From: a virus | Reading direction: 5' to 3' (one strand) | Length of the DNA stretch: 32,398 nucleotides | IMG/VR virus record: IMGVR_UViG_3300010151_000070 | Location: 1-32,398 of that record | Shown: one piece after another, positions 1-32,398 of the stretch | Layout of the letters: every line of letters starts with the position of its first letter | How positions within the stretch are numbered: the first letter of the stretch is position 1 | Notes under the pieces: generated by a model | The model's input: the letters and a program-made list of their open reading frames with translations, nothing else | What the model was told of the DNA's origin: nothing | Databases searched by the model: none | Translations under genes and position numbers: made by a program

Positions 1-123
1 AATCGCCACCACTCACTAGGTCATTCGGGTCACCGTCATAGCAGTAGCCCATCTGACCAAGCTCATCGGCCACGCCATCGCAATCGTTGTCGATGCCATC
101 GCAGACCTCGTCCTCCGGGCCGA
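1..123. repeat. Terminal direct repeat, left copy (circular overlap)
   Basis: These 123 bases are identical to the last 123 bases of the window (32276-32398). The lipoprotein reading frame continues through the join without a break. The simplest reading is a circular genome cut at an arbitrary point, with the overlap left by the assembler; a true short terminal repeat is less likely because it would lie inside a gene. Confidence 0.95.
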
Positions 124-508
124 CGTAGCCAACGCAATCCCATGACCCTGCAACACACTTGATGATGCCAGCTACACATGCGCCCGTAGTATGACCGCAT
201 CTTCCATTCGCTGGTAGTCCGTCGTCAATCCGCCCATTGCAATCGTTGTCGATGTTGTCGCAGACTTCTTCTTCAGGCAGCACTTGGTCCCTGCACTCAA
301 CCAGTACCTCGTCTTCACATACGGATCGACCAACATGACAGATGCCAACACCGGCTGTTTCGATTGGACCGAGGTAGCACTCTGCATCGCAGACGGTGCC
401 ACGCATGACTATCGTTTCATCGCAGCTAGTCAAAAAGATAGTCGCTGATATCCAGATCCACGTCAGGAGTATCCAGATCCACGTCAGGAGCAGGACCCTC
501 GCCCTCAC
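1..508 (-). CDS. MopE/VWA lipoprotein, N-terminal part (continues at 32275 and ends at 31596)
   Basis: This is the 5' part of a 395-residue exported lipoprotein that crosses the circular junction. I start it at GTG 508, preceded by AAAGGA eight bases upstream and overlapping the stop of the upstream gene (GTGA). Residues 1-28 form a signal peptide made largely of two LLTWIWI blocks and end in the lipobox L-T-S-C, so Cys29 should be lipidated. Asp30 follows; in enterobacteria Asp at +2 keeps a lipoprotein in the inner membrane, though this rule may not hold for this host. The mature part is rich in Cys and Asp and carries two MopE-type motifs, CDNIDNDCNG near residue 83 and CDGIDNDCDG near 136. 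A third motif and the VWA domain lie beyond the junction. The role is unknown; a surface or exclusion protein is my inference. Confidence 0.85.
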   Translation of the reverse strand, partial: MRARVLLLTWIWILLTWIWISATIFLTSCDETIVMRGTVCDAECYLGPIETAGVGICHVGRSVCEDEVLVECRDQVLPEEEVCDNIDNDCNGRIDDGLPANGRCGHTTGACVAGIIKCVAGSWDCVGYVGPEDEVCDGIDNDCDGVADELGQMGYCYDGDPNDLVSGGD

Positions 509-656
509 CTTTTGATTCCTTTCGAGCGCCAACCACAATGCCACCGAATACTCCTCTTGCAAGGAGCAGCAACGGCAGAACATCTTCTGATGATACGCCT
601 GCTCTCCTCAAGACTGCCATCTCGCCGTTGCCAATCGTTGTCGGTATCTTCTTCAT
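426..656 (-). CDS. Possible overlapping gene, 76-aa single-pass membrane protein
   Basis: A reading frame that differs from both genes around it starts at ATG 656 behind a strong GGAGGAGGAG ribosome site and ends at 426. The product has one hydrophobic stretch, LPLLLLARGVFGGIVVGA (about residues 32-49), a short basic segment and an acidic tail with a duplicated DVDLDTP/DVDLDIS block. It overlaps the 3' half of the acidic gene (505-828) and the signal-peptide region of the lipoprotein. Either this is a true overprinted gene or the frame is a shadow. A third option is that the acidic gene shifts frame into it near the GAG run at 658-674, since the acidic gene's own C-terminal half looks less protein-like. 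Low confidence. Confidence 0.3.
   Translation of the reverse strand: MKKIPTTIGNGEMAVLRRAGVSSEDVLPLLLLARGVFGGIVVGARKESKGEGEGPAPDVDLDTPDVDLDISDYLFD
450..491. repeat. 21-bp tandem duplication inside lipoprotein signal peptide
   Basis: Two adjacent 21-bp units (450-470 and 471-491) are identical over their first 20 bases. In the lipoprotein frame they encode two copies of LLTWIWI and lengthen the hydrophobic core of the signal peptide. In the overlapping 76-aa frame they encode an acidic repeat. The duplication is in frame for both. Confidence 0.9.
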
Positions 657-828
657 CGCTCTCCTCCTCCTCCTCGCCCCAGGATTCTTCTTTGTCATCC
701 CAATAATCGTCCTCATCATAAACCCATACCTGGCCACGGCACGACCTCTTACTTGTCACGCGCTTCTTATGCGCGTGACTGCCGCCCCGGCGGTTATGAG
801 CATGCACCGCGAACCAGTTACGGGTCAT
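505..828 (-). CDS. Acidic protein of unknown function, 107 aa
   Basis: The ATG at 828 overlaps the stop of the 34-aa membrane peptide (ATGA) and follows GAGGTGG, so it should be translationally coupled. The first 30 residues are basic and His-rich. Residues about 35-65 are strongly acidic, with a run of five Glu encoded by five GAG codons. The C-terminal 40 residues are Arg- and Cys-rich and look unlike the rest. The stop TGA overlaps the GTG start of the lipoprotein gene (GTGA), which supports the full frame. A programmed or accidental frameshift into the 426-656 frame is an alternative. I recognise no family. Confidence 0.5.
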   Translation of the reverse strand: MTRNWFAVHAHNRRGGSHAHKKRVTSKRSCRGQVWVYDEDDYWDDKEESWGEEEEESDEEDTDNDWQRRDGSLEESRRIIRRCSAVAAPCKRSIRWHCGWRSKGIKR

Positions 829-929
829 TCCAACACCACCTCATAAAGCCAGATAAGGAACCAAACCCAGGCTGCGCTGCCTAGAACTGTATACACTTGC
901 TGTAAAACATAGTTACTTCTGTCAGTCAT
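825..929 (-). CDS. 34-aa single-pass membrane peptide
   Basis: This short gene starts at ATG 929 after AGAGGTGACGC. Its start overlaps the stop of the upstream gene (ATGA), and its stop overlaps the start of the next gene (ATGA at 825-828). The sequence begins MTDRSNYVLQQVYTVL and is mostly hydrophobic from about residue 7 to 33, with a Trp-rich core (AAWVWFLIWL), so it should span the membrane once. It lies in the coupled cassette that ends in the MopE/VWA lipoprotein, which suggests an envelope role. No homologue is recognised. Confidence 0.6.
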   Translation of the reverse strand: MTDRSNYVLQQVYTVLGSAAWVWFLIWLYEVVLE

Positions 930-1351
930 GCGTCACCTCTTGGCATTTCAAAAAGGATTTTCTCTGGATCGGCCAAGGCCATCTTGACCATCAGCCTAAA
1001 CTCTTTTCTATCTTTCTCGTTGCAAGTCTTTGCTAGTCTGTCTGCTTGCTTGACCGCATTCGCTATTGCCTTCTTCATTGCCTCGCTGTTGACCCTGCCC
1101 TCGACACCTTTCTCGCTGAGGGCAGTGTTGACCTCTTGGAACACAACGGTTTGCAAGCTGCAAAAGAATGCGTTGACGATCCTCGTTGCCATGATCGCGC
1201 TATCGATGGCAGCCCCAAGGTGAGCCACATAATCGCCACGCGACCGTCCTACCAGGCTGGTTGTTATGGCTGCGAGCACCATCTCTTTGATGTGACCTGC
1301 CACCTCGATTGCTGCCTCATCAGTAGTCTTACTTTCTTCGGCCTCTTTCAC
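926..1351 (-). CDS. Hypothetical alpha-helical protein, 141 aa
   Basis: I prefer GTG 1351 as start because GGGAGGA lies nine bases upstream; an upstream ATG at 1387 has no such site and would overlap the exonuclease gene by 59 bases. The product is predicted mostly helical: an acidic N terminus, a central alanine-rich part, and a basic Lys/Arg-rich C-terminal half. It contains no motif I recognise and no signal peptide. It directly follows the YqaJ exonuclease, overlapping it by 23 bases, and its stop overlaps the start of the 34-aa membrane peptide. It bridges the recombination genes and the surface cassette. Confidence 0.75.
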   Translation of the reverse strand: MKEAEESKTTDEAAIEVAGHIKEMVLAAITTSLVGRSRGDYVAHLGAAIDSAIMATRIVNAFFCSLQTVVFQEVNTALSEKGVEGRVNSEAMKKAIANAVKQADRLAKTCNEKDRKEFRLMVKMALADPEKILFEMPRGDA

Positions 1352-2024
1352 TTTGCACTTCCTCCCAGAAGTCTGCCGCTGCATCAATCATATCTTGATG
1401 TAGCATCAGATCTGCCTTGACGCTGAAGTGGCTGTACTCGCCCTTCTCATCGCCATTGTGCCATGGATCCCGATAGCCATTGCCACCAATAAGCACAGCA
1501 AAATCCCAGCGGTCCAATCCCGTTACCATCATATAGAACTGAGCCTGAATGAGATAGTGCTCAGGGATTGTATCGTTCCAGTCCTTTGCCTTCCAAGCAG
1601 AAGACGTTTTGATTTCAAGGCCATAGGCGATGCCGCCACCTATCTTCATCAGATCGTCACTGATCTTCTCTGTCACCTTATATCGGGTCAGACCTGGCTT
1701 GAGCACCAAGCGGTCTGGTGACCCAATCAAATACGGCACCTCTGGATGGCGGATCGTATGGCCACAAAGCAACCCATTCGCCTCCTCCTCTACCAAGTCT
1801 ATGAGAGTGACATCGTTCTTGTCTGCATAGGCTTCGGCAACAGGTCCCTCTAGGCGTCGACCCCACTCCATGTACCTGTTATCTTTGAGCGGTGCTGGGT
1901 TGAGGTGATATTGTAAAGCCTTCTCTCTGGTCTGCCATGGGTTTCGCCCCATGATGGCAGACACGGTGGTCCCGCCAATCCTCTCGGCTCTCTGTGCGTC
2001 ACCTGAGCTACTTACATTTATCAC
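1329..2024 (-). CDS. YqaJ-family recombination exonuclease
   Basis: A 231-residue protein of the YqaJ/lambda-exonuclease-like PDDEXK family, which resects double-stranded DNA to give the 3' single strands used by an annealing protein. Visible family features are the N-terminal GGTTVSAIMGRNPW segment (17-30), WGRRLEGPVAEAYA (54-67) carrying an acidic residue, the catalytic Asp in GSPDR (101-105), the E-x-K pair in LEIKTS (136-141), and the Q-rich helix HYLIQAQFYM (156-165). The ATG at 2024 follows a GGAGGAG site. Together with the Rad52-type protein and SSB it makes a complete phage recombination set. Length and motifs fit the family. Confidence 0.9.
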   Translation of the reverse strand: MINVSSSGDAQRAERIGGTTVSAIMGRNPWQTREKALQYHLNPAPLKDNRYMEWGRRLEGPVAEAYADKNDVTLIDLVEEEANGLLCGHTIRHPEVPYLIGSPDRLVLKPGLTRYKVTEKISDDLMKIGGGIAYGLEIKTSSAWKAKDWNDTIPEHYLIQAQFYMMVTGLDRWDFAVLIGGNGYRDPWHNGDEKGEYSHFSVKADLMLHQDMIDAAADFWEEVQSERGRRK

Positions 2025-2033
2025 GGGCTCCTC

Positions 2034-2897
2034 CTATAGTATTGACGAAACTGACCAGCGGGCCAGTTTGGCTCGGCCATCAGGTCCGTCTTTAACTTGC
2101 AAGTTAAGTCTGAATGGGTCTGCCTCTCTGGCTGCCTTGACGCGCACGTAAACGTCGTTCGTCCAGCCCGGTGTCTTGACGGTGGCCGTGCGATTGAACA
2201 TCGCTATGAGCCCGTCGACCGCCCCATATAAAGCACCCGAACCACGCAGGGCATGGCCGGGTGACCCAACATCAGAAGATGAGGGCTTTCTGAGATGGTG
2301 GATCAGGACGACTGTACTGCCGGTCTTGTCTCTAATGCGCCTGACATTATTGGCGACCGCTATCATCTGACCACTATCGTTCTCTTCGCCCGTATGAGCG
2401 TTCCGCATTGGGTCTATGATTATAACAGCAGGCTTATCTATACCACCTAAGTCACTCATAAATTTAGCCACTGAGTCATCGTCAAAGAGGTCAATCCCAC
2501 CAGAGAAGTTAAAGAACAACGGCAACCCGCGAAGCTCCTGCTCCTTAATGCCCTTGCTTGTGGCCATCGCTCTGACTCTGGCATTGATGTTAGGTGCTCC
2601 ATCTTCGAGCATGACGCAGGCCACTGAGCGCTGCTTGCCATTGGTACTGAAGACCTCGCTCCCAAAGCATGGCGTACCAGACGCCACCGACAAGGCAACC
2701 TCAAGGCCAGCCCAAGACTTTGTGGTCTTGGGCTCACCACCCAAAACAACAAACGATCCATCGGCCACAAGCTGAGACACGCTCCACTCGACGGGTCCAG
2801 GCATGGTGCTGAACATCTTATCGCTGGTGATAAAAGGTCCATACTTCATGACATCCATATAGTCGCCAACAGATACCACATTACTGACCGCCCTCAT
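2034..2897 (-). CDS. RepA-like AAA ATPase (AAA_25), putative replicative helicase
   Basis: A 287-residue RecA-fold ATPase. The Walker A loop is GGEPKTTKS (53-61), the Walker B strand is AVIIID (157-162), and a downstream IHHLRK segment (199-204) matches the sensor-type His pair seen in RepA/AAA_25 proteins. Such proteins act as hexameric helicases or ATPases in phage and plasmid replication. It is the only replication enzyme I can identify, so the phage presumably borrows the host polymerase. The ATG at 2897 follows AGGAGTCGAG and overlaps the end of the sigma gene by 17 bases. Helicase activity is inferred from the family. Confidence 0.8.
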   Translation of the reverse strand: MRAVSNVVSVGDYMDVMKYGPFITSDKMFSTMPGPVEWSVSQLVADGSFVVLGGEPKTTKSWAGLEVALSVASGTPCFGSEVFSTNGKQRSVACVMLEDGAPNINARVRAMATSKGIKEQELRGLPLFFNFSGGIDLFDDDSVAKFMSDLGGIDKPAVIIIDPMRNAHTGEENDSGQMIAVANNVRRIRDKTGSTVVLIHHLRKPSSSDVGSPGHALRGSGALYGAVDGLIAMFNRTATVKTPGWTNDVYVRVKAAREADPFRLNLQVKDGPDGRAKLARWSVSSIL

Positions 2898-3540
2898 CTC
2901 GACTCCTCATTCTGTTCCATAGCCGCCAAACGAATCTCAGCTCATCAATAACCCGGTCATCTAGTTGACCAATCCGTTGCTTCGAGATTCCAATCTCTCT
3001 GCCGGTTTCAGGCTGGTTGAGATGTCTCTCGTAGACCAAACGAAAAATAACATAGGTCCGAGGCGTAAGATAAGTCTTGGCGAGCCGATATAAACGCGAT
3101 CTATCGAGTCTATCGACAATCGTATCCTCTTCTGCCCCATCAGTATTAGTTGCACTTCCATCATGTCCCTCGGTCTGCAATCGATGTTGCTTCTTGGCGG
3201 TGACCATCTCTCTGTTGGCACCGGAGCGTACATAGTAATGTAGGTAGCTTGCCAGCCTCGTGGTGTGTCGTTCCAATTTATAGTTACCAATGCCTTGTAT
3301 CATCGACATGATACATCGATTCATGATGTCGGTCTTGTCACCGCAATAGTAGTTTGGAACCGTGAACCGCTTGAGATACCAGGCCGCAACCCAGACGTTG
3401 TCTTCGATCAGCTTGTTCCTGGCTTTGACGTCGCCATCTTGTGCCAGTCTGATCAACCGCCTCTCTTCGTCTTGAGAGAGGCGGTTGTTATTAGTGATCA
3501 TCTCAGGCGGGATCAGACCCCACTCAGAACGGCGATGCAT
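2881..3540 (-). CDS. RNA polymerase sigma-70-family factor
   Basis: About 219 residues with a region-2-like N-terminal half (LIEDNVWVAAWYL, then a segment like those preceding the -10 binding helix) and a C-terminal region-4 helix-turn-helix, TPRTYVIFRLVYERHL followed by TGREIGISKQRIGQL. It probably redirects host RNA polymerase to phage promoters, most simply those of the structural operon. The start is uncertain: ATG 3540 gives only a 17-base overlap with the SSB gene, but ATG 3501 or a GTG at 3579 are possible and none has a strong ribosome site. The gene lies between SSB and the RepA-like ATPase, so it would be made early. Confidence 0.8.
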   Translation of the reverse strand: MHRRSEWGLIPPEMITNNNRLSQDEERRLIRLAQDGDVKARNKLIEDNVWVAAWYLKRFTVPNYYCGDKTDIMNRCIMSMIQGIGNYKLERHTTRLASYLHYYVRSGANREMVTAKKQHRLQTEGHDGSATNTDGAEEDTIVDRLDRSRLYRLAKTYLTPRTYVIFRLVYERHLNQPETGREIGISKQRIGQLDDRVIDELRFVWRLWNRMRSRDEGGQ

Positions 3541-3874
3541 CGCTCTGTTCTGACTTCGGCTTACCGAGGAAGGTGACACGCTCTGCGATCACCTTCGTCT
3601 TGCGACGTGGGTTGCCTTCCTTGTCCTCCCACCTGTCGACGCTCAGTCGGCCCTCGATGCCAACCGATGAGCCCTTGCCGGTGTACTCGGCCATCAGCTC
3701 CGCTTGCTTGCCAAAGGCCGTCAGGTCAATGAAGATGGCTTCATCAGTACCCTTCTTGCGTCCGTCAAGCGCGATGGCATTGTTCACCACCGGCATGTTG
3801 TCTTTGCCGACCTGCTTCAGGTCGTTGTCTTGGGCTAGTCGCCCCACTAATACTACTTTGTTTATGGTGCCCAT
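3524..3874 (-). CDS. ssb: Single-stranded DNA-binding protein
   Basis: A 116-residue OB-fold protein that begins MGTINKVVLVGRLAQD, the usual SSB start. It has the central segment IFIDLTAFGKQAE, then the strand VGIEGRLSVDRWED. The tail ends S-D-A-S-P-F, a shortened form of the acidic DDDIPF tip that contacts partner proteins. It coats single strands made in replication and recombination. The gene sits between the Rad52-type and sigma genes. The ATG at 3874 follows AAGGAGTAAGCAGCC. Confidence 0.93.
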   Translation of the reverse strand: MGTINKVVLVGRLAQDNDLKQVGKDNMPVVNNAIALDGRKKGTDEAIFIDLTAFGKQAELMAEYTGKGSSVGIEGRLSVDRWEDKEGNPRRKTKVIAERVTFLGKPKSEQSDASPF

Positions 3875-3880
3875 GGCTGC

Positions 3881-4525
3881 TTACTCCTTCAGTTCTGCGC
3901 GACGCGCTAACGCCACTTGGTTAAGTTCATCCCGCATACCTTGCGGAAGTTCTTTGGCGACATCTCGACACCCCGAGATGACCGCCTTTAAAGCATCGTT
4001 GTTTGTCGCCTTGGCAATCTTATTGACGATCTTCCTTAGCGATTTCTTAGCTGCTTCCTCATCGACGGCTGCCTTCGCGTCTGCTCCGCCTTGATGGATC
4101 GGGTTATCTTTTTGATACAAGCTGTTGCCGAACTGATTGCCAAAGGTGCGGAAGCACCTCTTCATGGCATCGGTCACAGCCTCTTTAGACGCCAGCTCAT
4201 AGCAGTCGCCCTGGCTGTTATAGCTGATGCCACATCCGAACCCGACGTCCTCACGGACGACGGTTCCGAGGCTGGTCATCACAGTCAGCTTGAGGGTGGC
4301 GGTCATAAAGACCTTGTTCTGTGTGCGGTCGCCCTTCGGGGTCTCGCAGGTGTCTCGCACCTGCAAGTCCACCAGGCTTGTTTGCCAACCACCGAACCCA
4401 AATATTTCATTGGCTCTATCAATAACCCAATGGCCCTCCACATAAGACAAGCCCTGTCTCTTGCTCACCGCAGTCGGGTTAAGGCCCGCCGTCAGCATCT
4501 TCACTTGGTCTTCACTTATCAGCAT
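3881..4525 (-). CDS. Rad52/Rad22-type single-strand annealing protein
   Basis: A 214-residue member of the Rad52/59/22 superfamily, which anneals complementary single strands during phage recombination. The diagnostic core is near the N terminus: SYVEGHWVIDRANEIFGFGG (about 27-46), followed by beta strands ending in VMTSLGTVVREDVG, then YELASKEAVTDAMKRCFRTF (about 108-127), which fits the DNA-binding helix of the family. The C-terminal third is charged, helical and variable. The ATG at 4525 follows AGGAGGATGCG and overlaps the preceding gene by 14 bases. SSB lies seven bases downstream and the YqaJ exonuclease is in the same operon, as in other two-component systems. Confidence 0.88.
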   Translation of the reverse strand: MLISEDQVKMLTAGLNPTAVSKRQGLSYVEGHWVIDRANEIFGFGGWQTSLVDLQVRDTCETPKGDRTQNKVFMTATLKLTVMTSLGTVVREDVGFGCGISYNSQGDCYELASKEAVTDAMKRCFRTFGNQFGNSLYQKDNPIHQGGADAKAAVDEEAAKKSLRKIVNKIAKATNNDALKAVISGCRDVAKELPQGMRDELNQVALARRAELKE

Positions 4526-4697
4526 CGCATCCTCCTTCTAGGAATCTGTCTATTCTGTCGTTAAGGTCTTGGTCGCGAATGTATGCAGAACCATCTTCTC
4601 TGCTCGCCCCTGATAAAAGAGACAAGAGCATCTCTGCTTCCGTCAAACGCTTTTGCAGACCGAGCAGTTCGCCGCTCTGCATGACAATCGCACTCAT
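4512..4697 (-). CDS. Small helical protein, 61 aa
   Basis: A 61-residue protein whose ATG overlaps the preceding stop (ATGA at 4694-4697). It is predicted helical, with a leucine-rich heptad-like segment (residues 9-29) that could form a coiled coil, and an acidic/basic C terminus. No family is recognised. Its place just ahead of the annealing protein suggests a recombination or replication accessory, but nothing in the sequence proves it. Confidence 0.7.
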   Translation of the reverse strand: MSAIVMQSGELLGLQKRLTEAEMLLSLLSGASREDGSAYIRDQDLNDRIDRFLEGGCDADK

Positions 4698-4963
4698 GTT
4701 CGTGACCCCGCGATCTCTGCTTGGGCGTCTTCCATCCAGCTCATGGCACTGGTGGCATCGATGACGTCGTCACCTGCTTCGGGCTCGGTGGTGGTGATCT
4801 CTACTGGCATCGCGTCGGCCGAGAAAAAGAAGATTTCTTTTTTGCCAGCATCGGTCTGTGCCGAGGCTTTCGTCATGAAGCACCGATACTTTCTGCTATA
4901 CCATGTGCTGATTTTGACTGGGCCTACGATGCCGGTTATATCTATGATATTTTTTGAGTTCAT
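4694..4963 (-). CDS. Hypothetical protein, 89 aa
   Basis: The start is ATG 4963, preceded by GGAGGTGTCGAA and overlapping the stop of the GroES-like gene (ATGA). An upstream in-frame start at 4999 lacks a ribosome site. The N-terminal 45 residues have alternating hydrophobic and polar residues that fit a small beta fold (ITGIVGPVKISTWYSRKYRC). The C-terminal 40 are acidic and probably flexible. No domain is recognised. It is coupled on both sides to neighbours. Confidence 0.75.
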   Translation of the reverse strand: MNSKNIIDITGIVGPVKISTWYSRKYRCFMTKASAQTDAGKKEIFFFSADAMPVEITTTEPEAGDDVIDATSAMSWMEDAQAEIAGSRT

Positions 4964-5289
4964 TTCGACACCTCCTTCTCGTACTGGTCTGCGTCCCACG
5001 AGGCGTAGATGTCTTCCTGTAGACAGAAGACGTATTGGCCTGCCGAACTCGCCTTATCGAGCGCGTTCTTTAGCACTAGGCAGTGTGTGCCTGGTGCAAT
5101 GTTTGCGTCGGGGCCGCTGTTCACCACCTCATGGACGAGCGCGTTCTCGTACTGAGTGACGCCTTCGAGCGTCGCGATGCGCTGCCCCAGGTCTGCTGGC
5201 AGTAGACCTCTTAGCAGCACCTTGTCGCCGTGTAGTTTTATAGACTTCGCACTAAAGTCTATAGACTGCATATAATAGTTAACGCTCAT
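4960..5289 (-). CDS. GroES-like co-chaperonin (putative)
   Basis: I start this 109-residue protein at ATG 5289, nine bases after AGAGGT; a longer form from 5334 has no site and overlaps the preceding gene. The pattern fits the cpn10 fold: IKLHGDKVLLRGLLP at residues 16-30 corresponds to the P-x-D-R-V-L-V strand, a variable stretch stands where the mobile loop would be, then ALVHEVVNSGP (V-x-x-V-G-P-like turn), and the ending YVFCLQEDIYASW resembles the E-x-D-I-L-A end of GroES. Phage co-chaperonins such as T4 gp31 adapt the host GroEL to fold the coat protein. Assignment is by pattern only. Confidence 0.5.
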   Translation of the reverse strand: MSVNYYMQSIDFSAKSIKLHGDKVLLRGLLPADLGQRIATLEGVTQYENALVHEVVNSGPDANIAPGTHCLVLKNALDKASSAGQYVFCLQEDIYASWDADQYEKEVSK

Positions 5290-5536
5290 TTGTGATGACC
5301 TCTTTCTTTTTTGGTGGTGGTTTTGACAGCCCAAGTGACTGCCTTAGAAAAGTCTCTAGCCTCGCCTTAGTCAGCTTACTGGCTTTCGACAGCTCCTCTA
5401 AAGGGAGCTGTCGTTCATGGTACTGCGAGATCATCCAGCCAACTGTCGGGTCGGCTGGTTGGTAGCAATCGTGGCAGTGCGAATCACCACCTATTGCGAA
5501 TGTCTCTGTCTTGCACTTTGGGCATACGCTAAACAT
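5279..5536 (-). CDS. Zinc-ribbon plus helix-turn-helix protein (putative regulator)
   Basis: An 85-residue protein with two CxxC pairs, Cys5/Cys8 and Cys21/Cys24, forming a likely zinc ribbon. Then comes PLEELSKASKLTKARLETFL (45-64), which has the spacing of a helix-turn-helix, and a basic Lys/Pro-rich tail. The ATG at 5536 follows GGAGGATTAAG. It is a reasonable candidate for a transcription regulator that could act at the repeated operator sites of this genome, but there is no direct evidence; a zinc-binding adaptor is an alternative. Confidence 0.6.
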   Translation of the reverse strand: MFSVCPKCKTETFAIGGDSHCHDCYQPADPTVGWMISQYHERQLPLEELSKASKLTKARLETFLRQSLGLSKPPPKKKEVITNER

Positions 5537-5562
5537 CTTAATCCTCCTCTGCTCACCCTACC

Positions 5563-5796
5563 TTAAATCCACTGGTTTATGAATCTATCCACATGTTCTT
5601 TAGCGAACGCGATGCGCTCGGAGCCATAGCGACTACAGGCCAGTGAACTATCCACCTGCGATACCGTGTGTCCACGGATCGACATGTGGTGATGGAACTG
5701 CCGGGCCTCATATAGATTGCTGAACGCGCATAGTTCATCGTGCTCGTATCCCGGCTCAAGTGGGTCTCGATGTATTGCTATGTAAAATCCTCTCAT
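5563..5796 (-). CDS. Hypothetical protein, 77 aa
   Basis: The start is ATG 5796, with GGAGGA seven bases upstream; the upstream in-frame ATG at 5811 overlaps that site and is less likely. The product is small, mixed alpha/beta in appearance, with many aromatic and His residues (HRDP, HHHMS-like region near residues 35-40). No family is recognised. A stable hairpin lies directly upstream of its ribosome site. Confidence 0.7.
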   Translation of the reverse strand: MRGFYIAIHRDPLEPGYEHDELCAFSNLYEARQFHHHMSIRGHTVSQVDSSLACSRYGSERIAFAKEHVDRFINQWI

Positions 5797-5812
5797 TTTC
5801 TCTTCCTCCATA

Positions 5813-5836
5813 CATACCCCCCGTAGGGGGGGTATG
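5813..5836 (-). other. GC-rich hairpin directly upstream of a ribosome site
   Basis: A perfect 10-bp stem (5813-5822 with 5827-5836) and a four-base loop fill the space between the nuclease stop codon and the GGAGGA of the 77-aa gene. There is no T-run after it on the transcribed strand, so it does not look like an intrinsic terminator. A similar hairpin precedes the gene at 30240. It may affect mRNA processing or translation start. Confidence 0.75.
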
Positions 5837-6172
5837 TTATGTACGCCATTTCAGGCCGAGTTTAATCCAGTCGGTCAACCACATGGTGACCATGGCTTTC
5901 TTTCTATCATCTCTAGTGACAGCCACCGGGATGCGACTGGTGTCATCATAGTCCCTCTCGGCGTCTGTGGCTTGTTCTAAAGCCTTCTTAGGGTTCGTCC
6001 TAGCACCGACTTTAGCTTCGACCCAGAAGTCGCTTAGAACGACGTCTGGTGCGTCTGAGCCTGATCGGGACTGGAAGCCCCTCTTGGCTTCCGCGAACCC
6101 CGCCTCTCGTAAGATCTTGGCAAGCTCGCGCTCCCATCCTGCGCCCTTGTCTCTGGATCTCTTACCACTCAT
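5837..6172 (-). CDS. PDDEXK-type nuclease, Holliday-junction-resolvase-like
   Basis: A 111-residue protein with the layout of small archaeal/phage Hjc-type nucleases: basic start, a Glu in GWERELAKILREAGF (12-26), an Asp in SDAPDVVLSD (39-48), and the catalytic E-x-K in FWVEAKVG (about 49-56), followed by a helix and the strand RIPVAVTRDD. Such enzymes cut branched DNA during recombination or packaging. The ATG at 6172 overlaps the previous stop (ATGA). Whether it resolves junctions or is a general nuclease cannot be told from sequence alone. Confidence 0.75.
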   Translation of the reverse strand: MSGKRSRDKGAGWERELAKILREAGFAEAKRGFQSRSGSDAPDVVLSDFWVEAKVGARTNPKKALEQATDAERDYDDTSRIPVAVTRDDRKKAMVTMWLTDWIKLGLKWRT

Positions 6173-6393
6173 TCGGCCGCCCCTCCCAGGCTAGTGTCTT
6201 GACCTATAAATAGAGACACTGACATCGTTCCGGTGGAGGTCTCCACCACAAGTTCAAGCGCCTGGGTCTCGTCTTCGACCCACTTTACTACGCTCATTGG
6301 CACCGCCACTCTCTCGATGCGGCCACGGTCGACATCATACACCTGATGCGTAAGGGCTATCGACTTTATATTATGGACGTTGAGGCTTAACAT
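6169..6393 (-). CDS. Hypothetical beta-rich protein, 74 aa
   Basis: A 74-residue protein starting at ATG 6393 after AGGAGTAAGCA. It alternates hydrophobic and charged residues in short strands (IALTHQVYDV, ALELVVETSTGTMSVSLFIG) and is probably an all-beta fold. No domain is recognised. It overlaps the upstream gene by 23 bases and is coupled to the nuclease gene downstream. Confidence 0.7.
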   Translation of the reverse strand: MLSLNVHNIKSIALTHQVYDVDRGRIERVAVPMSVVKWVEDETQALELVVETSTGTMSVSLFIGQDTSLGGAAE

Positions 6394-6802
6394 TGCTTAC
6401 TCCTGAAGACAGCCACCGCAACCATAGCGTGGTTTTGGTCCTGTTGGTTGTTTCTTTATCATCCAAAACCTGAGAGGGTGATCCGATGTGTTCAAGAAAA
6501 GCGCCCCACCCTTGCTCGGTCACAAAAATGGGGCACGAGGATTCAGCGAGAATCTCTTCGGCCCTATTAAAATACTCCTTATAGACCTTGCCGTACCCAC
6601 CCCGACATGCCTCTTTAAGAGGTGTGAACTCAATCGATTCGATGATGGAATGCATGAGGCTGGGTGCTCCGTAGCGGTCAATGAATACGACCGCGATCTT
6701 GCAGACAGCCTCGTAGGTATCGCTATCGCAATGCCGAACAAGTCCGTTGTCAACATCCTCGCCTTCTCTCATGAGCTTCCTTGCGGTGATCTCTTTGATC
6801 AT
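6371..6802 (-). CDS. Hypothetical protein, 143 aa; first gene of the recombination/replication operon
   Basis: I start this at ATG 6802, preceded by AAGGAGGGCGAT; an upstream ATG at 6826 has no ribosome site. The product is about 143 residues, soluble, with several Cys. No known family is recognised. It is the first gene after the operator-bearing gap at 6803-6943 and so probably the first gene transcribed in unit 1; its role could be in early takeover or control. A weak -35/-10-like pair (TTGATT, 17 bases, TTGTAT) lies just upstream. Confidence 0.75.
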   Translation of the reverse strand: MIKEITARKLMREGEDVDNGLVRHCDSDTYEAVCKIAVVFIDRYGAPSLMHSIIESIEFTPLKEACRGGYGKVYKEYFNRAEEILAESSCPIFVTEQGWGAFLEHIGSPSQVLDDKETTNRTKTTLWLRWLSSGVSNVKPQRP

Positions 6803-6880
6803 ATCGCCCTCCTTGCCGTGATACAAGCGAAGACCATACCAAAAATCAAGTGGCTGATTTTGTTTGCTTTATTGTCGTGG

Positions 6881-6941
6881 TGCGTAAGAGGTTACGCAGA
6901 AAATTAGCGTAAACCATTTCGCAGTGCGTAATTATTTACGC
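6881..6941. promoter_or_regulatory. Triple operator: three GCGTAA-N4-TTACGC inverted repeats
   Basis: Three inverted repeats with a four-base spacer occur at 6882-6897 (GCGTAA/TTACGC), 6907-6922 (GCGTAA/TTTCGC, one mismatch) and 6926-6941 (GCGTAA/TTACGC). Their centres are 25 and 19 bp apart. They fill the 141-bp gap upstream of the 6802 gene. The layout resembles a cooperative repressor operator such as lambda OR. The same arrangement recurs at 31290-31349. Confidence 0.8.
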
Positions 6942-6943
6942 GC

Positions 6944-7885
6944 TCACTTTGCTATATAGAATACGGGCGTGGCCGCTAAACCTTCCGACCCAACGACCGC
7001 AGGACCGGACCGCTTTAAGGCCATAGGTTGCTTGCCGAAAACTTCCTCAATCGCCTTGGCCATACTGGCAGCTTCCTTCTTCATTTCTGGCGATGGGAGG
7101 ACTTTGCTTCTTTCGCCTGCCGCCCTTAGATACCTTGGTGTTGCTGGAAGGTTGCCTACAAATACTCCTCCTGGCTTCAAGGAGTCACGAATCTGGACGA
7201 GAGTTCTCTTCAGCATGGCTGGTGTGTCTTGTGTGTTTATGACGTTCGATCCAAACACGACGTCGTAGTGGCTTGGCTTGAGAGCGTCTGGGTCATGTAC
7301 GCCCGGAACCCACCCGCCTTTTGGCTTGGCAAAGTCATGAGCCACCACGTTATAGCCTTCCTTTCTTAGGGCTATCGTATGCTGGCCACGGCCTGCGCCA
7401 AAGTCAAGGATCTTTAGATTGTCCTTCGGTTTAAAGAGACCCTTGAATGCGTTGACCGTTGCGCTGGTCTTCCATGGCCTCGCCGTCTTGCCAGCCGCAG
7501 CGATCTGCTCCGCAGTGAACAGATCCTCGGCCGCCTTTGCGGCGGCCAGCTCTTTGGCCTCGCGCTCTATGGGTTTCTTAACTGCTTTCTTGGTGGCCTT
7601 TTTGGTTGCCTGCTTCAGTACCTTGGCTCCGAGTTTGCCTACTCCTCCACCAAATACAAATGGACTTTCGCTCGTCACGTTGTAGCCACGTGGCTTTGGA
7701 GGATCTATCAGATCTAGCATCTGCATCAATCGCTCGGGGTTGACACCTTGAGGCGTCGTGATGTCCATGGCTTTTGCTTGAAAGCTTCGAGCTTCCTCCT
7801 CTGCCTTCGCTTTCTTATAAGCGGCCAGTTCTGCCTCGCTCATACTAGCGATATAATCAGCCTCGCTGAATCCACTATACGCCAT
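6944..7885 (-). CDS. SAM-dependent class I methyltransferase with a non-enzymatic N-terminal region
   Basis: A 313-residue protein. The C-terminal half is a class I methyltransferase: motif I ILDFGAGRGQHT (159-170), the acidic end of strand 2 in VVAHDFAKP, then SHYDVVFGSNVI and a strand-5 segment SLKPGGVFVGNL. The first 150 residues are different: acidic N terminus, a glycine-rich FGGGVGKLG, and a Lys/Ala-rich repeat KKATKKAVKK reminiscent of histone H1 tails. It is the last gene of the late unit, coupled to the endolysin (overlap 11 bases), so it may be packaged or act late. The substrate is unknown. Confidence 0.8.
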   Translation of the reverse strand: MAYSGFSEADYIASMSEAELAAYKKAKAEEEARSFQAKAMDITTPQGVNPERLMQMLDLIDPPKPRGYNVTSESPFVFGGGVGKLGAKVLKQATKKATKKAVKKPIEREAKELAAAKAAEDLFTAEQIAAAGKTARPWKTSATVNAFKGLFKPKDNLKILDFGAGRGQHTIALRKEGYNVVAHDFAKPKGGWVPGVHDPDALKPSHYDVVFGSNVINTQDTPAMLKRTLVQIRDSLKPGGVFVGNLPATPRYLRAAGERSKVLPSPEMKKEAASMAKAIEEVFGKQPMALKRSGPAVVGSEGLAATPVFYIAK

Positions 7886-8306
7886 TGTCTTTCATCCTTC
7901 GCCAGTCAATCATCTCAACGTGCGGCAAATCTTTGAAGTGCCATCGCCCGCCCCATGCTAGTCCGATGCGCTCGGCCAGATTGCCGAACGCACCCCATGC
8001 CTCCATGGAAGAGCGAGTCGTGGTGTCCCATGCGTCATGCACCATCCGGCCCTGCCATTCTCTTAGAGGCAGCTCTATCTTCTTCTCGTCCAACACAAAG
8101 TCTGCGGCGAGTCCATAGTTATGTGGACTCTCACCTGCGCGAGCCCTAGTGACGCGACGGGTGTAGTAGTCTTCCTGGGTTTCATCGCTGCGCCAGGTCT
8201 CAAACAGTTTAAAAGGCAGCTCCTCTTGTTCCATGAGGTGTATGCACCATACGACCGCAGACCTGAATGGCTCCTCAAGTTTATCGATGGCGCAGCAACG
8301 CTTCAT
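7875..8306 (-). CDS. Endolysin, M15-type D-Ala-D-Ala/L-Ala-D-Glu peptidase
   Basis: A 143-residue zinc peptidase of the M15 family that cuts cell-wall peptide stems. The family signature S-x-H-x-x-G-x-A-x-D is present as S60-H62-G65-A67-D69, and the third zinc ligand is likely His129 in WHFKDLPHVE. The Arg in FETWRSDETQ (35-44) matches the conserved Arg upstream. It has no signal peptide, so it needs a holin; the 58-aa membrane protein just upstream fits, because their genes overlap by ATGA. The start at 8306 has no strong ribosome site and relies on coupling. Confidence 0.88.
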   Translation of the reverse strand: MKRCCAIDKLEEPFRSAVVWCIHLMEQEELPFKLFETWRSDETQEDYYTRRVTRARAGESPHNYGLAADFVLDEKKIELPLREWQGRMVHDAWDTTTRSSMEAWGAFGNLAERIGLAWGGRWHFKDLPHVEMIDWRRMKDNGV

Positions 8307-8479
8307 TTCTTAGGCTTGAAGTGGCTTCGACCAATCGAGATGGCCTCTTCTAAAATCTCAATGACATCATCATCAGTTCTTGTCTTCGTCTTCGCTGCTA
8401 TGCTCTTTGCTAGTGGCAACAGGGCGTTTGCTACGCTTAGTGCCACCGCTAAATAAATCAGAAATTGCTCTAACGTCAT
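8303..8479 (-). CDS. Holin-like small membrane protein, 58 aa
   Basis: This gene starts at ATG 8479 after GGAGCAGACG and lies partly inside the preceding gene in another frame. It begins MTLEQFLIYLAVALSV and has one clear hydrophobic span, about residues 6-24, then a basic stretch (KSIAAKTKTR) and a charged helical tail. Its stop overlaps the start of the M15 endolysin (ATGA at 8303-8306). A short one-span protein coupled to an endolysin is a common arrangement for holins or membrane-targeting lysis proteins. Its function is inferred from position and topology. Confidence 0.65.
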   Translation of the reverse strand: MTLEQFLIYLAVALSVANALLPLAKSIAAKTKTRTDDDVIEILEEAISIGRSHFKPKK

Positions 8480-8687
8480 CGTCTGCTCCTTTGTAATGGC
8501 CGTCCTTGCATTGGACGACCTTCTTCTTCCATTTCAGTTCAGTCAAACCGTTCTCTATTTCTGGCATGGTCATCTTGGCTTTGTTGCCACAAGAGATGGC
8601 ACCGGTCTCGGCCCAGATACACATGGCGATATAGAGCACCTTGGATTCGGGCGATCCTTCGCCCTCTATGATATCTTTGATTATCAT
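8373..8687 (-). CDS. Hypothetical protein, 104 aa, upstream of lysis genes
   Basis: A 104-residue soluble protein whose ATG overlaps the stop of the large ejection-type protein (ATGA). Residues 15-62 could form a compact helical or winged-helix-like domain. The tail from about 80 on is charged, Ser/Lys/Glu-rich and probably disordered, and this tail is the part overlapped by the holin-like gene. No family is recognised. Confidence 0.65.
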   Translation of the reverse strand: MIIKDIIEGEGSPESKVLYIAMCIWAETGAISCGNKAKMTMPEIENGLTELKWKKKVVQCKDGHYKGADDDVRAISDLFSGGTKRSKRPVATSKEHSSEDEDKN

Positions 8688-11600
8688 CTTACTCCCGTAA
8701 TTTTGTGGCCAGTCAAGAAAGCCGCGAGATTGTCAACATCCCTTGCTTCGCGATTGAGTTCTTTCAGTCTCTCAGCTCTGTCCTCTGGAGTCAAGCCGAC
8801 GATGTCGAGCCTATACTGCCTCTCTAAATCCCTCTTATGGCGGTTCAATGCACCAGATATCTGATACCGCAGCTTGCCTGGTTCAGTCGGCATTGTGCGT
8901 ATACCAAAGACTCTGCCAATAACCTCCTCTGGAGTCAGCTTCTGACCGCGCAGGGTTGTGCCTGCGCGGGAAGCCTCTCTAAGCTGGATGACCCGGTATA
9001 AATAACCTGGCCCAAAGGAACGCAGCAGGTGTGACATTCGTCCACCAAGCCCCTCAAAATCTGCGTCGTATTCAATATCTTTGCCGAATAGCTGCTCACT
9101 GATGATTCTGACCCAACCACCGGGCGTGAACCGATTGACGCCAACCTCTGATAGTTCGCCAGCATAAGTTCCTGGTGCTAGACCAGCCATCTCTGGTAGC
9201 GCACTAGCTCCAGGGAACGGGTCCATGAAGCGGAATGACATCATCTGCTTGCCCTCGGTGCCAGGTATAGGCACGGCCAGGCCGCGCTCATAGAGGGGCT
9301 GTGTCTCGTAGGCACGTCGCTCCTCCTCGCTGAATCCTGCATAGTATGGAGCCCACATGTGCTGCATAAGTGATGCTTGAACAGGGTGCGTTGTCTGCAT
9401 GTCGAGCACAAGGTTCGCGATCCTGTAAGGATACGCGATGAAAGGTACGATGCCATAGCTACGCAAGAACTGAACGGCGTGCGGCAGATCGTCATAGTCG
9501 ATCATAAGGTTGTTGGTGTACTTGGCTGCGTCGTCAGTGAGTCCTTTGTTCTTAAGCACCTTGTCGGTGGCCTTGCTTAACGATATGCCTTCTTTCAGGG
9601 CCACCTCCTTGGCTACCCTGTCAACACGTCGCTTAAAGATCGCCATCCTGCTCGCCATGTCGGTGGTCACAAAGGCGGTTGTCATGCGCTCATTGGCCGT
9701 GAAGAAACGTGATATGTCTTCGGCGGCGTGGCCCTCAGCCACGTATCGCCCAAAGGCAGTCCAAGAACTCTTGCCGCCCTTAGTATGGGTTTCATTCGCC
9801 AAGGCTTTTGCAAAGTCCTTGAGCCCAGCAAACCTGCCGATGGATGCCTCGATTGCCTCGTTGGTTGGCTTGATGCCGCCAAGATCTCGCGCCATAAACT
9901 GCATCAGACCAGACTCTGAGAATGCTTTATAGTAGCGGCCCTTGTTCTTAAGCTCATTGAACCCGCCTATGAGGGCGGCAGGTGACCCACCATCTACCAC
10001 CTGTGTTAGTTGATGACCAAACATCGCGTGAACATGCGACGTGGGACCAGCGATGACCTTCATCTTTTTGAATGCCCTAGTCCAACGAGCGAACGCCTGC
10101 CTTATCTGGCCCGGTGCCTGGTCTAAGCGTTTGACGGTCGCCCATACATCGTTCCTCACAAAATGACCGGCCAACGCGCCATACTTATGCATGTTGGTGC
10201 CAGCAATCTTTGTCTCTGGCACGAGAGAGTAGTCGCCTGGGGCGACTGCGTCATCGATGCTCTTGCCATTGACGTGCCTCTTTGTGACAATGTCTTTTCT
10301 ATTGGCGAGGTTTTGATACAGTTTGAATCTCTCAATCGCGTGAACCTGCTCAATAGCAGCGGCCTCAAGTGACCGATGGAAGTCTGCGCCAATGATGGCT
10401 CCCTCCTTGATGCGTTGATCGACTGACTTCTCATACTTATTCTTGGCGCGTTTGAAGTGATCAAACGCAATGCCACTCAGCCTGGCGGCCTCATGGTCTG
10501 AAATATTCCTTGCTCCTCGTTTGTATTTCTCTGGCAGATACTTCGCGAGGTTGGTCACGAACACTGCGTCAGAGATCATCCTGCCTCCTGTGCGGCTGTT
10601 GCCAATAACGCTATTGCCTTCTTTGGCTAGTTGGCTGAGGTACTGCCTGAGCCCAAGCATCTCGGTGCCCATGCTTTCGAGTGCGCTATGAAGACCAGGG
10701 GCTGCTCTCTTGTCGACCATGATCTTCATGCCGATTTTGCCAGAGTCGAAGTCCTCAATCCAGTTACCTATGTCTTTGCGAAACAAGAACTGAGGGCCGC
10801 TCATCGACTTGCCTTCATAAGTGAAGTCAATCATGGTGGGCTTTTTGTCATGGATCTCATGTATGAGCCGTTCAAGCTTCTTGCCTTCTTTGCTGGCCAC
10901 CCACTTGCGGCGTTGGGCCGGTGTCATACTCTGGATCTGATCATTCATCTTGATCTGAATAGCCCTAAGCTCATGGATTTTAGGGATCAATTCAACATGC
11001 TCAGTCATAGCCTTGAACATCAGGTTGCGCTGATACTCAGATAAGCTCTCTATGCCTGGCATTATCTCGTCGCTGACCTCGAATGTTCTCTTGCGCGAAA
11101 CAATCTCTGGTCGCTTCAGAATGTCTTTAAGCGTGGTGCCCATGCCAAAGTATGGCGTGGCGAGCGCTCTACCAACCTTGCCACCGATAAACCGGGTGAA
11201 CTCAATCGCTGGCTCTCTAAGTCTCTTAGGGACGTCAATGATGCCTGACTTCGTACCAAAGACCCCAGGCGCTGCCTCAGTTAGGGCTGATGGCATGTAG
11301 GCTTTGCTCGGTATCATCTCTTCGGCTGTACGCTCAAGGGATTCCTTGGCCTTGCTTACAAAGCCAGAACTCCTTTCTGCTCTTTCTGCCTCCTTTGCAT
11401 AGCCTCGGCCCTTTTTGAGTGCCGACAAAACGCCCTCGCCCTCAGCGAGGGCTTGCTTGGTTCCTTTCAGCCCAGCCTTGGCACCGAGAGTAGCCACTTT
11501 GAGACCCGACGCAAGTGTTGCTGTCTCAAGCGGTCGCTGCTGGATGACCTCTGGCCCAAGCCGACCAATCTCGCCAACGTCATGCGCCATCCCTCCAAGC

Positions 11601-12142
11601 ATGGATGCCATAAAGTCCATCGGCCCAACGGCTGCTGCTACTGGTTCGCCTCTAAGCAGACGCTCGGTCATTGTTCCTACGCCCTTGATGCCACCGACGG
11701 TCAGTGCTGGTACGGCCAGGGCGATGTGGCCAAATGTTCTCAGCGTATTGTTCGCAACAAACGCCTGCGCTCGCCGGATGCCCTCTGCTTGTTTGGGTTT
11801 TGTAGCCGCAATCTGCTGGATCTCTCTCTCTTCAAACCATGGGCGATTAGTCCATCGTTCATAGAGTTCCTTGTCGTCCATGATCTTGGCGGCATTCATC
11901 ATTATGAGGTGGGGCGGCGAGAAGCTGCGCCACTTTGCTTGTGATAACTGCTTAGGTATATTGTCGAGAGCGTGCTTTAGGTCTCTGACCCCTTGAGTGT
12001 TGCCAGAAAAGAAATCCTCAACGAGCTTGTGGTCCTTCTTGGCCTCTTCATCGAAGTCACTCATCCATTCGGACTGAGCCTCAATCTGCTCTTCCGGGCC
12101 GATGTATGTCTTTCTTATGGCCTCGTAGGGATCGGTTGGCAT
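8684..12142 (-). CDS. Large ejection-type internal virion protein, 1152 aa
   Basis: The largest gene. By size and position after two other helical virion proteins it is a candidate for the main internal (ejection) protein that enters the host with the DNA and helps it cross the envelope. Residues about 131-200 hold a weakly hydrophobic Gly/Ala-rich segment (FGHIALAVPALTVGGIKGVG and following) that could insert in membranes. The middle is helical and charged. The C-terminal 250 residues are Pro/Gly/aromatic-rich (DPFPGASALPEMAGLAPG), as in many internal virion proteins of podoviruses. No lytic transglycosylase motif is visible to me. The start at 12142 has only a weak ribosome site. Confidence 0.6.
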   Translation of the reverse strand: MPTDPYEAIRKTYIGPEEQIEAQSEWMSDFDEEAKKDHKLVEDFFSGNTQGVRDLKHALDNIPKQLSQAKWRSFSPPHLIMMNAAKIMDDKELYERWTNRPWFEEREIQQIAATKPKQAEGIRRAQAFVANNTLRTFGHIALAVPALTVGGIKGVGTMTERLLRGEPVAAAVGPMDFMASMLGGMAHDVGEIGRLGPEVIQQRPLETATLASGLKVATLGAKAGLKGTKQALAEGEGVLSALKKGRGYAKEAERAERSSGFVSKAKESLERTAEEMIPSKAYMPSALTEAAPGVFGTKSGIIDVPKRLREPAIEFTRFIGGKVGRALATPYFGMGTTLKDILKRPEIVSRKRTFEVSDEIMPGIESLSEYQRNLMFKAMTEHVELIPKIHELRAIQIKMNDQIQSMTPAQRRKWVASKEGKKLERLIHEIHDKKPTMIDFTYEGKSMSGPQFLFRKDIGNWIEDFDSGKIGMKIMVDKRAAPGLHSALESMGTEMLGLRQYLSQLAKEGNSVIGNSRTGGRMISDAVFVTNLAKYLPEKYKRGARNISDHEAARLSGIAFDHFKRAKNKYEKSVDQRIKEGAIIGADFHRSLEAAAIEQVHAIERFKLYQNLANRKDIVTKRHVNGKSIDDAVAPGDYSLVPETKIAGTNMHKYGALAGHFVRNDVWATVKRLDQAPGQIRQAFARWTRAFKKMKVIAGPTSHVHAMFGHQLTQVVDGGSPAALIGGFNELKNKGRYYKAFSESGLMQFMARDLGGIKPTNEAIEASIGRFAGLKDFAKALANETHTKGGKSSWTAFGRYVAEGHAAEDISRFFTANERMTTAFVTTDMASRMAIFKRRVDRVAKEVALKEGISLSKATDKVLKNKGLTDDAAKYTNNLMIDYDDLPHAVQFLRSYGIVPFIAYPYRIANLVLDMQTTHPVQASLMQHMWAPYYAGFSEEERRAYETQPLYERGLAVPIPGTEGKQMMSFRFMDPFPGASALPEMAGLAPGTYAGELSEVGVNRFTPGGWVRIISEQLFGKDIEYDADFEGLGGRMSHLLRSFGPGYLYRVIQLREASRAGTTLRGQKLTPEEVIGRVFGIRTMPTEPGKLRYQISGALNRHKRDLERQYRLDIVGLTPEDRAERLKELNREARDVDNLAAFLTGHKITGVR

Positions 12143-12152
12143 ATTGGCTACT

Positions 12153-13352
12153 CTACTCTGGCGTGTCTGGGCTCACGCCCGTTACTTGGCCCGCTTGCTT
12201 TGGCTTTGGCAGGCCCAGGGTTTTTGCCAGGCTTCCTGTTCTGTCGTAGGGTGTCGGTGCCGGCTTTTGAGGTTCTGTTGACGACGTATTGCCGTAACCA
12301 AAGGCCGCGTTGCACTCTGGATCATGGAGGGCATTCGCGAGATCGCCGAACACAAGGTCTTCAATGGCAGTAGTCCTTCCGAAACCTTTCATATTGTTGA
12401 TCGCCAGAGCCCTTTTTGTGAGGTAGTCGAGCTTTCTTTTGCAATCGCCCTGGAGTTTCTTTCTGCCCGCGATGACCTCACGCCTCAATGCTTCACCCCT
12501 ATCGATGACGTGTTGAAGGGTTGCCTCCAACGTCTTCGCTTTCTCTAATTCAGCTCTCTCAATGGCTGCGTTTTCTTGTATTTTGCGGGATCGACTCTGC
12601 AAACCAGAACTAACTTTAAGCTGCTTTTCTCGCCAATCTATATTTTCTTGATGCCTGCTTTTATCAAGCGCAAGGGCCTCTTGATATCTGTCGTCCTCTT
12701 TCTTGAGGGCAGCCTGCCTCTCTGCTTCCTCTGACCCGACCCTGACCATCATGTCTTTTATAAAGGCTGGGTCTACGCCTGGGTACATCTTCGCTATGTC
12801 TGCACTGTACTTGCTCATGGCCTCCTGTTTGCGCTCGGCCGCAGACCTTATTGCCTGCGACTCTATCCCCTGGCTTTTAAGTCGCTCGGTCAGGGCCGCG
12901 CTGAATGGCTCCTCTTGCACCTCCATCGACAACGGTTCACCGGATTCTGACAACGGAGGTGGTTCTGCGTCAATTATATCGCCCTCCATTCTCGTTCTCT
13001 CAAGAGCTAACTCAGTCTCTTCTTGTAGGATTTTTTCTGCTCTGGCTGGGTCTGCAAAATATTTACCACCCTCAAGTGCCGCTTCCTTGGCGCGACCACG
13101 CATGATATCTTGCTCCTGCAAGTTAAAGAGTTTTTTCCGCCGTTCCTCTTGGGCTGCTCTAAGAGTCTCTTGTTCCTTCATGCGCCTCTCTTGAAGCTGC
13201 ATAGCCTGGTACTGGCCATAGCCCTGGACGCCTGTCTGGAGTGCCTGTTGGATCGATGCCCAGCGTCGAGCTTCACGCTCTTGCCTCATGCGCTCCATCT
13301 CAAGTTCTAGTCTTCTATTGGCACCTGGTGCCATCGGTATTGATCTCGGCAT
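12153..13352 (-). CDS. Coiled-coil virion protein, putative ejection protein, 399 aa
   Basis: A 399-residue protein dominated by charged helix: Arg/Glu/Gln-rich segments (LELEMERMRQEREARRW from residue 16, and later repeats) typical of long coiled coils, ending in a Pro/Gly-rich tail. The ATG at 13352 follows ACAGGAAGTAAAC. It sits between two other large proteins in the position of the P22 gp7/gp20/gp16 ejection set. Assignment is by composition and order, not by sequence motif. Confidence 0.5.
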   Translation of the reverse strand: MPRSIPMAPGANRRLELEMERMRQEREARRWASIQQALQTGVQGYGQYQAMQLQERRMKEQETLRAAQEERRKKLFNLQEQDIMRGRAKEAALEGGKYFADPARAEKILQEETELALERTRMEGDIIDAEPPPLSESGEPLSMEVQEEPFSAALTERLKSQGIESQAIRSAAERKQEAMSKYSADIAKMYPGVDPAFIKDMMVRVGSEEAERQAALKKEDDRYQEALALDKSRHQENIDWREKQLKVSSGLQSRSRKIQENAAIERAELEKAKTLEATLQHVIDRGEALRREVIAGRKKLQGDCKRKLDYLTKRALAINNMKGFGRTTAIEDLVFGDLANALHDPECNAAFGYGNTSSTEPQKPAPTPYDRTGSLAKTLGLPKPKQAGQVTGVSPDTPE

Positions 13353-13364
13353 GTTTACTTCCTG

Positions 13365-14777
13365 TTACGCTTTAACATAAAATATCAGACGTTCGCCGTT
13401 TGGCATGGTGTAGATATATTTATGATGTGGTACGTTGTTTATTTCAGTGGTGGACGGTGCCTCTTCTATAAATGGAGCCCAGGACGTGGCCATTTCTTGC
13501 TTTGCTCCGGGCGGTAGTTGTTGGGCGCTGCCGACGACAAGCCCTGGCTCGCGTGTGTCGTACGCATTATTCAGCCATTCACCATCATCATTCTGACGCA
13601 GGCCAACATTGGCGTAGTAGTCACTGGCGCTGTATTGATATCCCGAGTCTGCATAATTGCCAGCATTATTACCAGATATGCCCTCCACGTTACTCGCGAT
13701 GAACCGCGTGCGCTCGCCTAACGTTGTCAGATCGCCCCATACGGGGCCATCGCCTTCACCATCACCACCATCACCACCATCATCATTATTCAATGCATTG
13801 GCAAACACCCCTGACTTAGCAATGGCCTCCTCAGAAAACCCAAGCGCCCTAAGAAATTCGCGTGTCTCCTCTGGGTCACTTAAGATGTCAAGATCTTTGG
13901 CTGCCATGAGTGCCGACAAGAGTTGACCTGTCTCTCTTGATCCGATTGCATCTTCCAAGCGTCGTCGCTCGCCTTCCATTCCAGCCGCCTGAATCCAATC
14001 GCCAAACATATTTCGACGTGCTTCATCTGAGGCTTTTTGTTGGACGTCTGCTCCGAGTGCAAGCATGCCACCAGAGGTGGTCATGCGGCCACGACCGGCA
14101 GCGGCCATGGCACCAGACATAGCGCGGCTCGCTGCTCTGCGAGCCTCGTCTTCATAGTCTGCATTCAGGATCTCACAGATGCGCCTGTCTGCCAGGCTTT
14201 CGATATTGGCACACGGGTCTTCGTCACCACCAAGGGTCTCGTCGGAGGGAGTGTCATAGCTTGCTGACCTTGGGACTATTGCAGATTGAAGCTTTGCATC
14301 CTGCGCCCCCACCGCCACATCTGGCTGATTGATTTGCCTGGGTGCCTCGGTGATGGGCTCTGCTGGGCTATCATCTCTCTGAGGTTCACCTGGCTCTCTC
14401 TGAGGTTCACCTGGCGCGGCTCCAACCCTCTGAGTGCCTGCGAGCGGATCTGCCTTCGGGCCTTTAGCTGGCCCAGGCTGGAATGCTCCTGGTGTTGCTG
14501 TTGTGACAGCCGGAGCGGTCGTCTTAGGTAGACTCGGAACCACCGGCCTGCCCTCTGCTGGGATTGGCTTTAAGGCTGTCTGTGACGCCTTCTGACGTGC
14601 CTGAAGCTCTTGCTGCTCCTTAGTGATGTCTGGTTCTGTGGCAGACACACCGCGCCGCCGAACGGTTCCTCTTTGGCCTGCTCGGCCACGGACGTTCCCT
14701 GTCTGAGCGCCAGAGTCGGATCCATACCCACCACCCGGCGTCCAGCCACCTATATTCAATCCACTATAAACAGGCAT
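13365..14777 (-). CDS. Virion protein, putative ejection protein, 470 aa
   Basis: A 470-residue protein. The first 200 residues are low-complexity, rich in Pro, Gly, Gln and Thr, with a GEPQRE/GEPQRD duplication. Residues about 205-330 are Ala/Met-rich helices (SRAMSGAMAAAGRGRMT), then a Gly/Asp-rich linker (GGDGGDGEGDG) leads to a compact, aromatic-rich C-terminal domain. Large helical proteins of this type directly upstream of other internal proteins are usually ejection components. The start at 14777 follows AGGAGTTTAAT. No specific family is recognised. Confidence 0.5.
   Translation of the reverse strand: MPVYSGLNIGGWTPGGGYGSDSGAQTGNVRGRAGQRGTVRRRGVSATEPDITKEQQELQARQKASQTALKPIPAEGRPVVPSLPKTTAPAVTTATPGAFQPGPAKGPKADPLAGTQRVGAAPGEPQREPGEPQRDDSPAEPITEAPRQINQPDVAVGAQDAKLQSAIVPRSASYDTPSDETLGGDEDPCANIESLADRRICEILNADYEDEARRAASRAMSGAMAAAGRGRMTTSGGMLALGADVQQKASDEARRNMFGDWIQAAGMEGERRRLEDAIGSRETGQLLSALMAAKDLDILSDPEETREFLRALGFSEEAIAKSGVFANALNNDDGGDGGDGEGDGPVWGDLTTLGERTRFIASNVEGISGNNAGNYADSGYQYSASDYYANVGLRQNDDGEWLNNAYDTREPGLVVGSAQQLPPGAKQEMATSWAPFIEEAPSTTEINNVPHHKYIYTMPNGERLIFYVKA
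14375..14414. repeat. 21-bp-period tandem duplication in the 470-aa gene
   Basis: A 19-base segment is repeated exactly at 14375-14393 and 14396-14414 (period 21). It encodes the GEPQRE-P/GEPQRD-D repeat in the low-complexity N-terminal region and keeps the frame. Confidence 0.85.
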
Positions 14778-14814
14778 ATTAAACTCCTATATGGGCCATA
14801 ATACAGAGCAAACT

Positions 14815-15855
14815 CTATATGGTCCATAATATTGCGTAGGCTCTAGCCACCGTACCTGATGAGGTGAGCCTGATTCCTATTATTCTGTCTTGTGCCTCAT
14901 CGGTTGGGTCGCCACTTGCGCTGCCAAGGGCCACGACTGGTGATTCATCAACGGTGACTGTCTGTTCGAGAGACCCAGATGGTGTGACAATGGATGCACT
15001 TGTAAGTGTTGACACACCAAATTTAACCTCAACGGTAGACTGTGTCACGGATGCAGCCTGCGTTACAGCATAGAACAGCCGCGACACGCTGTACGTGTCG
15101 TTGTCTGTGTCAACCCCGGACGTATAGAACGTCCACTTGTTGCTGAGGGTTGTGTTGTCAACAGCCCTTGCGACGAAGCATTGAGCCTTTAACATGTTCT
15201 GGTTGCTTGAACTAACTGAGTTGTCTCTCGATGTCTGCAAGGAGTCACGCCTGGTTGTCACTTCAGATGCGCTGTCTGTGGCGCTACCGTCAATGCCGTC
15301 AACCTCGGCCCTAGTTGGCGTCGACGCGAATCGGTCTGTTCTTATAAGAAGATTCAGATAGAGATCTTTTGTCGAAGTCAAGTCGGCAGCAGCAGTCACT
15401 GAGATGGCGTATTTGCTGTCGGCCCGGAGCCTGAGATTTCTAGCGTTCATCTCTTCCTGGGTTGCCGTCCCATCGCCAGTCATGGTGATATAGTCCCAGG
15501 TAGCAGACGGTCCATTGTCGGGCGCAGCGGCGACGCCATCGTATCCGCTACCGTCATATTCGATGTTGCCAACAAACCACTGGATCTTATACTCATCGCC
15601 GTCAGCAAGGTTATGGCCTACGAGGTGAGCAGATATGATGTCGACATTGACTGGTGGCTTAATGATGAACCTTCTCAGCTCGGCACTATCAGAAGCCCCG
15701 GTCAGTCTGAATGGAAGCGTCAGCGTGCTATGGCAATGCCTCTTGTCTATCGTGCTATTTATCTTCCTGGCGGCATCCTTGAAGTTGGCGTTCAACCTTC
15801 TTGGGTCAAGGACCTCGTCTTTAAAGAAGTTGTATGGCACTTTGCCTATCTTCAT
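14815..15855 (-). CDS. Virion structural protein, fibre or tail-associated, 346 aa
   Basis: A 346-residue, Thr/Ser/Asp-rich protein made of many short strand-like segments. The N terminus (DPRRLNANFKDAARKIN, about 17-33) resembles the D-x-L-N-x-x-F attachment segment of phage fibre/decoration proteins, and the next gene upstream has a similar one (ILAADLNALFDA). The remainder looks like a beta-sandwich exterior protein. The ATG at 15855 follows AGGAGCAAAGA and overlaps the upstream stop. It may bind a receptor or decorate the virion. Confidence 0.5.
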   Translation of the reverse strand: MKIGKVPYNFFKDEVLDPRRLNANFKDAARKINSTIDKRHCHSTLTLPFRLTGASDSAELRRFIIKPPVNVDIISAHLVGHNLADGDEYKIQWFVGNIEYDGSGYDGVAAAPDNGPSATWDYITMTGDGTATQEEMNARNLRLRADSKYAISVTAAADLTSTKDLYLNLLIRTDRFASTPTRAEVDGIDGSATDSASEVTTRRDSLQTSRDNSVSSSNQNMLKAQCFVARAVDNTTLSNKWTFYTSGVDTDNDTYSVSRLFYAVTQAASVTQSTVEVKFGVSTLTSASIVTPSGSLEQTVTVDESPVVALGSASGDPTDEAQDRIIGIRLTSSGTVARAYAILWTI

Positions 15856-16391
15856 TCTTTGCTCCTAAAGCACCGCAGCGTTATAAAGAAGTGAAGCTGA
15901 TCAAGGGTCGCACCTGAGTTGTTAGTTGCAACAAGATCATAGACCGAACCAGCGAGCAAAACCTGCCTTGGGTTTGTACCGTTGTCTGGCGTATACCTTG
16001 CTGTCTCTTTTGTCGTGGCGGCAGTAGTCGTCAAGGACATACTAATTGAATCAGCCAGGAATAGGTGCGGTATTGTTGGCAGGTCATTGAATTCATTGGC
16101 CTGCTTGCCGTCGAGAGTAACTGTTATAGCACCAGTGCCAGCCGCCGATGCTTTGTGGCTGACAACGCCTATGGCCACCACCTCGGAGTCATCAGCGCAA
16201 ACAAACCTGTAAGACACAGACGACGTGTTTGTCACGGCACCTTCGTATCTATTTAGGCAATAGATGTTTGCGTTCTTCTGGTTCTCTGCGGCGATGTTCT
16301 GAAGGGTGCTGCTGCTTGTGGCAGACCCGCTGGCGTCAAAGAGAGCATTCAGATCAGCGGCAAGTATCATCTGTGCGTCAACGATGGTCAT
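15852..16391 (-). CDS. Virion structural protein, 179 aa
   Basis: A 179-residue protein with an N-terminal ILAADLNALFDASGSA segment and then alternating strands rich in Ala, Thr and Ser. It appears to be all-beta. The start at 16391 follows GGGAGGAATAGACC and overlaps the previous stop (ATGA). The shared N-terminal pattern with the 346-aa neighbour suggests that both attach to the same virion site. No database family is recalled with certainty. Confidence 0.5.
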   Translation of the reverse strand: MTIVDAQMILAADLNALFDASGSATSSSTLQNIAAENQKNANIYCLNRYEGAVTNTSSVSYRFVCADDSEVVAIGVVSHKASAAGTGAITVTLDGKQANEFNDLPTIPHLFLADSISMSLTTTAATTKETARYTPDNGTNPRQVLLAGSVYDLVATNNSGATLDQLHFFITLRCFRSKE

Positions 16392-17845
16392 GGTCTATTC
16401 CTCCCTTGGCCACCAGTCTTAACGTCAACCAGGCCGACTCTTGACAAAGCCTGCGTGGCCCCGACCTCAACCGTTACATCATCAGTACGCCGAGAGAATA
16501 GAAACCTGAGACTCTTTAATTCTCTTGACCTATACTCTCTGCCATCACCCCACATGGTGGAGGGGCTCTGCGTTAGTACGATCCCGTCTGTTCGCGTTGA
16601 AAACCCAGACGATACCGGCGTCGGTGTCGTCTTTGTTTTGTCGAGACCTCTGATGGCTGCCTTCTGAACCCGGCTGCCATTGTCTGATGATGTCGTGACA
16701 GACCTAACAACGGGTGATGCTTCAGGGGGTGTCGGCACTCGACCAGCCATAGACCCCGTCGGCTTGATGCCTCCGGTGGTGGTATGGTCGTCGCCATCCT
16801 CTGTGTTGCCATAGAAGGCATAGATCCTGCTCTTGTCTACAAGAAGCTCATTGTCGTCGTCCTCATAAAGGACGCCGACAATATCTAAGGTCCCTTCAGT
16901 TGTCTCTGGTTGCCACCATGACCGTATGCCTCTAGTTAGGTCAAACATGCAGACAGAGTCCTCGCCTGGCATAGAGATTATCGGACCCTTGCGTCCAGCA
17001 AACACCTTGCCAATCCTGTAGTCAGGAAAGTTAATCATCTCTGCAACGGACCTAGACATCGTTGCATCAGATAAGGGTGTCTCTTCCTGGCCCCTGTCTA
17101 TACGCTTCAATCCTCTGCCAGTAAGCGCATGAAGCTGGTTCCTGACAAGGGCTGATTGGCCATAGTTGTTTGCGCTGTGGTCAGAGATATTGTCAATGAT
17201 GCCAATAATCTCTGGGCCAGCAGCGGCTGCGTCTGCGCCAAGACCCCATACTCCATTGCCAGTTATGGCGACAAGCCCACCACCGGGCGTTACATGGAGC
17301 CCATAGATATGACCCTCAAGGGCCACTATGCCCGCCGAAGTATAGGTACGAGGCATTGCTGCATCAGATATAAACAATCTCTCGCCATCAGCGATGACGC
17401 ATCGTCCGTTCCATGAGGCGCAGATACCTTGAGGGATGTTGATGGTAGCACGGTCGGCTATCGACACCTTCTCTGCGACAGTGATGCCACCTCCGGTGTA
17501 GCCTGAGACCGTAGGAAAGTCTGGTGAGCTTATGATGAGTTCGCCAGTAACAACAGCATGGGTTACGACTCGTGGCTTTGTGTTAGATACAGGCAAGCTT
17601 TGTAGCTGCTGGAACTCCTCATCAAACACAACGATCTTAGTGTGATGATTATTGGATGTGCTGGTATCAAAGATGACCAAGTAGTGGTTGATACGGTCAG
17701 CGTATTGACCCCTGACAGAGAACCCTGCGACAATCTCTTCATTCGATACGGCGGCTCTGAAGTTGACTAAGCCTGGACGAACGCAAAGCTCACCGCCAGG
17801 CAGGGTCCACATATTTCTTAAGTCAAATCTTGATGTGTCAATCAT
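16388..17845 (-). CDS. P22 gp10-like propeller protein (tail/DNA-stabilisation component)
   Basis: A 485-residue protein with an N terminus like that of packaged-DNA stabilisation/tail hub proteins: GGELCVRPGLVNF followed by repeated strand units such as HYLVIFDTS, VTHAVVTGELIISSPD, NGRCVIADGERLFIS and HVTPGGGLVAITGNGVWGLG. These repeats fit a beta-propeller, as in P22 gp10-type proteins that extend the portal channel in podoviruses. The C-terminal part is Arg/Thr-rich and strand-like (KSLRFLFSRRTDDVTVEVG). Call rests on repeat pattern and gene order. Confidence 0.55.
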   Translation of the reverse strand: MIDTSRFDLRNMWTLPGGELCVRPGLVNFRAAVSNEEIVAGFSVRGQYADRINHYLVIFDTSTSNNHHTKIVVFDEEFQQLQSLPVSNTKPRVVTHAVVTGELIISSPDFPTVSGYTGGGITVAEKVSIADRATINIPQGICASWNGRCVIADGERLFISDAAMPRTYTSAGIVALEGHIYGLHVTPGGGLVAITGNGVWGLGADAAAAGPEIIGIIDNISDHSANNYGQSALVRNQLHALTGRGLKRIDRGQEETPLSDATMSRSVAEMINFPDYRIGKVFAGRKGPIISMPGEDSVCMFDLTRGIRSWWQPETTEGTLDIVGVLYEDDDNELLVDKSRIYAFYGNTEDGDDHTTTGGIKPTGSMAGRVPTPPEASPVVRSVTTSSDNGSRVQKAAIRGLDKTKTTPTPVSSGFSTRTDGIVLTQSPSTMWGDGREYRSRELKSLRFLFSRRTDDVTVEVGATQALSRVGLVDVKTGGQGRNRP

Positions 17846-17853
17846 GTGTTAGC

Positions 17854-18627
17854 CTATGTGGTGTTGTGGTCATTCACGCCGCCAGTGCCAGAGTTCGCTA
17901 CCGAATTAGCCCTGTTGCCAATTGTAATATTCCTTGGCGAGGTCTTTGTGTCTATAGCTCCAGCCCCGAGTTGGTTTCCAATGATGATATTTCCGCCAGT
18001 CGCTCCATCGATATACAGGAGTCCAACGGCGATATAGTTGTTAGAGATCGTGCAGTTCCCAGGATTGCCACCAGTAAGAAAGTATTGGTCGCTTCCGCCA
18101 ATGTGATCGACCCTCACATAATTGTCTATGAACCGGCACCTCACGACATCCTCGGCCGCCAAGCACTCAACGAATGCGGCCTCTGTCCCAGAAACAAGCC
18201 ACATGGTACATCCTCTGACCCCCACCTGCGTCAGCGACCCACCGTCGACAACCATAAATTTATCAAACGGCTTTTCTGCGTAGGCACCCGTCCCGGTGCC
18301 TATCCTCAGCCCGTCGAACACGGCATCATACAGGTCTGTGGTAACGCTAAACAATGTCATGGGCGTGACTAAGGAAGCTGATGATGATGGGCCACCGCCT
18401 GTCACAGCTCCGTCTGGGATTATGACAGACCCGCCTTGCGATGACAAAGTGAAGCCAGAGCTTGACAAGTTTATGGTGGACTTAACACTAATGTCGTTGA
18501 CCACCACCACGCTCCTTTTGTCTGTCGTATTGTTAAGAGCGTTTCTTAGATCAGACTCATTCCTGACCTTGATCTCTCTGAGAGAGTCCCTCGCTCGATC
18601 CCATGTATGGCGACGCCTCGGCCACAT
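17854..18627 (-). CDS. Right-handed beta-helix-like virion protein, 257 aa
   Basis: After a basic start (MWPRRRHTWDRARDSLREI) the protein has a regular series of short strand-and-turn units rich in Asn, Gly, Ile and Val (ISVKSTINLSSSGFTLSS, GNCTISNNYIAVGLLYIDG, GGNIIIGNQLGAGAID), the look of a parallel beta-helix of the pectate-lyase type. Such folds occur in tailspikes and receptor-binding or polysaccharide-degrading proteins. At 257 residues it is short for a full tailspike and lacks an obvious attachment or trimerisation domain. The start overlaps the previous stop (TAATG). Confidence 0.55.
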   Translation of the reverse strand: MWPRRRHTWDRARDSLREIKVRNESDLRNALNNTTDKRSVVVVNDISVKSTINLSSSGFTLSSQGGSVIIPDGAVTGGGPSSSASLVTPMTLFSVTTDLYDAVFDGLRIGTGTGAYAEKPFDKFMVVDGGSLTQVGVRGCTMWLVSGTEAAFVECLAAEDVVRCRFIDNYVRVDHIGGSDQYFLTGGNPGNCTISNNYIAVGLLYIDGATGGNIIIGNQLGAGAIDTKTSPRNITIGNRANSVANSGTGGVNDHNTT

Positions 18628-19355
18628 TATAAGCTTCCATAATTCAATCTATGAACTCGCAGGCAGTTCTTCTTGCTGGTTGTTGCATCATAAGCAACGT
18701 AGCTCCAGCGATACAACCTTCTTTGATAATCCTGAACAAACCTATGTCGAGGGAACGACACAGCCATTGGTTGCTCCGGTGTTCTTATGACGGCATCTCT
18801 CAGCATTATGATGCGATCATCGAGGGCCGCATTACCTGTAGCCTCTTTCGGCAGCAAGTGCTTGGCTGCTACGGCCACGATCCATGCATCCATCAAGGGC
18901 CATACGAGGGCCGAGTCTGGCGCATAGTTGACAACAGAGGTGTTGCCGGTGGTTGATATGTCTGGGCGCATCACGAGCCGAATCCTTAGATCGTGAGCCG
19001 AGCCTGACGATCCCTCGGCATCCCTCGCCCTAGTGGCCTTGATGGGAGTGAACGAAGATCCCGTCTTAATAGATACTGACTTGATGATAATAGGCGGCCT
19101 TGGCGTAGCCAGTGCCGACAGGTCAAGCGTACCGTCAGACGCCGTGGTGGTGTCGAAGACAACATCAAGTTGATCGCCACCCTCTGCTGAATATATTGAT
19201 ACGCACTCATCGACAGCAGCCTGTAGGGCTGCGTCTACCTCATTGTCTGCGTGCCAAGCGGTGGTGATAATGGGCCAGCGTTCGCCCAGTCCATCATCGG
19301 TCTGGTCGTCAAGAGCCTTCTGAACACGCTCTCTTGCTTCATGAAGTTCCATCAT
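18627..19355 (-). CDS. Head-tail adaptor-type protein, 242 aa (putative)
   Basis: I start this at ATG 19355 (MMELHEARERVQKAL); a longer form from 19418 would overlap the upstream gene in another frame. The N-terminal helices, a middle beta segment and a basic C-terminal region with RHRFVQDYQRRLYRW fit the size and style of adaptor proteins that join portal and tail. Position after coat and before the propeller protein supports this. No specific motif is decisive. Confidence 0.4.
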   Translation of the reverse strand: MMELHEARERVQKALDDQTDDGLGERWPIITTAWHADNEVDAALQAAVDECVSIYSAEGGDQLDVVFDTTTASDGTLDLSALATPRPPIIIKSVSIKTGSSFTPIKATRARDAEGSSGSAHDLRIRLVMRPDISTTGNTSVVNYAPDSALVWPLMDAWIVAVAAKHLLPKEATGNAALDDRIIMLRDAVIRTPEQPMAVSFPRHRFVQDYQRRLYRWSYVAYDATTSKKNCLRVHRLNYGSL

Positions 19356-19728
19356 CAGCCCCAGAGATTGGAACCTGGATCCGGTATGCGCTCTCGACGA
19401 TCTCTTTGACCTCACCATGAAGGTCTTCGACTTTAGCCCTTGCTTCGGCCTTGTCTCTCTGTACGGCTCCTCTCATCTTCTCAAGCTCCTGGGCTACGGC
19501 CAGTCGGCTTATCTTGCCGCCTAGAACGTCATACAAGCCAGTGTCTTGATTGAATGCCATAACAGGGATGTGGGCCTCCACTATAAAGCTGAAACCATAA
19601 ATCGTCGGAATGCAAACCTTGCTAGGCTCACCAAAACAAAGCTCACCGCCATGGGTCGTCGGAACGATACCATGGCGGTGAAGCCTAGAGATAAGACGTT
19701 CTCTCGTCTTGAGAGAGGGTCTAATCAT
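19339..19728 (-). CDS. Hypothetical structural-region protein, 129 aa
   Basis: A 129-residue protein: a basic N terminus, a central beta-like part (CIPTIYGFSFIVEAHIPVMAF is close to this, residues about 38-58), and a C-terminal charged coiled-coil segment (EKMRGAVQRDKAEARAKVED). The ATG at 19728 follows AGGGGTTGAA. It lies between coat and adaptor genes and may be a head completion or decoration protein; no family is recognised. Confidence 0.55.
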   Translation of the reverse strand: MIRPSLKTRERLISRLHRHGIVPTTHGGELCFGEPSKVCIPTIYGFSFIVEAHIPVMAFNQDTGLYDVLGGKISRLAVAQELEKMRGAVQRDKAEARAKVEDLHGEVKEIVESAYRIQVPISGADDGTS

Positions 19729-19739
19729 TTCAACCCCTA

Positions 19740-20996
19740 TTACCAGACAAAGTCTGTAATGCCAGTGAGTTTGCCAAGACCAGATCGCTTCGTAACCCGG
19801 AGGTTATAAAGACCGAAGATCTGCGTGTCATAGACGAAGCTCTGGTCAGAGACCATGGCTGCCTTCTTGCCGTCAAAGTCAGGACCGAAAGATCGCCACT
19901 CGGCAAGCTTCACATCCCTGTCAGTGAAAAGCAACAGATTGCTGTCAGGCATATTCTCATCAATGATGATAGGCTTGCCTTCGAGGGTCGGATGGCCACC
20001 GGTCGGATCCATTACTGAACCAGTGAACCGGCGATTGCCAACCAGCAGATTAAGGTACGCATGGAGCACATTGCTGTTCATTACAGCATGAGTCCAAGGC
20101 TGACCGTTACGACGTTTCACGTCTTTAGACAGACGATCAATGTCGTCATGAGACAACGCACCAGCAGTAACTGCACGCTCGTTGCCAACGTAACCAGACC
20201 CAGCAGAAGCCACAGCACTGTAGTTACCTGCCTCTCCGAATGAGCCAGAAGCGAGTGTCGAGTCAGCAGCGTCGATCAATGAGACCATCGTATCTGCGGC
20301 AGTCCCAGCACCACGAATCGTGGGCGATGACGCACCACTGTCTGCGATGCTGTTGCCAGCAGAGTATGGAGTCGCCATAGCAGAGTCAATGAAGACATTC
20401 ATCGTCACGATGCCACTTGCGTGATCTACAGCAGTCACTTCGCAGAAGAGCGCAGTGCCAGCAGACGTATCGACAAACCCATCGATGCGAGCACCAACAC
20501 GATAACCGCTCGTATCAAGCTTCACGGCACCGGCTGCATCTTGCAACGTACCATAAGCGACGGTCGACGTTGCTGCGTCCTGATGAGTAGAGGTCGCCAA
20601 CGAGGTGTTGAAGATCGCCCGACCAAGAGTACGACCAAGATCTGCGCCAGCCGATTCCATCTGCTCTCTAACGAGATTAACTCCGTCTTGCTTGCTTACC
20701 GCAGTCAAGGCAGAGATACGAGGAATAGACAACCGAGTGAACAAAGCCTTCGGGTGGTATGCCAATTGAACTAAGTCAGCGGATTCGCCGTCAGGAAGAG
20801 GCCCGCCATCAGCAATGAAGCCGGTTGACTTGTTGCCGCCAGTCTTGACGTTGACAATGCCAACAGTACCAGAATGCTTTTCTTTTTTAATAGTGCCCTT
20901 GCCGACAAAAGGTGCCTCAAGGTTCGCTTGCTCATTAACCACCTTGTTGCCAAAACGAGCAACCAGTTGGTCAATGTCGTCAAATGTAATAGCCAT
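19740..20996 (-). CDS. Major capsid protein
   Basis: A 418-residue protein directly downstream of a scaffold-type gene. The features fit a HK97-fold coat: an N-terminal helix, a KTGGNKSTGFIADGGPLPDG loop, the conserved-looking stretch AYHPKALFTRLSIPRISALT (about 80-99), a long helix EQMESAGADLGRTLGRAIF, and a C-terminal part with SFVYDTQIFGLYNLRVTKRS. It forms the icosahedral shell. The ATG at 20996 follows a GGGAGATAGAA site. Identification rests on length, gene order and general pattern; the phage subtype is not certain. Confidence 0.8.
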   Translation of the reverse strand: MAITFDDIDQLVARFGNKVVNEQANLEAPFVGKGTIKKEKHSGTVGIVNVKTGGNKSTGFIADGGPLPDGESADLVQLAYHPKALFTRLSIPRISALTAVSKQDGVNLVREQMESAGADLGRTLGRAIFNTSLATSTHQDAATSTVAYGTLQDAAGAVKLDTSGYRVGARIDGFVDTSAGTALFCEVTAVDHASGIVTMNVFIDSAMATPYSAGNSIADSGASSPTIRGAGTAADTMVSLIDAADSTLASGSFGEAGNYSAVASAGSGYVGNERAVTAGALSHDDIDRLSKDVKRRNGQPWTHAVMNSNVLHAYLNLLVGNRRFTGSVMDPTGGHPTLEGKPIIIDENMPDSNLLLFTDRDVKLAEWRSFGPDFDGKKAAMVSDQSFVYDTQIFGLYNLRVTKRSGLGKLTGITDFVW

Positions 20997-20998
20997 TT

Positions 20999-21781
20999 CT
21001 ATCTCCCTATAGATTCTAAGAATGTAACCATGTCATCAGCCGAATGGCCCTCAATCGGAGCTGCTGCTCCTTGCGAACTAACCGGCCGGGGTGCCGTTGG
21101 CCCACCATGTTGCCTGGCAAGCCTTGCTTTATAATGAGACACCCGTTGTGAATCGATCTCTTTTGCGATGGTCTTCATCGTCTTAGTATCAGACTTCTGA
21201 AACCTAAGAACCAGCTCTTCTGCCGTTACCGTGGGATACTCCTCAGCAAGCGTCTGAGCTTCTTCTATAATCTCTTCGGCCCTCGCCTCAACCGCCCTTT
21301 GTGTCTCGCTCTGTCGACGCCTCTGAGAGGCTTCTGAGTCGAGTTTAGATCGGATCTCTCGTTCTTGATCTTGAGCCTTCAAACGACGAATCTCTTCATC
21401 TCTTGGGTCCGGCTCATCAAAGACACGGAGCTTGTCTTCAGTCTCTAAAAGCCGCCGCTGCATGATCTCAAAGCCTTGCTTGTACTCGGCTAATTGATCT
21501 TCAAGCTCACTGGCCCTAGACTCAACCCGCTTCCGGGCTGCCTGAAGTCCATTGATCCGCCTAAGAAAGGACTTCTTAGGGACCATCTCTTCCGCTGCTT
21601 CGGTTTCGTCTTGGGACTCATCCTCAGCTTTGGCTTCGACATTATCGGCGTCGGGGCCGTCACCCTCCTGGGCGGGCTGAGATTGCGAATCCTCAGTAAC
21701 GCTGTCTTGCTCAAGGGATGAAACCATCTCTTGGTCTAAGGATGGCGAGTCCTCTATAACGCCATTATCATCGTTCATCAT
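20999..21781 (-). CDS. Scaffold protein
   Basis: A 260-residue protein of typical scaffold composition: a long acidic, Asp/Glu/Gln-rich N-terminal third (residues 1-65), a central coiled-coil region (ASELEDQLAEYKQGFEIMQR, then EEIRRLKAQDQEREIRSKL), and a basic C-terminal part before the tail. Scaffolds direct coat assembly and are then lost or cut. It lies immediately upstream of the coat gene, with two bases between them. The ATG at 21781 follows AAGGAGTGCATCTAGT; ATG 21778 is equally possible. Confidence 0.75.
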   Translation of the reverse strand: MMNDDNGVIEDSPSLDQEMVSSLEQDSVTEDSQSQPAQEGDGPDADNVEAKAEDESQDETEAAEEMVPKKSFLRRINGLQAARKRVESRASELEDQLAEYKQGFEIMQRRLLETEDKLRVFDEPDPRDEEIRRLKAQDQEREIRSKLDSEASQRRRQSETQRAVEARAEEIIEEAQTLAEEYPTVTAEELVLRFQKSDTKTMKTIAKEIDSQRVSHYKARLARQHGGPTAPRPVSSQGAAAPIEGHSADDMVTFLESIGR

Positions 21782-21802
21782 ACTAGATGCACTCCTTATA
21801 GT

Positions 21803-22015
21803 CTAGGGCGCTCCCGTGAGCGCCTTGCCAATGACGGCTGCCAGTCCAGCAAAACCGCCAGACACAGCACCCCAAACTCTAGCCTTCACCCTTAACTCTG
21901 CGATGTGCTCCTTATTAGATACAACTTCTTTATGAACATCATCAAGGCTTTTCTGGTGACGGTCGAGCGCATCAAGAACCATCTTCTGATACTCGTTCCA
22001 GCCGTTGTTATTCAT
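21803..22015 (-). CDS. XhlA-like small coiled-coil membrane protein, 70 aa
   Basis: I start at ATG 22015, six bases after GAGG; a TTG at 22021 is less likely. Residues about 8-45 form an amphipathic coiled coil (VLDALDRHQKSLDDVHKEVV), and the C terminus has one hydrophobic span, VWGAVSGGFAGLAAVIGKAL. This layout matches XhlA-type and related holin/lysis accessory proteins. It overlaps the HExxH lipoprotein gene by eight bases. It could be a second holin or an inner-membrane spanin-like partner of the exported block. Confidence 0.55.
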   Translation of the reverse strand: MNNNGWNEYQKMVLDALDRHQKSLDDVHKEVVSNKEHIAELRVKARVWGAVSGGFAGLAAVIGKALTGAP

Positions 22016-22544
22016 AATCAACCTCGATGTATTCTATATAGTTATTCACCTCAAATATGAGGTTCTCATGTTCATGTGTCCACGGACTGGATGGGCCGTC
22101 CAAGTGTCTGTAGCCAGGGTCCTTTTTTGTAGCCCAGAGCGCAGCGTGTACCATCTCATGAACAAATGCTGTCTCATGTAGCGCATCCTTCTCTGCCACA
22201 AACATAGTGCCGTCAGGATAAAGAAGGCCATAATAGACCTTCTCTGTCTCTGGTATCTTAAGGAACTTGCCACCTTCTTGCCAATGTATCTTGAGTGCAT
22301 CGAGGGCCTCAATGATGCCGACCGATTCCTCTGGGCCGAATATCTCAACCCATCGCCAAACGAATATCTGCATGGCCGTACTAACCAATGCCGCATCGTA
22401 CTTGCCGTCCGTCTGCCTTGCCTCCCATCCCGGTATCTTTTGTGTACAAGTATTCTTTTCATACTTATAAAACTCCGGTCTGGTGTCGGATGCGAAAGCG
22501 CATCCGGCAACCAGAAGCAGGACCAATAAGGATCTCAATCGCAC
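22008..22544 (-). CDS. Exported lipoprotein with HExxH zinc-peptidase motif, 178 aa
   Basis: The likely start is GTG 22544 (TTG 22538 is possible and would overlap the upstream stop). The signal peptide RLRSLLVLLLVAGC ends in a lipobox, so Cys15 should be lipidated, with Ala next to it. Residues about 130-165 contain HEMVHAAL, an H-E-x-x-H zinc-binding motif, followed about 25 residues later by acidic Glu/His positions (HEHENLIFE). It is therefore a probable envelope-anchored metallopeptidase. A phage-encoded exported peptidase within the structural module is unusual; it could act on cell wall, spanin-like targets or host surface proteins. The substrate cannot be told. Confidence 0.65.
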   Translation of the reverse strand: MRLRSLLVLLLVAGCAFASDTRPEFYKYEKNTCTQKIPGWEARQTDGKYDAALVSTAMQIFVWRWVEIFGPEESVGIIEALDALKIHWQEGGKFLKIPETEKVYYGLLYPDGTMFVAEKDALHETAFVHEMVHAALWATKKDPGYRHLDGPSSPWTHEHENLIFEVNNYIEYIEVDYE

Positions 22545-23131
22545 ATACCCCAGCTGCAAGAGAAAGAGCAGCAGTCACTTGGCATAGTACAGGGTGTCAT
22601 CGACCCGCCGCAGCCACCACCGCCGCCACCTGCGGTACATACCGTAGGTGGACCACCAGAACAGGTTTCTCCCGTGTCATCGTTGCAGCAGTCTGAGCTG
22701 GCGGTGCATGGGTCACCTGTCCCTACGCAACACTCACCTCCTGTACACCCAACCGTGCCTACAACTTGGCAGCAACAGTCGCTGCCGGTGCAAGATGCGT
22801 TGATGGCCTTGCAGCAATTTGAATCGGTGCAACAGTTAGAATCAATGCAATCCGTACTTCCATCGCAGTCTTCATCTATGCTGTCGTTGCAGGTACTCTC
22901 TGTCGCAACGCACTCCTGAAGGGTCTTCCAGCCTGATCCAGTGCATAGCTTATTCTTGTTGTCTCCATCGTACAGCATCGTTCCTTCTGAGTATCCTGAG
23001 CATGAGCTGCTTAAGGTGCTGTCAATGATAGGCACCAGAATCCCAAAGTTGCCTAGACCCACATTGACTGCGAGTAGTGTAGCAGGCACTGCCAATACTA
23101 GGAGCAATGCTATCCTCACATTGGCTCTCAC
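22535..23131 (-). CDS. Secreted Cys-rich protein, 198 aa
   Basis: The gene starts at GTG 23131, overlapping the previous stop (GTGA). A signal peptide (VRIALLLVLAVPATLLAV) is followed by NVGLGNFGILVP, nearly the same as in the next gene upstream, and by EGTMLYDGDNKNKLCTGSGW, a G-x-M-x-Y-D...C-x-G-x-x-W motif common in fibre-like proteins. Residues about 75-198 hold some thirty cysteines, in patterns such as CNDSIDEDCDG (like a MopE motif) and repeated CC pairs. The mature protein is probably disulfide-knotted and outside the cytoplasm. Function unknown. Confidence 0.7.
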   Translation of the reverse strand: MRANVRIALLLVLAVPATLLAVNVGLGNFGILVPIIDSTLSSSCSGYSEGTMLYDGDNKNKLCTGSGWKTLQECVATESTCNDSIDEDCDGSTDCIDSNCCTDSNCCKAINASCTGSDCCCQVVGTVGCTGGECCVGTGDPCTASSDCCNDDTGETCSGGPPTVCTAGGGGGGCGGSMTPCTMPSDCCSFSCSWGMCD

Positions 23132-23352
23132 TGGTTCACCATCTTCTTATAGTCGGCTCCGTTGCAGTAGTGAGCCCTGTCTGTGACTGTGTCATAGTAC
23201 ATCAGACCTTCCCTGTCTGCGTCGCAATCGTCTGAGTCCCGCCCGGCGTCATGCGGTAACAATATGCCGAATTCGCCAAGTCCGACGTTGGCCGCGTAGG
23301 CCATGACTGGCACGGCCAGGATGGCAAGAACTATAAGAATCCTCTTCTTCAT
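23128..23352 (-). CDS. Small secreted protein, 74 aa, paralogue of the Cys-rich neighbour
   Basis: A signal peptide, MKKRILIVLAILAVPVMAYA, is followed by ANVGLGEFGILLP and then EGLMYYDTVTDRAHYCNGAD. Both segments match the 198-aa neighbour (NVGLGNFGILVP; EGTMLYD...C), so the two genes probably arose by duplication. The ATG at 23352 follows AGGAGATAAT. It is short, with two cysteines, and probably acts outside the cytoplasm or on the virion. Confidence 0.7.
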   Translation of the reverse strand: MKKRILIVLAILAVPVMAYAANVGLGEFGILLPHDAGRDSDDCDADREGLMYYDTVTDRAHYCNGADYKKMVNQ

Positions 23353-23360
23353 ATTATCTC

Positions 23361-24308
23361 CTATAGCTGGCAGTCGTCGTCATCGAATGTCCCGAGTGTA
23401 AGTGTCGCCTTGACTTCGTATGCAGATCCATCATACATGCAGATGCATAATGCAGATCCGTCATCAGTCTGCATGTACCACATTGCCCCGTTCTCGTCCT
23501 CATCGTCAGCAGTAGAGCTATCGCAGAAAGCACTAGGAACATCTACTCCTCTTATTCTGGTTGGGCCAGTGCGAAAAACAGTAATGCCCTCGATGCCGCT
23601 TATCGTATCCATAGTTAGATGAAGCTGGGAAGTATCAGTAGTCGAATTTCGTCTAATTCCAAGTGTCCCGGCAGTGCTGGCTGCACCGGCACTGTCAGTA
23701 ATCATCCTTACTCCAGAGGCGTGGGCGTCAGAAGAATTGGTAACCATCAGAAGATTATTGCCTGAGGTTGTACGCTCGAAGGTTACATCGTTGGCCAGGA
23801 CTGCTACCGATGAGTTCCCAACCGTCACTTCATCCGTTCCAGCATTCGCATCGAGATAAATATATCCGACCGTCGAGTTAGTCTCCAGGAAGATGTCTCC
23901 GCCGTATGATGCGTTGCCGCTGCACGTACCCGGACAACTCGATCCCGTATTACAGCACTCGCTTGACGACGTACACGACTCACCTTCACCCAAGCATGTG
24001 CCTGCGTACTGTCCTTGGTATGGTATATCCAGCGAGGTTTTGAGAAATAGATGTCGCGAACTATAAAATTGTTCAGGCTCTATCTTGCTGTAGAGGCTAC
24101 TTGACGTATTTCCTACCATTATATTTGACCCCGCCGTATTTTCAGATGAGAATCGGTTATTTGAAAAAATAGCGCCAGTCATCTCACATCCGGCCAAGGC
24201 ACAGTACAGTGACCCGAGGGCAGAATCGTTAAGGCCGCTGCCAGTGATGGAAGCCATCATAATAGGCACCGACAGCAACAAACCTGCAATCAGTAATTTT
24301 ATCTTCAT
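23361..24308 (-). CDS. Secreted fibre-like protein, 315 aa
   Basis: A signal peptide (KIKLLIAGLLLSVPIMMA) precedes a Ser/Thr/Gly-rich beta protein with a short Cys cluster (CLGEGESCTSSSECC, about 106-120). The C terminus, NGAMWYMQTDDGSALCICMYDGSAY, is a longer form of the G-x-M-x-Y...C...G-x-x-Y motif seen in the two downstream secreted neighbours. Beta-strand repeats around residues 140-270 resemble phage tail-fibre or decoration regions. The start overlaps the previous stop (TAATG). The signal peptide is odd for a virion protein. Confidence 0.65.
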   Translation of the reverse strand: MKIKLLIAGLLLSVPIMMASITGSGLNDSALGSLYCALAGCEMTGAIFSNNRFSSENTAGSNIMVGNTSSSLYSKIEPEQFYSSRHLFLKTSLDIPYQGQYAGTCLGEGESCTSSSECCNTGSSCPGTCSGNASYGGDIFLETNSTVGYIYLDANAGTDEVTVGNSSVAVLANDVTFERTTSGNNLLMVTNSSDAHASGVRMITDSAGAASTAGTLGIRRNSTTDTSQLHLTMDTISGIEGITVFRTGPTRIRGVDVPSAFCDSSTADDEDENGAMWYMQTDDGSALCICMYDGSAYEVKATLTLGTFDDDDCQL

Positions 24309-24685
24309 TATCTAGCTCCTATGCAGGTCAGATTAACACTTCCGGCTGAGAGACACCGTGGTGCACCGCGAACATCAATCGAAATGGCAGCATCTATGCA
24401 GTCAGATGACGTACATATTGGATACCCCTTGTCAGTTATATTGACATCGTCACCGCCGATCCAGACCTTAGTGGCCGAGGGATTCATACAACGAACTGTA
24501 TTGTAATGAGTGACGGCGGCAGACGTCAGGGCCACGCCGCCGGACGTCGTGTCGCAAACAACCCGGAACGCCTTGACCTTGCTCGCTGGGTTAGACAAGG
24601 CATTGGCCTGCGGCTGTAACGCGACCCATGTGACGACGCATATAGCGGCAAGCACTGACCCGGCGGTTAAGATTCGTTTCATCAT
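24308..24685 (-). CDS. Exported Cys-containing protein, 125 aa
   Basis: The N terminus MMKRILTAGSVLAAICVVTWVALQ is a signal peptide or anchor with a likely cleavage site near ANA (about 27-29). The mature part is a small beta-like domain with six Cys (V-V-C, R-C, I-C, D-C-I, R-C, T-C), probably paired. The ATG at 24685 overlaps the portal stop (ATGA) and follows AAGGAGTACCACA. It is the first of the exported block. No family is recognised. Confidence 0.65.
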   Translation of the reverse strand: MMKRILTAGSVLAAICVVTWVALQPQANALSNPASKVKAFRVVCDTTSGGVALTSAAVTHYNTVRCMNPSATKVWIGGDDVNITDKGYPICTSSDCIDAAISIDVRGAPRCLSAGSVNLTCIGAR

Positions 24686-26463
24686 TGTGGTACTCCTTGA
24701 GGTTGTTGCTGTTGAGCTGCAACGAGCTGTTGATCATAGTATTGTTTCAACTGCCAAAGCATGCTCTTTAGATTGGGGTCTTGCTGAGTGTCGATGGATC
24801 GTCCAATAACAGATGATGCCAGTTGCGGGTTGACCTGTGCTGGTTGTATGAGGGTTCCTGCCGCTGCTGATTGTATCATCTGATTAATGAGTTCTATTTC
24901 TCTTGCCTGACCTTCAGTGTATTCAAGGCCAGTCTCTGATCGCTCTGCAACGGTTGCTGGATCTTCAAGTCCGGCTTGTGCTCGCTCAACAATATCCTTA
25001 GCCTTCTGAGCATGATAACGAGACATACCTGTTCTCGGCTCAAGGCGAACACCGACGCCATCAATGTCTGCGCCCACAAAAGGAACGACCGTCATGGATC
25101 TGTCCTCGCCAACTATGCGTATCAATCTCGGCATGGAGTAAAACTGCCTTACAAGGTGAAGTGTTATATTCCATAAATTTAATAAGAACTTCTCAATGTG
25201 TCTAGCCGTGCCAGCATTCTTCATAGAATCCAACTGACTAAGATACGCAATCTGTTTGGCAGACGTTCCTGACTTAGCGCTCTCTGCTCCAGTAAGAATC
25301 TCATTGAGTCCAGCTATGTCATAAAGCCTGCGCTCAAGACGGTCTCTATCTCGAAACAAAATCTCATTGATCTTCGGTGGCTCTAGCCACCGAATGGTTT
25401 GCGACTTCTGGACGTCATCCACTTTGATCATGTGGTTGTCGTCCTCCCACGTTTCGATGACATTGCTTGGTGCCAGGAGCTTGACTGCTCCAGTATCTCG
25501 CCTGAGCTTAACCAGCACGGACTCGATCTCATTTATCTGTCTTTGAATAGGCACCGCATCGTTCATCCATGTATCGCCATAAACAGTGCCTCTGATGTAG
25601 CCAACCTTAAAAAGGCTGAGAGGAAGGAACGATACGGTCTTGTCGCTCTCAGGGTTTTCGATGGACTTGAACACATAAGGATAGTCCATTTTGCTTACTA
25701 CATTGCCTCCGACGATGAGAGCATACAGGCCCTTTTTCAGCCTAACATCTGGCCTGTACCATATCTCATAAACAGGAATGCCCTTCCTGGTCTCTGAGTC
25801 GCCTATGGTGTACTCTTCCTCTGCAACGTCTGTTGTTCTGACCTTGCCTTCCTTGAGAAGTGCTCTGGCCTCATGCTCGTTTATGTACCGTCTAAATATA
25901 ACCCACCCCGCATCATCAGGGTTCTCTGTCGGGTCAATATAGAAGTCAAAGATAGTAACGAGATCCCAGCGGATCTCGTCATTATCTGGGTCATAATACG
26001 CCTTGATGCCCCCGAGTCCGTGAGCGCATGCAGACTTCAAGATGTCAAACATCTTTTGGTCAACGCGGTTCTCTGACTCTATGAACTCTATAAGGGACGA
26101 TGCTGTCTCAGCAGCTTGTATGTCGCCAGGTTCTGCACTGTTAGGAAACGCTGTAACTGATGGACGGTCCTGAAGCAGGCGTTGACACCAGGTCAGCACG
26201 AGGTTTCTGATTAGGTTGTGAGATACTTGAGGGATGTCTGAGTTCCATGGCACGTCCTCTATTGTGCCTGACCTCCTGTCAAGATCCCTGAATTGATCGC
26301 CGCTGACGTGAAGTTCGTTACGCTCGGCAAGCCTGGTATACTTGGCTGCCGCCTTCTCACCTTTGTCCTTAAGCTCATTAAACAGGTCAAGGATTGTCAG
26401 CGATGTGCCGTCTTCATTCTTGGCGATCTGATAGTCTTTGCCGTCTGCGTTGCTGATGCTCAT
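24682..26463 (-). CDS. Portal protein (P22-type)
   Basis: A 593-residue portal, the twelve-subunit ring at the head vertex that DNA passes through. It is in the usual range for P22-like portals. Supporting features are the N-terminal helical domain, IPQVSHNLIRNLVLTWCQRL (about 77-96), the wing-type strand region WDLVTIFDFYIDPTENPDDA, the segment AVPIQRQINEIESVLVKLRR, then LNEILTGAESAKSGTSAKQI (common in portals of this class), and a Gln-rich end. It follows the terminase genes with three small genes in between. The ATG at 26463 overlaps the preceding stop. Confidence 0.85.
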   Translation of the reverse strand: MSISNADGKDYQIAKNEDGTSLTILDLFNELKDKGEKAAAKYTRLAERNELHVSGDQFRDLDRRSGTIEDVPWNSDIPQVSHNLIRNLVLTWCQRLLQDRPSVTAFPNSAEPGDIQAAETASSLIEFIESENRVDQKMFDILKSACAHGLGGIKAYYDPDNDEIRWDLVTIFDFYIDPTENPDDAGWVIFRRYINEHEARALLKEGKVRTTDVAEEEYTIGDSETRKGIPVYEIWYRPDVRLKKGLYALIVGGNVVSKMDYPYVFKSIENPESDKTVSFLPLSLFKVGYIRGTVYGDTWMNDAVPIQRQINEIESVLVKLRRDTGAVKLLAPSNVIETWEDDNHMIKVDDVQKSQTIRWLEPPKINEILFRDRDRLERRLYDIAGLNEILTGAESAKSGTSAKQIAYLSQLDSMKNAGTARHIEKFLLNLWNITLHLVRQFYSMPRLIRIVGEDRSMTVVPFVGADIDGVGVRLEPRTGMSRYHAQKAKDIVERAQAGLEDPATVAERSETGLEYTEGQAREIELINQMIQSAAAGTLIQPAQVNPQLASSVIGRSIDTQQDPNLKSMLWQLKQYYDQQLVAAQQQQPQGVPQ

Positions 26464-26777
26464 CCTTCAAGAACCTTTGAAAGGTCTGTGTGATACGGAT
26501 GCTCGGAATCCCAATTGTCTAGCAGCTCTTGGAGTTTGCCCTTCAAGTCTGAATCATCGTCAACGTCTGGGGTTGATTCGTCATAAGACTCATCATCATC
26601 ATCGGTGGCACCCTTAGCGCAAGCACCCTTAGCGCAAGCACCCTTAGCGCAAGCACCCTTAGCGCAAGCACCCTTACTGGTATCCTTCGTTATCTGTATC
26701 TCTGCCGCCATGCTATGGCTGGCCAAGGACTTTGCCAGATCTTCAACCTGGTCTGATATCTCTCTAGGTAACTTCAT
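26460..26777 (-). CDS. Small acidic protein with KGACA repeats, 105 aa
   Basis: A 105-residue protein with a helical N terminus (ISDQVEDLAKSLASHSM), four tandem KGACA units plus a partial one (residues about 35-57), then a strongly acidic segment (DDDDESYDES, and DVDDDSD) and a charged C-terminal helix. The repeats come from a 15-bp DNA repeat and give four cysteines at even spacing. It sits between terminase and portal and may be a head or packaging accessory. The start at 26777 follows AGGAACAACA. Confidence 0.6.
   Translation of the reverse strand: MKLPREISDQVEDLAKSLASHSMAAEIQITKDTSKGACAKGACAKGACAKGACAKGATDDDDESYDESTPDVDDDSDLKGKLQELLDNWDSEHPYHTDLSKVLEG
26608..26676. repeat. 15-bp tandem repeat, 4.6 copies
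   Basis: A 15-base unit (plus strand gcacccttagcgcaa) is repeated exactly at 26608, 26623, 26638 and 26653, with a nine-base fifth partial copy to 26676. It encodes the KGACA repeats. Because the unit is five codons, slippage changes protein length without shifting frame. Confidence 0.95.
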
Positions 26778-26785
26778 TGTTGTTC

Positions 26786-27154
26786 CTAACTGTATGCTCT
26801 GATAAGCCGGTTCATTGCTTCTTTCGCCGCTTGATCTTTATAATATTTCTCTCTGGCCACATCGAATCTCTCATTCCATGCCTTTGACTCACCAGTAAAC
26901 CTGTCTTCTGCCGCCCTGGTTTTGGGCTCATCATAAAAGTAATCTATACCAAGGCTGCCTAATTTTGCTAGGCCAGATGCTGCGGCGACATAGGGCGCAG
27001 CGGGTCCAGTAAAAGGCATTGCCGCAAACCCGGTGTCACCCGCCACGCCGAGTGCTTTGCCACCGAATGAAACAGCATCGCCCTCATAGGGGTCATACTC
27101 TGGTTCCGGGCCAGCATACTTTAGAATATCTGCCTCTGTCATAAATGCTGCCAT
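26786..27154 (-). CDS. Hypothetical structural-region protein, 122 aa
   Basis: I start at ATG 27154 (MAAFMTEADILKYAGPEPEY), six bases after GGAGG and overlapping the terminase stop by one base (TGATG); a start at 27172 would overlap the terminase frame. The middle is Gly/Ala-rich and mildly hydrophobic (FAAMPFTGPAAPYVAAASGL) and the C terminus is a charged helix. No family is recognised; a small head-related protein is plausible from position. Confidence 0.65.
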   Translation of the reverse strand: MAAFMTEADILKYAGPEPEYDPYEGDAVSFGGKALGVAGDTGFAAMPFTGPAAPYVAAASGLAKLGSLGIDYFYDEPKTRAAEDRFTGESKAWNERFDVAREKYYKDQAAKEAMNRLIRAYS

Positions 27155-28587
27155 CAGGTTCCTCCGCTCCATCCTCTGTTCTTACGCATAAACTTCTCTA
27201 ACTTAAAGACATCTTTCTTCTCTGGTACATTAAGGAAGAGTGGACTTCTCTTGATATCTTCCAACGCAAAGCCCAGAGCCATACATAGGTCTTTTCTTCC
27301 AGCAAATCTTTCTCTCTTGTCAATATGAAGGTCATCGCACTCTTCGGCAAGCTCAAGGGGTCCAGCTAAGATACCGGCCTCAACTGCGTTCTTAACCAAA
27401 AGCAGCCCAGAGTACCTTGAAGCGTCAGTCGTCCTTACCTCTCTGACAGGAACACCCTTCTCTCTTGCTGCCTGAGCGGTGGCCAATCCAATGCCATTGG
27501 TCTCAACGCATACATGGTCGGGCGCATAGAGTTCATAGACGACCCTGATATAATCGGCCAGCTTATCAATCGTATCATCATAGGAATAGTAGGACGCGGC
27601 AATGGAGCCATCTGCCTTATCTAGCACCACCACAGAGCTGGCGTCCTTGCCAATACCACCGGCAGTATCAACGCCGACGGAGTATCCCGTCTTATAATCC
27701 CTTGGTTTAAATACATCTATGCCTCTAACCAGGTTGCTCTCTAGCACTCCGGGGGTGATGCCAATCCATCGCCCCTCCGCAGTCTGGAATGCATGCTCTG
27801 GCCTTTGAGGATACTCCCTGAGACATTTGATCAGATCGCCAGAGAACCTGTTCTCAAGCGTTTGGAAGAACCATGCCATCGAATCAGGGTCCGTGAACCC
27901 AAGTTCACGGCCCTCATCCAATCGCTCCTTAGAAAGGCTAGATCCATCGGCCTTATAAGCTCCATGGCTCTCGATATCAAAGAACACCTTCCTGTAGTCA
28001 TTCTCTGTGTTCCATAGGTGCCACATCAAATCGCCAGGGCCAGAGCTGGTGGACTCGATGATGATAGGTGCTGAGAGGCCCGCTGAGGCTGATAGAGCGC
28101 CGTAGGCGTTCTGGTCGGGCCAAAACGCCAGCTCAGATAGATGAAGCATCTGGAAGCTCAGAGAGCGTCCAGCCTTGCTTTGCTCTTGGCCCTTTGATGC
28201 ATTGGCTGTTAGGGCGTGTACTTCTGATTTATTGGTAAGACGGATCTTTGATCGATTCGATATCTCTGTTTTGACGGCCAGCGAGACAAAGAAGTCTCTG
28301 ACCCTGTCTAGCAAGCCATGGCATTTCTGTTCTGTGTCGGCTACCACGGCTATCTTGGAGCCGGGGTACATCACAGCATAGACGGCATCTAAAAAGCATA
28401 TAGCGGTGGAACATCCAATTTGGCGGCCCTTCAAGTAAATCTGGTGGTCGTGTTGCGAAGCAGCATTGAATATTTCGATCTGCTCAATAAGCGGATCGAA
28501 CTGCACTCTCTCGCCAGTCCTCTGGTCTGTAACCTCGCATAGCTGCGCGAGTTTAACCAGCTTTCTAGCGGTAGGAAACCTCGACAT
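27154..28587 (-). CDS. terL: Terminase large subunit
   Basis: A 477-residue packaging motor. The N-terminal ATPase has a Walker A-like loop GRQIGCST (54-61), a Walker B strand with the catalytic Glu in MLHLSELAFW (147-156), and the coupling motif IIIESTSSG (175-183). The C-terminal nuclease begins YSVGVDTAGGIGKDASSVVV (302-321) with Asp307 as a likely metal ligand. It cuts and pumps DNA through the portal. The ATG at 28587 follows GGAGGACAC. The ATPase motif is an atypical version, as in many P22/Sf6-like and podoviral terminases. Packaging style (headful or cos) is not determinable here. Confidence 0.88.
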   Translation of the reverse strand: MSRFPTARKLVKLAQLCEVTDQRTGERVQFDPLIEQIEIFNAASQHDHQIYLKGRQIGCSTAICFLDAVYAVMYPGSKIAVVADTEQKCHGLLDRVRDFFVSLAVKTEISNRSKIRLTNKSEVHALTANASKGQEQSKAGRSLSFQMLHLSELAFWPDQNAYGALSASAGLSAPIIIESTSSGPGDLMWHLWNTENDYRKVFFDIESHGAYKADGSSLSKERLDEGRELGFTDPDSMAWFFQTLENRFSGDLIKCLREYPQRPEHAFQTAEGRWIGITPGVLESNLVRGIDVFKPRDYKTGYSVGVDTAGGIGKDASSVVVLDKADGSIAASYYSYDDTIDKLADYIRVVYELYAPDHVCVETNGIGLATAQAAREKGVPVREVRTTDASRYSGLLLVKNAVEAGILAGPLELAEECDDLHIDKRERFAGRKDLCMALGFALEDIKRSPLFLNVPEKKDVFKLEKFMRKNRGWSGGT

Positions 28588-28667
28588 GTGTCCTCCATAA
28601 CGCGGTGCGGTATTGTCTTGGTAGGGGTCTGCTCTTTATAGTGCTGCTTAACAGCAACTGTTGTGCT

Positions 28668-28688
28668 GCGCCTGCCCCAAGCAGGCGC
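28668..28688. other. Hairpin between terminase genes
   Basis: A perfect 8-bp GC-rich stem (28668-28675 with 28681-28688) with a five-base loop lies in the 114-bp gap between the terminase genes. No T-run follows on the transcribed strand. It could be a processing signal, an attenuator or part of a packaging site; nothing decides between these. Confidence 0.6.
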
Positions 28689-28701
28689 GGCGGGGGTGTA
28701 T

Positions 28702-29205
28702 TTATTTATCACTTTCGTCATCTTCCATTAGCGCGACTCTGAGTTTGTTTGCGGTATCGTCTTCATAAGAAGTCTCAGGCAAGGTCTTTAGCACGTGAGA
28801 AAGTATTGAGGAGATCACGGAGCCCTCCTTGGCTCCGAGATCACCAATCCTTATCTGGTGTATTGTCTCGACCGCTAACTGCCTGACATCGTCTGGTGTT
28901 TCTAGTTTTGGGGCCACCATCTTAATATTTAATATCTTATCTTTACTTAGCTTTGAACCTCTCATCCTGGCTTCTTTGCGAGCGTCGATCAGCTCCGGGT
29001 CATGGAAGTAACAAAAGAGCGAGTCGGCCTGACGGCCGCCTCTGCATAAAAGCCCTGTCTTGAGGCGAACAATACAGTAGGGATGGGTGGAAAGCTCCTC
29101 ACTAGAGGCAACCCCCTTAGAGATCTTGGCGGTCCATTTCTCTCTGTTGTCATCAAGATAAAGTGTAGCCCACCTTAAATCCTGGGTGATCTTAGCCTTT
29201 GGCAT
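28702..29205 (-). CDS. Putative terminase small subunit
   Basis: A 167-residue protein directly upstream of the large terminase, which is the main evidence. It contains a Cys/His cluster, LLCRGGRQADSLFCYFHDP (about 53-71), that could bind zinc, a basic middle (EARMRGSKLSKDKILNIK) suited to DNA binding, and a C-terminal helical part that could form the oligomer. Small terminases recognise the phage DNA to start packaging. The ATG at 29205 follows GGAGG with nine bases between. It is the first gene of the late unit. Some other DNA-binding protein is possible. Confidence 0.6.
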   Translation of the reverse strand: MPKAKITQDLRWATLYLDDNREKWTAKISKGVASSEELSTHPYCIVRLKTGLLCRGGRQADSLFCYFHDPELIDARKEARMRGSKLSKDKILNIKMVAPKLETPDDVRQLAVETIHQIRIGDLGAKEGSVISSILSHVLKTLPETSYEDDTANKLRVALMEDDESDK

Positions 29206-29648
29206 GTATGCAAACCTCCTACCTATTTGAGAATTTCAACGGGGGTGCGAATTGGTAATCGACGTAATGGTTAGAGCGTGGACCTTGGACCTTTAAGCCT
29301 TGGGGCTCGGCTCCAGAGGGGGTGTCAATTATTTGACGCGTCATTTTTTTGACGTCAATTTCTTGGCGCGTCAATATTTTGACGCCATTCTTCTGACGTG
29401 TCAAATGTTTGACGTCATATATCTGACATGCTTCGTTCAGGCTTCGGCTTGTGGTCTTGGTCGGTGGTGGTTTGCTGGCGGGTTGTGGTGGTGGTGGATG
29501 TGGGAGGCGGCACCATCCATCCCTGCATCCATCCCTGCCATCATCATCATCCAAACCTTGCCACCTCCACCCATCCATAACACCATGACGCACTGCGTCA
29601 TTCCATGGCACAAAAAAAGGAGGGCACCCTATGGCACCCTCCTTTTTT
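29206..29648. other. Non-coding control region upstream of the late genes
   Basis: A 443-bp gap holds, from left to right, a possible promoter zone next to the small terminase gene (a TTGACA hexamer on the minus strand at 29328-29323, with no matching -10), the iteron array at 29335-29430, a purine/pyrimidine-biased stretch with CATCC repeats at about 29513-29550, a palindrome ATGACGCA/TGCGTCAT at 29585-29601, and the terminator. Minus-strand frames that cross it run through the repeats and the terminator and look like shadows. Confidence 0.7.
29335..29430. repeat. Iteron array A: 30-bp period, GACGYGTCA/GACGTCA units
   Basis: GACG-type cores begin at 29335, 29351, 29365, 29381, 29395, 29411 and 29425, with strictly alternating spacing of 16 and 14 bp, so the true period is 30 bp. 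Long units are GACGYGTCA followed by a T-rich spacer, short units GACGTCA or GACGCCA with a spacer. Each core is itself near-palindromic. The same unit types, in the same direction, make up array B at 31393-31490. They are likely protein-binding sites for replication or late transcription control. Confidence 0.85.
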
Positions 29649-29650
29649 TT
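29612..29650 (-). terminator. Rho-independent terminator (can act in both directions)
   Basis: A stem of GGAGGG/CCCTCC extended by seven A/T pairs (29612-29624 with 29637-29650) and a 12-base loop is followed on either strand by a T-run. It begins just after the stop codon of the 43-aa gene (29649-29651) and closes the GP88 operon. Confidence 0.9.
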
Positions 29651-29780
29651 AACTTTCATGCTTTGGCATTGGCTCATCAACCCAATCGAATTGGGCTTCT
29701 GTCTCGTCCGTCTCTGCGTCTGTTTGGTCATCATATTCAGCATGCCTTCGCATCCATTCTTGATGCTCTTCTTTGTTCAT
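29649..29780 (-). CDS. Small acidic protein, 43 aa
   Basis: This short gene starts at ATG 29780, five bases after GAGGTG and overlapping the previous stop (ATGA). The product is soluble, Glu/Asp- and Trp-containing (MNKEEHQEWMRRHAEYDD at the start, ending MPKHES). It is the last gene of the GP88 unit; its stop lies at the foot of the terminator. Small acidic early phage proteins often inhibit host enzymes or mimic DNA, but that is only a guess here. Confidence 0.6.
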   Translation of the reverse strand: MNKEEHQEWMRRHAEYDDQTDAETDETEAQFDWVDEPMPKHES

Positions 29781-30046
29781 CTCTTCACCTCATGGTTGTG
29801 GTTATAGCCCATTTCTTGGCCGGTTAAACCGTCGTCATTCAAAATGATCTCACGGTCACCCATTTTCCTGGTCCAAACTAATTCACGCAGCCACGTTTGA
29901 CCGTGTGATTCTATCTCGTCCGGCCCAGCTGAGAGCGCCTCGCGGTCACCCGGTCTTAGGTCGGTCAAGACCCCGTCCTCACCTCCTGCAACCACGTGGC
30001 CCGCATCCGTCAATTGCCTCATAAGTATTTTCTGTTTTTTTATCAT
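29777..30046 (-). CDS. Hypothetical protein, 89 aa
   Basis: An 89-residue protein with a basic N terminus (MIKKQKILMRQLTDAG) and a mixed charged body (DLRPGDREALSAGPDEI), ending in a His/Asn-rich tail (NHNHEVKR). The start at 30046 follows GGAAGGTGAGACC and overlaps the previous stop (ATGA). No family is recognised. Confidence 0.65.
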   Translation of the reverse strand: MIKKQKILMRQLTDAGHVVAGGEDGVLTDLRPGDREALSAGPDEIESHGQTWLRELVWTRKMGDREIILNDDGLTGQEMGYNHNHEVKR

Positions 30047-30240
30047 GGTCTCACCTTCCTTTTCTCTTTAATCCATTTAGCCATGCGACCAATGGCTTTA
30101 GAACTCAATTTGTACCGAGACCCATAATGGTCTCGCCCGCTCATTTCTTCGGCCCTTCTTAGGGCCTTAATTTCTTCTTCATGTTCTTGGCACCACGCCT
30201 CATGCGCTTGATACCAAGTTAGATCAATCAGTTTTTTCAT
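30043..30240 (-). CDS. Hypothetical basic helical protein, 65 aa
   Basis: I start at ATG 30240 (MKKLIDLTWYQAHEAW), preceded by GGAGGTAGCACA; an upstream start at 30294 would run through a hairpin. Two helices with many Lys/Arg/Glu and a basic C terminus (KWIKEKRKVRP) suggest nucleic-acid or protein binding. It is a second candidate for the protein that binds the operator repeats, since it lies in the operon controlled by them, but no known HTH is evident. Confidence 0.6.
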   Translation of the reverse strand: MKKLIDLTWYQAHEAWCQEHEEEIKALRRAEEMSGRDHYGSRYKLSSKAIGRMAKWIKEKRKVRP

Positions 30241-30253
30241 TGTGCTACCTCCA

Positions 30254-30275
30254 CCCAGCCCCCCGTGGGGCTGGG
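30254..30275 (-). other. GC-rich hairpin directly upstream of a ribosome site
   Basis: A perfect 9-bp stem (30254-30262 with 30267-30275) and a four-base loop end one base before the GGAGG of the 65-aa gene. It is not followed by a T-run. It resembles the hairpin at 5813-5836 in stem length, loop size and distance to the ribosome site. Confidence 0.75.
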
Positions 30276-30286
30276 TTATGTTGTTA

Positions 30287-30361
30287 TCAGACACCAGGTC
30301 GGCCGCTCGACATAACGATCAGCACAACCCATAGGACGACGTACATCAACCAAATTAACAT
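30287..30361 (-). CDS. Possible 24-aa membrane micropeptide
   Basis: An ATG at 30361 starts just after the GP88 stop codon (TAGTATG) and encodes 24 residues, MLIWLMYVVLWVVLIVMSSG and a short tail, almost entirely hydrophobic. The ribosome site is weak (GGGATG within the end of the GP88 gene), so it would rely on coupling. It fills an otherwise empty 120-bp gap and may be a real membrane peptide. Confidence 0.4.
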   Translation of the reverse strand: MLIWLMYVVLWVVLIVMSSGRPGV

Positions 30362-30362
30362 A

Positions 30363-31097
30363 CTAATGCATCCCATAAGAGATGTTGGCGACGTCAACGT
30401 TCCAGCATGCGTCGCAGTCAACACCCCCATTCTTTGAACCATGGCAGACACCGCCTTGCTTCGGTGCTGGGCATTCATAGCCCACCGCCGGGCTCTCTTT
30501 GTGCACCGTGCTTGTGGGCAACCAGCGCCTAATGGAGGGTGCTTTACCATCCACCATGTGAGCGCTTAGCCTTATGCATAGGTTTGACGGTATACCGGTC
30601 CCGCCGCCATTGCGTGACCATTCATCGTAGCCCGCTGAAGACATGGCCATGCTATCAAGCCAGCCCCTAACGATGGTATACTCGCGCGTAGGCAACCAAT
30701 GCTTAACACGCGGCGTCAACCGCGCCACTTCGATGATAGCCCTTAAGTGGCTAATGTTTTGCAGGTCGCCGCTATCGTGCCAACGAAAATACCTGCCTTC
30801 TTTTTTGTCTTCTCTCTTTGAGATGGTTTCCACCATCGCAGCGACCCACGTCCCATCAACAAGCCCATCCACCATGGCTTGGTAACGACGCTCTAACGCT
30901 TGCTGGACTACGCCAAAAGCGTACCGACCCTTGCAAGCGTAGCAGCTTGCACAGGTCGAGTTAGGCACCTCGCGCAAGCGCTCACCGGTTTTGCACCGAT
31001 ATGCGCTTATGCTCCACCCAAACCCAGGCATTTTAGAGGGCTTTGACAGCCCCCCCGTTATCTCGCTCAGCACTTTTAGTGTCCGTTTTTTTTGCAT
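30363..31097 (-). CDS. GP88-family phage protein
   Basis: A 244-residue protein that I recognise as similar to the phage GP88 (gene product 88) family. It opens with the pattern LSKPSKMPGFGWSISAYRC, followed by CASCYACKGRY (49-59) and, near the C terminus, CPAPKQGGVCHGSKNGGVDC. The cysteines could bind a metal or Fe-S cluster. The middle includes GRYFRWHDSGDLQ and VKHWLPTREYTIV. The biochemical role of the family is not established as far as I know. It leads its own operon, under the operator triplet and behind a terminator-like leader. The ATG at 31097 follows AGAGGTGAGAC. Confidence 0.8.
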   Translation of the reverse strand: MQKKRTLKVLSEITGGLSKPSKMPGFGWSISAYRCKTGERLREVPNSTCASCYACKGRYAFGVVQQALERRYQAMVDGLVDGTWVAAMVETISKREDKKEGRYFRWHDSGDLQNISHLRAIIEVARLTPRVKHWLPTREYTIVRGWLDSMAMSSAGYDEWSRNGGGTGIPSNLCIRLSAHMVDGKAPSIRRWLPTSTVHKESPAVGYECPAPKQGGVCHGSKNGGVDCDACWNVDVANISYGMH

Positions 31098-31110
31098 GTC
31101 TCACCTCTAT

Positions 31111-31146
31111 AAAAAAAACCCAGCCACCTTGGAAGGTGGCTGGGTT
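31111..31146 (-). terminator. Rho-independent terminator in the GP88 leader
   Basis: A 12-bp stem (AACCCAGCCACC with its complement, 31117-31128 and 31135-31146) with a six-base loop is followed on the minus strand by eight T. It lies only 14 bases from the start codon of the GP88 gene, ahead of its ribosome site, so any transcript from upstream must read past it. It also stops readthrough from the lipoprotein gene. Confidence 0.88.
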
Positions 31147-31184
31147 GGTTTACTCTTGTGCCCTTTTTATCCGCGAAGGCCGAC

Positions 31185-31200
31185 AAGAACCCAGGTTCTT
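31185..31200 (-). promoter_or_regulatory. Upstream hairpin with possible anti-terminator pairing
   Basis: An inverted repeat, AAGAACC/GGTTCTT with a two-base centre, lies about 40 bases upstream of the terminator. Its segment CTGGGTT (minus strand, 31194-31188) is exactly complementary to AACCCAG in the first arm of the terminator (31146-31140). Pairing of the two would prevent the terminator stem, the logic of an attenuator. Seven base pairs is modest, so this is a proposal. Confidence 0.45.
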
Positions 31201-31289
31201 TCGGTGCGTCATCCTTTAGCACGCTATACATTAAGCATTATCTATGCCAGCATTTAAAGCATTAGATATCAAGCACTTACATCATCGGT

Positions 31290-31349
31290 GTGTAAATCTT
31301 TGCGCGTTTTTTTGCGTAATTTTTTGCGCGGTTGCGTAAACCTTTGCGC
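31290..31349. promoter_or_regulatory. Triple operator, second copy
   Basis: Three sites of the form GYGTAA-N4-TTGCGC lie at 31290-31305, 31314-31329 and 31334-31349, with centres 24 and 20 bp apart. They match the hexamers and four-base spacers of the sites at 6881-6941, where centres are 25 and 19 bp apart. They sit about 190 bp upstream of the GP88 gene. I could not identify a convincing -35/-10 pair nearby. Confidence 0.8.
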
Positions 31350-31392
31350 GGTTAGTTAGTGGCCGATCACTAACTGACTCCGTCAAACTTTT

Positions 31393-31490
31393 GGCGTCAG
31401 GGTTTTGGCGTGTCAAACTTTTGACGTCAGATTTTTGACGTGTCAATATTTTGACGTGTCAGATTTTTGACGCGTCAGATTTTTGACGCC
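31393..31490. repeat. Iteron array B: 14/16-bp units
   Basis: Cores begin at 31393, 31407, 31423, 31437, 31453, 31469 and 31485, with spacings 14, 16, 14, 16, 16, 16. Short units are GRCGTCA plus spacer, long units GRCGYGTCA plus spacer, each followed by a T-rich tail on the plus strand. The unit types and orientation equal those of array A. The run ends at a GC-rich segment. Together they resemble replication iterons or a multi-site operator. Confidence 0.85.
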
Positions 31491-31495
31491 TCGCG

Positions 31496-31522
31496 CCCGC
31501 GCCCGCCCGCCCGCGCCCGCCC
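31496..31522 (-). other. G-quadruplex motif (six GGG tracts)
   Basis: On the minus strand six GGG tracts are separated by loops of 1 or 3 bases (31496-31498, 31502-31504, 31506-31508, 31510-31512, 31516-31518, 31520-31522). Such short loops predict a very stable quadruplex in the transcribed-strand sense RNA or in the minus DNA strand. It lies between the iterons and the lipoprotein stop. Confidence 0.7.
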
Positions 31523-31550
31523 GCGCGTGCTGCCTGCGTGGTGGCCTTGG

Positions 31551-31598
31551 TGTAGACGCAACTTTATGTAGACGCAACTTTATGTAGACGCAACTTTA
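31551..31598. repeat. Three perfect 16-bp tandem repeats at the lipoprotein stop codon
   Basis: The unit tgtagacgcaacttta occurs at 31551-31566, 31567-31582 and 31583-31598 with no mismatch. The last copy supplies the stop codon of the MopE/VWA lipoprotein gene (TAA, 31598-31596). It adds to the repeat-rich region that extends down to 31290. Confidence 0.95.
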
Positions 31599-32398
31599 GT
31601 AACACTCATCTGCATGCAGCCCACTCATATCTTGTATCATCATAATAGACACAGACAGATACTTAACTGTACCACCTGTCTCGGCGGCGATGCTGGTGTA
31701 GCTATAGATTGCTGTTGGGCTAGTGAACACCCAGGTTACGATGCCACTGTCTGCCAGCTCCTCGGCTGCATCTATCTCTGTGACTGGTGGTGCTGCGAAG
31801 CTCTGGCCATACTCATCACTGAAGAGCACGATGTATTTGCTGGCACCATCACGCCACCCGATGCTGATGGCATCGGTGGCGATATCATAGAGCACATCAT
31901 ACGATGGTTCCGATCCACCATTGTTTGCAGATATGCCGCTCAAGAGCGGCATGACGTCCACCGCTGGCGCTACATCAGAGATCACCACAGACCCTGGCGA
32001 TGCGCCATCAGGGATTATCACCAGCCCGAACTGATGGTCTTCGGTGGTGACAAAGTTACTCATGAACTGCTCGGCCGTATCAATGGTAGCTCCAAGTAGC
32101 GAGCCCATTGACCCAGAGGCATCGATCACAAACACAGTATCTGTCATGTCTGTGATGCCATCATCGATCAGCCCGTTGCAGTCGTTGTCAATACCGTCGC
32201 ACGTTTCATGCGTCGGAAGCTTTTGGTTGTGGCATTGCTCGGCACCGTCGATGCATAAGATCAACCCGGCGTGGCAATCGCCACCACTCACTAGGTCATT
32301 CGGGTCACCGTCATAGCAGTAGCCCATCTGACCAAGCTCATCGGCCACGCCATCGCAATCGTTGTCGATGCCATCGCAGACCTCGTCCTCCGGGCCGA
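31596..32398 (-). CDS. MopE/VWA lipoprotein, C-terminal part (starts at GTG 508 across the junction)
   Basis: This is the 3' part of the 395-residue lipoprotein; it continues from the opposite end of the window. It contains the second MopE-type motif, CDGIDNDCDG, which repeats part of the left-end sequence, the third motif CDGIDNDCNG at about residue 195, and then a von Willebrand factor A domain. The metal-site motif D-x-S-x-S is present as IDASGSM (Asp221), with further likely ligands in NNGGSEPSYD and VLFSDEYG. VWA domains bind other proteins through a metal ion. Related Cys/Asp-rich plus VWA proteins are familiar from myxobacterial surfaces; finding one in a phage genome is unusual. The start at 32348 suggested by the linear end is an artefact. 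Confidence 0.85.
   Translation of the reverse strand, partial: GPEDEVCDGIDNDCDGVADELGQMGYCYDGDPNDLVSGGDCHAGLILCIDGAEQCHNQKLPTHETCDGIDNDCNGLIDDGITDMTDTVFVIDASGSMGSLLGATIDTAEQFMSNFVTTEDHQFGLVIIPDGASPGSVVISDVAPAVDVMPLLSGISANNGGSEPSYDVLYDIATDAISIGWRDGASKYIVLFSDEYGQSFAAPPVTEIDAAEELADSGIVTWVFTSPTAIYSYTSIAAETGGTVKYLSVSIMMIQDMSGLHADECY
32276..32398. repeat. Terminal direct repeat, right copy (circular overlap)
   Basis: Identical to bases 1-123. It marks the circular closure of the genome, so these bases should be counted once. Confidence 0.95.

Follow-up and report, generated by a model that had tools for sequence, protein, structure and literature searches.

Two triplets of a GCGTAA-N4-TTRCGC dyad as a predicted operator pair at the heads of two phage transcription units

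Two triplets of the dyad GCGTAA-N4-TTRCGC lie far apart in a phage genome, raising the question of whether a single regulator reads both of them and what it would do there. The window, meaning the whole stretch of DNA analysed, is IMG/VR virus record IMGVR_UViG_3300010151_000070 (32,398 nucleotides). The triplets are a real, non-random operator pair, the function of which is predicted from sequence.

The six sites and their statistics

Six copies of the dyad, each at most one base off, were found in two triplets at 6882-6941 and 31290-31349. The original prediction had recognised both triplets and set the left end of the first at 6881, one base early. The sites are as follows.

Triplet A, site 1, 6882-6897: GCGTAA-GAGG-TTACGC
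Triplet A, site 2, 6907-6922: GCGTAA-ACCA-TTTCGC, one base off
Triplet A, site 3, 6926-6941: GCGTAA-TTAT-TTACGC
Triplet B, site 1, 31290-31305: GTGTAA-ATCT-TTGCGC, one base off
Triplet B, site 2, 31314-31329: GCGTAA-TTTT-TTGCGC
Triplet B, site 3, 31334-31349: GCGTAA-ACCT-TTGCGC

The start-to-start spacings were 25/19 bp in triplet A and 24/20 bp in triplet B, as predicted; both sum to 44, and the outer centres are 44 bp apart in both. The three sites of triplet B share an asymmetry, with TTGCGC on the right and TAA on the left. When up to two mismatches were allowed, 14 strand-matches were counted against 3.3 expected, and none of 100 shuffles reached as many. When a matrix of the six sites was run over the circular genome, they ranked 1 to 6 with 22.7 to 17.7 bits, and the seventh match scored 9.98 bits, 7.7 bits lower, showing that there are no equally good sites elsewhere. 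A matrix trained on either triplet alone placed the three sites of the other triplet next, which supports the earlier proposal that one regulator may serve both. Any three similar 6-N4-6 dyads within 70 bp were also sought without fixing the motif, with 200 dinucleotide shuffles as the control; the 6882 triplet was recovered along with two arrays of another motif, and no shuffle gave any cluster. The 31290 triplet, in which one site has two arm mismatches, was missed by this strict search. By a second motif-agnostic score it reached 32/36 (0/60 shuffles), and the 6882 triplet reached 35/36 (0/60 and 0/500 shuffles).

Genome layout and surroundings of the triplets

The first and last 123 bases of the record are identical terminal repeats, which makes a circular or circularly permuted genome most likely; the complete phage genome then measures 32,275 bp. 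All assigned genes are carried on the minus strand. Assignments from PHROGs, Pfam and NCBIfam included a large terminase, portal, major head protein and endolysin; a RusA-like resolvase, Rad52, SSB, a DnaB-like ATPase and a RecE-like exonuclease for replication and recombination; and a sigma-70 family factor, a GP88 protein and a MopE/VWA protein spanning the record ends. Unit limits were drawn from orientation, gaps and terminators, giving the units and genes below.

U1, minus strand, 31097 to a terminator at about 29612-29650: short GP88 unit
U2, minus strand, 29205 via terminase, head, tail and endolysin to 6944: late unit
U3, minus strand, 6802 via RusA, Rad52, SSB, sigma, DnaB and RecE, across position 1, to 31596: replication, recombination and sigma unit
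30363-31097, minus strand: GP88-family protein (PF17338), first gene of U1
6371-6802, minus strand: first gene of U3, headed by triplet A
2881-3579, minus strand: sigma-70 family factor in the replication unit (TIGR02937, 50 bits; cut-off 42.9)

The product of 6371-6802 had no convincing family match and no relative in the viral contigs. The gene across the record ends (1-583 plus 31596-32398) encodes MopE-type metal-binding motifs and a VWA domain, an unusual cargo for a small phage, and has a relative with 54% identity in G001. A 15-bp tandem repeat (GCACCCTTAGCGCAA) occupies 26593-26682 within the open reading frame 26460-26777. Rfam and tRNA scans of the genome gave no matches, and neither did a megablast of the genome against phage GenBank.

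Six intergenic gaps in the gene list exceed 60 bp, and two of them hold the triplets (6804-6943 for A and 31098-31595 for B) at the heads of U3 and U1, so that each triplet does stand upstream of a separate unit, as had been claimed. Triplet A ends 79 bp before the start codon of 6371-6802, and triplet B ends 192 bp before that of 30363-31097. The inner ends of the triplets are 7,808 bp (7.8 kb) apart the short way round the circle, bracketing U3. U1 and U3, each headed by one triplet, are probably early units. When a divergent gene was looked for at each triplet, no plausible one was found, so no adjacent repressor gene was recognised. A simple sigma-70 scan of the minus strand gave no promoter at either triplet, which weakens repression by steric block and makes an activator-like position equally possible.

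The late unit U2 has no triplet; it has an array of a second dyad instead, a further copy of which adjoins triplet B.

31381-31488: CGTCAA-N4-TTGACG dyad array adjoining triplet B, period 14-16 bp
29322-29430: second CGTCAA-N4-TTGACG array, upstream of the gene preceding the large terminase in the late unit, period 14-16 bp
31112-31151, minus strand: strong intrinsic terminator of the GP88 leader, past triplet B and ahead of the gene

A similar CGTCAA array precedes the small-terminase-like gene of G001 (L018:10776-10850). The CGTCAA unit was present as a double copy in 10 stretches of viral contigs (L030-L039), and in L038 it directly precedes a gene that matches HTH_31 weakly. The idea that GP88 proteins accompany CGTCAA arrays elsewhere was rejected; PF17338 matched 1 of 22 records, this record alone, and the early unit of the closest relative, G001, carries DUF7227, not GP88. 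In the GP88 leader (31098-31225, minus strand), an upstream CUGGGUU could pair with the AACCCAG arm of the terminator, an attenuator-like arrangement. The non-coding stretch 31546-31609 holds three direct repeats of a TGTAGACGCAACTTTA-like unit with a 16-bp period.

A YTAAAGG box was found upstream of the small-terminase-like gene (29280-29296 here) in 9 of 12 genomes, namely this phage and the 11 relatives first found; in the remaining three the sequence is CCTAAAG with T or C next. In several genomes the box is followed by an AT-rich box, and in some by TATTATATAA. The YTAAAGG box, which may be a late promoter for the phage sigma factor, was absent from both triplets.

The site form and multi-dyad regions in other genomes

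When viral contigs were scanned for a close pair of the sites, only two contigs were found (L041 and L040). The first, together with L061, belongs to record G016 (IMGVR_UViG_3300017634_000004), a temperate phage with an integrase. It encodes a CI-like repressor at 6932-7648 on the minus strand (HTH_3, 34.6 bits, cut-off 23; S24, 25.0 bits, cut-off 23.3). One pair of sites, at 7675 and 7699 (7675-7714, 24 bp apart), lies between the repressor gene and a small divergent gene (7728, plus strand). Another, at 6282 and 6310 (6282-6325, 28 bp apart), lies beyond the opposite end of the repressor gene, upstream of the leftward gene 5968-6240 (minus strand). When the window's matrix was applied to G016, these four sites ranked 1 to 4 in 4.5 kb, with 21.1 to 16.3 bits, and the next match scored 12.0 bits. 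The arrangement clearly resembles the OR/OL layout of lambdoid phages, a predicted OL/OR-like immunity region, and by sequence it ties the site form to a CI-like repressor in that phage. That a CI-like repressor gene is flanked by such sites on either side strengthens the lambda-like layout that had been proposed for the window and that our data support. No relative of the window proteins searched was found in the L041 stretch. A motif this short may have converged, which could account for the likeness of the sites in the two phages. The second contig, L040, has two identical sites, and no repressor was recognised beside them in its list of open reading frames.

Related records numbered 21 in all (55-70% identity), 11 of them returned by the terminase search (64-70%) and the other 10 by a profile search. 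The GCGTAA-N4-TTRCGC cluster was absent from all 21, and the idea that the triplet sequence is conserved in terminase-related phages was rejected on that count; with up to two mismatches, the 11 first relatives showed scattered single sites and no cluster. Where modules were mapped in relatives, the replication and structural modules diverge from each other; here both have the same direction. Genes like those of U1 and U3 form one early unit in G001. From these two comparisons, the early genes appear to have been split in this phage, with one triplet on the inverted part and one on the rest.

The early control regions of ten relatives were then scored for any triple dyad, with the motif left free and with G006 omitted because G006 and G010 have near-identical control regions. 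Three ATGACA-N4-TGTCAT-like dyads were found in G001 (33/36, spacing 33 and 34, 0/500 shuffles) and three TGACA/TGTCA dyads in G010 (32/36, 0/500 shuffles). G009 and L052 had two copies each, not beyond shuffles by the triple score; G011 was borderline (1/60 shuffles); and G003, G008, L051, L054 and L059 were negative. Predicted multi-dyad early operators, varying in sequence, thus recur in part of the family and not in all of it.

Candidate binders and explanations of the triplets

The claim that the genome has no lysogeny gene holds for the tested families. No match above cut-off was obtained with the HTH_3, S24 and integrase (PF00589) models in this genome or in 11 related records; sub-cut-off HTH_3 matches occurred in two relatives, one of them inside a sigma-like gene. 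The phage of L041, which served as the positive control for the CI-like (HTH_3 plus S24) search, matched. Two small proteins had been named as candidate binders, and they fared differently.

5279-5536, minus strand: zinc-ribbon and three-helix protein, with relatives in 2 of the 11 first-found records (G011 and G007)

The predicted model of this protein (mean pLDDT 69.6) has a beta hairpin and helices at residues 32-41, 46-53 and 57-67, with pLDDT of about 80. A fold search with the model gave no match with E up to 0.001 in PDB and BFVD (best Z 2.6), and comparison with the sequences of solved structures gave a best E of 0.0066 over 11 residues. On this model of moderate confidence, it is plausible as the best candidate regulator. 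Its relatives occur in phages lacking the triplet, so that either the candidate is weakened or its specificity has drifted. The other candidate, the 65-aa protein at 30043-30240, was rejected as the binder on the evidence obtained; its single-sequence model has three helices, and it had no family or fold match. Several relatives carry a small HTH_17/MerR-like gene between Rad52 and a gene of the 4960 type, above the Pfam cut-off in G003, G009 and G011, below it in G008 and recognised by eye in L052. In this phage and in G001 another small protein occupies that slot, and the HTH_17/MerR-like regulator is therefore absent here. No such operator was described among the papers listed by literature searches for the motif, as judged by titles and abstract openings.

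The explanation that we favour, and to which we give about an even chance of being right, is that a single phage-encoded repressor, a dimeric helix-turn-helix protein, shuts off both units through the two triplets, its paired tripartite operators. Triplet A would govern the promoter of U3 (6802 through position 1 to 31596) and triplet B that of U1 (31097 to about 29650). Transcription of both units by host RNA polymerase would begin on entry; the repressor, made from U1 or U3, would accumulate and fill the three neighbouring 16-bp sites, probably aided by contacts between adjacent dimers. Filled triplets would switch U1 and U3 off together, and the phage sigma factor would meanwhile turn on the late unit U2. 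Binding by a dimer is suggested by the dyad symmetry of the sites and cooperativity by their spacing; repression is proposed because early genes must be readable without a phage protein, and a phage origin of the binder because both triplets serve phage units only. The sites, their uniqueness and position, the sigma factor and the absence of the tested lysogeny families are the observed part of this account, and the cross-trained matrix, the intergenic, unit-heading position, the G016 sites and the triple dyads of G001 and G010 support it. The counterpoints are that no repressor gene was recognised, that 21 of 21 relatives have no cluster of the motif, and that 8 of 10 relatives have no clear triple dyad (two of these having a pair).

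Instead of a resident repressor, the sites could be operators kept from a temperate ancestor whose repressor was lost, bound only by a prophage repressor (superinfection immunity). A source on D29 (PMC5712189) describes that phage as a deletion derivative keeping the L5 stoperators, and both the equal site form beside the CI-like repressor of G016 and the failure of the HTH_3, S24 and integrase models to match this genome or the 11 related records fit such a history. However, the tested family as a whole is without lysogeny genes, giving no sign of a recent loss, and six near-perfect sites should decay without a binder, making this reading quite unlikely. Also quite improbable is an activator role, in which the triplets would lie upstream of two middle promoters and a phage protein bound there would turn on both units. 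The distances of 79 and 192 bp to the start codons and the lack of a minus-strand sigma-70 promoter over the triplets in the simple scan would suit an activator, but replication and sigma genes lie in these units and would need reading first, and the activator could be supplied only by the virion or by U1 and U3 themselves.

Three kinds of repeats are packed in the non-coding stretch 31290-31609, as would be expected if the sites were iterons bound by a replication initiator at an origin in the 31290-31600 region. Triplet A has no such repeat-rich surroundings, several kinds of repeat clustering at 31290-31609 only; neither triplet marks a turn in the cumulative GC skew, which keeps a single direction; and the scanned proteins included no known initiator. 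An origin is accordingly very unlikely. The phage might also exploit sites of a host regulator. Exact pairs of the form do exist in bacterial genomes, where a scan for site pairs gave nine hits, six of them Streptomyces clusters, one a tandem duplication and two others, the set as a whole being uninformative; one Streptomyces cluster directly precedes a LacI-like start, read by eye. However, most of the Streptomyces sites share a fixed centre absent from the window's sites and come from other organisms, and we regard the use of host-regulator sites as highly improbable.

The favoured repressor explanation can be extended to the family, although we offer this tentatively and consider it rather unlikely. 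A phage family with no recognised CI or integrase would run its early genes through lambda-like multi-dyad operators that vary in sequence (TTACGC here, TGTCAY half-sites in some relatives) and are recognised by a novel type of regulator, for instance the small zinc-ribbon and three-helix protein; the operator set would have been duplicated when the early unit was split and part of it inverted. If one small protein binds both triplets, a lambda-style paired switch would exist in phages without the usual switch genes, and it would tell whether tripartite operators are a plain early shut-off in virulent phages or remnants of lysogeny. Six sites, two promoters and few early proteins are at hand as test material.

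Comparison with known switches

As at lambda OL and OR, three similar dyads are grouped at each of two distant places in the window, and each group precedes its own, probably early, unit. Lambda operators are spaced by about 20-25 bp, similar to the triplets here. Lambda is described as carrying its operators in two groups of three, separated by about 2.3 kb (PMC5880393), and as having 'two tripartite operator sites' (PMC6550527). Unlike in lambda, cI and cro were not recognised and the sites have no adjoining repressor gene; both units run in the same direction, the sets are 7.8 kb apart and the site sequence is another one. Two sets of three related dyad sites were thus found, and a CI-like gene (HTH_3 plus S24), a repressor beside an operator set and an integrase (PF00589) were not, so that the layout is lambda-like and the repressor gene and its position set it apart from the lambda switch itself.

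The CI-like region of G016 has an equal site sequence, with sites that flank the repressor gene at 24 and 28 bp spacing; unlike the window, G016 has two sites per set, an integrase and an S24 repressor. A lytic phage that has no repressor can still retain repressor sites, as described for the stoperators of D29 and L5 (PMC5712189). Those number about 24, have a non-palindromic consensus and are spread genome-wide, in contrast to the two triplets here. Set beside these systems, the triplets represent a familiar type of switch in an unusual context.

Follow-up and report, generated by a model that had tools for sequence, protein, structure and literature searches.

The window analysed here, meaning the whole stretch of 32,398 bp in an IMG/VR virus record, is a complete phage genome: a direct terminal repeat of 123 bp closes the record into a circle, and the contig ends are an arbitrary cut point inside the gene of a MopE/VWA lipoprotein. 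From the JGI sample numbers and the kind of matches obtained, the phage is probably marine. Between the portal gene and a scaffold-like gene lie five consecutive open reading frames, named E1 to E5 here, all of them found on the minus strand at 22008-24685, where the initial annotation had placed them. The features of the locus are as follows.

1-544, minus strand: MopE/VWA lipoprotein, N-terminal part, with a hydrophobic leader and a lipobox-like FLTSC
20999-21781, minus strand: scaffold-like protein, on the other side of the E1-E5 block from the portal
21803-22012, minus strand: small conserved gene (phrog_1103) with a C-terminal hydrophobic segment, the downstream border of the slot
22008-22544, minus strand: E5, lipoprotein of 178 aa (LVAG↓C) starting at GTG, with HEMVH; the best conserved of the five between the window and its relative G001
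22535-23131, minus strand: E4, 198 aa, GTG start, predicted signal, E3-like N-terminal domain, tail containing 28 Cys, a MopE-like motif and knottin-like clusters
23128-23352, minus strand: E3, 74 aa, predicted signal at about 1-20, minimal C...G.MYYD...CNG domain with 2 Cys
23361-24308, minus strand: E2, 315 aa, predicted signal at about 1-19, fibre-like mosaic with 12 Cys and the C-terminal motif C..G.M.Y..LCICM.DG..Y
23815-24215, minus strand: exchangeable middle module of E2, allele A, whose 401 bp match the unrelated contig L003 at 95% nucleotide identity
23922-23996, minus strand: knottin-like six-Cys cluster in the E2 module, CLGEGESCTSSSECCNTGSSCPGTC, a pattern match
24308-24685, minus strand: E1, 125 aa, directly behind the portal, predicted signal at about 1-29, mature beta-sandwich domain with 6 Cys
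24682-26463, minus strand: P22-type portal (Pfam P22_portal 2.7e-21, PHROG portal 1.8e-36), overlapping the start of E1
31596-32398, minus strand: MopE/VWA lipoprotein, C-terminal part; the gene starts at about 544 and continues across the terminal repeat

Portal and E1 share an ATGA, E1 and E2 share one base, and E4 overlaps both E3 and E5; this layout suggests a single polycistron that includes the capsid genes. A scan for promoters and terminators gave results no better than chance. Between the window and G001 (the same phage as locus L002), pN/pS is 0.13-0.54 for E1-E5, with E5 the most constrained, and 0.28-0.41 for portal, terminase and capsid; the full range recorded for the cassette is 0.13-0.61. 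Judged from these substitution patterns, E1-E5 are real, constrained genes under purifying selection.

Some features of the surrounding genome are recorded in their own right. The short phrog_1103 protein is kept beside the scaffold in most relatives. Between terminase and portal, the window (26460-26777) and L002 (9093-9476) encode a small protein with tandem Cys-containing repeats, KGACAKGACAKGACA in the window and KDMCPKDKSGKDMC in its relative, and without an export signal. The early module of the window (926-6826; RecE, SSB, Rad52-like and sigma-like genes) shares its strand with the structural genes; in G001, G008, G009 and G015 it lies on the opposite one, as if the whole module had been inverted. 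This 32-kb phage also encodes, at 2881-3579, a sigma-70 region 4 protein (PF04545, barely above the cut-off), which could drive the late operon.

Export signals and even cysteine numbers

Signals were sought with a crude, rule-based scorer for a basic n-region, an uncharged hydrophobic core and an AxA-type or lipobox site. Among the 43 curated genes of the window it was positive for exactly E1-E5 and negative for the other 38; in the window and ten relatives together, 15 of 346 ATG+SD genes scored positive, slot genes counted in. When E1-E5 were shuffled as whole proteins, 0.7-9% of the shuffles still scored positive, E1 being the weakest case (9%). The signals of E1-E4 end in signal-peptidase-I-type sites, and a lipobox occurs among the five in E5 only. 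Homologues of E1-E4 in related and unrelated phages keep a signal-type N-terminus though its letters differ.

After the predicted signal, mature E1-E4 and all their homologues contain an even number of cysteines: 6, 6, 4, 4, 4 and 4 in E1, 12, 12 and 12 in E2 (with 4 in a shorter relative), 2, 2 and 2 in E3, and 28, 32 and 28 in E4. Counts within one family are not independent, but the values vary among members and remain even. Cysteine accounts for 2-16% of E1-E4 and their homologues. The corresponding figure is 0.55% for the remaining genes of the stretch that runs from the internal proteins to the portal, and 0.93% for all remaining genes of the window. Such even and high cysteine content fits disulphide-bonded periplasmic or secreted proteins. 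Taken together, the signal peptides, the even cysteine numbers and their conservation in homologues make it well supported, at the level of sequence, that E1-E5 are exported and are not ordinary virion parts.

Could the hydrophobic N-termini instead belong to virion or ejection proteins, as segments for membrane insertion or assembly? Podoviruses do possess membrane-active ejection proteins (PMC8954989). Against this stand the even cysteines in all homologues, the cleavage-site motifs and the lipobox, as well as the cysteines that E1 has gained relative to its cytosolic homologues (see below), and we regard a mistaken signal call as decidedly unlikely.

The initial annotation had described five consecutive signal-peptide genes between portal and scaffold, one of them an HExxH lipoprotein, and had counted six exported products by including the MopE/VWA lipoprotein. 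All three statements hold: the scorer picks exactly the five genes, E5 combines its lipobox with HEMVH, and G001 has a related MopE/VWA gene that is unbroken (29138-30280, counted with the terminase on the plus strand) and encodes the lipobox LLLMS↓C. The VWA lipoprotein contains the MopE-type metal-binding motif (PF11617), and E4 resembles it weakly; the matches are short and, in the window, sub-threshold, and the whole proteins are unrelated.

HEMVH is present in both copies of E5 (window and G001), which is a putative zinc peptidase. A SprT-like profile scored 12.1-13.3 bits (E 0.08-0.18) against a cut-off of 25.6, and the AlphaFold model of E5 is poor (pLDDT 43) and not usable. E4 matches the knottin-like pattern several times, the pattern being common there by composition. 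Matches of toxin families to the knottin-like clusters are marginal and far below the cut-off; the SprT-like and toxin-family assignments were both set aside on that account. As a separate observation, the DNA of the E5 signal peptide is nearly identical between the window (22008-22544) and L002 (13280-13816), with a pS of 0.03 over the first 20 codons against 0.64 overall, which suggests a recent exchange at that point.

The HEMVH of lipoprotein E5, the knottin-like clusters and an M15-type endolysin encoded separately from the block would be in keeping with an attack on the envelope, in which the peptidase and the Cys-rich proteins weaken the outer membrane beside the endolysin or strike competitors after release. 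However, E5 is seen only in the window and G001, the toxin-family resemblance is as slight as just described, and the module swapping reported below is not expected of lysis factors, so that we hold a lysis role to be one of the less likely explanations.

Distribution of the block and exchange of the E2 module

Terminase searches yielded 18 and then 25 loci. In five of the related phages E1 lies directly behind the portal, always signal-bearing: the window, G001, G008, G009 (where it is frameshifted) and G015. What follows E1 varies, from no further exported gene in G015 to one exported protein of 314 aa in G009, two of 219 and 149 aa in G008, and E2-E5 in the window and G001. In G004, G005, G006, G007, G010, G013 and G014 the slot is taken by one or two signal-less proteins of 121-227 aa. 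By whole-genome tallies, this one slot accounts for almost every exported gene in the related phages; the other clear case is the VWA/MopE lipoprotein, present in both the window and G001.

Two contigs, L003 (9,067 bp) and L035 (5,187 bp), have different head genes from the window. Compared with 28 window genes, their open reading frames give convincing matches in the cassette genes only (best other E 0.019). L003 has E1-E4 and another exported gene, L035 has E1 and the start of E2, at which the contig ends, and in both the cassette lies downstream of the capsid gene. Because these contigs share only cassette genes with the window, it is the cassette itself that moves, not the slot alone. E1 with a signal is present in seven records, the few cassette carriers found, which are metagenome contigs. 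A further exported family also occurs in both phage types (L024 8801-9250, 149 aa; L003 8866-9066), the two being 43% identical over the aligned part.

A viral scan with E3 brought up no new carrier, and nothing significant was matched when E1-E5 were compared by tblastn with 50,697 phage records. Scans with E1 and with the terminase found no relatives, and therefore no sign of lysogeny, in the GTDB genomes searched. This result bears on the possibility that the block consists of passenger genes (morons) kept for host benefit, or of host-like surface proteins without a role in the lytic cycle, a view encouraged by the resemblance of the MopE/VWA protein and the Cys-rich repeats to host-type surface proteins. 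Besides the scans, the conserved place in the late operon and the purifying selection count against passenger genes, and we judge them, too, less likely.

The middle of E2 is 92-100% identical between the window and L003, with far flanks at 35-62%. L002 and L035 have the other allele in common (95-100%), and L003 and L035, which belong to one lineage, are 92% identical where E2 begins and 40% identical within the module. Across the two phage types, identity is 95-100% in the module and 35-75% in most flanking blocks. The pairing of the window with L003 and of L002 with L035 means that two E2 alleles both occur in both phage types. Of 5000 shuffles, 2 contained the six-Cys spacing that CLGEGESCTSSSECCNTGSSCPGTC shows in allele A; the Cys cluster of allele B is spaced more widely, and the knottin-like pattern misses it. 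A swapped middle between conserved ends is how the specificity modules of receptor-binding proteins evolve, and the E2 pattern, as read from these alignments, appears typical of specificity determinants.

E2 of L003 contains a fibre-type VGIN.ATPTADLDV motif in a stretch that matches phrog_5906, a family of uncharacterised function. The mosaic domain swapping and the beta-fibre motifs of E2 recall tail fibres with exchangeable domains. Unlike these, E2 has a signal peptide and 12 Cys, and the window E1-E4 gave no significant Pfam or PHROG match, hence no recognised fibre family for the window E2. Fibres of tailed phages are assembled in the cytoplasm without an export signal, whereas the proteins here carry signals and even numbers of Cys.

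An AlphaFold2 model of E1 built with seven mature sequences is moderate (pLDDT 71, pTM 0.60). Among viral models it matches many uncharacterised phage proteins of 85-95 aa (best A0A516LWE0, E 1.4e-6; Gordonia phage Bakery, 5e-4), and a fold search against the PDB returned weak cupin-like matches only. Bakery gp39 and Tangent gp25, both of Gordonia phages, sit among structural genes. Tangent gp25 matches the E1 profile with E 7.4e-5 (probability 62%, over 35 columns) and phrog_30212 with 1.2e-5, and two of the five E1 members match phrog_30212 (best E 0.021). The family is like E1 in fold, in the motif VRxxNxxxTxVYIGxxxVTxxxGYP and in profile comparison, and unlike it in being cytosolic and in lacking both a signal peptide and all four of the Cys conserved in E1. 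We take E1 to be the exported form of a common cytosolic phage beta-protein, one that has acquired an export signal and disulphides. Comparison of the E1 profile with the non-exported slot proteins of close relatives gave no signal, and homology with them is not claimed.

Since the E1 family is otherwise cytosolic and found among virion genes, we keep a virion-related role open. E1-E4 might be matured and disulphide-bonded in the periplasm and become attached to virions only once lysis brings periplasm and cytoplasm together, with E1 as an adaptor and E2 as a receptor-binding fibre bearing swapped, knottin-bearing modules. The fold and motif that E1 has in common with Tangent gp25 and Bakery gp39, the place of the slot inside the head operon in both phage types, the fibre-type motif of L003 E2 and the resemblance of the module swapping to that of receptor-binding proteins all favour such secreted fibres. 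No precedent was found for a tailed phage adding Sec-exported parts after lysis. We consider secreted virion fibres improbable on balance; they are nevertheless the main rival, and more novel than an action on the envelope.

A candidate tool for altering the infected cell's envelope

What could a phage gain from exporting five proteins encoded among its capsid genes? Our preferred explanation, to which we give a probability of roughly 45%, is that the block is a transferable cassette that remodels or masks the envelope of the infected cell late in infection. Built into the late structural operon, E1-E5 would be translated together with the capsid genes and carried out by the general export machinery of the host. 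E1-E4 would become disulphide-bonded and E5 a lipoprotein with a putative zinc-peptidase site, and the exported proteins would then act on the envelope of the infected cell. The interchangeable, knottin-bearing middle of E2 would confer specificity, with E1, E3 and E4 assisting and E5 trimming or anchoring. The most likely purpose would be to mask or alter a phage-bound surface structure, so that rivals are kept out late in infection and progeny do not stick to debris. We infer export itself, the place of action, receptor masking and the enzymatic role of E5 from sequence features; masking would fit both the swapping of a specificity module and the advantage of keeping progeny from being lost on debris.

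There are partial precedents. Llp of T5 (PMC9586334) and Rtp45 of phage Rtp (PMC12685063) are superinfection-exclusion lipoproteins, exported by the infected cell, which block receptors and keep phages from adsorbing to lysed fragments. Like these, the proteins described here are phage-encoded and would be exported to the periplasm or outer membrane, and E5 is likewise a predicted lipoprotein, alone in having a signal with a lipobox. In contrast to Llp and Rtp45, which are single small proteins, the set here is multi-gene, disulphide-rich and fibre-like, lies in a structural operon and is exchanged between phage types. The late-operon position counts against receptor masking, as known superinfection-exclusion proteins are often made early (PMC9586334). 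The kinship of E1 with a cytosolic protein and the presence of non-exported proteins in the slot of relatives could also point to a virion role.

The initial annotation had proposed that the exported proteins form a surface-modifying system of the infected cell. Of this, the export is well supported, and the role appears the best of the explanations weighed; the sharing of the cassette with unrelated phages, the allele swap in the middle of E2 and the cytosolic family of E1 had been missed. That parts of the block are swapped between unrelated viruses suggests that E1-E5 are a so far undescribed means of altering the infected cell's surface, and searches of an open-access literature library turned up no account of such a cassette.

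Envelope-altering proteins of phages have mostly been found as single genes. If our reading is true, a multi-gene, disulphide-rich export cassette in a capsid operon, common to unrelated marine phages and diversified by module swapping, would add a new level to the competition between phage and host or among phages, and it would make it possible to ask concretely whether the specificity modules of phages can work away from the virion. Should E1-E4 instead reach the virions, one of the basic rules of how tailed phages assemble would have to be revised, as a component would be made outside the cytoplasm.
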